Part shown: positions 1 through 64,000 of the stretch, piece by piece
Layout of the letters: each line of letters starts with the position of its first letter
Numbering within the stretch: the first letter of the stretch is position 1
The notes under the pieces: generated by a model
The model's input: only the letters and a program-made list of their open reading frames with translations
Told to the model about the DNA's origin: nothing
Database searches by the model: none
Source: a marine actinobacterium MedAcidi-G1
GTDB taxonomy: Bacteria; Actinomycetota; Acidimicrobiia; Acidimicrobiales; MedAcidi-G1
NCBI GenBank assembly: GCA_000817085.1
Contig: JUEM01000005.1
Location: 1 to 64,000, forward strand
Direction of reading: 5' to 3'
Length of the DNA stretch: 64,000 bases
Translations under genes and position numbers: made by a program

Positions 1-22
1 TGTACTCTACGTTCAACCTAGG

Positions 23-28
23 TAACAT
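23..28 (+). promoter_or_regulatory. Possible -10 box (TAACAT)
   Basis: TAACAT lies 8 bases before the ATG at 37 and no Shine-Dalgarno is visible, which fits a leaderless or very short leader. The distance is at the long end of the pattern seen elsewhere in the window, and sequence upstream is cut by the window edge. Confidence 0.3.
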
Positions 29-36
29 TCGTCATT

Positions 37-372
37 ATGGGTCAGCCGATAAATGTAGTTCTTACACATTCCTCTAAACCAGAGATTTATCGTTTTGAAA
101 TCAATAGATGTTTGACGGGAATGGATCATGAAAGATTCCAAGTTAATGATGAAATAATTGGCGACACGCCGTCAGATGAGTTAGCAAGAAGATTGTTTTC
201 TTTAGAAGGGGTTGTTGGGATTCACGTGAATTCCAACATGATTACCGTGAAATCAGATGGTTCAGAACTTTCGACAGAAAGATTAATTGAGACAATTTCA
301 GATTTGCATCTCTTTTATGGTGACGGGGTAGAAGTAGCAAATGACGACGAGAAAGTCGACTTAGACACCTAA
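37..372 (+). CDS. Nfu/NifU N-terminal-domain protein
   Basis: A 111-residue protein resembling the N-terminal domain of Nfu-type iron-sulfur scaffold proteins. The family signature is a pattern like DELARRLF (residues 47-54) followed by a short strand VNSNMITVKS (64-73), and both are visible. The C-terminal Nfu domain with its CxxC cluster-binding motif is absent, so this is a stand-alone Nfu-N protein and probably cannot hold a cluster by itself; the only cysteine is C25. Stand-alone Nfu-N proteins are common in actinobacteria, and their role is uncertain. It ends three bases before the next gene, so the two are probably co-transcribed. Confidence 0.7.
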   Translation: MGQPINVVLTHSSKPEIYRFEINRCLTGMDHERFQVNDEIIGDTPSDELARRLFSLEGVVGIHVNSNMITVKSDGSELSTERLIETISDLHLFYGDGVEVANDDEKVDLDT

Positions 373-375
373 AGT

Positions 376-1611
376 ATGTTCGGTGAACTAGATCTAGTTG
401 AACCTTCAACGGTGGGTCTAAATCACGGTCGGCTAAAACGGGTAGCTGATTACGCAAAAAGCTATGTGGATAATGATTTAATGGCCGGAACCGATGTTTT
501 GGTATCGCGGCACGGGAAAGTTGCTTTAAGAGAGAGCTTCGGATTTGCTGACAGAGAGGCGCAACGAAGTGTAGGTCCTGACACAATATGGCGGATATTC
601 TCGATGACGAAACCGATTGTTTCTGTTGTTGTAATGCAATTGGTTGAAGAAGGTAAATTACGTTTACAAGACTCTCTTAGTGATTTTGTGCCTGCTTTTG
701 AAAAAACTGAAGTTTTCTCCGGAGGAACAGCTGATAGGCCCGAAACCGTACCTGTCAAAAGGCCAATAAATATTGTAGACCTTTTGACTCACACAGCTGG
801 TCTTTCTTATTGGTTTACCAACCAGCATCCTGTTGATGAAATGTATAGGAAGGCAGAGTTAGACAAAGAGCGTGAAAAGCTCAGTTTGGAGGAACTTACT
901 GACTTCTTAGCGGAGTTTCCCTTAAGGCATCAACCGGGCACCAGATGGTCTTATTCCATGGCGACTGATGTGTTAGGCAGAGTAATAGAAGTAATTGATG
1001 AGCGATCTCTTTATGAAGCCCTAGGAGAAAGGGTATTAAACCCTTTGGGAATGACGGATACATCATTTCAGATATCTGATGAAAAAATTGAACGTTTAGC
1101 TGCTTGCTACATGCCTGAAGAGGAAACGCTTTCTCCAATACTTTTAGAGAAGCCTGAAGAGAGCAGTTATCGTTTGTCAAGATGGCAAAGTGGTGGTGGG
1201 GGTTTACTCTCAACCATGCATGATTACCACCAATTCTGCAGAATGTTGGTTAATGGGGGGGAGCTGGATGGGAATCGAATCCTAGATTCTTCAACATTAA
1301 AAAAAATGATGGAAAACCATTTGCCCGGTAAAGCAGATATGACAGACGCTGGAGATCCACTTTATTACAAGGGTTTTTTTGATGGGGTTGGTTTTGGACT
1401 TGGTTTTGCTGTAGTTCAAGACCCCGTTAAAGGACATATACAAGCCAGAGAAGGAGAGGCGTCTTGGGGAGGAATGGCCAGTACTGTTTTCTGGGTGGAC
1501 CCCGTTGAAGAGATAAGTTGCATTTTTTTGACTCAGTTGGTTCCTTCGGGGACACATATAAAGTTGCGCTGGGATCTTCGTGCTTTGGTGAACCAAGCGA
1601 TTGAGGAATAG
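376..1611 (+). CDS. Beta-lactamase-family serine hydrolase (EstB/class C-like)
   Basis: A 411-residue serine hydrolase of the beta-lactamase/penicillin-binding fold. The SxxK motif is S76-M-T-K79 within WRIFSMTKP, and the second catalytic motif is Y193-S-M in RWSYSMATDVLG, the Y-x-x form seen in EstB-type esterases. A glycine-rich GGGGLLSTMHDY segment and a C-terminal GMASTVFWVDP strand also fit the family. There is no signal peptide, so a cytosolic esterase or amidase is likelier than a secreted beta-lactamase. Substrate cannot be inferred. The gene starts three bases after the Nfu-N gene and is closely followed by the SpoU methyltransferase gene. Confidence 0.88.
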   Translation: MFGELDLVEPSTVGLNHGRLKRVADYAKSYVDNDLMAGTDVLVSRHGKVALRESFGFADREAQRSVGPDTIWRIFSMTKPIVSVVVMQLVEEGKLRLQDSLSDFVPAFEKTEVFSGGTADRPETVPVKRPINIVDLLTHTAGLSYWFTNQHPVDEMYRKAELDKEREKLSLEELTDFLAEFPLRHQPGTRWSYSMATDVLGRVIEVIDERSLYEALGERVLNPLGMTDTSFQISDEKIERLAACYMPEEETLSPILLEKPEESSYRLSRWQSGGGGLLSTMHDYHQFCRMLVNGGELDGNRILDSSTLKKMMENHLPGKADMTDAGDPLYYKGFFDGVGFGLGFAVVQDPVKGHIQAREGEASWGGMASTVFWVDPVEEISCIFLTQLVPSGTHIKLRWDLRALVNQAIEE

Positions 1612-1618
1612 TAAAAAA

Positions 1619-2260
1619 GTGAAAGAAAAAGAATCATCAGATAAGGAAGTGCAAGGTTTCACTATAGGGGTTGGGCCACATCCCGAACCTTGGCCTGAAG
1701 ATAATCGTTTAGACCCTGAACTCTTAGCGCAAGGTGACAAACGCAATGTGATTGATAGTTACCGTTATTGGAGCGTAGAGGCGATAAGTAAGGATTTGGA
1801 TACACGCCGGCACTCTTTCCATGTCGCTGTTGAGAATTGGGATCATGATTTAAATATTGGAACTGTAGTAAGAAACGCTAATGCATTTCTGGCAGCGGGA
1901 GTGCACATTATCGGACGAAGACGTTGGAATAGACGTGGGGCAATGGTTACCGATAGGTACCAGCATGTTACTTATCATCCGAAAATTGAAGACATGCTTA
2001 CTTGGGCTGATTCGGAAGCGATTCCACTTATTGGAGTAGACAATTTGCCAGGGTCGGTTCCCTTGGAGACTGTTTCTTTGCCAAAAGAATGTGTATTAGT
2101 GTTTGGGCAAGAAGGTCCAGGTCTTTCATTAACGACACAAAATGCGTGCTCTATGGTTTGTTCTATATCTCAATATGGTTCAACCAGGTCTATTAATGCA
2201 GGCGTTGCATCAGGTATCGCTATGCACACATGGATACGTCAACATGCGGAAATAAACTAA
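1619..2260 (+). CDS. TrmH/SpoU-family RNA 2'-O-methyltransferase
   Basis: A 213-residue SPOUT methyltransferase that should transfer a methyl group from S-adenosylmethionine to a 2'-hydroxyl in tRNA or rRNA. All three SpoU motifs are visible: motif 1 NIGTVVRNANAF, motif 2 VFGQEGPGLS and motif 3 SINAGVASGIAMHTW near the C-terminus, which together form the trefoil knot. I chose the GTG at 1619 because GAGGAA (1602-1607) sits about 11 bases upstream; an in-frame TTG at 1601 would overlap the end of the preceding gene. The RNA target (tRNA position or 23S rRNA) cannot be decided from the sequence. Confidence 0.88.
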   Translation: MKEKESSDKEVQGFTIGVGPHPEPWPEDNRLDPELLAQGDKRNVIDSYRYWSVEAISKDLDTRRHSFHVAVENWDHDLNIGTVVRNANAFLAAGVHIIGRRRWNRRGAMVTDRYQHVTYHPKIEDMLTWADSEAIPLIGVDNLPGSVPLETVSLPKECVLVFGQEGPGLSLTTQNACSMVCSISQYGSTRSINAGVASGIAMHTWIRQHAEIN

Positions 2261-2281
2261 AACTGAGAACGAGGAAAGCAT

Positions 2282-2533
2282 TTGCTTACCATTATGAACA
2301 CCACAGACATTAGCCAAGAGACTAAAAGTGAAACTCTCTTAGATGAAGGTGATCATGACCGCTTCTCTCATTATGCGAGAAAGGCTGACATAGTCAAATC
2401 AGCTGTCACTGGAAAGCCAATAGTCGCTTTATGCGGAAAGGTTTGGGTGCCAGACAGAAACCCGGATCGTTTCCCTCTTTGCCCCAAGTGTAAAGATCTA
2501 TATGAGCAAAAAAAAGCGAATGAGAACCGTTGA
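2282..2533 (+). CDS. DUF3039 small protein
   Basis: An 83-residue protein matching the actinobacterial DUF3039 family. It has the family core LDEGDHDRFSHYARK, then SAVTGKPIVALCGKVWVP and FPLCPKCKDLY. The CxxC pair plus the earlier cysteine suggest zinc binding. Function is unknown. The TTG at 2282 has GAGGA (2271-2275) at good spacing; an ATG at 2294 would give MNTTDISQ and is the alternative start. The family is a useful sign that the host is an actinobacterium. Confidence 0.85.
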   Translation: MLTIMNTTDISQETKSETLLDEGDHDRFSHYARKADIVKSAVTGKPIVALCGKVWVPDRNPDRFPLCPKCKDLYEQKKANENR

Positions 2534-2583
2534 TTTTAAAATCAAGTTTCTAAATGAAAATCAATCTGTGTTTGAGAGATTGC

Positions 2584-2589
2584 TAAAGT
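2584..2589 (+). promoter_or_regulatory. -10 box TAAAGT for a leaderless SDR gene
   Basis: TAAAGT ends exactly six bases before the ATG at 2596, and no Shine-Dalgarno precedes that ATG. The same hexamer at the same distance occurs before the LLM gene at 33999. No convincing -35 element is seen. Confidence 0.5.
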
Positions 2590-2595
2590 CATAGC

Positions 2596-3441
2596 ATGAG
2601 TATTTTAATTACAGGAAGTAATACTGGATTTGGAAAACTAGCTGCTCTTTCGTTGGCTAGAGAAGGTAAAAAAGTTATCGCTACTATGAGGGATCTTAGT
2701 AAAGGCGATGACATTCGTGAGGTTGCGAATGAAGAAGGACTTTCAATAGAGATTCGTCAACTGGATGTGTGCGACCCAGAGATGGTGCAAAATTGCTTGG
2801 AAGATGCGCAAGAAATAGAAGCGATTGTAAATAATGCTGGATTCGAAATACAAGCGGCAGTCGAACAGCTGGAAGATGAGTTGATGTGGAATCAACTTGA
2901 TACAAATCTCTTGGGTCCGTTGAGACTGATAAGAACGGTGTTACCAGTTTGGACTCAACGAGGTAGCGGGGTGATAGTGAATGTCAGTAGTATCGCTGGC
3001 CGTTCGGCACCTCCTTATAGTGGTTCTTATGCGGCTTCAAAACATGCTCTTGAAGCTTTAAGTGAGTCCTTACATTTTGAAGTTTCACATTTGGGTATTC
3101 GAGTGTGTTTAATAGAACCTGGTAGATTTTCGACAGGCTTTTTTGAGAACATCATCAGACCGGATACATGGGAAGGATCACAACATCAAGAACGTGCCCT
3201 AGCATTTCGTGAAGCTTTACTAAGACTTGACAGTATTAGCGACAGTGTGACCGGTGAAGGTAACGGAGCACCTGATCCACAGGATGTAGCTGATGCAATT
3301 GTTAGAGCGGTAAATGATCCTAAAATGCCCTTTAGAACGCTTGTAGGTCAAGATGCTGAATTAATTGATGCCACTAAAACCTCGATGAGTTTCGAGGATT
3401 TTGAAACAACTATGAGAACCGCACTCGATTGGCATGACTGA
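2596..3441 (+). CDS. SDR-family oxidoreductase
   Basis: A 281-residue short-chain dehydrogenase/reductase of the classical type. The Rossmann motif TGSNTGFG is at residues 6-13, NNAG at 79-82, catalytic serine at about 131-132 and the YxxxK pair at Y145/K149 (SYAASK). It should oxidise or reduce an alcohol/ketone with NAD(P)(H). The C-terminal part resembles retinol-dehydrogenase-like SDRs, but the substrate is not predictable. The stop codon overlaps the start of the lipoprotein gene by one base (TGATG), so these two and the following membrane-protein gene form a translationally coupled set. Confidence 0.9.
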   Translation: MSILITGSNTGFGKLAALSLAREGKKVIATMRDLSKGDDIREVANEEGLSIEIRQLDVCDPEMVQNCLEDAQEIEAIVNNAGFEIQAAVEQLEDELMWNQLDTNLLGPLRLIRTVLPVWTQRGSGVIVNVSSIAGRSAPPYSGSYAASKHALEALSESLHFEVSHLGIRVCLIEPGRFSTGFFENIIRPDTWEGSQHQERALAFREALLRLDSISDSVTGEGNGAPDPQDVADAIVRAVNDPKMPFRTLVGQDAELIDATKTSMSFEDFETTMRTALDWHD

Positions 3442-4247
3442 TGAAGAACAGAATTATTGATTTTTCTCGTCCAGGTATTTTGTTATTTTTTATTTCATCT
3501 GTTTTGCTGACATTGGCTTGCGGAAGTGAAAATAACAGCTCAAACAATACTCTGCTAGAAGAAAAAAATGAGAAGGAAAAACACGATCATGCTGGGCACA
3601 ATCATGATGGACATGACCACTACAGCGATGAAGATGTGATTGATTTGAGTTCTGTTAAAGACCCTCCAAATATCTCACTAGTTGCAATTCCTGATAACAA
3701 AGGTGGGGTAACGCTTGATATCGAACTAGAGAATTTTGAACTGGTTCCTCTGGATGCAAAAGGCGAGAATCAACCGAGAGAAGGCCATTTGCACGTTGAA
3801 CTAGATGGCGTAATGGTGACGATGCTTTCTGAAAGAAACCATTACTTAAGTGATTTATCGAACGGTCATCATGAGATAGTAGTTTCACTTTCATCTGTAG
3901 ATCATCGAAGTTTTTCCTTTAATGGAGAACTAATTGCGGATACGACAACTGTCATGATTTCAGGAGGTAATGAATCGGATTTTCCTGACGCTTCGTTTGA
4001 GGTGAAGATTTTAGGAGGGGAAGTGAAAGGTGGGTTGTCGCGTTTTGAAGTTTCAAAAGGTGATTTAGTCGAGATAACTGTTTATAGCGATAAAAATGAT
4101 GAAGTTCATCTGCATGTGTATGACGACATGGTAAGTGTTGGACCTGATGCCCCGGCAGTAATAAATGTGGAAGCCACCATTCCTGGAATTTTTGAAGCTG
4201 AACTGCACTCAGCTGGGTTCAGAATCTTCGAACTTCAAGTTTCGTGA
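3441..4247 (+). CDS. Predicted lipoprotein with His-rich metal-binding stretch
   Basis: A 268-residue exported protein. The N-terminus has a basic start, a hydrophobic segment (residues 12-26) and a cysteine at 27 (LTLAC), which looks like a lipobox although the -3 residue is threonine. Behind it come an acidic linker and a cluster of six histidines between residues 48 and 60 (HDHAGHNHDGHDH), a pattern typical of zinc, copper or nickel binding. The rest is beta-rich and shows a second His pair (HLHV) twice, near residues 117 and 215, suggesting two related domains. I do not recognise the family. It overlaps the membrane-protein gene (GTGA), hinting at a joint role in metal handling at the cell surface. 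Confidence 0.65.
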   Translation: MKNRIIDFSRPGILLFFISSVLLTLACGSENNSSNNTLLEEKNEKEKHDHAGHNHDGHDHYSDEDVIDLSSVKDPPNISLVAIPDNKGGVTLDIELENFELVPLDAKGENQPREGHLHVELDGVMVTMLSERNHYLSDLSNGHHEIVVSLSSVDHRSFSFNGELIADTTTVMISGGNESDFPDASFEVKILGGEVKGGLSRFEVSKGDLVEITVYSDKNDEVHLHVYDDMVSVGPDAPAVINVEATIPGIFEAELHSAGFRIFELQVS

Positions 4248-5563
4248 CTGAATTTCTCATATTAGCCCACGGGGTAGGTGGCCGCCTTGACTTGCCATTA
4301 TCTCAATGGCAAGTCGCATGGGCCGGAGTAGTGGCATTAGTTTTTTCTTTTGGGGCACTTGGTTACTTCTGGCATAGGCCCTTGTTAAAAAAGCTTGCAA
4401 TAGGGCGCTCGATATTCGAAGTTTTTCCACAATTTAATTTGTTTAAAACAGTCTTTCGCTATGTTTCTTTGTTACTTTTTCTGATCGTTGTTTTGGCGGG
4501 TTTTATCGGTCAAGACAACACTGTTGCCAACCTTGCACCAATAACAGTCTTCGTTGTCTTTTGGATAGGGATGGCATTCGCTTCGGCTCTTTTTGGTCAT
4601 ATTTGGAGAGAGATAAGTCCATGGGAGACACTCGGTAAATTAGTAGATCAAACAAGAAAAGCAAACGGAGAAACAGCTCCAAGATGGTTGACTTCTGGGT
4701 GGGCGGCCTTGGCCCCAATAAGTGTTTTCCATTGGTTCGAGCTGGCATACCATGACGGAGCAAGCCCCAGAGTCCTTGGATGGTGGATATTGATATATAC
4801 CATCGGCCTGATGGCCATGGCATGGAGATGGGGTTGGGGACAAGCACGAAAAGCCGAAGGTTTCGGTGTTTTATTCGGAGCTTTGGCCGAACTCTCTCCA
4901 TTCAGGGTAAAAGAAATAGAAGCACAAAAGACCAAGAAAATGTTCTTACGGTTTCCTTTCGTAGGAGTTTCAAACTATGAGATGACTTCATCTCAGCTTG
5001 CAGTAGTGCTGGCTGCTTTGGGAGGCACTGCTTTTGATGGATTTTCAAGGACTCGGTTTTGGGGCGAGATTATTGTGGGACGCACCAAGTGGGAGCTCAC
5101 ATTAGTCAACACAATTGGGCTCATATGGATAGTTGCCGTAGTCGGAGTCGCTTACCATCTAGCCGGTAAGTTAGGCAGTAAGACAACTGGGGATGCAAAG
5201 TTCTCTGAGAGATTTGGAGCTTCTTTAATCCCAATACTTTTCGGCTATGACCTTGCTCACTATTTTTCACTGTTGCTACTGGAGGGTCAGGCTTTCAAAG
5301 TTCTTATTTCAGATCCTTTTGGTAAAGGGTGGGATATTTTTGGAACAGCTACTGATCCAATCAACTGGACCTTGATTTCTCCTGGAGTAATTGGGTGGGT
5401 CCAAGTTCTTTCTATCGTAGGTGGCCATTTAGTGGGAGTGTTGGTCTCGCACGATAGAGGAATTGAAAAATTTGAACTGAAGAAAGCTATGCAAAGTCAG
5501 TATCCGATGTTGGCAGTGATGGTTCTCTACACGATGTTTGGCTTAGTGCTAATGACTGGATAG
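4244..5563 (+). CDS. Polytopic membrane protein of unknown function
   Basis: A 439-residue integral membrane protein with about ten hydrophobic segments spread along its length. It starts with TEFLILAHGVGGRLDLP, a beginning I associate with actinobacterial proteins loosely annotated as fenitrothion-hydrolase-like, although nothing here supports that activity. Conserved-looking histidines and tryptophans (HIWREISPWETLGK, FHWFELAYHD, YDLAHYFSLLL) sit near predicted helix ends. The GTG start overlaps the stop of the His-rich lipoprotein gene by four bases, so a membrane partner of that lipoprotein, for example in metal transport, is a reasonable guess only. Confidence 0.6.
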   Translation: MTEFLILAHGVGGRLDLPLSQWQVAWAGVVALVFSFGALGYFWHRPLLKKLAIGRSIFEVFPQFNLFKTVFRYVSLLLFLIVVLAGFIGQDNTVANLAPITVFVVFWIGMAFASALFGHIWREISPWETLGKLVDQTRKANGETAPRWLTSGWAALAPISVFHWFELAYHDGASPRVLGWWILIYTIGLMAMAWRWGWGQARKAEGFGVLFGALAELSPFRVKEIEAQKTKKMFLRFPFVGVSNYEMTSSQLAVVLAALGGTAFDGFSRTRFWGEIIVGRTKWELTLVNTIGLIWIVAVVGVAYHLAGKLGSKTTGDAKFSERFGASLIPILFGYDLAHYFSLLLLEGQAFKVLISDPFGKGWDIFGTATDPINWTLISPGVIGWVQVLSIVGGHLVGVLVSHDRGIEKFELKKAMQSQYPMLAVMVLYTMFGLVLMTG

Positions 5564-5619
5564 TTATTTTATATCCATTTAGAGTTTGTTTTATTTGCAC
5601 GCTAGTGTGGTCAATAATC

Positions 5620-5625
5620 AGGAGG
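5620..5625 (+). promoter_or_regulatory. Perfect Shine-Dalgarno (AGGAGG) badly placed for the first ATG
   Basis: AGGAGG lies 22 bases before the ATG at 5648. The only in-frame codons at ideal spacing are GTT (5630) and ATC (5633). Starting at ATC would add five residues (I-E-R-E-E) before the Met. The TTG at 5628 is out of frame. Confidence 0.45.
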
Positions 5626-5647
5626 TTTTGTTATCGAACGCGAAGAG

Positions 5648-6133
5648 ATGGATTGGGACCTTTACGGAAAAGCAGTTAGAGAGCTCGCCCAAACAATCGC
5701 AGACGATAATTATCAGCCGGATATCATTTTGGCAATTGTTCGCGGCGGAATGATTGTGGCAGGTTCACTTGGGTATGCGCTAGCGGTAAAAAATCTTTAT
5801 GTGATGAATGTGGAATATTACACAGGGGTTGATGAACACCTAGACCTCCCAGTAGTACTTCCTCCATATGTGGACTGGGTGGATTTAGGAAAAGCAAAAG
5901 TACTTATAGTTGATGATGTCGCCGATACTGGAAATACTCTCGCTTTAGTGCACGGACACGCTTTAGAAAAAGTCGCTGAGGTGAAATCTGCCGTTCTTTA
6001 TCAAAAACCCCAATCAATTGTGAAATGTGAATATGTTTGGAAACACACTGATCAATGGGTTAATTTTCCATGGTCTACTGAACCGCCAGTTGTTGACATC
6101 GGCCAAGCTGGCTATGGAGTTCTTGACGCTTAA
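5648..6133 (+). CDS. Purine-type phosphoribosyltransferase
   Basis: A 161-residue type I phosphoribosyltransferase that should join a purine-like base to PRPP. The PRPP-binding loop is VLIVDDVADTGNT (residues 85-97), preceded by the hydrophobic core IILAIVRGGMIVAG (27-39), a layout like xanthine/hypoxanthine PRTs. Lying next to a large purine-type catabolic region, a base-salvage role fits, but Ser/Thr-rich loops that set specificity cannot be read confidently. The ATG start is conservative; the perfect upstream Shine-Dalgarno would favour an ATC start five codons earlier. Confidence 0.8.
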   Translation: MDWDLYGKAVRELAQTIADDNYQPDIILAIVRGGMIVAGSLGYALAVKNLYVMNVEYYTGVDEHLDLPVVLPPYVDWVDLGKAKVLIVDDVADTGNTLALVHGHALEKVAEVKSAVLYQKPQSIVKCEYVWKHTDQWVNFPWSTEPPVVDIGQAGYGVLDA

Positions 6134-6137
6134 AAAG

Positions 6138-7607
6138 TTATGCGTGAAATGGTGCCCGGTTAGCAGACCAATTAACCACTTCTTCCAGTTGTGAGCTAAC
6201 AGCCAGAATCAGGTCCTCTCTTCCATAAGCACCCACAAGTTGAATGCCAACAGGTAATCCATTCGAGCTCCCAATGGGCAGAGAGATAGCAGGTTGACCT
6301 GTTGTATTGAATGGAAAGGTGAACACTGAATAAGGGACCGACTCGATTGATGCCCTTATAGGATCTTCTTCCGTTGGTGTAAGGCGGTCAAGAAGAGGGG
6401 GAGGTTGAGCAGTAGTAGGGGTCAAAAGCAAATCAAAACCATCCGCCCACCAATTCGCTAATTCTCTACGAAGAGTCGACATTATTCCCTGAGCTTTAAC
6501 AAAATTTGTAGCCGATTGTTCTTTCCCTCTCTCAGCTAAAAACCATGTTCCAGGTTCTACATCATCTTCCACTAATTCACGCCCTAAACGTTCAGCCAGG
6601 TAAGTAAAATTTGCCGCAATATTTACAGACCAATTAATTCCAAAAGCCCAGCCCAGTTCATTGACTCTTTCTGGATCGTTTAAAGCTTGAGGAGATGTTT
6701 CTTCAACATGGTGCCCTAAATCTGACAGTAAAGATGCGGCACTGTACACAGCCTCGATGCAATCAGGATTTACTTCTACACGCGGGTCAGAAATTTTTAA
6801 CCCAATCTTTAGTGGTTTTAAAGTTCGAAAATTTTCATTGGAATATGGACGTCCAAATTCAGGAGCGAAAACCCCATCACCGGGAAAATTTATTCCAGTT
6901 GCATCAAGAATTGCTGAGGTGTCTCGAACCGTATGCGAAACCACGTGTTGAATAGAAACTCCCCATTCTTCTTTTTCTGGTCCCATCGGAACCCTTCCTC
7001 TTGATGGTTTCAATCCAACTAAACCGCACATTGCAGCTGGAATGCGTATAGATCCTCCTCCATCACTTGCGTTGGCGGCAGGTAAAAAGCCTGCTGCCAC
7101 GGCGGCCGCAGCGCCACCAGATGAACCACCGGGACCATAATCAAAATTCCACGGATTTTTAGTTGGACCATGAGCCAAGGGTTCTGTAGTTGCAACCGCT
7201 CCCATCTCGGGGGTGTTAGTCCTGCCGACAATTATGAAACCAGCTTCTTTATATCTAGTGACAAGATCGCTGTCGGTTCTAGCTATGTATTTCGCATCAC
7301 GCATTCCTTTAACTCCTGCATGATGGGGTTCTCCGTTTTCCTCTGCCCAAAGATCTTTGATTAACATGGGAACACCTTTGAAAGGCCCATCAGGAAGCTC
7401 AGATGAAGACGCCAGTTCCAAAGCCCTTTCAAATTGGCGGTGTATTACAGAGTTCAGATTTTGATCTAACCGCTCAATTCTTTCAATTGTCAATGAAACG
7501 ACTTCGACTGGAGAAAGTTCTTTATCTCTAATCATTTTTGCTAAAGCAACTGCGTCTAAGCGCGATAGGTCATCAGAGGTATCTGTTTTAGATGGGGATT
7601 CGGTCAT
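6138..7607 (-). CDS. Amidase-signature family amidase
   Basis: A 489-residue amidase of the GatA/fatty-acid-amide-hydrolase fold. The Ser-cisSer-Lys triad can be traced as K84 (PMLIKDLW), S162 in the signature [16 protein letters not shown] and nucleophile S186 in DGGGSIRIP. It hydrolyses an amide to a carboxylate plus ammonia. It is too unlike GatA context to be the tRNA amidotransferase subunit: no gatB or gatC is nearby. It lies just downstream of the regulator gene and on the same strand, so it may belong to the same nitrogen-compound catabolic region, possibly under its own leaderless promoter. Confidence 0.9.
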
Positions 7608-7614
7608 AGAAGAA

Positions 7615-7620
7615 AAGCTA
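7615..7620 (-). promoter_or_regulatory. -10 box TAGCTT for a leaderless amidase gene
   Basis: Read on the minus strand, TAGCTT is followed by seven bases and then the ATG at 7607. No Shine-Dalgarno is visible. It falls in the 28-base gap between the regulator and amidase genes. Confidence 0.4.
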
Positions 7621-7635
7621 GTACCTAAAAGTTAA

Positions 7636-8055
7636 TTAGTCATTTTCGGACCGCTCGAGATAGTTGTAAACCGTAAAACGACTAACTTCTAGAGCTTCCG
7701 CAACACTTTCTACAGATTTTCTCAAATTGAATGCGCCCCATTCATTAAGTAGGGCAACTGCCTGCTGCTTTTGAATTCTGTCCATATCTTTAACTTTTAA
7801 ATTCATTTCAATCTCGACGGCAGAAAGAAGACGAGTTAAAGCACCATTTAAATTATGTCTACGCACACCACCTATAACTTCACCTTCCCATATGAGAGGT
7901 AAGTCTGATTCTGATATTTCATCTTTATCTAGAATTTCGATTCCAAGAATGTCCGCTAATGGTAAGAGAGCTTTCTGTAAAGGGTGTTTTAATGTGTCCA
8001 CAAGATTAAAGATACAGCTATCAAACGCGTTGACAAAATGTTGAAGTTCCGGCAC
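7636..8055 (-). CDS. YheO/DauR-like HTH transcriptional regulator
   Basis: A 139-residue regulator. The C-terminal 50 residues carry a helix-turn-helix of the DauR/YheO type: QKQQAVALLNEWGAF, then VESVAEALEVSRFTVYNYL. The N-terminal part is a shortened PAS-like sensor domain, well below the roughly 220 residues usual for YheO. The GTG at 8055 is the only start before an in-frame stop 33 bases upstream. It is divergent from the molybdenum hydroxylase operon with nine bases between start codons, so the regulator very likely controls that operon and itself. The ligand is presumably a purine or related N-compound, by position only. Confidence 0.75.
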   Translation of the reverse strand: MPELQHFVNAFDSCIFNLVDTLKHPLQKALLPLADILGIEILDKDEISESDLPLIWEGEVIGGVRRHNLNGALTRLLSAVEIEMNLKVKDMDRIQKQQAVALLNEWGAFNLRKSVESVAEALEVSRFTVYNYLERSEND

Positions 8056-8058
8056 CCT
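8030..8058 (+). promoter_or_regulatory. Candidate promoter of the molybdenum hydroxylase operon, inside the regulator gene
   Basis: TTGACA (8030-8035), a perfect -35 box, is followed after 17 bases by CACCCT (8053-8058), which keeps the A and final T of a -10 box, and six bases later by the ATG at 8065. The ATG has no Shine-Dalgarno, so transcription probably starts at or next to it. The element lies within the first codons of the divergent regulator gene. Confidence 0.45.
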
Positions 8059-8064
8059 TAATAG

Positions 8065-8919
8065 ATGGGGGTAATTATCGCTAAGTCAGTTAATGAGGCA
8101 TGTGACGTATTGGCAGAAAATCCTGCGACAACAGTACTTGCAGGAGGAACTGACCTTATGGTGCAGGTAAATAGAGGTGCAAAGTCTCTGGAGAGTGTTT
8201 TAGACCTGAGTCGAATACTTGAACTAAAAAAATGGTCCATAGAAGGCAGCGAAATCGTTTTAGGAGCAGGTATTTCTTACACAGATTTAACGAATCCACA
8301 ATTAGCAAAACTTGTTCCGGCTTTAGCACAGGCTGCAAGAACCGTTGGTTCCCCACAAATACGAAACGCAGGAACCTTGGGAGGCAATTTAGCTACAGCG
8401 TCGCCTGCTGGGGATACAATTCCTGCGCTAGTAGCAATGGACGCATTTCTGAAATTAAAATCGTCAACAGAAACCCGAGAAGTTTCTATGACGGAATTTG
8501 TAACTGGTGTAAAAACAAATGTACTTAAACCGGGAGAAATTATTGAATCAGTAAGAATTCCTGTATTCGAGGGACCACAGGAATTCTTAAAAGTTGGCAC
8601 CCGAAACGCAATGGTTATTTCAGTCGTTTCTCTGGCATTAGTAAAAGACCATTTGGGGAGAAAATTAAGGGTGGGTGTTGGTTCTGTATCTCCAGTACCG
8701 TTCCGAGCAGCAGCAGCAGAAGAATTTATATCCCATGAATTTGATTGGGAAACCAACAGCGGCCCTTCAGAAAAAGTTATAAGTAAATTTTCTGAACTCG
8801 TCGCTGATTCGACAGAACCCATTGATGACCATCGCGGAACCGCTAATTATCGAAAACACGCGGTAAAAGTTTTAGCTAAAAGAGCTTTAGAAAGAGTTTG
8901 TGAGGGAGATGTAGCATGA
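8065..8919 (+). CDS. Molybdenum hydroxylase FAD-binding (M) subunit
   Basis: A 284-residue FAD subunit of the xanthine dehydrogenase/CO dehydrogenase family. Both pyrophosphate-binding motifs are intact: VLAGGTDLM (residues 24-32) and QIRNAGTLGGNLATASPAGD (99-118). It passes electrons from the iron-sulfur subunit to the final acceptor. It is first in a nine-gene + strand operon and overlaps the iron-sulfur gene by four bases. It is the only FAD subunit in this operon, so it might serve both the 763-residue and the 860-residue catalytic proteins encoded downstream. Confidence 0.93.
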   Translation: MGVIIAKSVNEACDVLAENPATTVLAGGTDLMVQVNRGAKSLESVLDLSRILELKKWSIEGSEIVLGAGISYTDLTNPQLAKLVPALAQAARTVGSPQIRNAGTLGGNLATASPAGDTIPALVAMDAFLKLKSSTETREVSMTEFVTGVKTNVLKPGEIIESVRIPVFEGPQEFLKVGTRNAMVISVVSLALVKDHLGRKLRVGVGSVSPVPFRAAAAEEFISHEFDWETNSGPSEKVISKFSELVADSTEPIDDHRGTANYRKHAVKVLAKRALERVCEGDVA

Positions 8920-9416
8920 TTTCTGAAACCTACACACTTGTAGTAAATGGAAGTAGTTATCAAGTTGTTGATGGTCACCCATCCGAAAGTCTTCTATGGG
9001 TTTTACGAGAAAGGCTCGAACTTTCTGGATCAAAAAATGCCTGTGAGGAAGGAGAGTGCGGATCTTGCACAGTCCTTGTTGACGAAGAAATCGTTTGCAG
9101 TTGTTTAGTTCTTGCAGCTTCTGCTGTGGGTCGTGAAATCACCACAATCGAAGGACTTGGGTCAGATGGTGAAATTTCAGATGTTCAGAAAGCTTTTGTC
9201 GAAGCGGGAGCGGTTCAGTGTGGGTTCTGCACACCAGGGTTATTAGTTGCAATAGATCAACTATTGAATACGGATCCTGATCCAGACGATTTGACAGTTA
9301 AGGAAGCAATTAGTGGAAATCTTTGTAGATGTACCGGTTATGGAAGAATCCTCGAAGCTGTTCGGATAGCAAGTAAAGACCGAAAAGCTCAAAATGAAGA
9401 GGAAATAAACAAATGA
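8916..9416 (+). CDS. Molybdenum hydroxylase [2Fe-2S] subunit
   Basis: A 166-residue small subunit carrying two [2Fe-2S] clusters. The plant-ferredoxin-type cluster has C43, C48, C51 and C63; the second, CO-dehydrogenase-type domain has C102, C105 (QCGFCTPG) and C137, C139 (LCRCTGYG). It relays electrons from the molybdenum site to the FAD subunit. It overlaps the genes on both sides by four bases, giving the order FAD, FeS, Moco. Confidence 0.95.
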   Translation: MISETYTLVVNGSSYQVVDGHPSESLLWVLRERLELSGSKNACEEGECGSCTVLVDEEIVCSCLVLAASAVGREITTIEGLGSDGEISDVQKAFVEAGAVQCGFCTPGLLVAIDQLLNTDPDPDDLTVKEAISGNLCRCTGYGRILEAVRIASKDRKAQNEEEINK

Positions 9417-11704
9417 ACCGACTTCAAACGGTAGAAACAGCCACCAAAGGCCCCAGAATAGGCGAGAGCGCTATTCGGCCTGACGGTATCCCAAAGGTCA
9501 AGGGAGAATTTGTATTTTCTAATGATTTACGTCATCCAGATATGCTTTGGGGCGGAACTCTTCGTTCGCCGCATCCATCCGCACGGATAGTTTCAATAAA
9601 TACGATTCCTGCTTTAAAAATGACGGGAGTTCACGCTGTTTTGACAAGCGAAGATCTGAGCGGTATGCCTCTGTACGGACTTGAGCATCCCGATCAGCCA
9701 GTTCTAGCCGATGGAGTCGTGAGATATCAGGGTGAACCTATAGCAATAGTTGCAGCTGATCATCCTGAAAATGCAAGACTCGCACTGGAAGCAATAGAAG
9801 TTGAATACGAACTAATTGAACCTCTTTCAGACTCGGAATTGGCGCAAGAAAATGAGGCAATACATCCAGACGGAAATCTTTTTAGGGAAATAAACCTAAG
9901 TTACGGGAACTCTCAAGAAGAGGAGGAAGGGGAAGTAACTGTTGAAGGGACATATGAAGTGGGGATGCAAGATCAAGCGCCTCTAGGAACAGAATCAGGA
10001 ATGGCAGTTCCATCAGAAGACGGGGGAATTGACCTTTTTGTATCAACCCAATGGCTTCATGCTGATCGTGACCAAGTCGCTGCTTGTCTAAATCTCCCTT
10101 CTGAAAAGGTAAGACTGACATTGGCTGGAGTTGGAGGTGCATTTGGAGCTAGAGAAGACATAAGTCTTCACATACATCTCTGTCTTTTGGCTATGAGAAC
10201 AGGTAAACCCATAAAGATGTCCTATTCGCGAACCGAAAGTTTCCATGGTCACGTGCACCGTCACCCAGCCAAGATGTGGTATCGGCATCACGCTAAACCT
10301 GACGGGACCCTTACAAGAGTTGAAGCACGACTACTTTTAGACGGGGGAGCCTATGCCTCTACAAGTAGTGCTGTGTTAGCTAATGCCACTTGTTTTGCTG
10401 CGGGGCCGTATCTGGTGCCGAACGTAGAGGTATACGGAGCAGTAGTTCGAACAAATAATCCTCCCTGTGGAGCTATGAGAGGTTTCGGATGTGTACAAGT
10501 TTGTTTTGCTCACGAAGCACAGATGGACAAATTAGCTATTGAATTGGGCATGAGCCCTATTGAATTGCGAGTAAAAAACGCTCTTAAACCTGGAGACCAG
10601 ATAATAACCGGACAAACTATTACGGGGACGGCCCCAGTAACCGAAGTAATAGAGACATGTGCTCAGCATCCCTCTTCTGCAGGTTTAGCATCACAACAAA
10701 TGGAGCTTCCTGGAGGGGCGGGGAGAACCGCCGATCCAAAACATATTGTACGAGGAGAAGCTATTGCAGTTGGATTCAAGAATCTGATGTTTTCAGAAGG
10801 ATTTGATGATTTCAGCACGGCTTCCTGTCAGCTTTTAGACGGAGTTGCGACGATTACATCTGCATGCGCCGAAGTTGGTCAAGGTTTTGTGACATTGGCC
10901 CAGCAGATAGTCAGAGAAATTTTAGGAGTTGAAGAAGTGATTTTGGCACCTGCCTCTACGGCCAGTGTGGGATCGGCAGGCTCTACTTCAGCTAGTAGAC
11001 AAACTTGGATGTCGGGTGGTGCAGTTAAGAGTGCATGTGACGAAGTACGTATTAAGCTTTTGTCCCGCATCGCAGAATCCCATGAGATAGATGTCGAATC
11101 TTTAGTCATAGTGGATGGGGGAATAGCTTCTTTATCAAGCGACTTCTCCATCAGCTTGAAAGAAGCGACTTCTGATCCAGTAGAAGCAGAAGAGGTTTAT
11201 CGACATACGCCCACTTTCCCTTTAGATGAAAATGGTCAGGGGGACGCACATGTCTCTTTTGCATTTTCAGCGCATAGAGCAGTGGTAGATGTAGATCAGG
11301 AACTTGGATTAATCAAAGTAGTCGAATTGATCACCTCCCAAGATGTAGGAAGAGTATTGAACCCACTGCAACTTCAAGGCCAATTGGAAGGTGGAGCTGC
11401 ACAAGGCCTTGGCTTAGCTGTGATGGAAGAAATTAATGTTGTGGATGGTCGAATTCTGAATCCTTCTTTTACCGACTACCTTCTACCCACTGCCCTAGAC
11501 ATGCCACCCGTTGAAATAGCGGCTCTAATAGAACAGCCAGAACCTAATGCGCCTTTTGGTGCGAAAGGGGTAGGAGAACCTCCAGCGATTTCATCGACCG
11601 CTGCAATAGCTTCAGCAGTCAGAAATGCCACGGGTTTAGACCTCCATAGAGTCCCGATTAGACCTACAGACATTGTTTTTGCAGAAAGGGTCGAGAATGA
11701 CTGA
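9413..11704 (+). CDS. Molybdenum hydroxylase catalytic (molybdopterin) subunit
   Basis: A 763-residue large subunit of the xanthine dehydrogenase family. The N-terminal hammerhead domain begins near GESAIRPDGIPKVKG; the Moco-binding loop GVGGAFGAR lies around residue 240; and the C-terminal GAKGVGEPP carries the catalytic glutamate expected in this family. It hydroxylates a carbon next to a ring nitrogen or an aldehyde, using water as oxygen source. Xanthine dehydrogenase activity fits the neighbours (8-oxoguanine deaminase, allantoate-type amidohydrolase), but nicotinate-like or other heterocycles are possible. It overlaps the following M20 gene by eight bases. Confidence 0.93.
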   Translation: MNRLQTVETATKGPRIGESAIRPDGIPKVKGEFVFSNDLRHPDMLWGGTLRSPHPSARIVSINTIPALKMTGVHAVLTSEDLSGMPLYGLEHPDQPVLADGVVRYQGEPIAIVAADHPENARLALEAIEVEYELIEPLSDSELAQENEAIHPDGNLFREINLSYGNSQEEEEGEVTVEGTYEVGMQDQAPLGTESGMAVPSEDGGIDLFVSTQWLHADRDQVAACLNLPSEKVRLTLAGVGGAFGAREDISLHIHLCLLAMRTGKPIKMSYSRTESFHGHVHRHPAKMWYRHHAKPDGTLTRVEARLLLDGGAYASTSSAVLANATCFAAGPYLVPNVEVYGAVVRTNNPPCGAMRGFGCVQVCFAHEAQMDKLAIELGMSPIELRVKNALKPGDQIITGQTITGTAPVTEVIETCAQHPSSAGLASQQMELPGGAGRTADPKHIVRGEAIAVGFKNLMFSEGFDDFSTASCQLLDGVATITSACAEVGQGFVTLAQQIVREILGVEEVILAPASTASVGSAGSTSASRQTWMSGGAVKSACDEVRIKLLSRIAESHEIDVESLVIVDGGIASLSSDFSISLKEATSDPVEAEEVYRHTPTFPLDENGQGDAHVSFAFSAHRAVVDVDQELGLIKVVELITSQDVGRVLNPLQLQGQLEGGAAQGLGLAVMEEINVVDGRILNPSFTDYLLPTALDMPPVEIAALIEQPEPNAPFGAKGVGEPPAISSTAAIASAVRNATGLDLHRVPIRPTDIVFAERVEND

Positions 11705-12953
11705 AGATCTTCGAATAAATGGTGAACGTCTCCTGAGCCGTATTGAAGAACTCGCATCTATAGGAGCTATCGATGGGGGCGGTTCATGCCGTCTTGCTCT
11801 GACAGATGAGGATCGAGCGGGTCGTGATCTCGTTGTTGCATGGATGAGAGATTTAGATCTAGAAATAAATATTGATTCAATCGGAAACGTAGTAGCAGTT
11901 AGACCTGGAAAAACTGACGGTCCGCCAACTATGACAGGAAGTCACATTGATACTGTTCGAACTGGAGGCAGATATGACGGGAATTTGGGCGTACTCGCAG
12001 GTTTAGAGATAATCGAGTCTCTTTCTGAAAACAAAATAGAAACCCAACATCCAGTTGCAGTTGCTTTTTTTACTGATGAAGAAGGTTCAAGATTCGCGCC
12101 GGACATGCTAGGCAGTCTCGTTTATGTAGGGGGAATGACACTTGAGGAAGCCTTAGATATAAAGGGTGTTGATGGAGCCAAAGTAGGAGATGAATTAGAC
12201 CGTATCGGTTACAGGGGAGCTTCCCCATGTCCCGGTCCTTCTCCCAGAGCTTTTGTGGAGTTGCATATTGAACAAGGCCCAGTTTTGGAAGTAGAAGGTG
12301 TAACAATCGGAGCGGTAACAGGAGTGCAAGGCATTTCATGGACCGAGCTCACAATCACAGGTGAATCTAATCATGCGGGAACCACTCCAATGGCACTTCG
12401 ACATGATTCAGGCTTTGCAGCTGCTGCGATTTCCACTTATGTTCGTGACTTGTCTTTAGAAATGGGAGGAAGCCAGGTAGCCACAGTTGGGAGACTGGAG
12501 CTACACCCTAATTTGGTCAATGTGGTGGCAGGTTCAGCTATTTTGACCACAGACTTAAGAAACACGGTCGAGGCTCGTTTAGCGGAAGCTGAAAAAAAGC
12601 TTGCTGATTTTCTATTAGAACTAGCTTCGAATGAAGGCTTAAAAATTGAAAAAAGACAATTAGCTAGATTTGAACCAGTCGACTTCAACGAGGAAGTTGT
12701 AAGCACAGTAGAAAATATAGCCTCCCGACTGGGACATTCAGTAATGAAACTTCCGTCCGGTGCAGGACATGATGCTCAGATGATGGCAAGAGTTTGTCCA
12801 ACGGGAATGGTATTTGTACCAAGCCACAAAGGTATAAGTCACAACCCACAGGAGCACACAGATTCTGATGACCTTATTGCAGGTTGCAACGTTTTATTCC
12901 AGACGATTCTTGATTTAGATATGAAAGATTTCGGAGGTTTGGAAAGTAAATGA
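11697..12953 (+). CDS. M20-family N-carbamoyl-L-amino acid hydrolase / allantoate amidohydrolase
   Basis: A 418-residue metal-dependent amidohydrolase of the hydantoinase/carbamoylase group. Key motifs are TGSHIDTVRTGGRYDGNLG (metal His and bridging Asp), FTDEEGSRF (catalytic Glu pair), ELHIEQGPVLE, and the C-terminal SGAGHDAQMM. Members cleave N-carbamoyl amino acids, ureidoglycolate-type compounds or allantoate to ammonia and CO2. I chose the ATG at 11697, overlapping the upstream stop (ATGACTGA), over an upstream in-frame codon inside the previous gene. Specificity (AllC, UAH or carbamoylase) is open; the purine-type context favours a ureide. Confidence 0.88.
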   Translation: MTEDLRINGERLLSRIEELASIGAIDGGGSCRLALTDEDRAGRDLVVAWMRDLDLEINIDSIGNVVAVRPGKTDGPPTMTGSHIDTVRTGGRYDGNLGVLAGLEIIESLSENKIETQHPVAVAFFTDEEGSRFAPDMLGSLVYVGGMTLEEALDIKGVDGAKVGDELDRIGYRGASPCPGPSPRAFVELHIEQGPVLEVEGVTIGAVTGVQGISWTELTITGESNHAGTTPMALRHDSGFAAAAISTYVRDLSLEMGGSQVATVGRLELHPNLVNVVAGSAILTTDLRNTVEARLAEAEKKLADFLLELASNEGLKIEKRQLARFEPVDFNEEVVSTVENIASRLGHSVMKLPSGAGHDAQMMARVCPTGMVFVPSHKGISHNPQEHTDSDDLIAGCNVLFQTILDLDMKDFGGLESK

Positions 12954-13918
12954 CGCGCATTTTAAAAGTGGGTGCAGCTCAGCTTGGACCTATACAGAGA
13001 GAAAATAATAGAAAGGAAGTAGTTGAGCGACTTATTGCGCTTTTAAATAAAGGAGCGTTAGCGTCTTGCGACCTTGTAGTTTTCCCAGAGTTAGCCCTTA
13101 CAACCTTTTTTCCGAGATGGTGGTCAGAAGATATAGCTGAATTTGATCATTTTTTTGAGACCGAAATGCCAAACAAGGAAGTTCAACCTTTATTTGATGA
13201 AGCAAAAAAATTAGGAATCGGATTTCATTTAGGTTATGCAGAAATGACCCCTGATGGTCATCGTTACAACACCGCAATTCTTGTTTCTAAAAATGGCGAC
13301 ACGCTAGGTAAATATCGAAAGGTTCACCTTCCCGGTCATGAAGAGAATGAGCCTTGGAGAACTTTTCAGCATTTAGAGCGCTACTACTTCGAACCAGGCG
13401 ATGAACTAAAAGTATTTGGAGCTTTTGATGGAATTTTGGGTATGGCTATCTGTAATGATAGAAGATGGTCGGAAACCTACAGAGTGTTGGGATTGCAAGG
13501 TTGTGAACTAGCACTTATTGGGTACAACACCCCAGTGCATTACCCTCCTGATCCGAGTCAGGACGTTCTGGCCGGTTTCCATAATCACCTGGTGATGCAA
13601 TCAGGTGCATACCAGAATGGGATGTGGGTAGTTGGAGTAGCTAAAGCCGGCAATGAAGAAGGTTGCGATCTTTTAGGAGAAAGCTCGATAATAGCCCCAT
13701 CTGGTGAAATCATTGCTCAGTGTTCAACAGTAGAAGATGAATTAGTATCAGCAGTTGTCGATTTGGACATGTGTGCAAATTATAAGGAAACTCTTTTCAA
13801 TTTTGATCGATATAGAAGGCCTGAGGTGTATAAGTCAATTACTTCGCAAACCGGTGTTGAAATACCTGAAGGAATTGAAGTTCAAAAACAAGACGATGAA
13901 GGCTTGAAGGGTAGTTGA
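12950..13918 (+). CDS. Nitrilase-superfamily hydrolase, N-carbamoyl-D-amino acid hydrolase-like
   Basis: A 322-residue carbon-nitrogen hydrolase. The Glu-Lys-Cys triad is visible as VFPELAL, KYRKVHLPG and MAICNDRRWSETYRVLG; CNDRRW is characteristic of the D-carbamoylase branch. It should cleave a ureido group to amine, ammonia and CO2. Having both an L-type (M20) and a D-type carbamoylase side by side suggests that the pathway ends in ureido products, perhaps of both configurations or from two different rings. It overlaps the M20 gene by four bases. Confidence 0.9.
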   Translation: MTRILKVGAAQLGPIQRENNRKEVVERLIALLNKGALASCDLVVFPELALTTFFPRWWSEDIAEFDHFFETEMPNKEVQPLFDEAKKLGIGFHLGYAEMTPDGHRYNTAILVSKNGDTLGKYRKVHLPGHEENEPWRTFQHLERYYFEPGDELKVFGAFDGILGMAICNDRRWSETYRVLGLQGCELALIGYNTPVHYPPDPSQDVLAGFHNHLVMQSGAYQNGMWVVGVAKAGNEEGCDLLGESSIIAPSGEIIAQCSTVEDELVSAVVDLDMCANYKETLFNFDRYRRPEVYKSITSQTGVEIPEGIEVQKQDDEGLKGS

Positions 13919-13919
13919 A

Positions 13920-16502
13920 ATGACGACTTTCGAACTAAACGGTGTGAAGGTTGAGACCGAAATGTCGCATCCGAACCTTTTAGCGGCGATACGGGATGAG
14001 TTCGGGCTCATTTCACCGAAAGATGGCTGCGCTCCATCAGGTCAGTGTGGATGTTGCACTGTTTTAATTGATGGAAAAGCTCGAGTCGCTTGTCAGACTC
14101 CAATGGAAAAAATAGAAGATACAAAAGTTTTAACATTAGAAGGTTTTGATCCGAAAGAACGTGAACTTTTTTCGCAGACATTTGCGGCACACGGTGCCCT
14201 TCAATGCGGATTTTGCATTCCGGGTATTTTGGTTAGAGCTAAGTCATTAATCGACCGTAAAGGAAATTCTCTAACGCGTGAAGAGTCGTCTAGGCATCTG
14301 GGTGCGCATCTTTGTAGGTGCACGGGTTATACCAAAATTTTAGATGCAGTCGAAGCTCTAGCTTCTGGTGAAATGCCTGTAAAAATCGAAACTGGGGGTG
14401 TTGGGACTTCAGGAAGCCGTTATGAAGCTGAGGCTCTCAGTTTAGGAGACAGACCGTTTATTGACGATATAAGTCCCGATGGGTTACTTCACGGAGCTGT
14501 CAGGTTATCTGACCATGCAAGAGCAGAAGTTATAAAAATAAATATAGAAGGTGCGGAGAATTTTGAAGGGGTCGAGAAGGTAATCACAGCATCTGACGTT
14601 CCAGGAGAGCTGAGAGTTGGTTTAATACATCAGGATTGGCCAGTATTCATTCCCGAGGGTGGTAAAACTTCTTATTTAGGTGATGTTTTGGCTTTAGTAG
14701 TTGCAAAAGACAGGGAGACAGCGCGCAAAGCAGCTGAATTGATTGAGGTCGAATACAGCGTTCTAAAACCATTCAGTGACCCCATTGAGGCTGTTAGTTC
14801 TAACGAAGATGCAGTTTGGGGCTTAGATGGCAATGTTTTGTCAGAGTCAAGTTATGAACGGGGTGATATCGAAAAAGCTCTTCAGGAGTCAGAACATATA
14901 ATTGAAGAAACATTTCAGACCCAGAGAGTTGAGCAAGCTTTTCTTGAACCTGAGTCAACACTTGCGGTACCTAACGGTAAAGGACTATATGTGTATTCAG
15001 GCGGTCAAGGCGTCTGGGATGATCGAAACCAGATCGCTAAAGTGCTTGGAGTAGACACAAGTACGGTAACAGTCGAGCTTGTTTCTAATGGTGGTGCGTT
15101 CGGCGGAAAAGAAGACATGTCAAACCAGGCACAGACTGCTCTAGCTGCTCATCTGTTAGAAAAACCGGTACGTTGCACCCTCAGTCGAGAAGAGTCGTTG
15201 CTCATGCACGCTAAGCGGCATCCAATCCAAATGAAATATAAAGCGGGTTGCGATGAGAGTGGCCTACTTACTGGATTATGGGTACGAATGATAGGTGATT
15301 CGGGACCGTATGCCTCAGTAGGTATGAAGGTATTAGAAAGAGCTGCAGGTCATGCAAGCGGACCATATGTGGTTTCCGCAATTGATGTTCGCTCAATCGC
15401 CGTAAGAACAAATAATCCAGTAGGGGGAGCATTTCGAGGCTTTGGGGCTAATCAAGCTCAGTTTGCAATGGAAGGAGTAATGGACCGGTTAGCAGAAAAA
15501 GTTGGAATAAGCGGATGGGAGATTAGGAAACGTAACGTTGTTAAACCTGGATCGGTCTGGGGGCCTGGGCAGATAATGGATGAAGGTAGCAGAGGGGCGA
15601 ATTCCTGTTTAGAAGCAATTAAAGAACCATATGACCAAGCAATCAAAGATGGCAAAGTAGTTGGTTTAGGACTCGGTTTAAAAAATTCGGGTCTCGGAAA
15701 CGGTGCAAAAGAAATAGCGAAGGCGGTTGTCAGATTCCGTCAAGACGGCAAAGTCGAAGTGAGACATTGTTGGACTGAAATGGGACAAGGGGTCCACACG
15801 GTTGCCTTGCAGGTAGCTGTTGAGGAGTTAGGTGTCGACCCTTCTCTAGTAGAGGTAATTGTGGATACAAGTCGAGAAATGAATGTAGGTCAAACGACCG
15901 GTAGTCGAGGCACGCTGATGGGGGCAGGGTCAGTCGCTGATGCCTGCAGAACAGCGATGGCTAATGGATGTAAACCTGAGATTGATTATCAGGGAGAATA
16001 TCGAGTTGATTGGACCAATTCGATGTCAGAGGATGTCGAAAATCCTTTAATTCACTCAACTTTTGGATACGCAGCACAACTAGTTGTAATGGGTGAAGAA
16101 AAAGAGAAAGTTGAATACGTTGTGGCCGCTCATGATGTTGGGAGGGCAGTAAATCCGATTTTGTGTGAAGGGCAAATTGAAGGGTCGGTACATATGGGGC
16201 TGGGTTACGCTCTCACGGAAGGTTTCCCTACGGATGAAGAAGCAAAACCTCGAAATATGACACTTAAGAGCCTTGGTATCTTAAGACCTAAGGATATGCC
16301 CCCAGTAGAAGTAATCCTGGTTGAAGAGCCACAACCTAATTCACCCTATGGAATAAAAGGAGTGGGAGAAATCGGATTAGTCCCCACTGCTGGAGCAGTA
16401 GCTGCCGCTTTACACAACCAAGATGGGATTTGGCGAAAGAGCTTACCAATGACCTCAGACGCTCAACAAGAGAATTGGAAAGAATGGATTTGCGATGACT
16501 GA
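13920..16502 (+). CDS. Fused [2Fe-2S]-molybdopterin hydroxylase
   Basis: An 860-residue fusion of the small and large subunits of a molybdenum hydroxylase. The N-terminal 150 residues hold all eight iron-sulfur cysteines: C37, C43, C46, C58, then C96/C99 (QCGFCIPG) and C132/C134 (LCRCTGY). The Moco domain follows from about residue 165, with the loop NGGAFGGKED and a C-terminal GIKGVGEIG glutamate motif. No flavin domain is fused, so it must use a separate FAD subunit, perhaps the one at 8065. It follows the carbamoylase gene by one base and overlaps the SsnA-like gene. The substrate is unknown; it is clearly a different enzyme from the 763-residue paralogue. Confidence 0.92.
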   Translation: MTTFELNGVKVETEMSHPNLLAAIRDEFGLISPKDGCAPSGQCGCCTVLIDGKARVACQTPMEKIEDTKVLTLEGFDPKERELFSQTFAAHGALQCGFCIPGILVRAKSLIDRKGNSLTREESSRHLGAHLCRCTGYTKILDAVEALASGEMPVKIETGGVGTSGSRYEAEALSLGDRPFIDDISPDGLLHGAVRLSDHARAEVIKINIEGAENFEGVEKVITASDVPGELRVGLIHQDWPVFIPEGGKTSYLGDVLALVVAKDRETARKAAELIEVEYSVLKPFSDPIEAVSSNEDAVWGLDGNVLSESSYERGDIEKALQESEHIIEETFQTQRVEQAFLEPESTLAVPNGKGLYVYSGGQGVWDDRNQIAKVLGVDTSTVTVELVSNGGAFGGKEDMSNQAQTALAAHLLEKPVRCTLSREESLLMHAKRHPIQMKYKAGCDESGLLTGLWVRMIGDSGPYASVGMKVLERAAGHASGPYVVSAIDVRSIAVRTNNPVGGAFRGFGANQAQFAMEGVMDRLAEKVGISGWEIRKRNVVKPGSVWGPGQIMDEGSRGANSCLEAIKEPYDQAIKDGKVVGLGLGLKNSGLGNGAKEIAKAVVRFRQDGKVEVRHCWTEMGQGVHTVALQVAVEELGVDPSLVEVIVDTSREMNVGQTTGSRGTLMGAGSVADACRTAMANGCKPEIDYQGEYRVDWTNSMSEDVENPLIHSTFGYAAQLVVMGEEKEKVEYVVAAHDVGRAVNPILCEGQIEGSVHMGLGYALTEGFPTDEEAKPRNMTLKSLGILRPKDMPPVEVILVEEPQPNSPYGIKGVGEIGLVPTAGAVAAALHNQDGIWRKSLPMTSDAQQENWKEWICDD

Positions 16503-17547
16503 CGAACTCATCGAGTCAAATGAGACATATGGTCTTGTTTGCACCCACCATCACCTTTATTCAACATTGGCTCGAGGAATGCCTGCACCAGAGAGCGAGC
16601 CTGAAAACTTTGAAGAAATACTAAAAATGGTCTGGTGGCGTCTTGATAGAGCCCTTGACCTCGAATCGATCAAATGGTCTGCGATGCTGGGAGCTCTTGA
16701 AGCAGTTGAGCGTGGATGCACAGCAATTGTCGATCATCACGAATCCCCAGAAGCGATCGAAGGTTCGTTAAGCGTTATAGCCGAGGCTTGTGAAACTGTG
16801 GGTATAAGGGTCTCGTGCTCCTATGGGGTAACGGATAGGCACGGGCCTGATGGAGCAAAAAAAGGATTAGACGAAAATAGGCGGTTCCTGGAAGAAGGAG
16901 GATTCGGAATGGTAGGTTTACACGCGTCCTTCACATGTGGAGATGCAACTATAGAGTCTGCTGCTGAAATTGCTGAAAGTTTCGGTGTTGGTGTTCATGT
17001 ACATGTAGCAGAGGGTGCAGTTGATGCAACTGCTGTTTCAAGATTAAAGAACTATTCAAAAGACAATTGGCTTATTGTCCATGGGGTGCATCTTGAAGAC
17101 GACCACGGGCTTAAAGGAACCTTGGTGCATAACCCTCGATCGAACATGAATAACTCTGTTGGATATGCCAATCCTGTTAGATTCAACAACGAGATTGCAT
17201 TAGGTACCGACGGAATTGGTGCTGACATGCTTGAAGAATTTCGGCTTGCTTATGCACGTCACCGCGAGTCTGATGTAAAAGCTTCGCCAGAGACGGCATG
17301 GGAATGGTTAACAAATGGTTATCGAGTTATTCCCGAAGCAAAGAATGACCGAGTTGTTTGGAATTATCCAAACATGGACCCTTGGGAGCTTGCATTCTCG
17401 ACAGGAGTCAATCCAATAGAGGTCATAGTGGAGCAAGAAACTATTTGGTCTAATGGGGTGTCAACTCGCGTGGATGCTCATGAAATTAGAGCCAAAGCCG
17501 CTGAACAGGCAAAAAAAGTTCACGCAAGATTAGCTGAAATTGTTTGA
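16495..17547 (+). CDS. SsnA-like amidohydrolase, short form
   Basis: A 350-residue metal-dependent amidohydrolase most like SsnA, judged from shared stretches such as WWRLDRALD, CTAIVDHHESP, RSNMNNSVGY and LGTDGIGADM. Metal-binding histidines are in CTHHHLY and HVHVAEG, and the catalytic Asp is in GTDG. SsnA is about 440 residues. Here the N-terminal beta-sandwich strands are missing, the HxH motif starts at residue 18, and the segment before the C-terminal helix is also shortened. The reading frame is open and overlaps the previous gene (ATGACTGA), so it looks like a trimmed functional gene and not a frameshift. In E. coli, ssnA is linked to xdhD. Confidence 0.75.
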   Translation: MTDELIESNETYGLVCTHHHLYSTLARGMPAPESEPENFEEILKMVWWRLDRALDLESIKWSAMLGALEAVERGCTAIVDHHESPEAIEGSLSVIAEACETVGIRVSCSYGVTDRHGPDGAKKGLDENRRFLEEGGFGMVGLHASFTCGDATIESAAEIAESFGVGVHVHVAEGAVDATAVSRLKNYSKDNWLIVHGVHLEDDHGLKGTLVHNPRSNMNNSVGYANPVRFNNEIALGTDGIGADMLEEFRLAYARHRESDVKASPETAWEWLTNGYRVIPEAKNDRVVWNYPNMDPWELAFSTGVNPIEVIVEQETIWSNGVSTRVDAHEIRAKAAEQAKKVHARLAEIV

Positions 17548-17575
17548 AGTTTAGATTTAAGAAATAGGAGAGAAA

Positions 17576-18577
17576 ATGACTCGATTAGCAATTTATTTAC
17601 AAGATGCACATTCGATAAGCGAAGCAATTGAATATACACAGTACGCCGAATCGAATGGTTTTGAAGCTGTATGGCAAGCTGATTCGCGTCTCGTTCGTGA
17701 TGCAGTTGTACCTATGGCAGCATTTGCGGCAAAGACTGAAACGATAAAAATAGGTTCAGGTGTAGTTGACTGCTGGACCCGAAATCCTGCAAGACTGGCC
17801 TCTACTTTTTCGACCTTAGATGATTTGGCACCCGGTCGAATCATTCTTGGTATAGGAGCATGGTGGGATCCATTGGCTTCAAAAGTGGGGATAGAACGTA
17901 AAAGACCTCTAAAAGTAATGAGAGAAGTGGTTACGACAGTCCGAGCGTTGTTGGCTGATGAAACTGTTAGCTTTTCAGGTGATTTTGTGCAACTTGATGG
18001 TGTAGAACTCGATTATGTATACCAGGAACGGCGACCCAAAGAGGTGCCAATATACATTGGTGCGACTGGAATGAAAATGATGGAGTTGACTGGCGAGATA
18101 GCAGATGGTGTCGTTCTGAACTATTTAGTTTCACCTGAGTACAACAAAAGAGCGATGGAGCATTTAGAAATAGGGGCTTCAAAAGCTGGTAGAAGTATTG
18201 ATGAAATTGATCGGCCTCAGCTTGTAGTTTGTTCTCTAGCTGAAGATCGGAAAGAAGCCTTAGATGGAGCTCGACTTATGGTTACCCAATACCTAGGGCA
18301 GCAACCTCATATTATGAAAGCTTCTGGGGTTCCTGAAGACCTTCTAGATGAGATAGGTCAAGTTTTGACATGGCCGGCAACTCACGAACAGGTCGAGGCA
18401 GCATCAAAATTGGTTCCTGATGAGGTTGTTCAGATGATTTGTGCTGCTGGAACTCCCGATGAGGTAAGAGAAAAAGTAGCTCAGTACATGAAAGATGGAT
18501 GTACGTGCCCGATTCTCTACCCATTAGGACCTGATGTCAGATTAATGATTGATACTTTTAGAGATTGGTCACCATGA
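17576..18577 (+). CDS. LLM-class F420/flavin-dependent oxidoreductase (paralogue A1)
   Basis: A 333-residue luciferase-like (beta/alpha)8 protein of the methylene-tetrahydromethanopterin-reductase type. Typical segments are [38 protein letters not shown] and [14 protein letters not shown]. It is a close paralogue of the protein at 30728-31753: both contain [18 protein letters not shown] and CPILYPL. It has AGGAGA just upstream at good spacing and overlaps the 8-oxoguanine deaminase gene by four bases (ATGA). Whether the cofactor is F420 or FMN is not decidable here. A role in oxidising or opening a heterocyclic ring is inferred from the partner genes. Confidence 0.85.
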
Positions 18578-19872
18578 ATAACCGTCTGGTTCTAAGGGGA
18601 TTACGATATCCCGGTGATATAGCTATAGAAAATGGTGTCATAACTGAAGTTGGCTTAATTGAGCCGCAAGACAATGATGAAGTGTTTACTTGCACTGGAG
18701 ATATAGCTACTCCAGGTTTGATAAATACTCACCACCACTTATATCAATGGATGACACGTGGGCGCGCAGTTGGTTGCAACTTGTTTGATTGGTTGGTGCA
18801 TCTGTACCCTGTCTGGGGCAAACTGTCGGTCGATGATGTGCATGCTGCTGCGCTAGTCGGTTTAGGTGAATTAGCCTCAACAGGTTGTACAACAGCATTT
18901 GACCATCACTACTTGGTGCCAAATGGTGATGACTCAGTATTCGATGCGATAGTCGATGCAGCTGAACAAGTCGGAATTAGATTGCATCTATCACGAGGCT
19001 CTATGGATCTTGGAGAGAGCCAAGGGGGGCTGCCCCCGGATCATGTTGTGGAAGACCGAGAAGCAATCCTTTCATCTACAGAATCAATAATTTCAAGGCA
19101 TCATGACGGGGAAATGGTTCACGTTGTTGTGGCCCCGTGCAGTCCTTTTTCAGTGACCACGGAATTGATGATTGATTCTGCGGAGCTTGCTAGAAAACAC
19201 GGTGTCCGTCTTCATACTCACCTTTGCGAAACTTTAGAGGAGCAAGAGTACTGTCTTGAGAAGTTTGGGAGGCGGCCGGTCGAGATGTTGGACGAATGGG
19301 GTTGGGTTGATAATGATGTCTGGCTGGCACATGGTATCCACATCGATAAAGAAGAAATGCAGAGACTGGGAGGAGCAGGTACAGGTATTGCACATTGTCC
19401 ATCCTCGAATGCGCGTTTGGCAGCAGGAATGTGCCCGGTGACAGATCTTCTGGAAGCAGGTTGTCCGGTCGGACTTGGAGTAGACGGGGTGGCTTCGAAT
19501 GAGATAGGTGGTTTATTCCCAGAACTTAGACAAGCACTTTTTACCGCACGGCAAAGAGAAATGAGACCTGATGCTCTTATGCCAGAAGAAGTAGTCGAGA
19601 TGGCAACAATAGGTGGAGCACGCTGTTTGGGCTTAGAGGATTTAGGGAGTTTCACAAAAGGCCAAAAGGCAGATATTGCTATTTGGCCGGGAGGAGATCT
19701 AGGCGATATTCAGGATCCTCTCACGGGTCTTGTAATGGGACCGGACAGAAGAGTGAAACATCTTTTCGTCGGGGGAAACCAGGTGATAAATAATTCGGAG
19801 TTGAAAAAAGTTGATATGGGCATAGCTCATTTAGAATTAGCTCGACATGCAAAGAGACTCTTCGATAGTTGA
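18574..19872 (+). CDS. 8-Oxoguanine deaminase-type amidohydrolase
   Basis: A 432-residue amidohydrolase with the complete set of metal ligands: [29 protein letters not shown] and LGVDGVAS. The segments [13 protein letters not shown] and [11 protein letters not shown] are features I associate with characterised 8-oxoguanine deaminases (EC 3.5.4.32), which convert 8-oxoguanine to urate. Related s-triazine or guanine deaminases are the alternative. The ATG at 18574 overlaps the LLM stop (ATGA). It ends the + operon and converges with the VanX-like gene 20 bases away. Confidence 0.82.
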
Positions 19873-19892
19873 TTCCAAATTAAAAACGGTTT

Positions 19893-20603
19893 TCAGTTTC
19901 TAAAAGGGCTTACCACCCCGAATTTTGCCTTTTCTCCTGTTAAAGCACCCCAACGGCGTGTACCGAACTCAAAATGCCACCATTCTTCTTGAAAAACAAC
20001 AAAGTCATGTGCGTGCATCGTCCAATACAAAAAACGACGAAAATCTCTATCAAATCCCGGGGTTTTCTCTAAGAAATCTGCTCGCGCTGCAGGAGTAATA
20101 TCATCAAATCCTGATGCGGGTGCCAAAGGAACATTGTCAAAGGTGAAAGTCAGGTCAACTGCTCCACCAGTTAAATGAGGCGGTGGGGTAACAGGGTCAC
20201 TATTTGGTTCAGCGAATAATTCTTCCGGAACTTTCGGATCCTCGCAGGCGGCTTTAAAAAGTTCATTTTGTAGAGCCAGAGGCCTCCATGCATCAAAAAT
20301 AGCCAGTCCCCACCTTTCAGGGAGCTCTTCAGTGATGCAATAGAGTTTTTCAGCAACAGATTCCCGAAGCCAAGAGGTTTTGAAAGAGTTTTCCCAGCCT
20401 GCCTCCCAGTAGCAATTCAGCGTTTTTACATGAGGATGCTTTAATTCAATAAGAGGTTCGTCATCAAATATTTCTAAAGCAGACGCTTCAGGCTCCCACA
20501 ATTCAGGTATGGCTTCTGATTCAGGAATATCTATGTTGAGATTTTTAAAAAACTTTTGCACATCAGTGGTTAGAACAGGTTCTCCAATCTTCTGCACCCT
20601 CAA
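19893..20603 (-). CDS. VanX-like D-Ala-D-Ala dipeptidase (peptidase M15D)
   Basis: A 236-residue zinc peptidase of the VanX family. The zinc/catalytic motif PHLTGGAVDLTF (His and Asp seven residues apart) and the second motif EEWWHFEFG are intact, as is the WGLAIFDAWRPLALQ strand before them. Family members cleave D-Ala-D-Ala, but no van-type resistance genes are near and there is no signal peptide. It is the last gene of the minus-strand XdhD-like operon and overlaps the LLM gene (ATGA), so it may hydrolyse an amide bond in a catabolic intermediate or be a dipeptide scavenger. Confidence 0.85.
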   Translation of the reverse strand: MRVQKIGEPVLTTDVQKFFKNLNIDIPESEAIPELWEPEASALEIFDDEPLIELKHPHVKTLNCYWEAGWENSFKTSWLRESVAEKLYCITEELPERWGLAIFDAWRPLALQNELFKAACEDPKVPEELFAEPNSDPVTPPPHLTGGAVDLTFTFDNVPLAPASGFDDITPAARADFLEKTPGFDRDFRRFLYWTMHAHDFVVFQEEWWHFEFGTRRWGALTGEKAKFGVVSPFRN

Positions 20604-21565
20604 CCTCCAAGAACCTGGGCTGTTACTTCAAGTAAAGAAACTCCACTATCAGGTTCAAATACAGGAATCATGAATTCATTAAAACCATGCTGTTCGACAA
20701 GACGAGCAAGTTCGTCAGCGCATTCGCTTACGCTTCCAGAGATGACAAAAGGTAGAACCCAATCATCTGACACATATTCTGCAGCTGCTTCAAGGCTGTT
20801 AGCTAGAGCACTGCGTATATTCGAAACATCTTTTTCAGTGACACCCAACTCATCAAGCACTGTCTTAGGAGAGTCCACCAGACGGTATGTCATATGGGGT
20901 CTAACAATTTCAAGAGATTCATCGTCAGTGACGATCATTGTTGAATAACAAATTTTTGGATCGTTGTTTCCACGTTCAGCACCCATTTTTATATTTTCTA
21001 CATATTCACCGAGTAAAGGTTTGAAAATAAAATCTAACATCACCCCGTCAGCAACAGAGCCGCCAAGGTCAAGCATTTTAGGACCGCGCCCAGCTAACCA
21101 AATTTCAATATCAGATCTTCCATAATTTAATTGTGCTGATTTGAAAGAAAATCCTGGTGCTTCCAAATCAACTTTTTTACCCGCGAATAACTGTCGGCAG
21201 GCAGAAATTGTTTGACGAACAGTTTCGAGAGGCTTGTAACGCTCAATTCCAAGAGGGTCTAAAGTCAAACTTCCTCCCGCCCCTATTCCCAAAAAAGCAC
21301 GACCGTTAGACATTTCATCAAGAGAAGCTATAGCAGCAGCAGTCTGACCTGGATGACGGGTGTAAGAATTTGTAATACCGGGGCCAACAATTAAGTTTTC
21401 AGTGGCATGCAGAATAGCGGTCATGGTGACATAAACATCTCGAGTTGCTAACCCTTCGTCGTATACCCAACAACGTTCAAAACCCAATTGCTCAGATCTG
21501 ATAGCTAAATCACACATAGAATCAATTGAAGTTTCTGGGATGAGATTGATACTTCCTGGAATCAT
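20600..21565 (-). CDS. LLM-class flavin-dependent oxidoreductase (paralogue B1)
   Basis: A 321-residue luciferase-like protein. Family features include RCWVYDEGLATRDVYV, VGPGITNSYTRHPGQTAAAIA, GIGAGGSLTLDPLGIER and IWLAGRGPKML. It is a clear paralogue of the protein at 36793-37755, sharing RCWVYDEGL and the GIGAGG region, and belongs to a different LLM subgroup from those at 17576 and 30728. It lies between yqeC and the VanX-like gene. Substrate and cofactor (F420 or FMN) are unknown. Confidence 0.85.
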   Translation of the reverse strand: MIPGSINLIPETSIDSMCDLAIRSEQLGFERCWVYDEGLATRDVYVTMTAILHATENLIVGPGITNSYTRHPGQTAAAIASLDEMSNGRAFLGIGAGGSLTLDPLGIERYKPLETVRQTISACRQLFAGKKVDLEAPGFSFKSAQLNYGRSDIEIWLAGRGPKMLDLGGSVADGVMLDFIFKPLLGEYVENIKMGAERGNNDPKICYSTMIVTDDESLEIVRPHMTYRLVDSPKTVLDELGVTEKDVSNIRSALANSLEAAAEYVSDDWVLPFVISGSVSECADELARLVEQHGFNEFMIPVFEPDSGVSLLEVTAQVLGG

Positions 21566-21574
21566 CTAAGAAAC

Positions 21575-22312
21575 CTATCCTTCTTGATGACTTAGAACTA
21601 GAGAAATTTCAACTTCTGAGTCAAAACTCTGAAGCTCTTGAACTAAACGCTCAACAATGTTTTGGTTTCCAGGAGAAACCTTTGTAATCGCTATAACGAA
21701 ACGCATTCCATTTTTTAACCCTTTTCTAGATCCGTTCGAATCGAGTAAAAGAATGGCAGCCCTTTTAGGGGTGAGTCTTTCATAGGGAGAGCAATTAACG
21801 ACCGCCGCGACTCTTAGCGGTCTATGGCATTGGTCTTCGATAACTCTATCAATTGCATCAGCACCGATTACTGCAATAACAGTTGTTACACCTTGGGGTA
21901 AAACAGGTTCGTAAGGCGCAGGAGCCTTCGCTGGATGTCGTCTCGCTCCATCTGCTTCAACGATGACTCTGGTTGCTTCGGGTAACCAACCTTTGGGTAG
22001 CGAAGGATCAACTCCGAAAGCTTTTTCACCCTTGACGCGATCCCAGATCATAACGGGAGCATTTCCTCCTAAGGCATCGGCAAGCTCTTTTTCAGAAGGG
22101 CTAATGAGCAAATTTGCTTCTCCTGTTTGGTCACTCCCCATTTTGGTTGTAGTAGTTAGAATCGTTCCTCTACCGTGAAGTTCTCCTAGAGCCCTAAGAA
22201 GAGTTGATTTACCTCCGCCTCCAACCAGAGCGACTATCTCACCTTCTTTTATTTCTAGATTTTCGACAGCCTTGTGAACCTCTAAAGGTTCGATTTGTTT
22301 TTTTCTAACCAT
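21575..22312 (-). CDS. yqeC: YqeC-like molybdenum hydroxylase accessory ATPase
   Basis: A 245-residue protein matching YqeC, annotated in other bacteria as a putative accessory protein of selenium-dependent hydroxylases. It begins with a P-loop, IVALVGGGGKSTLLRALGE (residues 26-44), followed by TILTTTTKMG, then VIVEADGARRHPAKAPAPYEP and TTVIAVIGADAID, all family landmarks. It probably uses nucleotide hydrolysis in cofactor maturation or insertion. It overlaps yqeB by 31 bases. The family normally accompanies enzymes with a labile selenium or sulfur at the molybdenum; that link is knowledge of the family, not shown here. Confidence 0.85.
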   Translation of the reverse strand: MVRKKQIEPLEVHKAVENLEIKEGEIVALVGGGGKSTLLRALGELHGRGTILTTTTKMGSDQTGEANLLISPSEKELADALGGNAPVMIWDRVKGEKAFGVDPSLPKGWLPEATRVIVEADGARRHPAKAPAPYEPVLPQGVTTVIAVIGADAIDRVIEDQCHRPLRVAAVVNCSPYERLTPKRAAILLLDSNGSRKGLKNGMRFVIAITKVSPGNQNIVERLVQELQSFDSEVEISLVLSHQEG

Positions 22313-23085
22313 TTAGTTACAGCTTCCATTACGCCATTTCCAACTGCTAGAGCCTTGTCAGAAACTTTGTCTACATCAACGCTTGCACCTCTCGGGTCTA
22401 TATCCCCAATCTTCATGCCGGCTTCTAGCGGCACGCCTTCATTTATCATTCCACGAATTAGTCCGCTAGTTCCGGCAACTATCGAACTATCTCCCACAGA
22501 GCCAATTACTTCACCTTTTTTGACCAGATCACCTATGTCCTTCACCCAGTGAATTTCTCCATCAGAAGGAGAACGCAATAGGCGTTCACTTGTAAGCCCC
22601 CCAACTTCACCAGGAATTCCTGTGTCTTTATGTGCATAACCATCCCAAATCACTTTCCCCAAATTGGGTCCGCGCATGGTCTCGACAACAGCATGACAGT
22701 CCTTACCGGCAAAAAACCCGGGTCCAAGAGCAACAACTAAGTCGGCATCATCAATTTTTGTATCCATAGGTTTTTTCTGCATTCTGGCATCGACAATCAC
22801 AGAAATTGGGAAAGGTGGGAGAGATTCGCTGATTAGAACTGGAACAACGTTAGTAGATGCAAAGTCATCAATATTTGAGAGTTCATCAATTTTTTCGCCT
22901 ACTATTTCCTCAATTTCTATTTTTTTGTCGAGAATCGCTGATGAAAGTGAAACTTTTCTTCTTACCGCCAAAGGATTTTCCAAATCAAATACGACCACGG
23001 GCATTCCTCTTCTTTTTAGTTGAAGAGCAACACCGGTTCCCAGGTCTCCGCCTCCACGTATTAAACAGAGATGTTCAGAAATCAC
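22282..23085 (-). CDS. yqeB: YqeB-like molybdenum cofactor maturation protein
   Basis: A 267-residue protein of the YqeB/EF2563 family, annotated as selenium-dependent molybdenum cofactor biosynthesis protein. Landmarks are the glycine-rich start CLIRGGGDLGTGVALQLKRRG, the conserved NPLAVRRKVS, a central VVALGPGFFAGKDCHAVVET and IWDGYAHKDTGIPG. It lies between xdhC and yqeC, in the order known from other loci. The exact reaction is not established; with XdhC it presumably modifies or hands over the sulfurated (or selenated) cofactor to a molybdenum hydroxylase encoded nearby. Confidence 0.87.
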   Translation of the reverse strand: MISEHLCLIRGGGDLGTGVALQLKRRGMPVVVFDLENPLAVRRKVSLSSAILDKKIEIEEIVGEKIDELSNIDDFASTNVVPVLISESLPPFPISVIVDARMQKKPMDTKIDDADLVVALGPGFFAGKDCHAVVETMRGPNLGKVIWDGYAHKDTGIPGEVGGLTSERLLRSPSDGEIHWVKDIGDLVKKGEVIGSVGDSSIVAGTSGLIRGMINEGVPLEAGMKIGDIDPRGASVDVDKVSDKALAVGNGVMEAVTKWLEKNKSNL

Positions 23086-23087
23086 AG

Positions 23088-23891
23088 CTAATTATTACTA
23101 GAATTATCTTTTTCGATGATTTGAGACATGATAGAAATAGCTATTTCTTGAGGGGTCTCAGCATTCAAGTCTAAACCTATGGGTGAAGTGACTCTAGAGA
23201 AATCTTGTTCCGAAATGCCAGATGATGACAGTGCAGATCTAGTTGTTTCCCATCGCCTAGAACTTCCCATTACTCCAATTGATTTTGTATCAGTAGAAAG
23301 CAGATGAGGAAGGTTTTGGATGTCCAATTCAGCATTGCGTGTAACAGCTACTACATGATCTCGTTCCGTTAAATTGATCTGCTCTAGAGCATCTTCAATT
23401 GAGCCGGCGATAACAAGATCTGCTCCAGTTACGTTTTCAGTTAGCTCTTCTCGATCGTCTGTTGCAACGACATAGTAGCCCAACCAGCTAGCAAGCTCGG
23501 CTACGGCTCTTCCGACATGACCGCACCCGATAATCAGAATTTTAGAATTGGGCATATAGGTCTCCAAATGAATAGTAACCGTTCCACCACAAACACCTGG
23601 ATCTCCAGCCACTGGATCAACTAGTTCATAGTTCAGCAGAAGTGAGGTGCCGTCGTCCATGCAGGCACAGGCTTCTTTTATTACCCGTGCTTCCATCTCT
23701 CCACCACCTATAGTTCCAATTTGTTCAGAGTCAGAAAGTATCAACATTTTTGCCCCAGAATGCCGTGGTACGGATCGGGAAGTTTCCACAACTGTTGCTA
23801 AAACGACAGTATTTCCTTCATCAATGAGATTATTAAGTTTGGTCAGTATCCGAGTCTCGTCGACACCCTTACTGAGATTTTTTTTACCCAT
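23088..23891 (-). CDS. xdhC: XdhC-family cofactor insertion protein
   Basis: A 267-residue XdhC/CoxI-family protein. It shows the N-terminal XdhC domain (TVVLATVVETSRSVPRHSGAKM, then GTIGGGEMEARVIKEA) and the C-terminal Rossmann domain (KILIIGCGHVGRAVAELASWLG). XdhC binds molybdenum cofactor, protects it during sulfuration and inserts it into the hydroxylase. The ATG at 23891, overlapping the previous stop by eight bases (ATGGGTAA), is preferred over an upstream in-frame start inside the amidohydrolase gene. One XdhC may serve all three molybdenum hydroxylases of the window. Confidence 0.9.
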   Translation of the reverse strand: MGKKNLSKGVDETRILTKLNNLIDEGNTVVLATVVETSRSVPRHSGAKMLILSDSEQIGTIGGGEMEARVIKEACACMDDGTSLLLNYELVDPVAGDPGVCGGTVTIHLETYMPNSKILIIGCGHVGRAVAELASWLGYYVVATDDREELTENVTGADLVIAGSIEDALEQINLTERDHVVAVTRNAELDIQNLPHLLSTDTKSIGVMGSSRRWETTRSALSSSGISEQDFSRVTSPIGLDLNAETPQEIAISIMSQIIEKDNSSNN

Positions 23892-25215
23892 TTTCACCCC
23901 AGAGGCGCCTAGCTTGCCGATGAACAGATTCTCTTTGATTTTCAAGATCAGCCCCAAGAATCTCGCCATTTTTTAATTTCCATTTTCCTGCAATCATTAC
24001 AGAGTCGACATGATGACCAGAGCGATAAAGAATCACTTGCTCAATTAGGTTTTCTTCAGTCGAGGGAGTTGGAAAGTTTGCATCAATTAATTGGAGGTCA
24101 GCCACGAAACCTGGTTTCAAAGCACCAACATTATCTAGGCCTAGGGCTTCCGCTCCTTGAAGAGTTGCCATTTCAAAAACTTGTTCAGCTTTCATCGTCC
24201 CAGGATCTTGAAGACGTGCTTTGTGGATGAGAAAAGCTCCTCGCATTACGTCAAACATGTCATTCATGTATCCGTCGCTTCCCAGAGAGACACGGACGCC
24301 TTTTTCGAGCAGTTCGGGAATAGGAGCTATCCCACCTCCAACCTCACAGTTAGATAAAGGCATATGAACACAACGTGTTCCAGCAGATGAAACTAATTCA
24401 ATCTCTCTTTCAGATAGATGAACACACTGAGAAGCCAGAAATCGCGGACCATTTATCCCAAGTTTTTCGTAATGTTCGAATGTTCGGTGTCCAAAAGTTT
24501 TTTCACACCATTCGCCCTCATAGGCACCTTCATTGCAGTGAGCATGAAAGAGAACGTTATTTTCTTCAGCCAGCTCGAATGCATGTCGAAGAAAGTTATC
24601 GGAGCAAGTGAATGTTGTATGGACACTCATAAATCCAGACACAAGATTCCCTTCAACGTTTGTTTCAATCAAACGGATATTTTCATCAATTCCTTTTTGA
24701 GCAACTTTTGAACCGGATCTTTCACTTGCTTCAAAACTGAGCAAAGCTCTAAGTCCGCGTTTTTCTACGATTTCCTTTTCGAGTAAGAGAGAGTCGGGAA
24801 GTGACTGGGGTGCTTCTAAGATGTCGCAAAATGTCGTTGTTCCACTTAAAAGCATTTCACTGCATAACCATTCGGTCGCAGCAGAAATCATTTTATGATC
24901 AATTTTGTCTTCGACTAAAGGCCACCAAAACTTTTCTAGAAAAGACCAAAAATCTGATGGAGCAGATTTTACTGGTATGCCATGTGCCAGAACCCCATAC
25001 ATATGGATATGCCCATTAACGAAACCGGGCATGAGTACCTTGTCTTTAGCTAAAAAGATTTCGTCTTCTGAAAACTTGGTTTCCAGTTCTTCGTTTGGTG
25101 CAACAGATTGAATTTTGCCGTCGTATACACGCACACCCCAATTTTGTTTGGGCTCATTTGAAGATTCAGAAATCAACCAAGCGGGTTGAATAATGAGACC
25201 GCCCTTTGAGGGCAT
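23884..25215 (-). CDS. Amidohydrolase-superfamily deaminase/hydrolase
   Basis: A 443-residue member of the Atz/Trz/SsnA-like amidohydrolases with a full-length fold. Metal and catalytic motifs are NGHIHMYGVLAHG, FHAHCNEG, ASQCVHLSERE and LGSDGYMNDM. The insert DFWSFLEKFWWPLVED is like SsnA, and its length equals that of SsnA. It sits directly after the XdhD-like gene, where ssnA sits near xdhD in enterobacteria. A cyclic amidine or imide hydrolase or deaminase is likely; the substrate is unknown. It is not closely similar to the short SsnA-like protein at 16495. Confidence 0.85.
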   Translation of the reverse strand: MPSKGGLIIQPAWLISESSNEPKQNWGVRVYDGKIQSVAPNEELETKFSEDEIFLAKDKVLMPGFVNGHIHMYGVLAHGIPVKSAPSDFWSFLEKFWWPLVEDKIDHKMISAATEWLCSEMLLSGTTTFCDILEAPQSLPDSLLLEKEIVEKRGLRALLSFEASERSGSKVAQKGIDENIRLIETNVEGNLVSGFMSVHTTFTCSDNFLRHAFELAEENNVLFHAHCNEGAYEGEWCEKTFGHRTFEHYEKLGINGPRFLASQCVHLSEREIELVSSAGTRCVHMPLSNCEVGGGIAPIPELLEKGVRVSLGSDGYMNDMFDVMRGAFLIHKARLQDPGTMKAEQVFEMATLQGAEALGLDNVGALKPGFVADLQLIDANFPTPSTEENLIEQVILYRSGHHVDSVMIAGKWKLKNGEILGADLENQRESVHRQARRLWGENG

Positions 25216-25217
25216 TT

Positions 25218-28139
25218 CTAGTTTCCTTTAAGCGCTCGATGAACGCGTTCAGGTGTAAAAGGAAGTTCGTCTATTCGGACTCCAGTAGCGTTGAGAATCG
25301 CATTTCTTACGGCAGGTGCCACACCATCTTTAGGTATCTCTGCAACCGCTTTCGCTCCGAAAGGCCCACTGTCCTCCATTGTCTGAACTAAAAACACTTC
25401 AGTTTTAGGCATTTCGTCCGCTCTGTAAATTCGATAAGGTCCGAATGAAGGATTTACCATTGCCCCTTTATCATCAAGAACAATTTCCTCACAATGTGCA
25501 TAACCCAAGGCTTGAAGCATTCCACCTTCTACTTGACCACTTGCGGTCACGGGATTAATAGCCACACCACAGTCCACTGCCATGACCATTTTTATTATTT
25601 CAATCTGACCAGTTTCAATATCGATTTCGATCTCAACAAATTGTGCAGCAAAAGGAGGAGGACAATCAGGCGACACATGCGAACCAGTTCCCATAATTTG
25701 TTCTTGTTCATTCAAATGCAAAGAATCCAGAGCAATTTCTTCAAGACTTACTGAACGACCATCAGGCGCCCAGGCCCGCCTGTCACGCAATTCAATAGAA
25801 CAGGGGATTTCTATATCAAGCAACATAGCTGCACGTTCTTTTAGTCTGGTACGCACAACATCTGCAGCTTTTTTAGCAGCGGTGCCAGAAATGTAGGTTG
25901 TACTTGAAGCGTAAGCACCCGTATCAAAAGGAGTAACATCAGTGTCAGAAGAGTAAACCCTTATATCTTCTAAAGGCACTCCTAGAACTTCTGCGGCTAT
26001 CTGACCAAGAACAGTGTCTGCTCCAGTGCCTAAGTCCGTAGCACCCACAAGCATATTGAATGAGCCATCATCATTTAGTTTTATGCTGCATCCCCCCATA
26101 TCCAGAAAAGGAATAGATGTTCCATGCATGCAAAACGCAAATCCAAGCCCTCTCCTGATATGTGTTCTATCAACGGGATTTTTCCAAGACTCATCATGCC
26201 TGCGATGCCAACCAATCGCACGACTTCCTTGAGCGACACACTCTTCGATTCCGTTAGACATAACTTTCGGATATTCATCGAGTTCTTCTTCTGTTGTTCC
26301 TTGTTCACCCAAGTGCGGAGCAATGTTCATTTCATCTCCGACCTTCACCCAATTCTGTCTCCGGAATTCAATAGGATCCATTCCCAAATCAAGTGCAATA
26401 TCTTCCATATGAGCTTCTAAACCGAAGAGAGCTTGAGGTGCTCCGTATCCTCTATACGCTCCTGGCACAGGAATGTTTGTGTACATGACATCACAATCGA
26501 AACGTTTGTTATCACAGTTGTAAGAGGAAAGACCTCTAAGGCCAGCGACTGTCTGCACGGTGTAACCATGAGTTCCGTAAGGTCCTGTATTGCCAACTAG
26601 TTTTAGTTCTTGAGCAACAAGATTCCCTTCCGAATCAACGCCTGTTCTGTAAGTAAGTGTTTGCGGGTGTCGAGTTCTGCTTGCATAAAATTCTTCCGCT
26701 CTGGTCAACTCGAGTTGGACTGGTTGCCTAGTGGCTATAGCTAAGTGGGCGACAATATCTTCGATAAGCATTTCTTGTTTAGCGCCAAAGCCACCGCCAA
26801 TTCGCGGTTTGATAATTCTGACATCTTTAATATCCATTCCAACTAAAGGTGCAAGCATGCGACGTGTGTGAAATGGCACTTGTGTGGCGGTTCTAACGAC
26901 CAGACGTTCATCGCTATCGAGCCAAGCTGTAGAAATATGAGGCTCTATAGGCGCCGGTTGAACTTGATGAACTCGAAAAGTCTGTTCATACGTCCGATCA
27001 GCATTTTGTAGAGCGGAATCTACGTCACCTCTTTCAGCAAATATTTGATGAACCAGATTTCGGTCTCTGTCGGCAATGTCTACAGTGTCAACTTCATCAT
27101 GAATCACCGGAGCATCGGGATTTCCAGCGTCCAATTCATCAAAGACTGCTGGTAAAACTTCGTACTCGACCTTTATTAGAGCGCAAGCTTCTTCAGCTAT
27201 TTGTGGGGTTTCAGCCGCTACTGCAGCCACACGATCACCTACATGTCTAACCTTGTTATCAAAACTAACTTGGTCGTGAGGCTTAGGATTCGGATAAGAC
27301 TGACCTCCTGAAGCATATTTAATTCGATTAATGTTCTCGTGGTGTATGACGGCGTGAACCCCTGGAATTGCGAGTGCTTCAGAATCATCTATTGAGGTGA
27401 TTCTCGCATGAGCGTGTGGGCTCCTAAGAACCTTTGCATGAAGTAAACCTCGAATGTCAAAATCGGCGGTAAACGCTGGGTTTCCTTTCACCAATCGAAC
27501 TGCATCTACCTTGACTTCTGGTTGCCCTACCACTGAAGTTGAGGGAACTTCTGAAGAAGGAATCAACCTTGGGATGGCATCTGAAGCCTCAGGAGGGGAA
27601 TCGTCTGGATCTACTTCGACAGCGTTGACTCCATCAGTCATAGGTTTGAGTATCAAAGGTCTAAATGGTTCTGGTTCCTCTCCACGAAGAACCGCTGCAG
27701 CTTGCTTAACTGCTGCTACAGGTTTTACATATGCAGTTTCTCGATCAAGAATCCCTGAAAGCATGTCGCGTATTTCAATTTCACTTGGATCGGGGGTTTC
27801 TTTCAATAATTGAAGAGTGCCAAGAATCATTGCTCCCACTGAGTAGCCCGATTGCATAGCACCAGTTGCTGCAAAAGCTGCCTGAACAGGGTGGAGGGAA
27901 GAGTCTGTATTTAGAGATTCAAGTGTTACCACTGAATGCCCGTTTGCTTGGGCTGCAAGGATTACTTCGCTACTTGCGAGCAGATCGTCGAAAAGAACAG
28001 CTGAAGCTCCGGTTTCCCCAGTTGAAGAACCGAAGCGAACGCTTGACATGCCTTCACGTCTAAGAACCATCAATAAGGTTTCGTGAGCCTCACATTCGAT
28101 TGCCGTCTCTTGACCGTTAAGTTCAATATTAATCTGCAT
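25218..28139 (-). CDS. xdhD: XdhD-like molybdenum hydroxylase with degenerate iron-sulfur domain
   Basis: A 973-residue fused hydroxylase. The Moco part looks functional: hammerhead from about residue 210, loop GGGFGAKQEM and a C-terminal GPFGAKAVAEIP that keeps the glutamate. The N-terminal 140 residues still align with a [2Fe-2S] subunit but every cluster ligand is changed: the first motif reads FGSSTGETGAS (S38, T43, S46), the fourth ligand is aliphatic near residue 60, QCGFC has become Q-SGYS (S97, S100) and LCRC has become LDRE (D132, E134). Only one cysteine, C16, remains there. E. coli XdhD (956 residues, from memory) is similarly altered. Electrons therefore must leave by another route, or a partner supplies the clusters. 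Confidence 0.88.
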   Translation of the reverse strand: MQINIELNGQETAIECEAHETLLMVLRREGMSSVRFGSSTGETGASAVLFDDLLASSEVILAAQANGHSVVTLESLNTDSSLHPVQAAFAATGAMQSGYSVGAMILGTLQLLKETPDPSEIEIRDMLSGILDRETAYVKPVAAVKQAAAVLRGEEPEPFRPLILKPMTDGVNAVEVDPDDSPPEASDAIPRLIPSSEVPSTSVVGQPEVKVDAVRLVKGNPAFTADFDIRGLLHAKVLRSPHAHARITSIDDSEALAIPGVHAVIHHENINRIKYASGGQSYPNPKPHDQVSFDNKVRHVGDRVAAVAAETPQIAEEACALIKVEYEVLPAVFDELDAGNPDAPVIHDEVDTVDIADRDRNLVHQIFAERGDVDSALQNADRTYEQTFRVHQVQPAPIEPHISTAWLDSDERLVVRTATQVPFHTRRMLAPLVGMDIKDVRIIKPRIGGGFGAKQEMLIEDIVAHLAIATRQPVQLELTRAEEFYASRTRHPQTLTYRTGVDSEGNLVAQELKLVGNTGPYGTHGYTVQTVAGLRGLSSYNCDNKRFDCDVMYTNIPVPGAYRGYGAPQALFGLEAHMEDIALDLGMDPIEFRRQNWVKVGDEMNIAPHLGEQGTTEEELDEYPKVMSNGIEECVAQGSRAIGWHRRHDESWKNPVDRTHIRRGLGFAFCMHGTSIPFLDMGGCSIKLNDDGSFNMLVGATDLGTGADTVLGQIAAEVLGVPLEDIRVYSSDTDVTPFDTGAYASSTTYISGTAAKKAADVVRTRLKERAAMLLDIEIPCSIELRDRRAWAPDGRSVSLEEIALDSLHLNEQEQIMGTGSHVSPDCPPPFAAQFVEIEIDIETGQIEIIKMVMAVDCGVAINPVTASGQVEGGMLQALGYAHCEEIVLDDKGAMVNPSFGPYRIYRADEMPKTEVFLVQTMEDSGPFGAKAVAEIPKDGVAPAVRNAILNATGVRIDELPFTPERVHRALKGN

Positions 28140-28882
28140 TATTTCTCACCGTTCAGTAAATCAAGAGCCCGTGAAGCAAGAATTTTCACTAGATGTATTC
28201 TGTATTCCGAATCTCCGCGGAAATCACTAGGAGGTTGCAATGAAACTGTCGGATTCTCTGGGTCCACAAGAACTGGAGTTGGAGCAACTCCAGTAACAGC
28301 CATTCGGTCACCATCAGAGCAACGTCTTGCAGCAACCGAAACAATAGGCGTATCAGCCGGAGTTCTTCCAGTTGCTTCTAGTAGGGACTTTCCATCGGTT
28401 GCTATATCAATAGATATAATTAATTCTGACTCTAGACCTTCTGGTTTAATTAGAACTTCTTGAAGAGGAACACTTAATTCCCCATCAGAAGAGTTGAGAA
28501 TCGTGACTTCAGCATCGTGAACTAAGAGACTTGCTATCAGTTGGCTATCAGAATCACCGCTAGCGATCGTTCCTCCAATAGTTGCCAGAGTTCTCAAAGT
28601 GCTAGGTAATTCAGAACGTGAAGAAAGTCGAATTAAATCAGGACAATCGGAATTTTTCATTATTTCGTGAAGTGTTGTCATGGAACCTATTTTCAATTTC
28701 CCATTCGAGCTAGCAATTCCTTTCAAAGCGAGACTTTGAAGATCTACTAGATGAAGAGGTTCCGTATCTTCATTAGTATTTAATTGAGTCCCACCTGCTA
28801 GCGGAACGTGTTTGTCTTGGGAAATAAGACTTAGTGCTTCTTCAAGATTTTCAGGTCTCTGATATGAAATTATTTTTGTCAT
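28139..28882 (-). CDS. YgfM-like FAD-binding subunit, diverged
   Basis: A 247-residue protein with the fold of the molybdenum hydroxylase FAD subunit. The first flavin motif reads VPLAGGTQLN where typical subunits have AGGTDL, and the second reads LATIGGTIASGDSDSQL where they have TLGGN and SPxxD. These changes resemble YgfM, the partner of XdhD in E. coli (AGGSKLN, TIGGEIA, from memory). FAD binding may be weakened or altered. I chose the ATG at 28882; a TTG at 28891 is in frame. It is the first gene of the eight-gene minus operon and abuts the XdhD-like gene. Confidence 0.82.
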   Translation of the reverse strand: MTKIISYQRPENLEEALSLISQDKHVPLAGGTQLNTNEDTEPLHLVDLQSLALKGIASSNGKLKIGSMTTLHEIMKNSDCPDLIRLSSRSELPSTLRTLATIGGTIASGDSDSQLIASLLVHDAEVTILNSSDGELSVPLQEVLIKPEGLESELIISIDIATDGKSLLEATGRTPADTPIVSVAARRCSDGDRMAVTGVAPTPVLVDPENPTVSLQPPSDFRGDSEYRIHLVKILASRALDLLNGEK

Positions 28883-28968
28883 TAAATCCAATTCTGATTC
28901 TCAGATATACATGTTACTCCAAGAAGAAATTATCAGGAACTTAAAGATTCTCAACGTCAGAAGACCTA

Positions 28969-28996
28969 AGGTGAACTCCAGAAACCCATTTCACCT
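28969..28996. promoter_or_regulatory. Operator-like inverted repeat AGGTGAA-N14-TTCACCT
   Basis: Two 7-base inverted arms (28969-28975 and 28990-28996) have centres 21 bases, or two helical turns, apart. They lie in the 136-base region between the divergent YgfM-like and monooxygenase genes, next to an AT-rich stretch (TAATTAAT) that could be a -10 region. A single AGGTGAA also occurs at 33872. Confidence 0.35.
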
Positions 28997-29018
28997 AATT
29001 AATAGCAGAAAGGCAAAG

Positions 29019-29351
29019 ATGTCAGTTATAAAAATTAATGCAATAACTGTCCCAAAAGACCTGGGGGATGAAGTAGCTCGACGTTTTGCCGAAAGAATAA
29101 AAGCAGTAGATGGAAGAGAAGGATTCCAAGGTTTTGAATTGATGCGGCCTACAGATGAACGTGAAACATGGTTAGTAGTTACACGCTGGGATAGTGAAGA
29201 CGATTTTATAGCTTGGGTTCAGTCACCAGATTTTGCGGAAGGACACCGTTCAGCTATGGAAGCTGCAAATGAACACCCAGAACCTCTGCCATTAACAGCC
29301 GAGCTTTGGTCATATACAGTCGAATTGCAAGCTGACGGTTCCAATGACTAA
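29019..29351 (+). CDS. Antibiotic-biosynthesis-monooxygenase/heme-oxygenase-like protein
   Basis: A 110-residue dimeric alpha-beta barrel protein. VIKINAITVPKDLGDEVARR, GFQGFELMRP and WLVVTRWDSEDDFIAWV match the IsdG/MhuD-like ABM family of actinobacteria; a histidine in the segment EGHRSA could be the heme ligand. It may degrade heme or oxidise a small aromatic. I chose the ATG at 29019, which has AAGG (29009-29012) at good spacing, over an in-frame start at 28911 with no ribosome-binding site. It is a lone + gene between two minus-strand operons. Confidence 0.8.
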   Translation: MSVIKINAITVPKDLGDEVARRFAERIKAVDGREGFQGFELMRPTDERETWLVVTRWDSEDDFIAWVQSPDFAEGHRSAMEAANEHPEPLPLTAELWSYTVELQADGSND

Positions 29352-29363
29352 TAGCAGATTAAG

Positions 29364-30728
29364 TTAAAGAAGTCGAGAGGGGATATTAGCTTTCTGGAAG
29401 ACCTTTTCTGCACATTTGGTTGCTCTGGCTATAGCTTTTTTCTCATTAGTGAAAGTAATATCCCTGTCTTTAATTAAAAATTTTCCGTCAACCATCACGT
29501 GAGTAACATCTCTGGGGGTAGCGCAATAAACTATTGCAGACGCCACTTTATGTACTGGTGCAGAGAAAGCAGTCATTAAGTCAATGACTATTAGGTCTGC
29601 TTTTTTGCCGATCTCCAGCGATCCTATTTCTTTTTCTTTACCTACTAAGCGAGCACCATGCCGACAAGCCAAATGAAGCACTTCTTCTGGTTGTAAGACA
29701 CTTGCATCTAATCGATCAACTTTTTGTAGTAAAACAGTTGCTTTGCACGTTTCGAACATATCCTGTCGATTGTTACTTCCTGGTCCATCAGTTGCTAAAG
29801 CAACAGTGATGCCACGATCGAGCATTTCTTTAATTTTTGCTACTCCGGAAGCCAGATACATATTTGACACTGGACAATGAACAACTGAAGCTCCACGTTT
29901 CGATATCAAATCAATTTCATCTTCGTCTAGCCAAATGGAATGTGCAAGTTGAATGTCAGGACCCAAAAGTCCTAATGATTCAAGCCAATGAACATGTCTG
30001 AGGCCACGCTCTTCAATATTCATTTCCACTTCAATTGCTGTTTCGGCACAGTGAAGATGTGTTGAACCACCCCATGACCTTGTTGCAGTGACAGTCTCAG
30101 TCATTGCACTGTCTGAACAGCCCCATGGGATCAAAGGTGCTAAACCTACTTGAATTCGATTATTCTCGGCACCATGCCATTTTTCATGCACGGATCTTAT
30201 GCGACTTACAACTTCTTTAGCTGACTCCGTTAGGGGTGGGTGGTAATTTCGGTCTGCCCATCCACTCGCCAATATAAATCTCAGTCCGGCTTCAGATGCG
30301 GCCTGACAAACAGCATGATCTATTTGTGGATCCACATGAATATATTGATGGTCGACAACGGTAGTAGCGCCGCCTCTGAGGTTTTCTATTAACCCCAATG
30401 TCGCAGCTGCCTTTGCAGATTCTGCATCAAGCTCCGAAGCGCCTGGCCAGATGCATTCTTTGAGCCAATCAAGAAGAGGTTTATCATCGGCCAGTCCTCG
30501 GAAAAAAGTTTGGAAAAGGTGTGTGTGTCCATTTACCATCCCTGGCATCACCGCTGAGCCAGGAGTTTCAATTATTTCATCCGCTTCCTTGCGGATATTT
30601 CTAGGCGCTTCACCTTTGCCGATATTCTCGATCACGTCATTTTTTGTAAAAATCCAACCTGGATCTAAAACAGAGTTTGAGTCATCAACGGTTACTATCG
30701 CTGGGCCCTCTAAGAGTATCGAATGCAT
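29364..30728 (-). CDS. Amidohydrolase-family deaminase (AtzB/TrzN or 8-oxoguanine-deaminase-like)
   Basis: A 454-residue metal-dependent amidohydrolase. Motifs are NGHTHLFQTFFRG, STHLHCAE, LAHSIWLDEDE and LATDGPGSNN, with DWLKECIWPGASE between the first and second as in chlorohydrolase and guanine-deaminase relatives. It is encoded immediately after a paralogue-A LLM gene (stop and start overlap by one base), exactly as the 8-oxoguanine deaminase gene follows the LLM gene at 17576. A purine- or triazine-like amino-group substrate is therefore likely but not proven. Confidence 0.83.
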   Translation of the reverse strand: MHSILLEGPAIVTVDDSNSVLDPGWIFTKNDVIENIGKGEAPRNIRKEADEIIETPGSAVMPGMVNGHTHLFQTFFRGLADDKPLLDWLKECIWPGASELDAESAKAAATLGLIENLRGGATTVVDHQYIHVDPQIDHAVCQAASEAGLRFILASGWADRNYHPPLTESAKEVVSRIRSVHEKWHGAENNRIQVGLAPLIPWGCSDSAMTETVTATRSWGGSTHLHCAETAIEVEMNIEERGLRHVHWLESLGLLGPDIQLAHSIWLDEDEIDLISKRGASVVHCPVSNMYLASGVAKIKEMLDRGITVALATDGPGSNNRQDMFETCKATVLLQKVDRLDASVLQPEEVLHLACRHGARLVGKEKEIGSLEIGKKADLIVIDLMTAFSAPVHKVASAIVYCATPRDVTHVMVDGKFLIKDRDITFTNEKKAIARATKCAEKVFQKANIPSRLL

Positions 30729-31753
30729 TACATAGACCAGTTAGCGAAAGCATCAATAACTGGAACCATGTCATCCATAAGTGGATAAAGAATAGGGCAA
30801 GTTACGCCGGCATCTACATATTCTTCAACGGTTTCACGGCATTGTTTGCTTGTGCCCGCAGCCATAAGAGACTTGACAAGATCGTCTGGAATCAGATCAG
30901 CAGCTTTACGGTAGTCAGCTTCCGTAGCTGGCCAACCAACCACTTCTTTGACTCGCTCAATTAGATCAGGATCGGCACCACTAGCCTTCATTATGTGGGG
31001 CTCGGTCCCAAGGTAGTATGCGATAAGTGATTTCCCTGTACGGATAGCCTCGTTTGGATCTTCATCGGAAAGGGAACAAACCAACAGTTCAGGTCTATCA
31101 ATTTGCTCTAAGCTCTTTCCAGATTTTTGAGCCCCATTCGAAATCAGTTTTACAGCTTCACGGATGTATTGTGGTGTCACGATGTAGTTAAGAACTACGC
31201 CATCACAGATTTCACCAGCCAGTTCGAGCATTTTTGGACCAGTTGCACCGAGGTAAATAGGGATAGATCTGGCTTCTATGTTGCCATATGCCACGTCCAG
31301 TTTAATTCTGTCTAGATTTACAAATTCACCCGAGTAGCTGACTTCTTCCATGGTGAAGAGTTCTCGAATCGCTTCAATATTTTCTCTCATTGCTTTAAGA
31401 GGTTTTTTTCTTTCTTCACCCACTCTGGAAGTAATAGGTTCCCACCAAGCACCGAGTCCTAGCATTACCCGACTTTGATTAGTTTCATCGAGACCAGCTA
31501 GTTCCCACATGGTGCTCCAGGTAGCAGCTATTACTGCAGGGTTACGAGTCCAAATAGGTAAAACTCCTGAACCGATACGAACGTTCTTTGTTGCAGTTAA
31601 AAGAGCGCTCATCATGACTACACAATCACGCGCTAAACGTGTGTCTGCTTGCCAGATTTCTTTTATTCCGCGTTCCTCTGCATATTTGGCCATTTCTAGC
31701 TCATATGCGATTTCGTGTTTATCTTGAAAATAAAGAGCGATTCTAGAGTTCAT
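30728..31753 (-). CDS. LLM-class F420/flavin-dependent oxidoreductase (paralogue A2)
   Basis: A 341-residue luciferase-like oxidoreductase, full length and closely related to the one at 17576. Shared blocks include [53 protein letters not shown] and TCPILYPL. It is divergent from the RidA gene with 40 bases between starts, and both starts carry their own TANNNT box. LLM with RidA recalls rutA/rutC of pyrimidine degradation, in which an LLM monooxygenase opens uracil; this one is not RutA itself, since it is of the F420-reductase-like subgroup. Confidence 0.86.
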
Positions 31754-31760
31754 TTTGGCG

Positions 31761-31766
31761 ACGTTA
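31761..31766 (-). promoter_or_regulatory. -10 box TAACGT for the leaderless LLM gene
   Basis: On the minus strand TAACGT is followed by seven bases and the ATG at 31753. There is no Shine-Dalgarno. It lies back to back with the RidA -10 box in a 40-base divergent region. Confidence 0.45.
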
Positions 31767-31780
31767 TCGTCTCAGCGTAG

Positions 31781-31786
31781 TAGCGT
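31781..31786 (+). promoter_or_regulatory. -10 box TAGCGT for the leaderless RidA gene
   Basis: TAGCGT is followed by seven bases and the GTG at 31794. No Shine-Dalgarno is present. The box also supports choosing GTG 31794 over an earlier in-frame TTG at 31755. Confidence 0.45.
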
Positions 31787-31793
31787 CGTTATT

Positions 31794-32186
31794 GTGCCCT
31801 TAGTTCCTATTAATCCAAATGAAATAGCTCCTCCTTCTGCCAGATACGAACACGCAGTAATGGCTGAAAATTCTTCACGTATTTTGCACACCTCAGGAAT
31901 TGTCCCCGTGAAATCAGACGGAACTGTTCCAGATGGTATTCGTCAACAAGCAGAAGTAATTTGGCTAAATATAAGGTCAATTCTTAAAGAAGCTTCTATG
32001 GATATTAATGACATAGCGCTGGTGACTACATATGTAGTGCCAGATCAGGATTTGTCTACGGTGATGTCCGTCCGTGACGAAACTTTTGGTTCTCATCAAT
32101 CTGCATCAACTCTTCTAGTTGTATCGCAGCTCGCTCAAAAGTCTTGGAAAATGGAAGTTTCTGTCGTAGCGATCTCAGATTTTTAG
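31794..32186 (+). CDS. RidA-family (YjgF/YER057c/UK114) protein
   Basis: A 130-residue RidA-like protein. It has the family layout: HAVMAENSSRILHTSGIVPV at the start, the middle helix IRSILKEASMDINDIALVTTYV, and the end segment STLLVVSQLAQKSWKMEVSVVAI. The conserved arginine of true RidA deaminases (R-V-E at the C-terminal strand) is replaced, since the strand here reads KMEVSVVA, so it may not hydrolyse imines by the standard mechanism. In the Rut pathway a RidA homologue (RutC) follows an LLM oxygenase. The GTG start at 31794 removes an unlikely N-terminal extension that would overlap the divergent promoter. Confidence 0.82.
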   Translation: MPLVPINPNEIAPPSARYEHAVMAENSSRILHTSGIVPVKSDGTVPDGIRQQAEVIWLNIRSILKEASMDINDIALVTTYVVPDQDLSTVMSVRDETFGSHQSASTLLVVSQLAQKSWKMEVSVVAISDF

Positions 32187-32226
32187 AATTTTAAGCATTT
32201 CTCGAAGGTCTTCTAAAGCAAATTTA

Positions 32227-33075
32227 TCAACTAGCAGAGTTCGCTTCATGCCATCTGCCTACAGCTTTATCTTGAAGTACTCCAAATATCCAGAAAACCA
32301 ATACTCCAAGAGCAGAAGACAAAATTACACACGCTAGGAGTTCTTCACCGTTAAGCCTATTTGCATGTTTTTTAAGCATTTGGCCAATTCCGGCTTCACC
32401 TTTTCCAAAAAAGAAATCACCAACGACTGCTCCAATTACTGATAAACCTGCAGATATTCGTAGACCTGCAAAAATAGCCGGTAGCGCAGCTGGGAACATC
32501 AATTTTCTAAGACGCGTAAATCTGTTTGCGTGGTGGAGGGAAAAAAGATCGTGCATCCCTCTTTCCGCGGATTGTAGGCCAAACAGGGTATTTACGATGA
32601 TTGGAAAAAGAGCGATAATTACACAAACAACAACCCGAGACCTCTGACCCGTACCGAACCAGAATGAGATCAACGGAACGATCGCCAAAATAGGAATAGC
32701 TTGGAGGGTTACCATGTAAGGAAAAATTGCTCGTTCAAGAAACTTTGCTTGACTCATAAGTATTGCAAGAATAAAACCAAGGCTTATAGCTATCGATAAA
32801 CCGATTAATGCTACTTCTGTGCTTGACCAAAGCGCTTTAAGAGACTCAGTTCGGTTGTCGCCGTCGAGAAAGCCAACATCAATAACGCTGTGAATGGGCC
32901 TAAGGAGAAAGCGTCGCTTTTCCTCTAAAAGTCCAAATGAGATGTAGTACCAAAGCCCGATTACACCTGCTCCTAATATTAACGGGGGTAAAAATGATGA
33001 AGTATATTTTCGTATTCGAGAAGGTTGAGACATGACAGCTGCAGAAGATTCTTCTTTTTTTATGCTTATGTTCAT
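32227..33075 (-). CDS. ABC transporter permease (SsuC/TauC type)
   Basis: A 282-residue inner-membrane permease with about six hydrophobic segments and the cytoplasmic coupling motif around LPAALPAIFAGLRISAGLSV, as in nitrate/sulfonate/taurine and thiamine-precursor transporters. The ATG at 33075 overlaps the ATPase stop (ATGA); an upstream in-frame start lies inside the ATPase gene. No substrate-binding protein is encoded next to it, which such importers need, so the substrate is unknown. A pyrimidine, ureide or sulfonate are candidates by context. Confidence 0.88.
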   Translation of the reverse strand: MNISIKKEESSAAVMSQPSRIRKYTSSFLPPLILGAGVIGLWYYISFGLLEEKRRFLLRPIHSVIDVGFLDGDNRTESLKALWSSTEVALIGLSIAISLGFILAILMSQAKFLERAIFPYMVTLQAIPILAIVPLISFWFGTGQRSRVVVCVIIALFPIIVNTLFGLQSAERGMHDLFSLHHANRFTRLRKLMFPAALPAIFAGLRISAGLSVIGAVVGDFFFGKGEAGIGQMLKKHANRLNGEELLACVILSSALGVLVFWIFGVLQDKAVGRWHEANSAS

Positions 33076-33836
33076 GAGTGCGATCCTCTTAACTCGACTG
33101 AAACTTTTCCACACATCTCAGCGAATTCTGCATCAAATCTGAGATCTGGATTCCTTGGGTATTCGAAAGGAATATCAAATTCAGCCACTAAACGCCCAGG
33201 TCTTGCTGACATTACTAACACTTTGGTTGACATGAAAACAGCCTCACTAATTGAGTGAGTGATAAACAAGCCAGCGAAACCTTCTTGTTTGAAAAGTTGT
33301 TGAGTTTCTTCGTTCAAATGTTCGCGTGTGATTTCGTCTACCGCTCCAAAAGGTTCATCAAAAAGAAAAACAGGAGGTTTGAGAGTTAGAGAACGAGCAA
33401 GTGAGCATCTCATTTTCATACCACCTGAAAGAGATTTTGGATAATGGTTCTCGAATCCCTCAAGTCCAACTAGCTCTATTGACTCTTGAACTAGTTTCTT
33501 GCGTTCTTGTTGACTTGTCCCATGAAGTTCTGCCAAAAGTTCAACGTTCTTACTAACTGTTCTCCAAGGAAGCAAGGTGGCGTCCTGAAAAACGTAACCG
33601 AGTCTCTCACGATCGACTTCCACAGTTCCACTAGTGGGTTCAAGAAGACCCGAGGCAATTTTCAATAAAGTCGACTTTCCGCAACCTGAAGGTCCGACGA
33701 TTGTTACAAACTCACCTCTACTGAGGTCAAAAGAGATGTTTTGTAGAGCCTCTGTACCATCAGGGAAAATCATTCCTATGTCGTCAAACGACAAAGATGT
33801 AGAAGTGCTTAAATCTGTATTCAACTTTTGCTCCAC
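33072..33836 (-). CDS. ABC transporter ATPase (SsuB/TauB type)
   Basis: A 254-residue ATPase with Walker A GPSGCGKSTLL, Q-loop YVFQDATLLPW, signature LSGGMKMRCSLARSL, Walker B VFLFDEPFGAVD and the H-loop FITHSISEAV. GAVDEITREHLNEE is typical of the nitrate/sulfonate/taurine import group. It energises the permease encoded four bases on. The start is GTG at 33836 with a weak AGGA upstream. Confidence 0.92.
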   Translation of the reverse strand: MEQKLNTDLSTSTSLSFDDIGMIFPDGTEALQNISFDLSRGEFVTIVGPSGCGKSTLLKIASGLLEPTSGTVEVDRERLGYVFQDATLLPWRTVSKNVELLAELHGTSQQERKKLVQESIELVGLEGFENHYPKSLSGGMKMRCSLARSLTLKPPVFLFDEPFGAVDEITREHLNEETQQLFKQEGFAGLFITHSISEAVFMSTKVLVMSARPGRLVAEFDIPFEYPRNPDLRFDAEFAEMCGKVSVELRGSHS

Positions 33837-33876
33837 TCGGTCCTATCTAGATATCTGAAACCTTTTAATAAAGGTG

Positions 33877-33894
33877 AACATTAATATGAATGTT
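33877..33894. promoter_or_regulatory. Inverted repeat AACATT-N6-AATGTT between divergent genes
   Basis: A perfect 6-base inverted repeat with a 6-base spacer in the 162-base region between the ABC ATPase gene and the LLM gene. It lies too far from either start to be a start-site element and has no T-run, so a regulator-binding site is more likely than a terminator. Confidence 0.3.
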
Positions 33895-33986
33895 GACTTA
33901 CTAAGGAAGCAGGCTACAAGAAACAATCTTCTTTTTGCATTGATCGATTATTTATCTTGGTTGCAATATTCATTCCCTAAATCTTC

Positions 33987-33992
33987 TAAAGT
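33987..33992 (+). promoter_or_regulatory. -10 box TAAAGT for a leaderless LLM gene
   Basis: TAAAGT ends six bases before the ATG at 33999, identical in sequence and spacing to the box before the SDR gene at 2596. No Shine-Dalgarno is seen. Confidence 0.5.
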
Positions 33993-33998
33993 AACAAT

Positions 33999-35150
33999 AT
34001 GAGAACAGGAGTTTTTCTTTTCGGTGGTGTTGAGATGGAAGATGCTGGACCGGATCTACCGATTCCAACAGATAGACGTTACAGCAACGAAGAGATGTGG
34101 AAAGCCACAGAGCAAATTATTGATGCGGCTTGTTTGTCAGACAAGTTAGGTTTTGATTCTTTTTGGCTTACTGAACACCATTTTCAATACGAAGGTTATG
34201 AAGTTGTACCTAATGGAATTCTTTTGGGTGCCATAATTGCTGAAAGAACAGAACAAATCCATATAGGAATGGCTTTTAATATCGTTCCGCAGTGGCATCC
34301 ACTTCGATTGGCCGAAGACTTTGCCACCCTGCACAATATTTCAGGTGGAAGAGGGATTTTAGGAGTTGGCAGAGGGACAGTACCTAGAGAAGCTGAAACA
34401 CTTGGAAGTCAGATCGGTAGTTTTGATAACCCTGATCAGGCTTCGGCTGATGATTTCAATAGAAAACAGTTTGATGAAGCAATGGATATCATCCAGCTCG
34501 CTCTCAATGAAGAACTATTTTCCTATCACGGTGAGGTTTATGATTTTCCTCCACCAGGTATCCCAGATAGGGGAGGCACAGTACAAGAGCTGACTTTGAT
34601 TCCAAGACCCTTATACCCTTATGAGACATGGCAGGCAATTACATCTCCTCCTACTCTAGAAGTTGTCCCTAAAAGAGGTTGGGGAGGTGTTTTTTGGAAT
34701 TCGCATCCTACTTTTATCAAATCCCAGTGGGATAGATTTGCCGAATTGTATGAAGAATCGCAAAACCAGTCACTCGAATCTGGTGAAAAAAGAATGTTGG
34801 TTAGGTGTGTTTGTGTAGCTGATACTTATGAAGAAGCTGTCGAATCAGTGCGACCCGGTCACGATGAATTTTGGAAATTTTTAGGACCATATGGATGGAG
34901 TAAGGGTTATATGGGGCCAGATGGAAAACCTTCAAAAGCTGGTTTGATTCCCACTTTAGAGGATTCTCTGGAACAGAAGATTTGGATTGTTGGTTCAGCT
35001 GACGATGTTGGTGAGCAAATCGAATGGTACAGAGATTTGCTAGGAGTGGAAAATTTGATGCTTTTCCCAATGATGCCAGGAGATAGTTACGAATCAGGAA
35101 CTGATCAGCTACACAGGCTGGCTGAAGATGTTCTACCCAAGTTCACTTGA
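33999..35150 (+). CDS. LLM-class monooxygenase (bacterial luciferase-like, alkanal-type)
   Basis: A 383-residue luciferase-like flavin monooxygenase, longer than the other LLM proteins here. FDSFWLTEHHFQYEG with its HH pair, MAFNIVPQWHPLRLAEDFATL and GRGILGVGRGTVPREAETLG are typical of the bacterial luciferase alpha-like subgroup that uses reduced FMN and oxygen. It seems monocistronic with its own promoter. The paralogues at 17576 and 30728 belong to another branch. It may oxygenate a heterocycle or a long-chain substrate; nothing in the sequence decides. Confidence 0.88.
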   Translation: MRTGVFLFGGVEMEDAGPDLPIPTDRRYSNEEMWKATEQIIDAACLSDKLGFDSFWLTEHHFQYEGYEVVPNGILLGAIIAERTEQIHIGMAFNIVPQWHPLRLAEDFATLHNISGGRGILGVGRGTVPREAETLGSQIGSFDNPDQASADDFNRKQFDEAMDIIQLALNEELFSYHGEVYDFPPPGIPDRGGTVQELTLIPRPLYPYETWQAITSPPTLEVVPKRGWGGVFWNSHPTFIKSQWDRFAELYEESQNQSLESGEKRMLVRCVCVADTYEEAVESVRPGHDEFWKFLGPYGWSKGYMGPDGKPSKAGLIPTLEDSLEQKIWIVGSADDVGEQIEWYRDLLGVENLMLFPMMPGDSYESGTDQLHRLAEDVLPKFT

Positions 35151-35215
35151 GAGAAGAAAATATATTGATCCACGATTTGCTTTATCACTTTCTTTTGTAA
35201 GTAATTTGGGAAACT

Positions 35216-36796
35216 GTGAGTGAGGCAGAGGTAGTAGTTGTAGGTGGTGGTCATAACGGTCTTGTTTGCGCTGCCTATCTTGCACGGTTAGGTATCGACA
35301 CGATTCTTATTGAAGCACGACCTTCTGTTGGGGGTTGTGCATCCACAGTTGACGATTTAGGAGCAAGGTTCAACATTTGCCATTGTGAACACAACTTAGT
35401 AAGAGCGATGCCGATTATTGAAGAACTTGATTTGGCTCTCTATGGATTAAAATACGTAGAAACAGAAGCAAGCTCTGTTTGCGCTTTCCATGACGAAAGT
35501 GATCCTTGGGTTGTTTACTCTGATATTGATAAGACACTTTCTGGACTGGCTGTAACACACCCTGATCAGGTTGACGGCTATAAAAGGTATTTAAAAGATG
35601 CTTTGCCAGTAGCAAGATTGGCTCTTGATCTGGCTGCAACTCAACCATCTTCGTTAGGTTTTGCTTCAAGAGCATTGCAGAAAAGAGGCGAGGGTTTAAG
35701 CCGACTCCTCAGGTGGTCTCGTAGCAGTGCAATGGAGATACTTAGTCGTTATTTCACCGATTGGCATTTGATAATGCCTACAATCTCAGTGGGGCCGACA
35801 GTGTGGGGTCTGGCTCCTGATACTCCCGGAACGGGCATGGCTGCATTGGGCTATGCGACTAGACATATTAATCGTGTGGGAAGGCCTCAGGGAGGTAGCG
35901 GTTCTCTTACAGATTCTATAAAAGCCTCATTCGAAGCGGCTGGTGGAAAGGTTCGTTGTGGATCCAGAGTTGAAAATGTGCTTATTCAAGATGGATCGAT
36001 TAAAGGTGTACGACTTTCAGATGGAGAAATTATCACTACACAAAAGGTTGTTGCAGCGTGTGACCCGAAAAGAGTTTTTGTTGAGTGGGTAGGAGAAACA
36101 CCAAGGAAAGCAAGAAAAATGGTCGACAAATGGAGACAACTACCAGTTCCCGAAGGTTATGAGTCGAAGATTGATGCTGTTTTAAATAAGCTTCCCGAGC
36201 CTATATGGGGAGAGAATATTCGTGCAGCTCATAATGGTCTGAACCCTTTAGGGCAAACAACAATCGTTTCTCCTTCACCACAAGATTTGATTCAAGCTCA
36301 TGAAATGAGATCCTTAGGAAAAGTTGCAACAAAGCCGACGATGTTGATTGATATCCCATCTGTTCCTGATGAGTCTTTAAAGACAACTTCGGGTGAACAT
36401 ATTCTTAGTCTTGAAGTTCTTTTTACTCCTTATTCAACACCCGGTGGTTGGGTTAATTCTAGTGAACCTAGAAGGTGGCTGGATATCTGGAGTTCATTAA
36501 TGGGGTCAGAAGGAATTGAAAAAATAAAAAAATGGCGCGTAATGACACCTGAAAATTATGAAAATGAATTCTCTATGCATAAAGGGCACACGCCGTCTTT
36601 TGGAGCTTCACCATTGAATACCTTTTTCGGGCGCGATAAAGAACTGACACGTTATAAAACTTCAATCGATGGCCTCTATCTATCTGGGGCTGCTACTTAC
36701 CCAGGTGCAGGGATAGTAGGTATTTCAGGAAGAAATGCAGCTCATGTAGTAAGTCAGGCATTTCATACTCACGACCGGCTTGGGGAATCGAAGTGA
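35216..36796 (+). CDS. FAD-dependent oxidoreductase (phytoene-desaturase-like)
   Basis: A 526-residue flavoprotein of the amine-oxidase/phytoene-dehydrogenase group. The dinucleotide motif VVVVGGGHNGLVCAAYLARLG is at the N-terminus, followed by IEARPSVGGCAST; the C-terminal YLSGAATYPGAGIVGISGRNAA closes the FAD site. There are no carotenoid genes nearby, so substrates other than phytoene are likely. The GTG at 35216 fits the Rossmann start and has TAATTT eight bases before it. It overlaps the next LLM gene by four bases, so the two are coupled and may share a substrate. Confidence 0.88.
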   Translation: MSEAEVVVVGGGHNGLVCAAYLARLGIDTILIEARPSVGGCASTVDDLGARFNICHCEHNLVRAMPIIEELDLALYGLKYVETEASSVCAFHDESDPWVVYSDIDKTLSGLAVTHPDQVDGYKRYLKDALPVARLALDLAATQPSSLGFASRALQKRGEGLSRLLRWSRSSAMEILSRYFTDWHLIMPTISVGPTVWGLAPDTPGTGMAALGYATRHINRVGRPQGGSGSLTDSIKASFEAAGGKVRCGSRVENVLIQDGSIKGVRLSDGEIITTQKVVAACDPKRVFVEWVGETPRKARKMVDKWRQLPVPEGYESKIDAVLNKLPEPIWGENIRAAHNGLNPLGQTTIVSPSPQDLIQAHEMRSLGKVATKPTMLIDIPSVPDESLKTTSGEHILSLEVLFTPYSTPGGWVNSSEPRRWLDIWSSLMGSEGIEKIKKWRVMTPENYENEFSMHKGHTPSFGASPLNTFFGRDKELTRYKTSIDGLYLSGAATYPGAGIVGISGRNAAHVVSQAFHTHDRLGESK

Positions 36797-37755
36797 GTTT
36801 ACCTGTCAGCGTAAATTTAATGCCGACAGCAAAAATTAAAAAGATAGTTGAACTGGCGCAACTTTCTGAAAAGTTGGGGTACGTACGATGTTGGGTTTAT
36901 GACGAGGGGCTACACACGCGAGATGTTTTTGTCACATTGACTTCGATAGCAATAGAAACTAAGAAAATTCTTGTCGGTCCTGGAATAACCAATCCGTATG
37001 TTCGCCATCCAGGAATTACAGCCTCCGCAATAGCAAGTTTGGATGAAGTAAGCAAGGGTAGAAGTTTTGTAGGGATCGGAGCTGGTGGCGGTTTAACGCT
37101 CAATCCACTAGGGATAGAAAGATTGAAACCTGCAACAACTGTTTCAGAAACTGTGGTTGCTCTCAGAGGTCTTTTTTCGGGAGAAAGAGTAAGTCTTGAA
37201 GGTTGTGAATTTTCACTGAAATCAGCTTCTTTGAACTATGGGCGTGGAAGTATAGAGATTTTTTTAGCCGGGCGCGGTGAACGTATGACCCAATTAGGCG
37301 CAGAGTTAGGTGATGGCTTTTATTTGAGTTATATACACAAAGACTTTTTACCTAGACACGTCAAAGCACTGCGAAAATCAGCAAAACGTGATCCGTTCAA
37401 AATCGTTTACTCAACTATGATTGTCTCTTCGCAAAAAGAATTTGAAGAAGCGCGCGCTGCTTTGAGTTTTCGACTTGTCGATTCGCCGCAAGAAGTAAAA
37501 GAACACATAGGAATGACAGAAGAATTAAACAGTCAAATAAAAACAGCACTTTCTGAAGGAGGTCCCCAGAATGCGGCCAAGTATGTTCCTAGTGAATGGG
37601 TTGAACAGTTCGTAATAACAGGGTCTTCTTCTGAGGCTTCAGAAGAATTGAGAAATCTCATTAGCGGGAACGGGATAGATGAATTTCAATTACCAATCGG
37701 AAACCCAGAAGAGGCAGAAAAAGTCATTTCACGTACTTCAAAGATGTTTGACTAG
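36793..37755 (+). CDS. LLM-class flavin-dependent oxidoreductase (paralogue B2)
   Basis: A 320-residue luciferase-like protein, paralogous to that at 20600: RCWVYDEGLHTRDVFV, VGPGITNPYVRHPGITASAIA, GIGAGGGLTLNPLGIERLKP and LVDSPQEV line up closely. The start overlaps the stop of the FAD oxidoreductase gene. It converges on the UbiD gene with seven bases between stops. Cofactor and substrate are unknown. Confidence 0.85.
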   Translation: MSLPVSVNLMPTAKIKKIVELAQLSEKLGYVRCWVYDEGLHTRDVFVTLTSIAIETKKILVGPGITNPYVRHPGITASAIASLDEVSKGRSFVGIGAGGGLTLNPLGIERLKPATTVSETVVALRGLFSGERVSLEGCEFSLKSASLNYGRGSIEIFLAGRGERMTQLGAELGDGFYLSYIHKDFLPRHVKALRKSAKRDPFKIVYSTMIVSSQKEFEEARAALSFRLVDSPQEVKEHIGMTEELNSQIKTALSEGGPQNAAKYVPSEWVEQFVITGSSSEASEELRNLISGNGIDEFQLPIGNPEEAEKVISRTSKMFD

Positions 37756-37762
37756 ATTAATT

Positions 37763-39106
37763 TCAATTCAGGTAGTCGTTAAGATTCACGGTCGGGTAGG
37801 AAACTCGAGAGCCGTATTCACGCCGTTCCCTTTTATAGGTAGCATCAATACCAACTTTCGTGCTTATGCCACGAGTATCAGCTGTTGGGTCCATTTCATG
37901 ACCTTGAGCTAAAGGAATAGAAAATACATCTTCCTGCCAACTGACCCGATTAGTAATGGCCCAATGCAATTCTGACGGTTGAAAAATATCGATATCTCTA
38001 TCCACAACAATGACATTCCGAATATTGATATGGGCTGCCATCGCAGCCAATGCAAGATTCTTAGCGGTTCCCGGATTATCTCGATCTATTTGAATGACTG
38101 CTAGAAATCCATTTCCATAAGGAGGAATATAAACCTCTGCAGAAGGATCTAGGTGCCTCACGTAACTTCTCAGGAGAGGCTCTCTAGGTAAAATGTTGCC
38201 AATATAGATGTGTTCATACCAACCAGGAATAATCGTTTGGAAAATAGGGTTATTACGCCAAGAAATAGATGAAACTTCGAGAGTCGGGCTGTTCCAAGCT
38301 TCCCCGTGGTACCCATGAAATTCTGCCAACGGCCCTTCCGGTGCCCGTTTTGCTGGATGCAGGAAACCTTCAACAACTATTTCAGCCGATGACGGGATGT
38401 CTATGTCCACAGTGATTCCCTTACAGACTTCTATTCCTTCACCCCTAATAGCACCTGCAATAAAAAGCTCGTCTACGTGCGTTTTAACACCAGCGGCGAT
38501 CATGATGGCTGGGTCTAAACCCATAGCAAGGGCAATAGGAAATGGGGCATCTGGATTCTCACGCGACTTCCAAAAAGTCCCCACATCTCTCCATTCATTC
38601 ACGTTAAATCCGAGAATATTATCATCGAGTTTAGACATACGGTTGTAGCTGAGATTTCCTCTACCAGAAATAGGATCCTTAGAAACTGTTACGGCACCTG
38701 TGATGAACGGTCCACTGTCACCTCTAGAGTGCGTCAGGATCGGTAAATTTTTAAGATCAATCTCGCTTCCTGAAAGAGTATTGTCGTGCCAGTCCGCTTT
38801 ATCTGTCTTTACTGGGGTGAGACCATTCGAAGGATCAAGAGCTTTTTCCATTGTGTCAGCAACTTCAGACAGTTCACAGCTTAGAGCTACGGCAGCCCTG
38901 CTATGAGACGCCACACCGCCACAAAACACTGGCCAGGGGCTCCCAATAACATTTTCGAAAAGACAAGCTCCCTTGCCTTCGCGCGCAACACTTGCTCCAA
39001 CATCTGCTAATTCATGTTCAATAGAAACTGGCTTGCTGATTTTAATCAACTGACCAGCAGAATCTAGAGCCGATATAAAATCGCGTAAATCTTTTATTTC
39101 AGTCAT
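37763..39106 (-). CDS. UbiD-family prenylated-FMN decarboxylase
   Basis: A 447-residue member of the UbiD family of reversible (de)carboxylases of aromatic, heteroaromatic and unsaturated acids. Family features are LRDFISALDSAGQLIKI at the start, VDIDIPSSAEIVVEGFL in the middle, and a C-terminal block IRNVIVVDRDIDIFQPSELHWAI. It needs the prenylated flavin made by UbiX, encoded 2 kb away. The branch that acts on polyprenyl-hydroxybenzoate is not indicated. With cytosine-deaminase and PhyH genes upstream, a pyrrole-, pyridine- or pyrimidine-carboxylate substrate is a plausible guess. It has its own TAAACT box within the 26-base gap after the previous gene. Confidence 0.9.
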   Translation of the reverse strand: MTEIKDLRDFISALDSAGQLIKISKPVSIEHELADVGASVAREGKGACLFENVIGSPWPVFCGGVASHSRAAVALSCELSEVADTMEKALDPSNGLTPVKTDKADWHDNTLSGSEIDLKNLPILTHSRGDSGPFITGAVTVSKDPISGRGNLSYNRMSKLDDNILGFNVNEWRDVGTFWKSRENPDAPFPIALAMGLDPAIMIAAGVKTHVDELFIAGAIRGEGIEVCKGITVDIDIPSSAEIVVEGFLHPAKRAPEGPLAEFHGYHGEAWNSPTLEVSSISWRNNPIFQTIIPGWYEHIYIGNILPREPLLRSYVRHLDPSAEVYIPPYGNGFLAVIQIDRDNPGTAKNLALAAMAAHINIRNVIVVDRDIDIFQPSELHWAITNRVSWQEDVFSIPLAQGHEMDPTADTRGISTKVGIDATYKRERREYGSRVSYPTVNLNDYLN

Positions 39107-39112
39107 TATTCA

Positions 39113-39118
39113 AGTTTA
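39113..39118 (-). promoter_or_regulatory. -10 box TAAACT for a leaderless UbiD gene
   Basis: On the minus strand TAAACT is followed by six bases and the ATG at 39106. There is no Shine-Dalgarno. It would give UbiD a start site separate from the upstream deaminase and PhyH genes. Confidence 0.42.
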
Positions 39119-39132
39119 GATGAAGTTCTTAC

Positions 39133-40362
39133 TCAAAGCCCGTCTGGACTTATTTGAGTGGTTTGTAAGGAAGAAGAAATTAGAACTCCACCCTTAAAAA
39201 CCTTCCTAGACATTGGTGCATCGGCGATAGCTCCTCTAAGTGAGGGCGCATCTATAGCTACAAAATCAGCCAAAGACCCAAGTGATAAGTCTGCTTTTTC
39301 AAGTCCCATGGCTTTTCTAGCGTTGACACTCACCATTTTGTAGGCATTTTCTGGCATTTCATGTGCAGCCAAAATCAAAAGTGAAGCAGTTTCGAGCGGG
39401 TCGCTACGACCTACCAGATTGAAGGGGTCTTGAACGTTGTCAGCCCCAGCTGCGACTAGCACTCCCGCAGCCTCAAGACTCTTAATAGCAGTAAGCGCAC
39501 GAGGTGTGGCAGTTGATATATCTCTTCCTTGAAGAAAAAGATTAGTTTGTGGAAGCGGTAAAACAGCGATATTTGCTTTTGCAACATCAGCAGAAACCTC
39601 TGCTTGTTTCCTTAGACTTTGCATTCCTAAAGTGACGCAGTGGCTTGCAGTTACAGAGTTTTCAAAACCTCGATCCATTACCTGCTTCGCTAAATCGTGA
39701 AGTGTCAAAACTGATTCATCAAGCATTTCATCTACATGTAAATCAATTCCTATACCAGCATCTTCAGCTATGTCTAAAGCATCTTTAATCAAAACGGAAG
39801 GGTTAGGGTCGAGATGAGGGCAGCCTCCAACCAGGTCCACCCCCGTTTCTATTGCAGTTTCTAATGCTTTCCGATTGTCTGTCCCTTCTGGTCCCGTCAT
39901 AGGATTTATTGTTAGAGCAACTATTTGAACATCTATTAGGTCTGCAACAATCTTTCTAGCTTCTCTAACGGCTTCTAATGCACGAGAACCCGATGCAACA
40001 TTCACATGACTCCTAACTGCTGTAACACCTTTCGAAACGAGTAGACGCATTGCCTCAACCGCACGGTCGACAGTGTCTTCGTAAGTTATTACTCCACTTG
40101 CAGTTGCAGCGATCCAAGCCTCAATTGCGCCTGACAAGTCGCCCGCAGGATTTGGAACACTTTCAGCAGTTAGTGCTTTGTCAAGATGCGCATGCGGCTC
40201 AGCCATACTCGGTATCACAAGCCATCCATTTAGATCCATACCATTTTCAGATAGTGGAGAGGGTTTCTGCAATTCAGTGATTGCTTCTATGCGGTCATCA
40301 TTTATGTGGAGGTTCACTAACCTGCCATCTTCTAACCGTGCATTATGAAGAACTTTAAGCAT
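39133..40362 (-). CDS. Cytosine-deaminase-like amidohydrolase
   Basis: A 409-residue amidohydrolase of the cytosine-deaminase branch. Diagnostic motifs are PHAHLDKAL (metal HxH followed by LDK), IGIDLHVDEMLDES, VTASHCVTLG and AAGADNVQDPF. Members deaminate cytosine, isoguanine, creatinine or related rings. The ATG at 40362, which overlaps the PhyH stop by eight bases (ATGCTTAA), is preferred to an in-frame start at 40455 inside the PhyH gene. Substrate within the branch is open; the creatininase gene 1.6 kb away makes creatinine worth considering. Confidence 0.86.
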   Translation of the reverse strand: MLKVLHNARLEDGRLVNLHINDDRIEAITELQKPSPLSENGMDLNGWLVIPSMAEPHAHLDKALTAESVPNPAGDLSGAIEAWIAATASGVITYEDTVDRAVEAMRLLVSKGVTAVRSHVNVASGSRALEAVREARKIVADLIDVQIVALTINPMTGPEGTDNRKALETAIETGVDLVGGCPHLDPNPSVLIKDALDIAEDAGIGIDLHVDEMLDESVLTLHDLAKQVMDRGFENSVTASHCVTLGMQSLRKQAEVSADVAKANIAVLPLPQTNLFLQGRDISTATPRALTAIKSLEAAGVLVAAGADNVQDPFNLVGRSDPLETASLLILAAHEMPENAYKMVSVNARKAMGLEKADLSLGSLADFVAIDAPSLRGAIADAPMSRKVFKGGVLISSSLQTTQISPDGL

Positions 40363-41218
40363 TCCAATTACCCCATTCCATTTCATCTCCCCATGGGCGA
40401 ATAAACACTTCATTCGGGTTTGTTTCGATGCCCCTTTCGGGATAAGGATCATCACCTGCTACAGGAACGATCATTCGATGATCGTGCGTGGCGGCATCCA
40501 CTAGCCTGTCCGCACCTACTTGCCAAGGCAAGTTTGACCATGCATTCATATAGTGGTGCACTAGAGCCCTTCGACTTGTATTGCTAAGGTTCCTAAGAGA
40601 TCGATGTAATAAATAGCCGTTAAAAAAAACAGCTGATCCAGCTTTTACTTCAACGATTTCTTCATCATCTGAGTTGAAACCGTAGCTTTCGTCTGAAAGG
40701 TCAAACTCTTCAGTCTCATTATGCGGTCTCGTCGGCCAAAGCTGTCCCATTTTGTGGCTTCCCGGGATGACTCTTAAGCAGCCGTTATCTAGAGTCGCGT
40801 CGTCTAATGCAATCCAGACACCTACAAGAGAACGGTCTCTGGTAGGGATAAAGCGTTCGTCCTGATGCCAGGCTTGACCTGGGAAGCCTGGAGGTTTGAG
40901 AAAAAGCATAGACTGCATGCATTTGACCCTGCCATCCCAGTGGGGGATATGAGCTCCTACAATTATTTGGAGGACCTCTTTGATATTTGGATGGTCCAAA
41001 GTTTCAAAAATTGGACGTGAAACCCAGTGAGGGAAATGAACGGCCAGGAGGCCAGAGTCTGTGCTTGTTTGATTGAAGGGGTCTTGAACGGGGTAGGTTC
41101 CGTCTCGAAATTTAGGAATTTCCGCCTGAATACTTTCTACAGTGGCTTGGTCAAAAATTTCTGAAATGACCAGATAGCCATCGTTGATGTACTTTTGAGC
41201 CATTAGATCAAGATCCAT
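40355..41218 (-). CDS. Phytanoyl-CoA dioxygenase (PhyH)-family oxygenase
   Basis: A 287-residue Fe(II)/2-oxoglutarate-type dioxygenase. The metal triad can be placed: HQD in GQAWHQDERFIPT and the distal His in VFFNGYLLHRSLRNLS, with a nearby Arg for 2-oxoglutarate. CLRVIPGSHKMGQLWP is a family signature segment. It should hydroxylate a small substrate. It starts from a TAACAT box and lies next to a strong palindrome. It is coupled to the cytosine-deaminase-like gene. Confidence 0.9.
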   Translation of the reverse strand: MDLDLMAQKYINDGYLVISEIFDQATVESIQAEIPKFRDGTYPVQDPFNQTSTDSGLLAVHFPHWVSRPIFETLDHPNIKEVLQIIVGAHIPHWDGRVKCMQSMLFLKPPGFPGQAWHQDERFIPTRDRSLVGVWIALDDATLDNGCLRVIPGSHKMGQLWPTRPHNETEEFDLSDESYGFNSDDEEIVEVKAGSAVFFNGYLLHRSLRNLSNTSRRALVHHYMNAWSNLPWQVGADRLVDAATHDHRMIVPVAGDDPYPERGIETNPNEVFIRPWGDEMEWGNWNA

Positions 41219-41224
41219 AGTTTG

Positions 41225-41230
41225 ATGTTA
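41225..41230 (-). promoter_or_regulatory. -10 box TAACAT for a leaderless PhyH gene
   Basis: On the minus strand TAACAT is followed by six bases and the ATG at 41218. No Shine-Dalgarno is seen. The palindrome at 41255-41269 begins 24 bases upstream of the box, beside the expected -35 position. Confidence 0.5.
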
Positions 41231-41254
41231 CCTACAGGACACAAAGGTGCTTAT

Positions 41255-41269
41255 GTCCGGTGACCGGAC
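41255..41269. promoter_or_regulatory. Operator-like palindrome GTCCGGTGACCGGAC
   Basis: A perfect 15-base odd palindrome (7-1-7, centre 41262) that is very GC-rich against its AT-rich surroundings. It lies between the divergent PhyH and UbiX genes, just upstream of the PhyH promoter. There is no T-run and loop size would be too small for a terminator hairpin, so a dimeric repressor or activator site is the best reading. No regulator gene is adjacent. Confidence 0.5.
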
Positions 41270-41330
41270 TACAGTTCAAAACTCATGGCAAGAATTTACT
41301 AGCGAGTAATTTAAGAGGGGAAATTAGCAA

Positions 41331-41912
41331 ATGAAAGATAGTTTGCATCGGCTAGTTGTCGGTATCAGTGGAGCTAGCGGAGTTATATATGGAATTCGTA
41401 TTCTTGAGATATTGCGTGATATCGAAGAGGTGGAAACTCATTTAATATTAACGAATGCAGCGAAACAGACGATCGGAATGGAAACCGATTTTTCATCAGG
41501 TGAAATAGAAAAACTCGCCGATTGTTCATATCCGATCAAAGATATTTCGGCAGGACCCGCCAGTGGAACATTTCCGTGCGATGGAATGATTGTTGCCCCA
41601 TGTTCAATTAGGACTTTGTCGGCAGTAGCAAACTCGCATAGTTCTGACTTGCTTACAAGAACGGCGGATGTGACCTTAAAGGAAAAAAGACCCTTGATTC
41701 TAATGGTGAGAGAAACCCCATTTCACTTAGGACATTTGCGTTTGATGCAACAAGTTGCAGAAATTGGTGGAGTAATTTTTCCTCCTGTACCAGCTTTTTA
41801 CAACAAACATAGAGACCTTGATGAAGTGATTTCGCATACTGCCAAAAGAGCGATTGAACAAGCTGGAATTGAGATTAAAGACATGGATAGATGGACAGGT
41901 CCCCTTGATTAA
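41331..41912 (+). CDS. ubiX: UbiX-family flavin prenyltransferase
   Basis: A 193-residue flavoprotein that makes prenylated FMN from FMN and dimethylallyl phosphate. The N-terminal GISGASGVIYGIRILE, the middle VAPCSIRTLSAVANSHSSDL and the C-terminal LMVRETPFHLGHLRLM are hallmarks. It should supply the cofactor for the UbiD protein encoded at 37763. The ATG at 41331 has GAGGGG (41314-41319) about 11 bases upstream. It is divergent from PhyH and the candidate operator lies between them. Confidence 0.93.
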   Translation: MKDSLHRLVVGISGASGVIYGIRILEILRDIEEVETHLILTNAAKQTIGMETDFSSGEIEKLADCSYPIKDISAGPASGTFPCDGMIVAPCSIRTLSAVANSHSSDLLTRTADVTLKEKRPLILMVRETPFHLGHLRLMQQVAEIGGVIFPPVPAFYNKHRDLDEVISHTAKRAIEQAGIEIKDMDRWTGPLD

Positions 41913-41956
41913 GAAGATGACGTAATCGATCAATCGCGTTAGATGAGATACTCGGT

Positions 41957-41962
41957 TATCCT
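41957..41962 (+). promoter_or_regulatory. -10 box TATCCT for a leaderless creatininase gene
   Basis: TATCCT ends six bases before the ATG at 41969; there is no Shine-Dalgarno. Confidence 0.48.
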
Positions 41963-41968
41963 ATAAAG

Positions 41969-42742
41969 ATGTCTGGAAGACTTGCCGATATAACTGGACC
42001 TGATATCCCAGAGCTAATAAGCGATGATTCTGTAATTCTGCTTCCCGTTGGGGCAATTGAACAGCACGGACCTCATTTGCCAATGTCGGTGGACACGGTA
42101 ATTGCGGAAGAAACATCTAATGCTCTTCTTGACTCTGTAGGAGATGAGATAGACCTATGGCTGCTTCCAACATTGTCAATTTCAAAATCAAATGAACATA
42201 CATGGTCACCGGGGACACTTTCATATGGCTCGACCACGATGATAAGTGTTCTTGATGACATAGCTAAATGTGTATCTACAACTGCTGCTAGAAGGTTAGT
42301 TATTTTAAATGGGCACGGCGGCAACACGTCCCTTCTGATAACAGCATGCCGTGATATACGTGTTGCGCACGGACTTTTAACGTTTCTTGTACACCCTTCT
42401 GTTCCCCCTGCGTCTGGTGGTACAAGCACCGAAGAAGAGATGGGTATGGGAATCCATGGTGGATTAAACGAAACTTCAGTTTTTTCTTACCTGCGACCGG
42501 GAGAAGTTCGTATGGAAAAAGCTGTTCGCCGCGTGCCTGAATGGATGACAGAAAATAAGTGGGTAAAATTCGGAGGTAAAGTCCAATTTGGTTGGACTAG
42601 CAGAGATTTCGGAAGTGAGGGTCTAATAGGAGATCCCACAGATGCAAATCCCAAACTAGGTAAAGAACTTTTCGAATCTGCAGTGGACTCGCTTGCAGAT
42701 CAACTTCGCGAAATTAGCTGTTTTGATTTTCAGGAGTATTGA
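41969..42742 (+). CDS. Creatininase-family amidohydrolase
   Basis: A 257-residue metal-dependent hydrolase of the creatininase fold. The N-terminal LLPVGAIEQHGPHLPMSVDTV carries the metal Glu, His and Asp, and LVILNGHGGNTSLL carries the second His; E in the GGLNETSVFSYLRPGEV segment completes the site. Members act on creatinine, on formamide-like ring compounds, or on peptides in mycofactocin maturation (MftE). No mycofactocin genes are in the window. It is coupled to the 80-residue gene that follows. Confidence 0.9.
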   Translation: MSGRLADITGPDIPELISDDSVILLPVGAIEQHGPHLPMSVDTVIAEETSNALLDSVGDEIDLWLLPTLSISKSNEHTWSPGTLSYGSTTMISVLDDIAKCVSTTAARRLVILNGHGGNTSLLITACRDIRVAHGLLTFLVHPSVPPASGGTSTEEEMGMGIHGGLNETSVFSYLRPGEVRMEKAVRRVPEWMTENKWVKFGGKVQFGWTSRDFGSEGLIGDPTDANPKLGKELFESAVDSLADQLREISCFDFQEY

Positions 42743-42743
42743 T

Positions 42744-42986
42744 TTGAGTTCAGAAAAAGCAAGGGCTGAATTCACAATTGAACCGTTCACAGAAGGAGAT
42801 CCTGGTCCTCATGTGAAAGAGACTATTTCTGTTGCTAAGAGGTCAGGTCTTAATGTTGAGATTGGACCTTTCGGTACAACGGTAACAGGGGAGCAAGAAA
42901 AAATTTTTGAGCTGGTTTCAAATCTGTTGAAAACAGCTATGGAGAACGGTGCTTCTCGGGTGTCGCTTCAAGTAACCTCTATCTAA
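42744..42986 (+). CDS. Thiamine-binding / MTH1187-family small protein
   Basis: An 80-residue protein of the MTH1187/YqgV family with its typical segments EFTIEPFTEGDPGPHVK and VEIGPFGTTVTGE. The family forms tetramers that bind small heterocycles, thiamine being proposed for some. I chose the TTG at 42744, two bases after the creatininase stop, because CAGGAG (42731-42736) is seven bases upstream; an in-frame ATG at 42693 lies deep within the previous gene. Coupling with creatininase is notable: both may bind the same ring compound. Confidence 0.85.
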   Translation: MSSEKARAEFTIEPFTEGDPGPHVKETISVAKRSGLNVEIGPFGTTVTGEQEKIFELVSNLLKTAMENGASRVSLQVTSI

Positions 42987-42991
42987 AAATT

Positions 42992-44218
42992 TTAAAAGGC
43001 TCTATCGACACCTGTAAGTAGGATCACCACTGAGTCATCAGAATCAATACATCCATCTCTTTTTGCAGCAAGTAGACCAGCGAGCCCAGCGGTTCCAGTG
43101 AAACTAGCAGAAATTTCTGTGTGATCGGCAACCAGATTTTTTGCCAAGAGAATATCTTTTTCGCTTGCGCATATAGGTCCTCCATTATTGTCTTCGAAAA
43201 GCATGTCCCAGACTAAAGGAAGCCAATCATAAGTTATGTCATCTAGTATCCCAGTGGCGGCAGAAGAAGGGTTTTCCCATGGTTTCATATATTTCAGAGG
43301 GTTTGAAATAGCTTCGGAAAGTGCTTCGGAAGGATTATCGCTATCAGATATTTGGTTGAAAGCAATTAAAAGTGGAGAACAGCCACTTGCCTGAACAGTG
43401 TTTAGAGAAGGTCTATTTTTTAAAATTCCAAAATTTTTAGCATCCGTTAGAGCTTGCATGGTGCTGCTCGCAAGTGCGCCTCCTCCCACTTGCACTAGGA
43501 GTCTGTCTGGCTCTAAGTCATATCTATTTAGCTGTGTCGACATCTCAAAACCTAGTGTTTTGCCGCCATCAATTGTCCATATATTTTCTGTCCCTTGACA
43601 GCCAAATGGGAGAGCTCCTTCTTCAAGCAACTCCTTGAACCTCAACATGCATGGGTCACCTGACTCACCATTTCTCCTTTCACAAATCTGAATTCGAGCA
43701 CCATAATCTGAAAGGCCATCTAAGAGAGACGTGTCTGCCCATGTCGGAACATTTACAGTCAGATTTCTTTTTGCTGCTTTAGCAATTACAGAAGCAGCTA
43801 GGGCAGCATTCCCACAGGATGCAATTGTTAGAGGTTTATTTTTCGAAACTTCTTCTATTTCAAGGCGTAGTGCAAGACCGAAAAGATGACGTGCTTTATG
43901 ACTGCCCGACACATTAATAGTTTCATTTTTTGCCCAGACTCCACCATCTTGGCCGATGGCTTTGGATAGTTCGCTTAAGAAGACAAGTGGAGTTTCTCGA
44001 AAACCAGTTCCAGTTAATTCGCTGACTGCATCATCTAAATTTTTTACGATATCTAGGAAGTTTTGGTCACTCATTCCTTGAGAGGTTGCTAAATGGTAAG
44101 ACCACAAAAGTTTTCGGTACTCGATAAATGGGTTTAAATCCAAAGAGTTATTTTCTGCTTCCCAACTTGATCCAGGAGGCAGGCCTAGCCAACCTGAATT
44201 TTGGTTTAAAAAGTTCAC
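42992..44218 (-). CDS. PLP-dependent enzyme, fold type II (threonine synthase/dehydratase-like)
   Basis: A 408-residue fold-type II pyridoxal-phosphate enzyme. The PLP lysine is in NVSGSHKARHLFG, the phosphate loop region is SCGNAALAASVIAKA, and a glycine-rich LLVQVGGGALASS follows. The C-terminal ASFTGTAGLAGLLAA fits threonine synthase/dehydratase relatives. It is not similar enough to YgeX or IlvA for me to name it. The GTG start overlaps the stop of the 523-residue PLP enzyme gene (GTGA), so two fold-type II enzymes are coupled, which is unusual. Confidence 0.85.
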   Translation of the reverse strand: MNFLNQNSGWLGLPPGSSWEAENNSLDLNPFIEYRKLLWSYHLATSQGMSDQNFLDIVKNLDDAVSELTGTGFRETPLVFLSELSKAIGQDGGVWAKNETINVSGSHKARHLFGLALRLEIEEVSKNKPLTIASCGNAALAASVIAKAAKRNLTVNVPTWADTSLLDGLSDYGARIQICERRNGESGDPCMLRFKELLEEGALPFGCQGTENIWTIDGGKTLGFEMSTQLNRYDLEPDRLLVQVGGGALASSTMQALTDAKNFGILKNRPSLNTVQASGCSPLLIAFNQISDSDNPSEALSEAISNPLKYMKPWENPSSAATGILDDITYDWLPLVWDMLFEDNNGGPICASEKDILLAKNLVADHTEISASFTGTAGLAGLLAAKRDGCIDSDDSVVILLTGVDRAF

Positions 44219-45786
44219 TTCGTTTCGGTTAGTCCTGTTTGAGAGTTGAATTCACTAATTAAATCATCCCACACAGGAGCTAATTTTTGTATATGTTTCC
44301 AAAATTGTTGATCTCTTCTTATTTCAAAGTCAGAAAACTCAATTCCTTGCTGTTCTACCCATGTGTAGTAGCCAAGATTAAATATACGATTACGCCCCAC
44401 ATCATCTAATAGTTCAACGTTGTTTGTGTCAGCGCCTAGAAGGTGTTCATCTACTATCAGGCTTGCAGCTTCTGAAGTGAAGCCTTTTGAAAATTCACTC
44501 TCAAGAAGATGAGTTTTCTCGCTCTCATAGAGCTCAGATCCATCTGTGGCTACTGTAACAATCATGTCATCTGGGCCTAGGTCTAGGGTTTTTGCTGTTT
44601 TAATTGCTGCCAATAAATTGCAAGTAGAGGAAAACCCAAAGTGGCGAAGTTGTTCCACTATCTCTGGAGAGGCTCCTAACTCTTCAACCAGAAAAGATTT
44701 ACCTTCTTCAGATGTGAAAACAAGATTTAAGCCATCAGTAGCTTTATCGCTTATTGCTACGACTACATCCGTATTGGTCACATTGTGTATGAGTGGTATG
44801 TGTTTATCACCGATTCCTTGAATGTTATGTTCACCGAAACCGTTATAGAGCATCGTTGGGCATTCTAGAGCTTCAACAGCAATAATTTTTGCCCCATGAT
44901 TTTCCTTCAAACGCTCACCGGCGCCTAACGTTCCAGCCGAACCTGAAGCAGCAACGAAACCAGCTAGTCGGAGATTGCTGTTTTTTTCTTTGTAGCTTAG
45001 AAAAATATTTTCTAATGCTCGCCCTGTGACTTCATGGTGGCCAACATGATTAGCAAATTCTGAGAATTGGTTCAAAATGAAATTTGTTTCATCTTTTTCC
45101 AGTTCGGCACATGCATCGTAAATTTCTTTTACGTTGCTTTCAGAGCCTGTAGTTCTTATTACATCTTCTTTGTGAGTGATCCAGCGGTCTAACCATTCGA
45201 ATCTTTCTTTACTCATATTCTCAGGAAGAACGGCAACGCCTCTACATCCCATAAGGCGTGAGATGGCCACGCCGCCTCTTGCATAGTTGCCTGTTGATGG
45301 CCAAATAGCCCGATGTTCTGTGGGGTCAAATTGACCTGTAACGACTCTTGGAACTAAACACGAATAAGCAGCTAAAACCTTGTGGGCCGTAATCATTGGA
45401 AATCGGTTTCCGAAGGCAAGCGCTATTGGCGCTGCTACTCCGGTAAGTTCTGACGGAAGTACTATATGTTCTGGCAAAGGTACAAAATCGCCATTTAAAT
45501 CGTTGTGCCAATGAACTCTGAAAAGATTCTTTGGATCAGCGGAGTCTTTATCAATTCCTGATAAATCTTTTCGTATTTCAGGATCAATTAATCGAGGGTG
45601 GGCAAGTTCACGAAAGGTGGGCAGCACAATTTTCTGCTCCCGAAAACGTTTCACACTTCTTTCGTATCTATCTCCGTCAACAATGTCTGTGTGTAGACCA
45701 ACTCTTTTCAGATCGAAAGCGTCTGGTTCGAAGCTTGGTTTCTCAAAAGCGCCTATTCCGTTTCGTGATTGTTGTAATGAATCCAC
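44215..45786 (-). CDS. PLP-dependent enzyme, fold type II (uncharacterised long subgroup)
   Basis: A 523-residue PLP enzyme. The lysine region is RFPMITAHKVLAAYSCLVP, the substrate loop is WPSTGNYARGGVAISRLMG, and GFVAASGSAGTLGAGERL is the PLP phosphate site. LECPTMLYNGFGEHNIQGIG is a distinctive conserved stretch that I have seen in an uncharacterised subgroup in other bacteria. It is much longer than cysteine synthases. Probably a lyase or dehydratase acting on an amino acid. It begins with GTG and has a TAACCT box six bases upstream. Confidence 0.83.
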   Translation of the reverse strand: MDSLQQSRNGIGAFEKPSFEPDAFDLKRVGLHTDIVDGDRYERSVKRFREQKIVLPTFRELAHPRLIDPEIRKDLSGIDKDSADPKNLFRVHWHNDLNGDFVPLPEHIVLPSELTGVAAPIALAFGNRFPMITAHKVLAAYSCLVPRVVTGQFDPTEHRAIWPSTGNYARGGVAISRLMGCRGVAVLPENMSKERFEWLDRWITHKEDVIRTTGSESNVKEIYDACAELEKDETNFILNQFSEFANHVGHHEVTGRALENIFLSYKEKNSNLRLAGFVAASGSAGTLGAGERLKENHGAKIIAVEALECPTMLYNGFGEHNIQGIGDKHIPLIHNVTNTDVVVAISDKATDGLNLVFTSEEGKSFLVEELGASPEIVEQLRHFGFSSTCNLLAAIKTAKTLDLGPDDMIVTVATDGSELYESEKTHLLESEFSKGFTSEAASLIVDEHLLGADTNNVELLDDVGRNRIFNLGYYTWVEQQGIEFSDFEIRRDQQFWKHIQKLAPVWDDLISEFNSQTGLTETK

Positions 45787-45792
45787 ATATGC

Positions 45793-45798
45793 AGGTTA
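45793..45798 (-). promoter_or_regulatory. -10 box TAACCT for a leaderless PLP-enzyme gene
   Basis: On the minus strand TAACCT is followed by six bases and the GTG at 45786; there is no Shine-Dalgarno. Confidence 0.45.
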
Positions 45799-45896
45799 CA
45801 GCTCATATTGGTAGCAAAATCCTCGGAATGCACACAAATTTAGAAGAGTTGCTATGGTTCCACTCTTTTTACTCAGAGAAATGAGAAACTCTAGTG

Positions 45897-46589
45897 ATGA
45901 GAAAGATCTGGTTAAAGGGTGCGGGTATTATTTTTGTTGTTTTTCTAGTTTTTCTTTTAGCAGCTAGAGCTGCAGAGCCATCTATCCGACCTGTTTTGTA
46001 CGACGCTAGACCTTCGTTTACACCTCCGTCTACGACTGTTGCTCCGACTACTACTGTTGTGCCTTCTACGACTGTTGCTCCGACTACTACTGTTGCTCCG
46101 ACTACTACTGTTGCTCCGACTACTACTGTTGCTCCGACTACTACTGTTGTGCCGTCTACGACTGTTGCTCCGACTACGACAATTCCCATAGATGAAATCG
46201 CTGTGCTGTCTGCTTCGTACCAGTGGGGTCCGAACAATGCTGTTGTTATATTGCAAAAAGTTTTAGGTGTAGATGCTGACGGTTGGTATGGGCCAGGCAC
46301 TAGATCATCTCATATGTCTGAAAATGAAAAAAGGGGCCTTTCGCTAGAAGGGATACCACCAGTGCCTACAACCACGACCACCACAACAACGCAACCTCCA
46401 TCGGGTCCGAGTGAGAGTGTTACAACTGTTCCTGTCGTAACAACTCCACCAATTGCAGTTGTACCAGCATTTGGTGGGATGGGAGCAGAATTGGTAGCCC
46501 AACTACTTGGACAGCCGTGCATAGCGGATGGGAATTTAAGCGATTGTCCACCAGAAGTAGGCGCTTTAGTAAGTGGGCTTGTTGGTTAA
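45897..46589 (+). CDS. Secreted Thr/Pro-repeat protein with peptidoglycan-binding-like segment
   Basis: A 230-residue exported protein. Residues 1-25 form a basic start and a hydrophobic stretch ending in AARA, a signal peptide or anchor. Residues 48-95 are eight six-residue units VAPTTT or VVPSTT, a flexible and probably O-glycosylated linker. A short segment AVVILQKVLGVDADGWYGPGTRSSH resembles a peptidoglycan-binding repeat, then a second threonine run and a small C-terminal domain with two cysteines. The overall role is likely cell-wall surface. The ATG at 45897 and GTG at 45894 are both possible starts. Confidence 0.72.
   Translation: MRKIWLKGAGIIFVVFLVFLLAARAAEPSIRPVLYDARPSFTPPSTTVAPTTTVVPSTTVAPTTTVAPTTTVAPTTTVAPTTTVVPSTTVAPTTTIPIDEIAVLSASYQWGPNNAVVILQKVLGVDADGWYGPGTRSSHMSENEKRGLSLEGIPPVPTTTTTTTTQPPSGPSESVTTVPVVTTPPIAVVPAFGGMGAELVAQLLGQPCIADGNLSDCPPEVGALVSGLVG
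46038..46181 (+). repeat. Eight tandem 18-bp units in the Thr/Pro linker
   Basis: Eight in-frame 18-base units starting at 46038, 46056, 46074, 46092, 46110, 46128, 46146 and 46164. Six follow GTTGCTCCGACTACTACT with slight change in the last; units 2 and 7 are the variant GTTGTGCCTTCTACGACT or close to it. Four consecutive units (46074-46145) are identical at DNA level, so copy number could change by slippage or recombination. Confidence 0.9.
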
Positions 46590-46591
46590 AA

Positions 46592-46631
46592 ACCAAGCTG
46601 AGTCATTTAATTGAGTTAAATGACTCTTGGT
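46592..46631 (+). terminator. Strong hairpin downstream of the secreted-protein gene
   Basis: GAGTCATTTAA (46600-46610) pairs perfectly with TTAAATGACTC (46616-46626) around a five-base loop, and outer arms ACCAA/TTGGT extend the stem past a three-base bulge. No T-run follows, so it could be a terminator of low U content or an mRNA-stabilising hairpin. Confidence 0.5.
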
Positions 46632-46676
46632 AAGTGTCACTTCTACCACAATAGAGTTGTGAGAACTAGCTTGTTT

Positions 46677-47873
46677 ATGTCCGCTTCTTTAAGGATTGTT
46701 GATTCGCGTCAACGTTTTGTGGCGCTAATCATCGGAGTCCTTGTGGCTTCAAGTGGAGGTTTAGTTCTAGCAGCATCCGAAAGCACACTCTCGCAACTTC
46801 CCGGTCTATTGCTATTGCTGCCGGGGGCAATAGCTTTACGAGGAAATATTTTTGGGTCGATGGGAAGTCGATTAGGAACTGCCGCCCATATGGGAACATT
46901 CGGTCTTAGCTATCGAATTGATAGCGTCTTGATTCAAAACTTACTTGCCTCTGGTTCGCTTAGCCTCATTTCTAGTCTTATTCTCGCTATTTTAGCTAAA
47001 TGCACTGCATCCGTATTTGGTTTAAGTCCAGCTATGTCACTTGCGGATTTTATAGTTATTTCGGTACTTGGGGGACTCTTATCTTCAATTGTCTTGGCTG
47101 CGATAACAATTGTGCTGTCAGTAGGTTCAGTTAAATACGAATGGGATCTTGACAACGTGGTAGCACCATTAGTCACTACCACAGGAGACCTCTTAACAGT
47201 GCCTTCATTGATACTTGTATCTTATTTAGCTGATAGATCTGGTCTAACAAATAGTTTGGCTTTAGTCATAATTTCAGTATCAATAATTGTTCTGATCCTC
47301 TCTCTTAGAACTTCTCTAGAACGTTTTAGAAGAGTTTTCCGACAGTCCGTTCCTGTTTTAGGTTTAGCGGCAGTTTTGGATCTTATTGCAGGTTTTGCAG
47401 TCGAAAAAAGACTTAAGGATTTACTTGAAGTCGAAGCAGTTCTGATTCTTTTACCAGCCTTTTTGGGTATAGCAGGAGCTTTAGGAGGTATTCTTTCAAG
47501 CCGTTTGTCAACGCAGTTCCATCTGGGAATGGATGATGCTTCCCCTTTACCTAGCAGGTCAAGTTTACGAGGCGCTATTGATTTATCTTTATTGGCAGTT
47601 CCTATATTTATTTTTTCAGGGGTCATAGCCCATTTGATAGCTGTTGTAGCGGAACAATCAACTCCAGGTGCAGGCAAACTAGTTTTGATTTCGGCTATAG
47701 CGGGATCAATCGTCACAGTATTCGTTGTTGCAGTCGCTTATTACACAACGATGGGATCTTTTCGTTTCGGTCTTGATCCAGACACTTATGGAATTCCCAT
47801 TGTCACGTCATCTCTTGACTTAGTCGGAGCATTCACAGTTATTTTGGCAATGGTTTTAACGGGAGTTATATGA
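46677..47873 (+). CDS. MgtE/SLC41-like divalent-cation transporter, two-domain
   Basis: A 398-residue membrane protein with about ten hydrophobic segments arranged as two MgtE-type membrane domains. The SLC41/MgtE motif reads PGAIALRGNIFGSMGSRLGT in the first half, and the second half contains the matching PAFLGIAGALGGILSSRLST. There is no cytosolic CBS regulatory domain, unlike bacterial MgtE. Magnesium is the expected ion. I chose ATG 46677; a GTG at 46659 is in frame. The next gene encodes a doubled PhoU/TrkA-C protein, which would supply the missing regulation. Confidence 0.85.
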   Translation: MSASLRIVDSRQRFVALIIGVLVASSGGLVLAASESTLSQLPGLLLLLPGAIALRGNIFGSMGSRLGTAAHMGTFGLSYRIDSVLIQNLLASGSLSLISSLILAILAKCTASVFGLSPAMSLADFIVISVLGGLLSSIVLAAITIVLSVGSVKYEWDLDNVVAPLVTTTGDLLTVPSLILVSYLADRSGLTNSLALVIISVSIIVLILSLRTSLERFRRVFRQSVPVLGLAAVLDLIAGFAVEKRLKDLLEVEAVLILLPAFLGIAGALGGILSSRLSTQFHLGMDDASPLPSRSSLRGAIDLSLLAVPIFIFSGVIAHLIAVVAEQSTPGAGKLVLISAIAGSIVTVFVVAVAYYTTMGSFRFGLDPDTYGIPIVTSSLDLVGAFTVILAMVLTGVI

Positions 47874-47966
47874 GTTTAGAGCTATTAATTTTGCAACATT
47901 TAAAACAGTTTTGGCTTCACGCGGAGTCAAAGCCTAGATTATTGGACAACACCTAGTAGGTAGCTA

Positions 47967-49190
47967 ATGGAAGAAACACCAAGAAACTTAAGAATCATGC
48001 TCGCCGAAGCGAAAGATACATCCGAATTGATGGTCGACCTTGCGTATGCCTCAGTTTATTTTGGGGATCCTGATATGGCCGAAGAGGTCGATGGGCTTGA
48101 ACAAAGAATGAGCGACCTTATTCATGACATGAGAGCCGTTTGTGTTCTTTCTGCTAGGAGTTCCAAGGAAGCAGAAGGAATGTCCTCCGTGCTTCAAGTG
48201 ATTTCAGCAATTGAAAGAATCGCAAATGATGCTGTTGATATAGCAAGAATAGTTACACACAAGCTTGGAATTCCGCAACAACTTGTTGCTGATCTCTCCG
48301 ATGCTGAAGAAGTATCGCATCGAGTTTCTGTTAGTGAAGGCTCGCATATGGCGAATCGACTTTTGTCATTTTTAGAGCTTCCTGTTCAAGCCGGTATGAG
48401 AGTTATGTCAATCAGGAGAGGAAATGAGTGGATAATCGATGTGGGAGGTGAAACAGTTCTTATTCCGGGTGACGTCCTCTTTCTAAGAGGATCTCCCGAT
48501 GGAATTACTAGACTTCGCGAGTTGGCCGCTGCTCCTATTTGGGAGCCTCCGAAACCACAAAATAAAGATGCTCTTACTGATCTTGATCGTGCTGTCGACG
48601 TTCTTGTAGAAATGAAAAACCTCTCTGAAGCAGCAGTAGGCCTTGCCTACAGTGCGCTTGTTTTAGCCGATAGAGGACTGGCATCTGAGGTCAGACACCT
48701 TGAAGACCGTTTAGATGAAATGAAAGATCACCTCGAGCTCTGGGTGCTACGTTCGGCTCTAAGTGATGTCGAACTTGAGGAATTGAGAGGATTATTACAC
48801 TTGGCAGAAGCAGCCGAGGATATTGGTGATCAAGCACAGGCAATGGTCTGGCTGGTCGAAAAAGAAGAAGAACTTCACCCGATTTTAGGAATAGCTTTAG
48901 GTGAGGCAGATGAGGTTGTAGTTAGGTATCCAGTAGCCACAGGCTCTTCAGCAGACAATGTTTCTTTGTCTGAACTAGGTCTAAATATCGAGCCAGGTTT
49001 TACAGTATTGGCAATTCGAAGAGGTGGAGGATACCTATATAGACCAAGGGGTAAAGCACATCTATCATCCGGAGACGAGATTATAGCGAGTGGACCCGAA
49101 GAAGGTCAGGCTCTTCTAGCACGTCTTTGCGGTTGGAATTTAGTTCAAGATGATGAAGGCAAAGACGAATTGATCCCACTTAGTGAGTAG
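47967..49190 (+). CDS. Doubled PhoU-TrkA_C domain protein
   Basis: A 407-residue cytosolic protein made of two repeats: a PhoU-like helical segment (residues 10-95) with RIMLAEAKDTSELMVDLAY, a TrkA C-terminal (RCK_C) segment (110-190, MRVMSIRRGNEWI), and then a second helical segment (205-300, LVEMKNLSEAAVGLAYSALV) and second TrkA_C (315-395, FTVLAIRRGGGYLYRP). RCK_C domains bind ligands that gate channels or transporters, and PhoU-like parts dimerise. It probably controls the MgtE-like transporter encoded just upstream. Such pairs are known from archaea. It has no nucleotide-binding RCK_N domain. Confidence 0.82.
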   Translation: MEETPRNLRIMLAEAKDTSELMVDLAYASVYFGDPDMAEEVDGLEQRMSDLIHDMRAVCVLSARSSKEAEGMSSVLQVISAIERIANDAVDIARIVTHKLGIPQQLVADLSDAEEVSHRVSVSEGSHMANRLLSFLELPVQAGMRVMSIRRGNEWIIDVGGETVLIPGDVLFLRGSPDGITRLRELAAAPIWEPPKPQNKDALTDLDRAVDVLVEMKNLSEAAVGLAYSALVLADRGLASEVRHLEDRLDEMKDHLELWVLRSALSDVELEELRGLLHLAEAAEDIGDQAQAMVWLVEKEEELHPILGIALGEADEVVVRYPVATGSSADNVSLSELGLNIEPGFTVLAIRRGGGYLYRPRGKAHLSSGDEIIASGPEEGQALLARLCGWNLVQDDEGKDELIPLSE

Positions 49191-49194
49191 CAGA

Positions 49195-50172
49195 CTATTC
49201 GACTTCCTCTTTTTCTGTTTCTGTTCCATCATTTGAGTCATCTGCTTTAAAAAGTTCAGCAATTGCCCCTATAGAACCCATAGTGGCACCCATTTCTGCT
49301 GGAATGAAAATTTTTGTTGCTTGCCCATCTGCGATTGTTCCAAGTGCTTCTAGATATTTGATTGCGATTAGGTCAGGTGAAGGATCTCCATCATGTATCG
49401 CTTTGTAAACACTACGGATTGCTTCAGCTTCACCTTCAGCAACTGTTTCAAAACGAAAACGATCTGCTGTAGCTACAGCTCTAATTGCTTCAGCTTCACC
49501 TTCTGCAGTCAGAATTGCTTCTTGTTTAACACCCTCAGCAGAAAGTATTGCAGCTTGTTTTTCTCCTTCCGCTATTGCAATAGCGGCTTCACGAGAACCA
49601 TCAGCCTCCAGCACAACCGCCCTACGAGTTCTTTCAGCTTTCATTTGTTCGTGCATAGCATCCATAACATCAGTAGGAGGATCAATTCTTTGTATTTCCA
49701 CTCTTACGACACGGACTCCCCATTTGTCGGTCGCATCATCAAGAACTTGACGAAGTGAAGTGTTGACGTTATCGCGTGAAGTTAGAGCATTATCTAGAGT
49801 CATGTCACCAATAACATTTCTGAGGTTTGTTTGGGCGAGTTTAGTCACGGCAAGAATAAAGTTTGCAACGTTGTAGACAAGCCTTTGGGCGTCAGTTGGC
49901 TCGTAGTAGATGACTGCATCAACAGTAACTGTCACGTTGTCTTTAGTTATCACTTCTTGTGGTGGAACGTCGACAACTTGTTCTCTCATGTCGACCCTTG
50001 TCATGCTTTGTATAATTGGAACAATCAACTTAAGCCCGGGCCCTGTTGTCATTTTATATTTACCGAGTTGTTCGATGATTCCTTGCTGGTAGGGACGTAC
50101 TATCTTTATCCCAGCTGCTGCAAGAACGAAAACAACAAAAGCGATTACTAATAAAGCTATAAGTGGTGCCAT
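49195..50172 (-). CDS. SPFH/Band 7 stomatin-like protein
   Basis: A 325-residue membrane-anchored SPFH protein. The N-terminal hydrophobic segment (residues 3-22) is followed by [16 protein letters not shown] and a stomatin core with [26 protein letters not shown]. The second half contains alanine/glutamate-rich coiled coil repeats such as [21 protein letters not shown]. These proteins form ring scaffolds in membrane microdomains. It lies directly after the NfeD-like gene and has AAGGAG upstream, so it is a classical NfeD-stomatin operon. Confidence 0.92.
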
Positions 50173-50205
50173 TTTTACTCCTTAAATATTTTCCAATTTC
50201 ACTTT

Positions 50206-50652
50206 TTAAACTTTTTCAACGACTAAACGAGTTCCCTCTATGTGAGTTACTTTCACGCGTGTACCTGTAGGAACATGTTCCATATTCTCGGTTTCAGCGG
50301 GCCATTCTTCTCGTCCGATCTGGATACTTCCATTTTCTGTTAAATCTGCACCTAAATCTTTTGTCACAATTCCTATTTCGCCTATCAATCTGGTTGAACC
50401 TACTTTTGCGGCTCCTTCTTGAGAGTCAAGTTTTTTCGATAGAGGTCGTAACGCAGCGAGTGATGCAACCGAAACAACAATGAATGCAACCCATTGCAGG
50501 CTCTCGCTTACGTTAGAGAAGGCCAGAACTGTTGCAACAGCAGTCCCTACTCCAAAGGGAAGAAGAAAAAAAGATCCAGCCATAGCCAGCTCGCCAAGAA
50601 CAAACACGCCCGTTGCAGCAAGCCAAATCCATTGCCAAATTTCTGGATCCAA
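50206..50652 (-). CDS. NfeD-family protein
   Basis: A 148-residue membrane protein with two or three N-terminal hydrophobic segments (residues 8-70) and a C-terminal OB-fold domain with RLIGEIGIVTKDLGADLT and VPTGTRVKVTHIEGTRLVVEKV. This is the short NfeD type without a protease domain. It partners with the SPFH protein encoded next. Start is a TTG at 50652 supported by GGAGG at six-base spacing. Confidence 0.88.
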   Translation of the reverse strand: MDPEIWQWIWLAATGVFVLGELAMAGSFFLLPFGVGTAVATVLAFSNVSESLQWVAFIVVSVASLAALRPLSKKLDSQEGAAKVGSTRLIGEIGIVTKDLGADLTENGSIQIGREEWPAETENMEHVPTGTRVKVTHIEGTRLVVEKV

Positions 50653-50743
50653 ATTAACCTCCGAATTTCTAATGATTACCGTATCTAATTTAATTTTTTT
50701 TTAATACTCCAGAAATTGGACACCAAATTTGTATTAACTCCTG

Positions 50744-50749
50744 TACCGT
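50744..50749 (+). promoter_or_regulatory. -10 box TACCGT for a leaderless mca gene
   Basis: TACCGT is followed by seven bases and the GTG at 50757; no Shine-Dalgarno is present. Confidence 0.42.
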
Positions 50750-50756
50750 TTCGCAC

Positions 50757-51644
50757 GTGACAACTACTTCTTTTCCTATTCCTGAAAATAAACTGAGGCT
50801 ATTAAGTATTCATGCCCACCCTGATGACGAAGCGTCAAAAGGGGCCTCTACAATCGCCGCATATCACGATAAAGGCATTTATTGTGCTCTTGTATGTTGC
50901 ACAGGAGGTGAAGAGGGAGACATCCTAAACCCTGCGATGGACCGACCTGAGATAAACGAAAACCTAGCGGAAGTTCGTTTAGGAGAACTTCAAAAATCAG
51001 CAGAAATAATAGGTTACGATGAAGTCATAATGCTCGGTTACAGAGATTCAGGAATGGCTGATTCTCCAGCAAACTCCAACCCAGACGCTTTCGCTAATGC
51101 TGACCCCGAACAAGCGATAGGAAGAATTGTGTCGATAATAAGGCGAATAAGACCTCAAGTCATTATCTCTTATCCGGATGAAAGAGATTGGTACAATCAT
51201 CCAGACCATCTACAGGTGCATGATATTTCAATACCCGCATTCGAAGCTGCGGGTGACCCCAATCGTTACCCAGAACATGGTCACGCATGGCAACCTTCAA
51301 AACTCTATTTTTCAACTTGGTCTAGCGAAAGAATAGAAGCAATGCACAAAAAATTTCTAGAATTTGAAATCGAATCACCTTTTAAAAGTTGGTCTGAAAG
51401 ACCTTCACGAGATCATCTAATTTCCACGAGAATTCCAATTTCGGATTATTGGTCAGTTAGAAAAAAAGCTTTACTGGCACACGAAACTCAAGTTGACCCT
51501 AAGTCCCCATTCTGGTTCGGTCTGCCTGATGAAGTTGCACGTGAAGTCCACCCTTATGACGACTACATTCTTGCCCTCTCAGAAGTAGATACCAAAAATG
51601 AAAAAGGTTATGAAGATGACCTTTTTGCTGGTATCGAAAAATAA
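50757..51644 (+). CDS. mca: Mycothiol S-conjugate amidase
   Basis: A 295-residue zinc amidase of the PIG-L/MshB/Mca family. The zinc motif HAHPDDEASKGA, the middle VCCTGGEEGDILNPAM and the second histidine region DWYNHPDHLQVHD are intact. The length and the ends PFWFGLPDEVAREVHPYDDY and EDDLFAGIE match Mca better than MshB. Mca cleaves mycothiol conjugates to release mercapturic acids for export, so its presence shows a mycothiol-using actinobacterium. MshB (deacetylase) is the close alternative. It appears monocistronic. Confidence 0.9.
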   Translation: MTTTSFPIPENKLRLLSIHAHPDDEASKGASTIAAYHDKGIYCALVCCTGGEEGDILNPAMDRPEINENLAEVRLGELQKSAEIIGYDEVIMLGYRDSGMADSPANSNPDAFANADPEQAIGRIVSIIRRIRPQVIISYPDERDWYNHPDHLQVHDISIPAFEAAGDPNRYPEHGHAWQPSKLYFSTWSSERIEAMHKKFLEFEIESPFKSWSERPSRDHLISTRIPISDYWSVRKKALLAHETQVDPKSPFWFGLPDEVAREVHPYDDYILALSEVDTKNEKGYEDDLFAGIEK

Positions 51645-51686
51645 TTTGATCAAAGACACCTAATTCCGTCCCACTGATTTGATAAA

Positions 51687-51866
51687 TCAAGCAGCTAAAA
51701 GAGCAGCAGATTTACGTTTTTCGGCAAGCAACCTACGAGCCTCTGCGATACCTTTCAAGTTTCTCTCACGAGTTTCATCGTCGAGTGCTGAATACTCCAA
51801 ATGATTATCGATATTGGAAAAAATTTGAATGGGTAGCTCTTTTATTAGACAAAGTTGTTCATTCAT
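51687..51866 (-). CDS. Small 59-residue conserved-type protein
   Basis: An open frame of 59 residues fills most of the gap between mca and the next LLM gene. It encodes MNEQLCLIKELPI then LEYSALDDETRERNLKGIAE and ARRLLAEKRKSAALLAA. The block LDDETRERNLKGIAEARRLLAE resembles a motif (LDExTRxxGxxGIAxARxxL) I recall in small actinobacterial proteins of unknown function found beside other genes, which supports it being real. No Shine-Dalgarno is seen. It is acidic then basic, with a predicted C-terminal helix. A role cannot be given. Confidence 0.62.
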   Translation of the reverse strand: MNEQLCLIKELPIQIFSNIDNHLEYSALDDETRERNLKGIAEARRLLAEKRKSAALLAA

Positions 51867-51928
51867 ATTATTAATTGTTTCAGTGAGGTGTGACAGTCTT
51901 TTAAACCTATTGAAACTAAGGCCTGAGA

Positions 51929-52906
51929 ATGATTAAACATAAATCGCGTTACGGGATGTCAGTTCCGCTACCAGATCGCTTAAGTGATCACAAAGAGGTT
52001 TTCCGAGAGCTGGTTGAGCTTGGCTATACGGACGTCTGGTCCTCAGAAGCTAACGAAATGGACGGTTTGACACCTTTGGCTCTTGCAGCAGCATGGGCAC
52101 CGGAATTAAGACTAGGAACAGCTATTTTGCCAGCCTTCACGAGAGGGCCTGCGCTTCTGGCACAAAGCGCCGCTGCAATGGCCTGTGCCGCACCGAATAA
52201 TTTTGTTCTTGGAATAGGAACTTCTTCTGACGTGATAGTTGAACGCTGGAACGGGATTCCTTTTGAGGACCCATACTTAAAAGTTAGAGACACGATTCGT
52301 TTTCTCCGAAAAGCACTTACGGGCGAGAAGATTTCAGAAGAATTTGAAACTTTTAATATTTCAGGTTTTCGTTTAGCAAGAGTGCCTGAAAACCAACCCC
52401 CGATACTACTAGCGGCGCTAAGAGAAGGAATGCTTCGCTTAGCTGGCAGAGAAGCTGATGGCGCAATAATAAACTGGCTTTCTGCGAGCGATGTTGAACG
52501 TGTGGCAGGCATTGTTAATAACGAAGGACCGGATAAAGAGATAGTTGCCAGAATATTTGTTTGTCCAAGCGACGAAAAAGACTTGGTTTTAGCGGGTGGC
52601 AAATTTGCCATGGCAGCTTATTTAAATGTGCCCGTATACAAAGCTTTTCATAAATGGCTAGGCAGAGAAGAGATGCTGTCAGAGCATTGGGAGCAATGGG
52701 ATTCAGGTGACCGTAAAGGCGCTTTAGAAAAAATACCTGACGATCTGGTTGATGAATTGATAGTAAATGGAACCCCGGAGCAATGTCGAGACCACATTCA
52801 ACGCTATGTCGCAGCTGGAGTTACCTGTCCAGCCCTTGCAATAATGCCTTTAACAGGTGATGACATAAGAAAGTCCGTGAGAGATTTGGCTCCAATTAAT
52901 AAATGA
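51929..52906 (+). CDS. LLM-class F420-dependent oxidoreductase (third subgroup)
   Basis: A 325-residue luciferase-like protein, YGMSVPLPDRLSDHKEVF at the start, LGYTDVWSSEANEMDGLTP, FTRGPALLAQSAAAMA and VLGIGTSSDVIVERWNG. This is the F420-dependent oxidoreductase type common in mycobacteria and related groups; it differs from the other five LLM proteins of the window. TAAGGC sits six bases before the ATG, a weaker version of the local -10 pattern. Substrate unknown. The gene stands alone, away from the catabolic region. Confidence 0.85.
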   Translation: MIKHKSRYGMSVPLPDRLSDHKEVFRELVELGYTDVWSSEANEMDGLTPLALAAAWAPELRLGTAILPAFTRGPALLAQSAAAMACAAPNNFVLGIGTSSDVIVERWNGIPFEDPYLKVRDTIRFLRKALTGEKISEEFETFNISGFRLARVPENQPPILLAALREGMLRLAGREADGAIINWLSASDVERVAGIVNNEGPDKEIVARIFVCPSDEKDLVLAGGKFAMAAYLNVPVYKAFHKWLGREEMLSEHWEQWDSGDRKGALEKIPDDLVDELIVNGTPEQCRDHIQRYVAAGVTCPALAIMPLTGDDIRKSVRDLAPINK

Positions 52907-53000
52907 TGGTGACTTATGTCTAACATGCAGCGTAAGGTATGAAACGTAAGTTAAGTTGAAAAATAGTTAAAGTAAGTGAATTGGTCGCAAAGGAAATCAA

Positions 53001-53192
53001 ATGACAGAAACACTAGAGAGCAGCAGTACGGAAGAAATGATTGATGAGATCAGGGCAATTATTGACCGTGGGCTAGGCGACACTAAAAGCCGTCAGGTCA
53101 TTGCTGCTTCAGAGGTCGCAGACCTGCTTCTTGATCTTCGGCTAGTGCTTGACTCTGGTGAAAATCAAATAGATACAATCTCCCAAAATTAA
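53001..53192 (+). CDS. Small acidic hypothetical protein
   Basis: A 63-residue acidic protein, MTETLESSSTEEMIDEIR followed by two predicted helices (AIIDRGLGDTKSR and AASEVADLLLDLRLVL). AAAGGAA (52988-52994) precedes the ATG at good distance, so it is likely translated. I recognise no family. It converges with the PAP2 gene ten bases on. Confidence 0.5.
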   Translation: MTETLESSSTEEMIDEIRAIIDRGLGDTKSRQVIAASEVADLLLDLRLVLDSGENQIDTISQN

Positions 53193-53201
53193 ATTAAATT
53201 T

Positions 53202-53804
53202 TTAAAGAGAGAAAAACTTCTTAACGATCCGACTTAGTCCAAGTCCAACAAGTGCTCCGGCGATCACATCACTCGCATGATGAATCCTGACATGAATTCT
53301 AGAAGTCGCAACAATTCCAGCTAACCCGTACCAAAGAGGTTTGAACTTAGAACGTTCTGAAAGAAGAGTTGCAGCTAAAAAAGCAGCTGAAGCATGACCT
53401 GAAGGAAAACTAGAAGTCAACGGTTGACGTAGTCCGTGTGGTCTTTCCTCAACATGGTTAGGTCTTTCACGCTTGAATAATGATTTCAAAATTCCGTTAA
53501 CAATGCCTGATTCGGCTATTAGGGCTGCAGATAAACGAATGGCTTCACGCTCAGCAGACCCGCCAGTGAGCCCTTTGGACAGTCCCATGATGTGCCAAAG
53601 AACACTGAAATCTGCCAGTTCGCTTGCAAGATAGAAAGTTTTATCAAGGACTGGCTGTCCGCGGAAACGTTCCCAAGCAAGGTCAATTTTTTTATCAAAA
53701 GCAGCAACAGCAGGACCCAAAGGGTGAACATTAGTTTCGTTCGTATCTTCGAATTCAGATCTAGCAGGAAAAGGAATCAGGTCTCCTCCCTCAACAATAC
53801 TCAT
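53202..53804 (-). CDS. PAP2-family phosphatase
   Basis: A 200-residue phosphatidic acid phosphatase-type protein. The three PAP2 motifs are visible: KRERP (motif 1), SFPSGHASAAFLAA (motif 2) and SRIHVRIHHASD (motif 3), with hydrophobic segments between them. It removes phosphate from a lipid or prenyl pyrophosphate. As the last gene of an operon with the geranylgeranyl reductase-like gene, which it overlaps (ATGA), an isoprenoid phosphate is a reasonable substrate guess. Confidence 0.88.
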   Translation of the reverse strand: MSIVEGGDLIPFPARSEFEDTNETNVHPLGPAVAAFDKKIDLAWERFRGQPVLDKTFYLASELADFSVLWHIMGLSKGLTGGSAEREAIRLSAALIAESGIVNGILKSLFKRERPNHVEERPHGLRQPLTSSFPSGHASAAFLAATLLSERSKFKPLWYGLAGIVATSRIHVRIHHASDVIAGALVGLGLSRIVKKFFSL

Positions 53805-55009
53805 AGGTCCAGTTTACGGTTATAGGCACCTTCAGAATCAAAAACTCCCTTTTTCCACCTTTTTGGGGTAAATAAAAGGGCTCTTGGGTAGTCCTCAAAC
53901 ATCCAACGCGCAAAATTTCGTCGTGACCACTGATTAAGAGAAGCTAGGCGAAGGGCATTTTCTGCTCCCGCAGGATGAGCGAGCACCTTTTGGAGGGCAA
54001 CAGACATACGATGATCTGCCAGTAAGTGACCCTTCACAGATTTTTCGTACAACGAAGTTACCGTTTTTTGGTTTCCTCCAGACTTGATTGCCTCTCCGGC
54101 AAGAATCCCAGTTAAAAGTGCCTGTCCAATCCCTTCGCCAGTCAAAATATCTGTAGAAGCTGCAGCATCACCCACAAAGATGACTGATCTGTTGGTCAGT
54201 TGTTGGCTGTTTATCCTGGCGGGAATAGGCCAAGCGGTTTGACGCCCCTCCAGTTTGATATCGCTGCCAAGAGTCTCTGAAATAGATTTTCTGTTAAAAA
54301 GTTCACGAGCCAACTGAGCTGTTTCTGAAGCGGAAGAATGCTGCGATTTTAAAACGCCGAAACCTACATTTGCTTTTCCGTTTGGAAGCGGAAAACTCCA
54401 TGCATAGCCCGGAAGAAGATCTTTTTCGAACCAAACATGCAAATCATTACTACCAGATGAAACCCCTGAAATATATTGACGGAAAGCAAGCCATTCACCT
54501 CTTGGCTGTTCTTCGCCTAAATCGAGTGAACGGCGCACAGGAGACCATGCTCCGTCAGCGGCTATCACAAAAGAGGTTTCCACCTCTCCCATACCTTCAA
54601 TATTCAGAAAAGTTTTTTCTTCATCAAAATTGATCGAAGAGAACTTAAGTCCTAAACGAACGTCAACCATTAACTCACGAGCAAGATCGATAAGAGCCAG
54701 ATCGTATTCTGCTCTGGGTACGATCGCAGCGAACATTCCTTTTTTTGGCAAAGGAAAAATCTCCCTTTTGCCTGATGGGAAATGGATCACAGCTTCATTT
54801 ACAACTTCAAGATTTTTCAAATTTTCAATATTCAAACCAAGTTCCTCACTCAACCTAAGAGCCATTGTCGTTAAACCATCACCGCAGCACTTGTCACGAG
54901 GGAACTCAGATTTATCAATTAGAAGAACCGACAGGCCACTTTTGGCCATACTGCAAGCAGCAGATGACCCAGCAGGTCCACCTCCAACTATTACAACATC
55001 ATAAAACAT
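53801..55009 (-). CDS. Geranylgeranyl-reductase-family flavoprotein
   Basis: A 402-residue FAD-dependent reductase. The N-terminal DVVIVGGGPAGSSAACSMA, the following SEFPRDKCCGDGLTT with its paired cysteines, and the central FVGDAAASTDILTGEGIGQA are typical of the family. It reduces isoprenoid double bonds in menaquinone side chains, lipids or similar. It overlaps the NucS stop by four bases. The electron donor and substrate are not evident. Confidence 0.9.
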   Translation of the reverse strand: MFYDVVIVGGGPAGSSAACSMAKSGLSVLLIDKSEFPRDKCCGDGLTTMALRLSEELGLNIENLKNLEVVNEAVIHFPSGKREIFPLPKKGMFAAIVPRAEYDLALIDLARELMVDVRLGLKFSSINFDEEKTFLNIEGMGEVETSFVIAADGAWSPVRRSLDLGEEQPRGEWLAFRQYISGVSSGSNDLHVWFEKDLLPGYAWSFPLPNGKANVGFGVLKSQHSSASETAQLARELFNRKSISETLGSDIKLEGRQTAWPIPARINSQQLTNRSVIFVGDAAASTDILTGEGIGQALLTGILAGEAIKSGGNQKTVTSLYEKSVKGHLLADHRMSVALQKVLAHPAGAENALRLASLNQWSRRNFARWMFEDYPRALLFTPKRWKKGVFDSEGAYNRKLDL

Positions 55010-55668
55010 CAGAAAAGACGCAAACGGTTAGATTCGATACCACGGATCTCGTCGTAGTCGATGACTACGCACTGAATTCCTCTATCTTCAGCTAAAACTT
55101 TTGCTTGTGGACGGATTTCTTGGGCTGCAAAAACACCTCGAACAGGTTTTATAAGTGGATCGCGATTCAAATAATCTAAATACCTTGTTAATTGTTCTAC
55201 GCCATCAATTTCACCTCTTCGTTTTATTTCAACGGCAATCGTTTCACCTTTAGAGGTTCTGCATAAAAGATCAACAGGCCCTAAATCAGTCGGGTATTCG
55301 CGTTTGATCAACTCAAGCCCTTCAAGTAAAAAAGACGGGTCATCTGCCAAAAGTTCCTGAAGATGGGCTTCAACGCCGTCTTTTTGTAGACCAGGATCGA
55401 TTCCCATTTCATGCGATAAATCGCTAAAGATTTCGTGCAGAGTAATGATAAGCATCTCACCTTTCGGATTAGAAACCCTCCAAATGTCATCTTCTTCAAC
55501 GAGCTTGTTCGGTGCGTTCATCCAATTCAATGGCTTATAAGCACCACCATCAGCATGAATAGCTACACACCCATCGGATTTGACCATGATTAGTCTTGTG
55601 GCTTCAGGAAGATGAGCGGTAAGACGACCTTCGTAGTCAACGGTGCAACGAGCAAAAACTAAGCGCAT
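55009..55668 (-). CDS. nucS: Endonuclease NucS/EndoMS
   Basis: A 219-residue mismatch-specific endonuclease. The C-terminal RecB-like nuclease core is visible as [23 protein letters not shown], with the Asp and E-x-K; the N-terminal DNA-binding part has [16 protein letters not shown]. It cuts both strands at mismatches and is the mismatch repair system of actinobacteria and some archaea that lack MutS/MutL. It begins four bases after cysQ. Confidence 0.95.
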
Positions 55669-55672
55669 GATG

Positions 55673-56434
55673 TTAACTATTCAAAATTTCTAAAACGGGT
55701 AAAGCTAAAAACGGATTACAAATTAAAAGGTCTGGCAACCAGGGGTCCGGATTGTTGTAGGTCAAAGGAGAACCGTCAAGGCGCGATACATGTAATCCGG
55801 CGGCGAAAGCGACGGCAGCTGGAGCACAGTTGTCCCACTCATACTGACCGCCAGAATGGATGTACACGTCAGCTAGCCCTCTCACAACAGCCATTGATTT
55901 TGCTCCTGCAGAACCCATTTCAATCAATGTTCCATCAATTTTTTCCGCAACCCTGGAAGCTTCAATAGGCGGTCGTGACCTACTTACCACTATTCGAATT
56001 TTTTTGTCTTCACTTGGCGAACTTGGCTCCAAAAAGTCATTGCAAGTTGAAAAAGTTGAGTCCAAGGCAGGAATAGAGACTGCCCCAACAACAGGAAGGC
56101 CATCAACAGCAAGGGCTACGTGTACAGCCCAATCGTCACGCCGTGGTTCACCAAACTCTCTGGTCCCATCAAGTGGATCTACAATCCACACGCGGTTTGC
56201 ATCACTACGGTCAGGATGGACTGGGTTTGCCAACCCCTCTTCTGAAAGAACACCATCTTTTGGCCTCAATGATGCAAGTTCCTCCATGAGAAAATTGTGA
56301 GACTTCTTGTCTCCTTTTTGTTTTAAAATTTCAGGGTCACAGTCCTGACAGAGCTTTCTCTCTTCGATTAGCAAAAGTCCTGCACGAGTGGCTAAATCTT
56401 CTGCAAGATAGTGATCTTCATTGTTTGCCTTCAA
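55673..56434 (-). CDS. cysQ: 3'(2'),5'-bisphosphate nucleotidase (CysQ-like)
   Basis: A 253-residue member of the inositol monophosphatase superfamily. Metal-binding motifs are [25 protein letters not shown] and [16 protein letters not shown]. CysQ recycles 3'-phosphoadenosine 5'-phosphate formed during sulfate activation. It is divergent from cysD-cysN-cysC, exactly the context expected for CysQ rather than inositol phosphatase. The frame starts with TTG at 56434; TAAGAT lies eight bases upstream on the minus strand. Confidence 0.88.
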
Positions 56435-56503
56435 GAGTGACCATCTTAGAAGGACAGGGTTAGCATGGGATGCAGAAATTGCGTATTGCTGGGAAGAAAT
56501 TAA

Positions 56504-57418
56504 ATGAGTATCACCACATACGAACTAAACCATCTAGATCAATTAGAATCAGAGGCCATACACATCTTCCGTGAAGTGGCTTCAGAATTCGAACGTCCAT
56601 GTTTGATGTTTTCGGGAGGAAAAGACTCAATATTGATGCTTCATCTTGCCACCAAAGCATTTTGGCCGGCCAGATTGCCTTTCCCAGTTTTGCATATTGA
56701 TACAGGACACAACTTTCCTGAAGTGATTGAATATCGCGATCAACGGATAAAAGAATTAGAAGCAAGACTAGTAGTGGCTTCGGTGCAAAAATCTATCGAC
56801 GATGGTCGAGTTTCAGAAGAGAAGGGACCGAGGGCAAGTCGAAACCGATTACAAACAACTACTTTGTTGGATTCGATTGAAGAAAACAAGTTTGATGCAT
56901 TATTCGGGGGAGCGCGAAGAGATGAAGAAAAGGCACGAGCTAAAGAACGTTTTTACTCATTCCGAGACGAATTCGGGCAATGGGACCCTAAAAACCAAAG
57001 ACCAGAACTATGGAATCTTTACAATGGGAGAATAAGACAAGGCGAACATATTCGAGTTTTTCCAATTTCTAATTGGACTGAGCTAGACGTATGGCAATAT
57101 ATCGAACGAGAAGCTATAGAAATACCTAGTGTTTATTTCGCTCATGAAAGAGAAGTTTTCCGACGTGACGGGATGTTATTAGCAGATTCAGATTTTGTGA
57201 CTCGTTCAGATGACGAAGAACTTATGACGCGAAAAATTCGCTACCGCACGGTAGGGGATATGAGTTGTACGGGGGCGGTGGAGTCTGAAGCAGAAAATTT
57301 GAAACAAATAATAGAAGAGATTTCTTCAACTCGTATAACGGAACGAGGTGCTACTCGAGCTGACGATCGTGTTTCAGAAGCAGCCATGGAAGACCGTAAA
57401 AAAGAAGGTTACTTCTAA
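56504..57418 (+). CDS. cysD: Sulfate adenylyltransferase subunit 2
   Basis: A 304-residue ATP-sulfurylase small subunit with the PP-loop SGGKDSILML, the middle LHIDTGHNFPEVIEYRD and the conserved FGGARRDEEKARAKERFYSF. It makes adenosine 5'-phosphosulfate from ATP and sulfate, driven by CysN GTP hydrolysis. It directly precedes cysN, overlapping by one base, and is divergent from cysQ with a 69-base gap that must hold promoters for both. Confidence 0.95.
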   Translation: MSITTYELNHLDQLESEAIHIFREVASEFERPCLMFSGGKDSILMLHLATKAFWPARLPFPVLHIDTGHNFPEVIEYRDQRIKELEARLVVASVQKSIDDGRVSEEKGPRASRNRLQTTTLLDSIEENKFDALFGGARRDEEKARAKERFYSFRDEFGQWDPKNQRPELWNLYNGRIRQGEHIRVFPISNWTELDVWQYIEREAIEIPSVYFAHEREVFRRDGMLLADSDFVTRSDDEELMTRKIRYRTVGDMSCTGAVESEAENLKQIIEEISSTRITERGATRADDRVSEAAMEDRKKEGYF

Positions 57419-58671
57419 TGGAATTTCTTCGGTTTGCTACAGCAGGGAGTGTTGATGATGGGAAGTCAACACTTATTGGAAGACTTTTGTACGATACCAA
57501 ATCAATTTTTCAAGATCAGCTTGAATCTGTAGAAGCGGCTTCGAAACAGATGGGGAATGAACACACTAATCTTGCTCTTTTAACCGATGGTCTCCGCGCC
57601 GAACGCGAACAAGGTATAACTATTGATGTTGCATACCGCTACTTCGCAACGCCTAAAAGGAAATTCATTATTGCGGACACCCCAGGACACATCCAGTACA
57701 CACGTAATATGGTTACTGGAGCCTCAACTGCAGATTTAGTCTTAGTTCTTGTAGACGCTCGACATGGAGTCGTCGAACAGTCACGTCGGCATGCATTTTT
57801 AGCTTCTTTGTTACGTATTCCGCACCTTGTTGTATGTGTCAACAAGATGGATTTAATTGATTACGACGAAAAAGCATTCAACTCTGTCAAGGAAGAGTTC
57901 AGAAATTTTGCTATGAAACTTGATATTCCAGACCTTTCCTTTATCCCAATATCAGCACTACATGGCGACAATGTAGTAGAACGATCAGCCAAAATGCCTT
58001 GGTACGAGGGGTCTTCCTTATTGCATCATCTTGAAGAGGTTTATATAGCGAGTGACCGTAACCACATAGATGCTCGTTTCCCAGTTCAGTACGTAATTCG
58101 TCCTCAAAACGAAGAACACCACGACTACCGCGGATACGCAGGAATGATAACCGGAGGTGTATTTAAGCCTGGCGATGAGGTAGTGGTACTGCCAAGCGGT
58201 TTTACTTCGACAGTGGCTTCAATCGATTCTTATGACGGACCTATATCTGAAGCCTTTGGGCCTATGTCAGTAACAATGAGACTCACGAGCGAAATAGACA
58301 TTTCGCGTGGGGACATGATCTGCCGTCCAAATAATCAACCCACTGTGAGTCAGGATTTGCAAGCGATGGTTTGCTGGATGTCAGAATCAACTGAACTAAC
58401 TCCCCGAATGAAATTAGCTTTGAAACACACGACTAGATCAAGTCGTGTAATGGTGAGTGAAATTCAATACAGAATTGATGTCAACACCCTCCACCGTGAC
58501 GAGAAGCCAGAATCACTAAAACTAAATGAAATAGGAAGAGTGTCATTGAGAAGTACGCAACCTTTATTTTTTGATGATTACAGAAGAAATCGAAACACAG
58601 GATCTTTCATACTGATGGATGAGGTAACAAATGCCACCGTTGCAGCTGGCATAATCGTTGGTTCAGGTTGA
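57418..58671 (+). CDS. cysN: Sulfate adenylyltransferase subunit 1 (GTPase)
   Basis: A 417-residue GTPase subunit. GTP-binding motifs are GSVDDGKSTLIGRLL, DTPGH and NKMD; beta-barrel domains follow. It energises CysD by GTP hydrolysis. Not fused to APS kinase: the kinase gene follows just after. Ends with a stop two bases before the cysC start. Confidence 0.95.
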   Translation: MEFLRFATAGSVDDGKSTLIGRLLYDTKSIFQDQLESVEAASKQMGNEHTNLALLTDGLRAEREQGITIDVAYRYFATPKRKFIIADTPGHIQYTRNMVTGASTADLVLVLVDARHGVVEQSRRHAFLASLLRIPHLVVCVNKMDLIDYDEKAFNSVKEEFRNFAMKLDIPDLSFIPISALHGDNVVERSAKMPWYEGSSLLHHLEEVYIASDRNHIDARFPVQYVIRPQNEEHHDYRGYAGMITGGVFKPGDEVVVLPSGFTSTVASIDSYDGPISEAFGPMSVTMRLTSEIDISRGDMICRPNNQPTVSQDLQAMVCWMSESTELTPRMKLALKHTTRSSRVMVSEIQYRIDVNTLHRDEKPESLKLNEIGRVSLRSTQPLFFDDYRRNRNTGSFILMDEVTNATVAAGIIVGSG

Positions 58672-58672
58672 C

Positions 58673-59275
58673 GTGTCAAAAATAGGTTCTAATCTCACAT
58701 GGCATTCTAATAATTTGAGTAGAAAAGAACGTCATGCATCTCTTGGATATACAGGGGCAACAATATGGTTTACGGGTCTTTCAGGGTCAGGAAAATCTTC
58801 TATAGCTTCCGCAACTGAAAAGTTGATAGTCACTTCCGGGCGCCCTTCTTATCTGCTCGATGGCGACAATTTGAGATTAGGACTTAACGAAGATTTAAAT
58901 TTTAGCGCTAAAGACCGTCATGAAAATGTTCGAAGAGTCGCTGAAGTAGCTCGTTTGTTTGCTGATGCAGGCCTTGTAGCACTGGTCCCGTTGATAAGTC
59001 CATACCGAGAAGACCGTGAAAACGCCCGAGAAATACATGATCAATTTGGTTTAAGATTTTTTGAAGTTTTCGTTGATACTCCAATTGAAGTATGTGAAGA
59101 GCGTGATCCAAAAGGGTTATATAAAAAAGCTAGATCAGGAGAAATTAAAGGCTTTACAGGAATAGATGACCCTTATGAAATGCCTAATGATCCAGATTTG
59201 ATTTTGACTCCTGAGAATGGATTACCAGAAGATGGAGCCAAACTCGTATTGCAACTTTTAGAAATGTCCGTTTAG
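58673..59275 (+). CDS. cysC: Adenylylsulfate kinase
   Basis: A 200-residue APS kinase that phosphorylates APS to PAPS. Walker A is WFTGLSGSGKSSIASA, DGDNLRLGLNEDL is the substrate motif and LISPYREDRENAREIH is conserved. The GTG at 58673 leaves a one-base gap after cysN and is preferred to an in-frame TTG at 58658 inside cysN. PAPS reductase and sulfite reductase genes are not in the window, so PAPS use (reduction or sulfation) cannot be judged. It converges with ettA, overlapping by four bases. Confidence 0.93.
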   Translation: MSKIGSNLTWHSNNLSRKERHASLGYTGATIWFTGLSGSGKSSIASATEKLIVTSGRPSYLLDGDNLRLGLNEDLNFSAKDRHENVRRVAEVARLFADAGLVALVPLISPYREDRENAREIHDQFGLRFFEVFVDTPIEVCEERDPKGLYKKARSGEIKGFTGIDDPYEMPNDPDLILTPENGLPEDGAKLVLQLLEMSV

Positions 59276-60972
59276 TCGCGCGATAGAGGCTTGTACTGAA
59301 CCCTAGTAGGGACGTTTTCCCCGCCTGACTCTTTCTTTTTTATTTCTTCATATTCGCTGAAATTTCCTTCAAACCAGCGGACATAAGAGTTTCCTTCAAA
59401 TGCGAGTACATGGGTAGCTACTCTGTCCAGAAACCAGCGGTCGTGGCTAATAATGACTGCACAGCCAGGAAAAGCTTCAAGACCTGATTCAAGAGCTCTT
59501 AAAGTATCGACATCAAGGTCGTTTGTTGGCTCATCGAGAAGCAAAACGTTGCTTCCGGTTTTCAAGACTTTCGCCAAGTGGACACGGTTTCTTTCGCCCC
59601 CAGAGAGATCTCCCACATTTTTCTGCTGATCTGATCCTCGAAAATTGAAAGATGCCACGTAAGCCCTTCCGTTAACTTCACGGTTACCAACTGAAATAAA
59701 TTCCTTGTCTCCAGTTATTTCTTGGTAAACGGTTCGGTCTGGATCCAGAGAATCCCTAGATTGGTCCACATACCCAAGTTCAACAGTTGAGCCGATTTTT
59801 ATCACACCAGAATCTGGGAGATCCTCGTGAAATTCTGAGTTTTGAAAGGCTGCCACTAACATTTTGAACAAGGTCGTCTTGCCTGCTCCATTTCCTCCGA
59901 CTATTCCCACGATCCCAGCGGGGGGAAGAGTGAAAGAGAGATCTTCAATTAGTAAACGATCTTCAAAACCTTTATTAAGATTTTCAACTTCAATTACTTG
60001 ATCCCCTAGACGTGAATTAGCTGGGATCTGTATTTGAAGTTCGGCGTCGCGTTTCTCTTCTTCGTTTGCCTCAGCTATTAATTTATCGTAGGAGGCTAGT
60101 CGCGCTTTCCCTTTCGCTTGGCGCGCCTTTGGAGCCATGCGAATCCATTCCAGTTCTCTTTCAAGAGTACGTTTCCTTGAAGAGTCAGATTTTTCTTCAG
60201 CTTCAAGCCTCGCACTCTTTTGGTCCAGCCAACCTGAGTAGTTTCCTTCATAAGGAATTCCTCTTCCGCGATCAAGCTCCAGAATCCAACCAGCGACATT
60301 GTCAAGGAAATACCTATCGTGCGTTACTGCAACAACGGTCCCAGAATAGTCCTGAAGAGTTCTTTCAAGCCAAGAAACCGATTCGGCATCCAAATGATTT
60401 GTCGGTTCATCTAAAAGAAGTAAGTCAGGTTTGGAAAGAAGCAGTTTGCATAAAGCGACACGACGACGTTCTCCTCCCGACAATACGTTCACATCTGACT
60501 CACCGTCGGGAAGACGAAGTGCATCCATGGCTATTTCTATATTCCTTTGAAGATCCCAAGCACCTGCAGACTCAATAAGGCGTTCAACTTCCGCTTGCTG
60601 TTCACCCAACTTTTCAAAGTCCGCTTCCGGGTCCGACCAACTAGAAAGAATATCGTCATAGCGAGACAAGAGAGAAGCTACCTCTCCGACTCCCTCCATT
60701 ACATTTTCCAAGACATTCTTTTCAAGATTTAAAACAGGCTCCTGTTCGAGAAGCCCTACAGTAAAGCCGTCAGTTAGTCTTGCTTCACCATCATGATCCA
60801 GATCCTGCCCAGCCATTATTGATAATAAAGAGGATTTCCCAGAACCGTTATTTCCCAGAACCCCGATTTTTGCTCCTGGAAAAAAAGAAAGAGAGATGTC
60901 TTTTAGAACCTCTCTATCAGGAGGGTAAAAACGACCTACCTTTTGCATGGTGTAAATAAACTGAGCAGTCAC
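59272..60972 (-). CDS. ettA: Energy-dependent translational throttle protein EttA (ABC-F)
   Basis: A 566-residue ABC-F ATPase. Two nucleotide-binding domains have Walker A GNNGSGKSSLL and GGNGAGKTTLF, signatures LSGGERRRVALCK and LSGGERNRVHLAK, and Walker B LLLLDEPTNHLD and VLLLDEPTNDLD. Its length and the arm-like insert after the first domain fit EttA, which binds the ribosome E site and gates the first peptide bond. The start is GTG at 60972 (MTAQFIYTMQKVGR). TATCAT lies eight bases upstream. Confidence 0.93.
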   Translation of the reverse strand: MTAQFIYTMQKVGRFYPPDREVLKDISLSFFPGAKIGVLGNNGSGKSSLLSIMAGQDLDHDGEARLTDGFTVGLLEQEPVLNLEKNVLENVMEGVGEVASLLSRYDDILSSWSDPEADFEKLGEQQAEVERLIESAGAWDLQRNIEIAMDALRLPDGESDVNVLSGGERRRVALCKLLLSKPDLLLLDEPTNHLDAESVSWLERTLQDYSGTVVAVTHDRYFLDNVAGWILELDRGRGIPYEGNYSGWLDQKSARLEAEEKSDSSRKRTLERELEWIRMAPKARQAKGKARLASYDKLIAEANEEEKRDAELQIQIPANSRLGDQVIEVENLNKGFEDRLLIEDLSFTLPPAGIVGIVGGNGAGKTTLFKMLVAAFQNSEFHEDLPDSGVIKIGSTVELGYVDQSRDSLDPDRTVYQEITGDKEFISVGNREVNGRAYVASFNFRGSDQQKNVGDLSGGERNRVHLAKVLKTGSNVLLLDEPTNDLDVDTLRALESGLEAFPGCAVIISHDRWFLDRVATHVLAFEGNSYVRWFEGNFSEYEEIKKKESGGENVPTRVQYKPLSRD

Positions 60973-60980
60973 GAAAAAAG

Positions 60981-60986
60981 ATGATA
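60981..60986 (-). promoter_or_regulatory. -10 box TATCAT for ettA
   Basis: On the minus strand TATCAT is followed by eight bases and the GTG at 60972; no Shine-Dalgarno is visible. Confidence 0.38.
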
Positions 60987-61023
60987 TCGGCTATAAAAGT
61001 AACCGAGATGCAAATTAAATGAT

Positions 61024-61029
61024 TAACAT
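61024..61029 (+). promoter_or_regulatory. -10 box TAACAT for the HAD gene
   Basis: TAACAT ends six bases before the GTG at 61036, with no Shine-Dalgarno. It also separates the divergent ettA and HAD promoters. Confidence 0.42.
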
Positions 61030-61035
61030 GCTGTC

Positions 61036-61659
61036 GTGGTCGAAGCAGTCTTATTTGATTTTGGAGGAGTGATCCTTTCTAGCCCTTTTGAAGCCTTCGC
61101 AGAATATGAGAATGAGATCGGTTTACCACCCGACACAATTAGAAAAATAAATGCAACCAATCCTGACACTAACGCTTGGGCGCAGTTTGAGCGAAGAGAA
61201 GTTAGCCCAGAAGAATTTGTTTCTCTTTTCGAAAAAGAAGCTTTATCACTTGGCTACGAATTGAATGCTCAAAGAATCTTAGAAGGGTTACATGGGTCCC
61301 TGAGACCAGAGATGGTAGAAGCCTTGACTAAGTGCTCATCTAAATTCAAAACAGCAATGTTGACAAACAACATCACCCCAATGGGAGAACAAGATCTAGA
61401 TGAAGAAGTAAAAAAGGTAGTTGAAATTTTCGACCTCTTGATTGAATCAAGCATAGAAGGATGTAGAAAGCCAGAAGAAAAATTTTATGAAATTGCTTGC
61501 GAGCGGCTTAAAGTAAAACCTGAAAATTGTGTCTTCCTTGACGATTTAGGAATCAACTTGAAGCCAGCGAGGACTATGGGAATGTCAACAATAAAAGTTA
61601 TTAACCCTGAGGACGCCATCAAAGAGTTATATGACATTCTAGGATTCACATCTGATTAA
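61036..61659 (+). CDS. HAD-IA family hydrolase
   Basis: A 207-residue haloacid-dehalogenase-type hydrolase. Motif I is LFDFGGVILS, where the second Asp is Gly, as in YihX- and Acad10-like members; motif II is AMLTNN, motif III includes GCRKPEEKFYEIA, and motif IV is VFLDDLGINL. Likely a small-molecule phosphatase. The GTG at 61036 is preferred over a near ATG out of frame. Xth follows 16 bases later with its own box. Confidence 0.88.
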   Translation: MVEAVLFDFGGVILSSPFEAFAEYENEIGLPPDTIRKINATNPDTNAWAQFERREVSPEEFVSLFEKEALSLGYELNAQRILEGLHGSLRPEMVEALTKCSSKFKTAMLTNNITPMGEQDLDEEVKKVVEIFDLLIESSIEGCRKPEEKFYEIACERLKVKPENCVFLDDLGINLKPARTMGMSTIKVINPEDAIKELYDILGFTSD

Positions 61660-61663
61660 GCGC

Positions 61664-61669
61664 TAATGT
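61664..61669 (+). promoter_or_regulatory. -10 box TAATGT for a leaderless xth gene
   Basis: TAATGT ends exactly six bases before the ATG at 61676; no Shine-Dalgarno is visible. Confidence 0.47.
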
Positions 61670-61675
61670 CATCAA

Positions 61676-62590
61676 ATGCGCATAGTCACATGGAACGTCG
61701 CTGGATTAAATGCTCGACTGCATCGAGTTAAACTCTGGATCAAGGAAAATCAACCGGATGTGCTTTGCCTGCAAGAAACAAAGATGGAAGATGAAGTTTT
61801 TCAAAAAAAAGCACAGCCTGTTTTTGAGGAACTCGGTTACGAGTCTGTTCATAACGGACAAAAGTCATGGAACGGTGTGGCGATTATCTCAAGAGTTGGT
61901 ATCGATGATCCGCAAAAAGGATTTGATGACGGCAGAAAAGATCCTGATCCAGACGCAAGGATAGTTTGGGCCACTTGTTCAAATATTCGAATAGCTTCCT
62001 GTTATATACCGAATGGAAGAACATTGGAGGACGAGCATTACAAGTACAAACTTGATTGGTTCAATCGTCTCCATGATGATTTGCAAAAAAACTCAGAACC
62101 CTCAAAGAACCCAGTAATAACAGCTGGAGATTTTAACGTTTGCCCCCGACCTGTTCTTGACGAATGGGATCCGGAACAGGAGTATACGAACTTTGACTGG
62201 AAATTAAAGAAAACATTAACCGAGCAATTCCCTTTACCAGAAACTCATGTATCACCTGAAATGCGTAGAGCGATAAAGAAACTAGATGATCTAGGGATGA
62301 AAGACGTTTTTTGTGAACGTTTTCCAAAAGAAAAAGCAGATACTTATTGGGATTACTTTAAGAACGCTTTTAGTGATAAAAGAGGGCTCAGAATTGACCT
62401 AGTGTTGGCCTCCGGAGTGTTGGCGAAATCTTTGGAGTCAATTGAAGTGGATACGCTTGAGCGAACTCCTGAAAAAATACTAAAAAAAGAAAACAAAGAT
62501 TTGATTGAGAAATACAAAGATGCCAAAGGTAAATTTGTGAAACCAAGTGATCATGCACCCTTAGTTGCCTCTTTTGATTGGGGCAACTAA
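61676..62590 (+). CDS. xth: Exodeoxyribonuclease III (AP endonuclease)
   Basis: A 304-residue exonuclease III of the EEP superfamily. Landmarks are TWNVAGLNARL, CLQETKMED (metal Glu), AGDFNVCPR (Asp and Asn) and KPSDHAPLVASFD (Asp-His). It repairs abasic sites and 3' ends. About 40 residues longer than E. coli Xth, with an insert near residues 195-215. Confidence 0.93.
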   Translation: MRIVTWNVAGLNARLHRVKLWIKENQPDVLCLQETKMEDEVFQKKAQPVFEELGYESVHNGQKSWNGVAIISRVGIDDPQKGFDDGRKDPDPDARIVWATCSNIRIASCYIPNGRTLEDEHYKYKLDWFNRLHDDLQKNSEPSKNPVITAGDFNVCPRPVLDEWDPEQEYTNFDWKLKKTLTEQFPLPETHVSPEMRRAIKKLDDLGMKDVFCERFPKEKADTYWDYFKNAFSDKRGLRIDLVLASGVLAKSLESIEVDTLERTPEKILKKENKDLIEKYKDAKGKFVKPSDHAPLVASFDWGN

Positions 62591-62595
62591 GACAA

Positions 62596-64000
62596 TTAGC
62601 GGCCCCTTGAAACTAATTCAAGTATTTCCTTGCCATAGCGCTCAGCCTTCACAGGGCCTATTCCTTTTATTTTGAGAAGTTCATCTAAGTTTGTTGGCTG
62701 AACCTCAATAAGGTCAAGTAATGTTTCATCATTGAAAATCACAAAAGCCGGCACATCTGCAGCGCGAGATACCGAAAGTCGCCAGTTTTTAAGATCCTTC
62801 ACCTGTTGGGTTTCTGGAAGGTCATGTTTTGGTTTCTTTTGCCTAGCCGATTTAACCCTGGTTATTTGTTCTTTCTGTGTAAGAGGTTTTTCCAAATTTT
62901 GTATTGCACGTTCGATGTTGAACAACCATGGCGATGGATCTCTTTTTCTCCTATTGCCAGAGAAATGTCGGCTGCTAGCCCAGGAGCAGAGGATACGATC
63001 TTTTGCTCTTGTAAGAGCGACGTATAAAAGCCTTCGTTCTTCAGCGACCGCATTAGAGTCTTTGGCATGGGCGATTGGGACAAGCCCCTGTTCTAAACCA
63101 GCAACATGAACCACGGACCATTCCAAACCTTTAGAGCGGTGAAAAGTCGAAATTTCAACCGCGTCATCATTTATCTCATACAAACTTTGAGATTGAGACT
63201 TAAGCCAGAGAACAAAAGAATTGCTTTTAGCCGCAGGATCAAGAGCGAGGTACTCTTCAGCAAGACGCCGTAGCTCAGCCAAAGCAACAGTTCTTTCAGT
63301 ATCAGGTGTTAATGCATCTTCGTCAGTTGTTGAAAGACGGTCACCAGTTGTTTCGTCAAGGTCGTTAATCTTTTGAACTAATGGAGTGTTTGAATTGGCC
63401 AGCTCAGAAATAACGGTTTTTATGTCTTTTCTATCCAAGAGACCACTTCCTGAAACTGTTTTAACAGGGATCCCTTCTTTGCGAAGAGCGCTTGTGAAAA
63501 TTTCAGTTTGTGCGTTTGTCCGCACAAGAATTGCTTGATCAGACCATTTTTCCCCAGAAGTATGAATTTCATGAATTTTTTTGGTAATGCCTTGAGCTTC
63601 AAACTCTTCGTCCGGGTAGTTAGTAATTGAAGGCTTCACTCCACCGCCTCTGACAGCTTCAATCCCAGAATTTTCCAGAAGACAAGAGGCTGTCTCAACT
63701 ATCTGAGGGGTACTTCGGTAATTTTTAGTCAGACTTACAACAGTCGAGTCTCTAAAATGTTCCGTAAACCTGATGAGGTGATCAGCCTCAGCACCATTCC
63801 AAGCGTAAATCGCTTGATTAGGGTCACCGACCACGCAAAGACTGGATCTACCATCGAGCCAAGCCGAAAGAAGAGAGAATTGTAGAGGGTTTACATCTTG
63901 GAATTCGTCCACGTAGAAGTTTCGAAATCTCCATTTTTGAGCTTCACCAAAAGAACGGTCGCTGCGGATCGTTTTGGCGCAGTAACTAAGAAGATCATCG
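62596..64000 (-). CDS. uvrD2: UvrD2-like DNA helicase with HRDC domain, 5' part outside the window
   Basis: The carboxy-terminal 468 residues of a superfamily I helicase, open to the right edge. Motif II (VDEFQDVNPLQ), motif III GDPNQAIYAWNGA, motif IV SLTKNYRSTPQIV, motif V DAVEISTFHRSKGLEW and motif VI LLYVALTRAKDRI are present. The last 70 residues (LSVSRAADVPAFVIFND, then LLKIKGIGPVKAERYG) form an HRDC domain, the hallmark of actinobacterial UvrD2. Upstream of the visible frame the sequence DDLLSYCAKTIRS continues without a start, so Walker A is beyond position 64000. Confidence 0.93.
   Translation of the reverse strand, partial: DDLLSYCAKTIRSDRSFGEAQKWRFRNFYVDEFQDVNPLQFSLLSAWLDGRSSLCVVGDPNQAIYAWNGAEADHLIRFTEHFRDSTVVSLTKNYRSTPQIVETASCLLENSGIEAVRGGGVKPSITNYPDEEFEAQGITKKIHEIHTSGEKWSDQAILVRTNAQTEIFTSALRKEGIPVKTVSGSGLLDRKDIKTVISELANSNTPLVQKINDLDETTGDRLSTTDEDALTPDTERTVALAELRRLAEEYLALDPAAKSNSFVLWLKSQSQSLYEINDDAVEISTFHRSKGLEWSVVHVAGLEQGLVPIAHAKDSNAVAEERRLLYVALTRAKDRILCSWASSRHFSGNRRKRDPSPWLFNIERAIQNLEKPLTQKEQITRVKSARQKKPKHDLPETQQVKDLKNWRLSVSRAADVPAFVIFNDETLLDLIEVQPTNLDELLKIKGIGPVKAERYGKEILELVSRGR

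Follow-up and report, generated by a model that had tools for sequence, protein, structure and literature searches.

Can an enzyme of the xanthine oxidase family still work when every ligand of its iron-sulfur clusters has been replaced? This question is raised by one gene in the 64,000-nucleotide stretch of DNA from the marine actinobacterium MedAcidi-G1 that was analyzed here and that we refer to as the window. A chain of molybdenum, iron-sulfur and flavin is given as the defining wiring of the family (PMC8615798, PMC3958847), and reviews treat a pair of [2Fe-2S] clusters as a general feature of its members and list XdhD as uncharacterized (PMC3958847). A paper on selenium names the gene and passes no comment (PMC2276186), and the papers on the reductive uric acid pathway, in their accessible sections, model XdhD-YgfM on the xanthine dehydrogenase of R. 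capsulatus and do not mention missing ligands. A search of the open-access literature found no report of missing ligands in XdhD or in the family.

The initial annotation had placed the open reading frame correctly at 25218..28139, and it is read on the minus strand from 28139 to 25218. It starts with ATG, contains no internal stops and encodes a protein of 973 aa in which a ghost Fe-S domain is fused to a molybdenum domain, as judged from Pfam, homologs in relatives and an AlphaFold2 model. Residues 1-150 (27690..28139, minus strand) form a two-part [2Fe-2S] domain that is recognized by Pfam Fer2_2 (E 3.5e-15), one of four Fer2_2 matches in the genome, and its N-terminus gave no Pfam match to Fer2. 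The ligand positions were read against the intact Fe-S sequences of E. coli XdhC and of two proteins of the window, the [2Fe-2S] small subunit of a separate xanthine dehydrogenase (8916..9416, plus strand) and a fused xanthine dehydrogenase nearest to the selenium-dependent XDH model TIGR03311 (13920..16502, plus strand), both of which keep 8/8 cysteines, as had been claimed. In the XdhD-like protein the distal, FAD-side site of plant-ferredoxin type (27966..28028, minus strand) has S38, T43, S46 and E58 in place of cysteine. The proximal, pterin-side site has QSGYS, with S97 and S100, where QCGxC is expected (27840..27851, minus strand) and D132-R133-E134 where C-R-C is expected (27738..27746, minus strand). 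None of the eight ligands is a cysteine, in agreement with the initial annotation except at ligand 4, which is E58 and not an aliphatic residue near position 60. The alignment of the first 150 residues that had been proposed as a check shows the cysteines to be absent from the ligand positions rather than displaced: the only cysteine is C16, off the ligand positions, which rules out a displaced yet clustered set.

The frame is clean and the loss is not an artifact. The same eight-residue replacement string is found in six further full-length proteins of the same genus, and the loss extends to more than 70 other wire-less homologs; in the fully wire-less homologs, the first 160 residues contain on average fewer than one cysteine. 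Repetition of the string in many genomes, together with low dN/dS, rules out a sequencing error or frameshift. The dN/dS of the N-terminal domain is 0.01-0.15 in wire-less members, much like the 0.11-0.18 of intact ones. The AlphaFold2 model has a mean pLDDT of 90.7 and a pTM of 0.92, with a pLDDT of about 87-96 in the N-terminal domain, and its best structural match is Desulfovibrio gigas aldehyde oxidoreductase (1sij; TM 0.83/0.89). Because this match extends over the whole length, the model places the ghost domain as usual. The D. gigas enzyme likewise has its Fe-S domain fused to the molybdenum domain; it differs in possessing both [2Fe-2S] clusters and in lacking an FAD subunit. The ghost N-terminal domain is thus folded and kept by purifying selection.

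The molybdenum site has been retained, as the initial annotation recognized from the intact Moco loop and C-terminal glutamate motif. The molybdenum domain (25227..27530, minus strand; Pfam and motif survey) contains the GGGFGAKQ loop, RGYG with R563, and the C-terminal glutamate E934, and it matches MoCoBD_1 (4e-74), MoCoBD_2 (6e-72) and Ald_Xan_dh_C (4e-28). GGGFGxKQ, RGYG and the C-terminal glutamate are invariant across all ligand classes of the family. By its molybdenum domains and catalytic motifs the protein belongs to the xanthine oxidase family; it lacks the eight cysteines on which the two [2Fe-2S] clusters of the family should sit (0/8), and it has the FAD subunit, encoded next to it as an FAD_binding_5 protein with both FAD loops. 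Among PDB sequences, the molybdenum domain is best matched by 4-hydroxybenzoyl-CoA reductase (1rm6), a dehydroxylase of the same family. In that enzyme both clusters are on a separate Fe-S subunit, and a 4Fe-4S cluster is present in addition. The E. coli residue Glu606 was considered as a substrate marker and discarded as not diagnostic, since its equivalent, E612, is present in every family member and in the 13920 protein of the window.

The loss is not confined to one gene. A genome scan yielded 80 named loci, to which Anaerolineae genomes were added, 161/298 of them encoding a homolog; the full-length set comprised 208 homologs, mostly from Chloroflexota and Acidimicrobiia. (A search with E. 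coli XdhD as query within the class of genome G067 gave no match and was uninformative.) Both clusters' ligands are kept in 70 homologs, only the distal ligands are lost in 46, only the proximal in 8, and both sets in 84. At the distal site, 130 homologs have no cysteine and 78 have four, with none having one to three; at the proximal site there are four, one or none, a single cysteine being retained by 14 of the 84 double-loss homologs. Cysteines disappear as whole clusters, since the distal set is never partly lost. The string GCCCCCCC, seen at four loci, proved to be an alignment slip (GGC), and these loci were counted as intact. One group with loss of the proximal ligands only (L114, L120, L212, L216, L217, L221, L223, L234) keeps the distal ligands CCCC and has SDSE, SESE or SDAE at the proximal site, an arrangement that would leave the distal cluster cut off from molybdenum. 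Some Anaerolineae homologs (L063, L064, L073, L110) lie beside protein kinase, TPR, FHA/zinc-ribbon or NACHT genes and not beside catabolic ones.

A tree of 44 representatives, built from the molybdenum domain alone, requires about six changes of the distal ligands and about five of the proximal ligands, counts that are forced by well-supported branches. Joining L090 and L198 in a single distal event is not rejected (AU p 0.06), which puts the distal count at five to six; a larger, quick tree that includes E. coli XdhD gives eight changes for each cluster. A single ancestral loss is rejected (p 1.5e-5 for distal, 5e-47 for proximal). The [2Fe-2S] clusters have been lost at least five times independently among these relatives. 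E. coli XdhD also has 0/8 ligand cysteines, in line with the similar loss that the initial annotation had ascribed to it; the losses are independent, however, and not the trait of one subfamily. Uniting E. coli XdhD with the clade of the window protein is rejected (AU p = 0.001), and joining it to the whole wider family is not (p 0.18). It groups with Bacillota proteins that have intact separate small subunits, on a long branch and with its exact place unsure. Its nearest sampled relatives in the tree are XdhA-type molybdenum subunits (L126-L141), which differ from it in that all 16 loci keep a separately encoded 8-Cys small subunit; C. sporogenes XdhAC, putatively related to these loci, reduces uric acid (PMC12990295). 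The window family and E. coli XdhD lost their clusters separately. In the strict sense the window protein is not an XdhD, its TIGR03313 score of 644.8 lying below the cut-off of 1101.9 (E. coli XdhD scores 2122.8). The observation on one odd gene is confirmed, and it widens into a pattern across one enzyme family, in which the Fe-S wire has been taken apart repeatedly and one cluster at a time.

The residues that replaced the cysteines are themselves convergent. Ligand 8 is glutamate or aspartate in 90/92 proximal-loss sequences (glutamate in 87), and this is so in five of six lineages (the window clade, the L064 group, the L114 group, L090 and E. coli XdhD), alanine being found only in L110. 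Ligand 5 is serine in 87/92 and ligand 7 is aspartate in 68/92, and among the distal losses D-S/T-D/A-G/D patterns recur across unrelated lineages. The scaffold neighbors G44, Q96, G98 and R133 are conserved with or without a cluster, the last three invariantly. Structures of the D. gigas and bovine enzymes show a hydrogen bond between the pterin amino group and the final cysteine of the proximal cluster, a bond that a carboxylate at ligand 8 could supply instead. R133 and E134 align with human Arg149 and Cys150, and the Arg149Cys and Cys150Phe variants of human xanthine oxidoreductase have been linked to xanthinuria (PMC8615798).

The gene is part of a minus-strand operon. Its start is overlapped by the gene for a short, YgfM-like FAD-binding subunit of 250 aa (28139..28891), assigned by Pfam and retaining the loops LAGGTQLN and ATIGGTIA. 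It is followed by genes for an SsnA-like amidohydrolase (23884..25215; profile match, 27% to E. coli SsnA), an XdhC-type molybdenum cofactor chaperone (23088..23969; profile match), YqeB, for selenium-dependent molybdenum cofactor maturation (22282..23085; TIGR03309, 294.4 bits against a cut-off of 220), the selenium cofactor protein YqeC (21575..22312; TIGR03172, 144.6 bits against a cut-off of 73) and, at the operon end, an LLM-class (F420-type) oxidoreductase (20600..21565; profile match). Related Acidimicrobiia contain the same block, in many cases with a second pair of LLM and amidohydrolase genes. In the window a pair of this kind, followed by ABC transporter genes, lies at 29364-33836 and is kept beside the XdhD-like operon in several Acidimicrobiia. 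A SelD is encoded elsewhere in the genome (372 bits, one in-frame TGA), so that yqeB, yqeC and selD, the genes for a selenium-dependent hydroxylase, are all present. Because SelD is present, a selenium-dependent cofactor for the XdhD-like protein is plausible from gene content. The in-frame TGA of this SelD (L263, G000:C38:27490-28413) suggests a selenocysteine-containing SelD and Sec decoding in this marine Acidimicrobiales MAG.

Judging from the neighboring genes, the substrate is probably a purine-like N-heterocycle. Outside the genus of the window, clade members lie beside YgeW, YgeY and HyuA (L048) or YgeW and YqeA (L053), all genes of the reductive uric acid pathway. Of the genes of this pathway, the window contains the SsnA-like and LLM genes; HyuA, YgeW and YgfK had no match within the window, and YgeX had none in the 84%-complete genome. 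The closest relative of E. coli SsnA in the window adjoins the intact 13920 enzyme on the plus strand. The plus-strand set at 13920-19872 encodes this fused XDH, an SsnA-like protein, an LLM oxidoreductase and an 8-oxoguanine deaminase; it is a stronger candidate for the reported SsnA and F420 pathway than the minus-strand operon is. At 8065-12953 the genes of a complete xanthine dehydrogenase of PucCED type are followed by one for an M20 peptidase-family hydrolase, and the window as a whole is a dense region of purine or N-heterocycle catabolism.

Both FAD loops are conserved in the window clade across large divergence, and clade members with no adjacent FAD gene, including the STADSSCE members, have one elsewhere with intact loops. 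The idea that FAD had been lost from wire-less Anaerolineae copies with no adjacent FAD gene was set aside after a whole-genome search, which located likely cognate FAD genes elsewhere. L064-L070 have lost the second FAD loop along with the clusters, and so has the L090 genome, in its FAD gene. There is also a mirror case (L191, L196, L200, L204, L211, L235, L237, L249), in which the eight Fe-S cysteines are intact and the adjacent FAD subunit has lost its FAD loops, as though the flavin had been given up in place of the clusters. Parts of the electron chain, Fe-S and FAD alike, have thus been lost in several combinations across the family.

The reading that we prefer, with a probability of roughly one half, is that the XdhD-like protein is a working molybdenum hydroxylase or dehydroxylase of flavin-plus-molybdenum type with a cluster-free ghost Fe-S domain. 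In its favor are the conservation of FAD and the reported activity of E. coli XdhD-YgfM, which, according to the accessible part of the source, reduces uric acid to 2,8-dioxopurine with NADH (PMC12507026); iron content does not appear in that part of the report of the assay. Like the window pair, the E. coli pair combines a fused ghost domain (0/8 cysteines) with a short FAD subunit, and it is accompanied by an SsnA-type amidohydrolase and the chaperones YqeB and YqeC; the two fused proteins are 35% identical over their full length. As a precedent it is weakened by belonging to a separate lineage with a separate loss and by having Gln where the XdhD-like protein has Arg563. The window pair scores below the TIGR03313 and TIGR03312 cut-offs, and YgfK and HyuA are unmatched in the window and YgeX in its genome. 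The initial annotation's statement that the enzyme oxidizes a ring is not established, since the sole characterized analog runs reductively. In the preferred flavin-plus-molybdenum scheme, the ghost domain would still dock at its normal place and anchor the pterin, with E134 taking on the hydrogen bond normally given by the last cluster cysteine. FAD and the molybdenum cofactor would be the sole cofactors of the complex, as is expected for E. coli XdhD-YgfM, and the product of the probable purine-like N-heterocycle may be passed to the neighboring amidohydrolase and LLM reductase. Once the clusters are left out, a wide gap separates FAD from the molybdenum centre in the structures of xanthine oxidase. 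Direct transfer between them would therefore be slow, and electrons would have to pass from FAD to pterin by slow tunnelling or through an altered geometry. The lost FAD loops in L064-L070 and the L090 genome also count against this reading, being unexplained by a flavin-driven mechanism.

Those two lineages, with neither cluster ligands nor an intact flavin-binding loop, make another mode of action possible, although we consider it less likely than the flavin route for the window protein: the enzyme would be redox-closed, its molybdenum reduced by one substrate and reoxidized by a second one or by the first molecule after it has turned round, as in a transhydroxylase or isomerase. Xanthine might, for example, be converted to 2,8-dioxopurine through urate, with any FAD surviving as a relic or serving as a regulator. 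Pyrogallol-phloroglucinol transhydroxylase and acetylene hydratase, molybdenum or tungsten enzymes that need no net external electrons, offer a working analogy from the DMSO reductase family, which has an unrelated fold; we know of no redox-closed reaction in the xanthine oxidase family. Such a mode would be consistent with the repeated loss of whole clusters and never of the molybdenum site, and with the varied losses of Fe-S and FAD, including intact Fe-S beside degenerate FAD (L191, L200, L204, L235 and others). More speculatively, a whole group of xanthine oxidase family enzymes might be cut off from outside electrons, with molybdenum cycled by two substrates or by one twice, as transhydroxylases or isomerases of purine-like rings; Fe-S and in some cases FAD would then have been dispensable and hence repeatedly lost. 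Against the redox-closed mode, the FAD loops stay conserved across the divergent window clade, and the assay of E. coli XdhD contained NADH, although an NADH-free control is not named in the accessible methods text (PMC12507026).

It is less probable still that another protein, such as a ferredoxin, a borrowed Fe-S subunit or an unknown partner, feeds electrons directly into the molybdenum or the pterin. An intact small subunit is encoded nearby, and relatives with intact Fe-S and degenerate FAD loops suggest that non-FAD donors exist in the family. The initial annotation had proposed that clusters could be borrowed from the 8916 subunit, but this gene lies between those of its own FAD (8065) and molybdenum (9413) partners, the ghost domain fills the docking place in a confident model, and the gene neighborhoods of wire-less members show no conserved Fe-S gene. 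Its further suggestion, an LLM flavoprotein as electron acceptor, is not supported either: the LLM genes more probably encode F420-type reductases that act separately in the pathway, a role proposed for Chloroflexota SsnA clusters (PMC12507026).

A pocket that holds another metal, or an all-oxygen-ligated cluster, by way of the Ser, Thr, Asp and Glu replacements is improbable: these residues are oxygen donors and recur at ligands 5, 7 and 8, but the distal replacements include Ala and Gly in many members, and the carboxylates could merely replace the charge of the cluster. To our knowledge neither has a precedent. Least credible is a decaying or non-enzymatic relative retained for structure or regulation, since the kinase, TPR or FHA neighbors of several Anaerolineae copies, which would suit it, are outweighed by the molybdenum-site motifs invariant in all classes, the strong purifying selection and the conserved Acidimicrobiia operon with its cofactor chaperones.

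The automatic annotation of ghost-domain proteins as Fe-S binding is probably wrong. The graded series of homologs, with eight cysteines, distal ligands lost, proximal ligands lost or both lost, represents a natural experiment on the role of each cluster. The repeated losses raise the question of how, or whether at all, a flavin drives an unwired molybdenum site. E. coli XdhD, one of the proteins concerned, is reported to be active and has relevance for the breakdown of uric acid in the gut. Enzymes of the xanthine dehydrogenase type can apparently dispense with the electron wire of the textbooks; the clusters have disappeared about six times in nature, and selection has continued to maintain the enzyme.

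Follow-up and report, generated by a model that had tools for sequence, protein, structure and literature searches.

The closest described system is XdhD–YgfM of Escherichia coli, in which XdhD together with a co-purified band of ∼30 kDa, putatively YgfM, converts urate to yanthine (PMC12507026). NADH acting through the FAD of YgfM was assigned as the electron donor; the assay section lists enzyme-free and substrate-free controls and does not name one lacking NADH, the storage buffer of XdhD held DTT, and the word cysteine is absent from the main text (PMC12507026). The benefit that C. difficile draws from uric acid for growth depends on selD and yqeB, and the clostridial xanthine dehydrogenases are reversible (PMC11448449). 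The clostridial form of the enzyme that opens reductive urate breakdown is XdhAC, a separate-subunit xanthine dehydrogenase/urate reductase, and its electron donor is stated to be undiscovered (PMC12990295). That E. coli XdhD is itself without Fe–S ligands goes unmentioned in the same paper (PMC12990295), and no description of this ligand loss was found in the literature searched, subscription papers lying outside its scope.

The window (the whole stretch of DNA that was analysed, 64,000 nucleotides) carries a comparable pair of genes among the following features:

8065..11704, plus strand: separate FAD / 2Fe-2S / Mo xanthine dehydrogenase, motifs intact, PucD-type Mo subunit over cut-off; used as internal control
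11673..13918, plus strand: hydantoinase/carbamoylase-family amidase and carbon-nitrogen hydrolase
20600..21565, minus strand: LLM-class oxidoreductase LLM1, nearest to F420 models, under their cut-offs; found near XdhD in relatives
21575..22312, minus strand: YqeC, marker of selenium-dependent molybdenum hydroxylases (TIGR03172, 144.6 against 73.05)
22282..23085, minus strand: YqeB, marker of selenium-dependent molybdenum hydroxylases (TIGR03309, 294.4 against 220)
23088..23969, minus strand: XdhC-family molybdenum cofactor maturation factor
23884..25215, minus strand: SsnA-like amidohydrolase (TIGR03314, 255.9 bits, under the 455.5 cut-off)
25218..28139, minus strand: XdhD-like fused protein, a Cys-less 2x[2Fe-2S]-fold domain (residues 1-150) followed by molybdopterin domains with intact site motifs
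28139..28882, minus strand: YgfM-like FAD_binding_5 subunit, altered loops AGGTQLN and TIGGTIASGDSDSQ, double glycines kept
29364..30728, minus strand: second amidohydrolase, found near XdhD in relatives
30728..31753, minus strand: LLM-class oxidoreductase LLM2, nearest to F420 models, under their cut-offs

The locus resembles that of E. coli in its ygfM–xdhD pair, in the fusion of an Fe–S-fold domain to the Mo protein, in the absence of all eight cluster ligands, in FAD-loop changes at the same places, and in the presence of SsnA and YqeB/YqeC in the cluster. It differs in that E. coli XdhD is 38% identical to the window protein and reads GAYQGYG (Gln) where the window keeps the Arg (GAYRGYG), and in that the YgfK of E. 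coli is over cut-off in none of nine genomes of the window genus (68–84% complete). The gene content (PucD-type xanthine dehydrogenase, carbamoylase-family amidase, SsnA-like gene, YqeB, YqeC and selD) points to a purine-type catabolic island in an Acidimicrobiia-related actinobacterium. selD is over cut-off in this genome and in seven of the nine genomes of the genus (own included), and with YqeB and YqeC beside it the XdhD-like enzyme is probably selenium-dependent. The D-hydantoinase is over cut-off in 9/9 genus genomes, the own copy lying on another contig, and the diaminopropionate lyase known from the reductive uricolytic pathway as published in 0/9 (68–84% complete); the amidase and carbon-nitrogen hydrolase would be candidates for the downstream ureido-cleaving steps.

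The loss of Fe–S ligands, as read from alignment, is the strong result of the analysis. None of the Cys ligands of the two [2Fe–2S] clusters is present in the XdhD-like protein (0/8), the eight positions reading S/T/S/E and S/S/D/E; the two ligand sets are named here by what we take to be their flavin-side and Mo-side positions. The N-terminal domain still retains a Fer2_2 match (56 bits), with no match to Fer2 at E 0.001. The Mo domains are readily recognized (MoCoBD_1 249 bits, MoCoBD_2 243 bits, PF01315 98 bits), and the Mo catalytic-site motifs are conserved through every ligand state in 26 XdhD-like rows, the Arg-to-Gln change of E. coli apart. The protein is below the curated XdhD equivalog cut-off (TIGR03313, 644.8 against 1101.9 bits); against NF043082, the XdhA model, its score is a little better (656.7 bits) and likewise under the cut-off of 780. 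In its predicted model (pLDDT 89.6) the top Foldseek match is the Desulfovibrio gigas aldehyde oxidoreductase MOP (TMq 0.83), which has both [2Fe–2S] clusters where the window protein is without Cys ligands. MOP is without an FAD domain (PMC3958847). Window residue E612, invariant in 7-row and 46-row alignments and, like the Mo-site motifs, kept whatever the ligand state, aligns with E. coli Glu606, for which a role in urate orientation has been proposed (PMC12507026).

Replacement Cys ligands were considered and rejected: among 36 fully Cys-less rows only residue 16 recurs within the Fe–S-like domain at >30% (53%), and the other ten Cys positions that recur at >30% are at residue 396 or beyond. 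The residues that now stand at the ligand positions are conserved only in part. The window clade has 38 rows, 34 of them complete; in all 34 the first position is S and the second T, E134 and S97 reach 90% (S97 being part of the search pattern), and the remaining four positions are 60–90% conserved.

Ligand states were scored in 84 of 90 rows, six partial rows being dropped, and a set was counted as lost when not all four Cys were present. In this sample, whose relatives are the best 80 of at least 583 loci confirmed in the scan, both sets are intact in 23/84 rows (two of the outgroup among them, as well as Cetobacterium, whose state was read by eye), both are lost in 41, the flavin-side set alone in 19 and the Mo-side set alone in one; the proportions are biased, because only the best loci were taken and one of the two search patterns contained QSGY. 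The single row is L111, which runs against the order of loss with its Mo-side set gone and its flavin-side set kept. L071 has Mo-side Cys only, and L114 has all eight. Most Cys-less rows come from MAGs. In the class of the Acidithiobacillus record (G063), the sole match among 369 genomes at a threshold of E 1e-130 was that record itself. In the phylum to which G061, a Symbiobacteriaceae record, belongs, the Mo domain of clostridial-type XdhAC is related to that of E. coli XdhD; a difference from XdhD is the Mo-side Cys motif, found in 23 of 23 loci newly fetched from this phylum when searched for anywhere in the locus.

On the Mo-domain trees (90 rows; 50-row subset), parsimony required seven flavin-side and seven Mo-side changes under two models. 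A single origin of flavin-side loss was rejected (p-AU 5e-57) on an author-chosen 50 of the 90 rows, the tested group having been named after the ligand states were seen. The tree of the N-terminal domain, from which ligand columns and their neighbours were removed and which is poorly resolved (9/48 inner branches starred), needs just four flavin-side and six Mo-side changes, and the number of losses is thus a range. An independent-pairs test of flavin-side against Mo-side loss gave a median p of 0.125. Ligand loss seems, from these sequence trees, to have arisen several times, once on the line to E. coli XdhD, where it is separate because Cetobacterium, the sister row on the tree, retains the full eight Cys.

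The gene of the YgfM-like subunit runs on the minus strand from an ATG at 28882 through 247 codons to a TAA at 28141–28139, and its stop overlaps the XdhD-like ATG as TAATG, so that the pair is start–stop coupled. Its assignment to the FAD-subunit family of molybdenum hydroxylases (PF00941) is secure at the level of profiles (FAD_binding_5, 79.1 bits against a 27-bit cut-off, E 4e-22), and it is below the curated YgfM equivalog cut-off (TIGR03312, 64.8 against 241.5 bits). The original prediction had read altered FAD motifs in this subunit, and the letters AGGTQLN and ATIGGTIASGDSDSQLIA are indeed there at 28139–28882, with both double glycines kept and the D/N/D loop positions replaced. E. 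coli YgfM, proposed there for comparison, departs from the usual motifs at the same places (AGGSKLN, STIGGEIAARQEES); AGGTD, replaced here, is not universal among PDB chains either, the CO dehydrogenase medium chain and the 4ZOH FAD-binding subunit reading AGGH, and a loop change was accordingly rejected as a diagnostic of FAD loss. CO_deh_flav_C (PF03450) finds no match in the subunit at E 0.001 and matches the intact FAD subunit of the neighbouring xanthine dehydrogenase, yet the predicted model (pLDDT 92.6) aligns full-length with CO dehydrogenase medium chains. Comparison with such CoxM-type chains, suggested as a check on FAD binding, indicates in the model a retained flavin fold (Z 27.9 to CO dehydrogenase flavin chains). 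The medium chain (CutM/CoxM) differs in keeping TIGGN and the Asp of DPxxD, and in a stretch of ∼19 residues missing from the YgfM profile.

Median dN/dS is 0.065 in the Cys-less domain and 0.160 in YgfM, and 0.110 (Fe–S) and 0.126 (FAD) in the intact subunits of the neighbouring xanthine dehydrogenase. A pseudogene was rejected on these low values, and the earlier view that the changes are not random decay is borne out by them and by the similar changes in E. coli YgfM and XdhD.

There is somewhat better than even reason to think that this is an XdhD-like Mo enzyme without an electron wire, whose Mo centre turns over locally and not through FAD and Fe–S clusters. With no clusters between them, the normal route from any flavin of YgfM to the Mo centre would be closed, and it is for this reason that the centre would cycle locally. 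A diffusible donor or a second purine would reduce it within its own pocket, while the hydroxyl of a purine (urate, for instance) is removed or moved; YgfM and the Fe–S domain, now empty, would persist as structural partners or in some other role. The next reduction would probably fall to the LLM enzymes, as has been proposed in print for Chloroflexota clusters, with LLM1 a candidate dihydropurine-forming reductase. The substrate of the window protein may not be urate, given the Arg kept in GAYRGYG and the failed XdhD and YgfM cut-offs. Counting for local turnover are the absence of ligands in the window and in E. coli, the repeated loss, the intact Mo motifs, the low dN/dS, the retained predicted folds and the purine context. 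Counting against it are the donor assigned in E. coli (PMC12507026), the lyase at 0/9 in the genus, and the many Chloroflexota relatives with few or no cluster genes.

A redox-neutral purine transhydroxylase is possible, if rather unlikely. One purine would be hydroxylated (e.g. xanthine at C8) and the two electrons used to dehydroxylate another (e.g. urate at C6), for a net reaction of xanthine to 2,8-dioxopurine; as the electrons pass between purines, no wire is needed. Intact Mo-site motifs despite repeated loss of the relay, and low dN/dS, would both be explained, and no YgfM-like gene is found within ∼10 kb on either side of the XdhD-like gene in L059, L060, L066 and L071. The reversibility of the clostridial enzymes is also in keeping (PMC11448449), whereas yanthine was obtained from urate in E. 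coli with NADH in the assay mix and an enzyme stored with DTT (PMC12507026), and the intact neighbouring xanthine dehydrogenase could already supply urate. The broader form, in which XdhD-like proteins without a wire are transhydroxylases (isomerases, e.g. xanthine to yanthine) within the xanthine oxidase family, and the chain was repeatedly dismantled, the flavin side usually going first, because electrons are handed by the Mo centre from substrate to substrate, is similarly doubtful.

In xanthine dehydrogenases the flavin generally lies much too far from Mo for electrons to pass directly, and this counts against a conventional XdhD–YgfM, in which the FAD of YgfM would take electrons from NADH to Mo despite the missing clusters, as is assumed for E. 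coli. Retention of the FAD fold and double glycines is compatible with such a route, as are co-purification and yanthine formation with NADH in E. coli (PMC12507026), but E. coli XdhD is also without all eight ligands, and we regard this conventional route as unlikely.

Quite improbable is the reading first offered, in which FAD and Fe–S sites were lost together in a coordinated shift from flavin. Both electron-transfer parts are abnormal as claimed, with altered FAD loops beside a partner without all eight Cys, in the window and in E. coli, and in L061, L062, L065 and L067 neither ligand set remains and the second double glycine is gone as well. Coordination is not supported, since FAD-loop change does not track Fe–S loss. 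Five of nine FAD-type subunits beside eight-Cys XdhDs are complete; all five keep both double glycines and have the first Asp and the Asn replaced, and four the second Asp. Conversely, both double glycines are kept in 20 of the 27 FAD-type rows beside XdhDs without both sets, the 27 counting in two truncated rows and, as one of the 20, the ordinary FAD subunit of L052. The loop changes look like a lineage signature in these alignments, and loss of FAD binding is unproven, given changes beside all-ligand XdhDs, a non-universal AGGTD, kept double glycines and the Z of 27.9. A shift away from flavin is plausible solely for a neighbouring step, to which the LLM/F420-like genes (under cut-offs), YgfK at 0/9 over cut-off, and cofH, which passes its cut-off in 8/9 genus genomes including this one, would belong.

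A decaying or dead enzyme, to which the missing cofactor ligands might point, can be dismissed as very improbable, with low dN/dS speaking strongly against it and the Mo-site motifs conserved in a cluster common to relatives.

E. coli XdhD is without any ligand for the clusters that would link FAD to Mo, though NADH via FAD is taken as its donor, and repeated loss together with intact Mo-site motifs makes the donor question directly testable in a laboratory strain of that organism. A textbook enzyme family may hold redox-neutral or directly reduced chemistry, and xanthine oxidase-type enzymes also matter for gut urate.

Many Chloroflexota relatives carry few or none of the window cluster genes in the fetched flanks, four loci being partly annotated. 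No common neighbour theme was found in the partial annotation of L059, L061, L071 and L105, apart from one gene in L059. This is a dihydroorotate-dehydrogenase-family gene (PF01180) just upstream in that locus, and PF01180 is the family used for UacX (PMC12507026).

The gene pair comprises a putative FAD subunit and its molybdenum partner, with the TAA of the YgfM-like gene overlapping the start codon of the XdhD-like gene as TAATG. The features concerned are as follows.

28139–28882, minus strand: YgfM-like gene, ATG at 28882 (alternative TTG at 28891), stop TAA
25218–28139, minus strand: XdhD-like gene, 973 residues, [2Fe-2S]-fold domain fused to molybdopterin domains
Neighbours of the pair: XdhC, YqeB and YqeC, the last two above curated cut-offs
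Neighbours of the pair: SsnA-like amidohydrolase and a second amidohydrolase
Neighbours of the pair: two LLM-class enzymes, nearest models F420, scores under those cut-offs
13920–16502: second fused Fe-S/Mo hydroxylase, cysteine motifs intact

The XdhD-like protein has none of the eight cysteine ligands (0/8), as is also true of E. coli XdhD, and this loss of the electron wire is common in kind to the two proteins. The ligands fall into two sets, which from known structures we take to be flavin-side and Mo-side, and relatives (the best 80 of at least 583 confirmed loci, with QSGY in one of the two search patterns, which biases the proportions of states) form a graded series from all cysteines to both sets replaced. 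In the intermediate state the flavin-side set reads mostly D-S-D-G or D-T-D-G with Mo-side cysteines retained, and S-T-A-D / S-S-D-E exemplifies replacement of both. Within the window's own clade the Mo-side cysteines are complete in one row (locus L071), and a single one remains in five others (L059, L060, L066, L080 and L087). When a set without all four cysteines is counted as lost, 84 of 90 tree rows could be scored: both sets are intact in 23 (counting two outgroup rows and Cetobacterium), the flavin side alone is lost in 19, the Mo side alone in 1 and both in 41. The flavin side is thus also gone in 41 of the 42 rows with Mo-side loss (rows, not events), which suggests an outside-in order. 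The reverse occurs at L111:10001-12961, where all flavin-side cysteines are present and the Mo-side set reads S, D, S, E. A Mo-side cysteine motif, searched for anywhere in the locus, was found in 23/23 newly fetched loci from the phylum of a Symbiobacteriaceae record (G061).

The partner's electron-wire loss is real and conserved, and has probably been repeated in evolution. Mo-domain trees require 7 changes for each loss under both LG+G4 (90 rows) and a mixture model (50-row subset), and a single clade of all flavin-side-lost rows is rejected in that subset (p-AU 5e-57). The N-terminal-domain tree is poorly resolved, with 4 flavin-side and 6 Mo-side changes. The loss in E. coli XdhD looks separate, because its sister is a Cetobacterium protein with all eight cysteines, both being on long branches. 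The titles of L037 and L045 (Planctomycetaceae, Planctomycetota) and L088 (Methanosarcinaceae) conflict with their tree neighbours, which may reflect mis-binned contigs or transfer.

Comparing 7 genomes of the genus in 21 pairs gives median NG86 dN/dS values of 0.065 (cysteine-less domain), 0.020 (Mo domain) and 0.160 (YgfM). As a control, the intact xanthine dehydrogenase, compared in 15 pairs drawn from 6 genomes of this genus, has medians of 0.110 for Fe-S, 0.057 for Mo and 0.126 for FAD. The Fe-S-domain fold is retained in the XdhD-like model (block pLDDT 88–96, residues 1–150), whose top structural match is D. gigas aldehyde oxidoreductase (TMq 0.83). Across all ligand states, the active-site motifs are conserved in the 26/26 XdhD-like rows printed, save for an Arg-to-Gln change in E. 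coli, and the same 26 all carry the counterpart of E. coli Glu606, for which a role in urate orientation is proposed by Li et al. 2025 (PMC12507026).

The original prediction read altered FAD loops as part of a coordinated loss of the flavin route. Both quoted loops are present in the YgfM-like product, which carries a FAD_binding_5 domain (79.1 bits), and E. coli YgfM (NC_000913) is changed at the same two places (AGGSKLN and STIGGEIAARQEES). AGGTD is not universal: in the PDB chains of CoxM and of the FAD-binding subunit in 4ZOH, AGGH stands in its place, the second-loop Asp being retained in both. The FAD-type rows compared number 42, four of them truncated or gapped, and come from the interval between -200 and 3000 bases upstream of an XdhD-like gene. 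Substitution of the first Asp and of the Asn is seen in every complete row except an ordinary FAD subunit at L052. Coordinated loss is not supported, because such changes also stand beside fully cysteine-bearing XdhDs: there, substitution of the first Asp and Asn goes with two retained double glycines in 5 of 9 rows (L074, L098, L100, L113 and L114, the second Asp being retained in L098), the others having degenerate loops (L073, L076) or being truncated or gapped (L088, L089). The AlphaFold model of the YgfM-like protein (pLDDT 92.6; lowest block 56 at residues 31–40, the AGGTQLN loop) has CO dehydrogenase flavin chains as best structural neighbours (Z 27.9, rmsd 2.5, 246 residues), with six such chains at Foldseek ranks 1–6 (TMq 0.81–0.89). 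Since this fold matches and both double glycines are kept, the model does not demonstrate a loss of FAD binding, which may or may not be retained.

The XdhD-like enzyme is best read as a putative purine (de)hydroxylase, with local turnover at its Mo centre; redox-neutral transhydroxylation would be the boldest reading. According to Li et al. 2025, E. coli XdhD, together with a co-purified band of ~30 kDa that is putatively YgfM, converts urate to yanthine. The family may have another role at L105 and L061, because annotated neighbours there are not purine genes; cytochrome oxidase subunits lie near L061. No YgfM-like gene was found within 10 kb on both sides of the XdhD-like genes at L059, L060, L066 and L071, or in 9.7 kb upstream of that at L080; a dihydroorotate-dehydrogenase-family gene is directly upstream at L059. 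The window cluster resembles a variant of the published pathway, with YgfK above cut-off in 0/9 genomes of the genus, adjacent LLM genes, and YqeB with selD, the last two both required for the uric-acid growth benefit of C. difficile according to PMC11448449. It does not fit everywhere: its proteins fall under the XdhD and YgfM equivalog cut-offs, diaminopropionate lyase is above cut-off in 0/9 genomes of the genus, which are incomplete, and E. coli XdhD differs at the Arg of GAYRGYG. The portion of PMC12507026 available presents the YgfM FAD as an electron-transfer site, contains no mention of the missing Fe-S ligands, and names no NADH-free control in its assay section.

Elsewhere the window encodes a xanthine dehydrogenase made up of FAD, Fe-S and Mo parts, its motifs intact (854.9 bits with the PucD model, cut-off 783.65), and a hydantoinase/carbamoylase-family amidase. 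The hydroxylase at 13920–16502 resembles selenium-dependent xanthine dehydrogenase, with a score under that model's cut-off (806.8 vs 830.45 bits). The genome also encodes cofH (F420) and a selD (L123, G000:C38:27490-28413) with an in-frame TGA, so that its SelD probably contains selenocysteine; all 7 selD genes above cut-off in the genus have an in-frame TGA. The two closest named matches among those listed are 'Microthrix' MAGs, at 96% and 79%; most of the next ones belong to Acidimicrobiia, which makes the source organism a probable Acidimicrobiia relative. A UbiD-family decarboxylase gene lies at 37763–39106, with LLM-class and amidohydrolase genes on its flanks.
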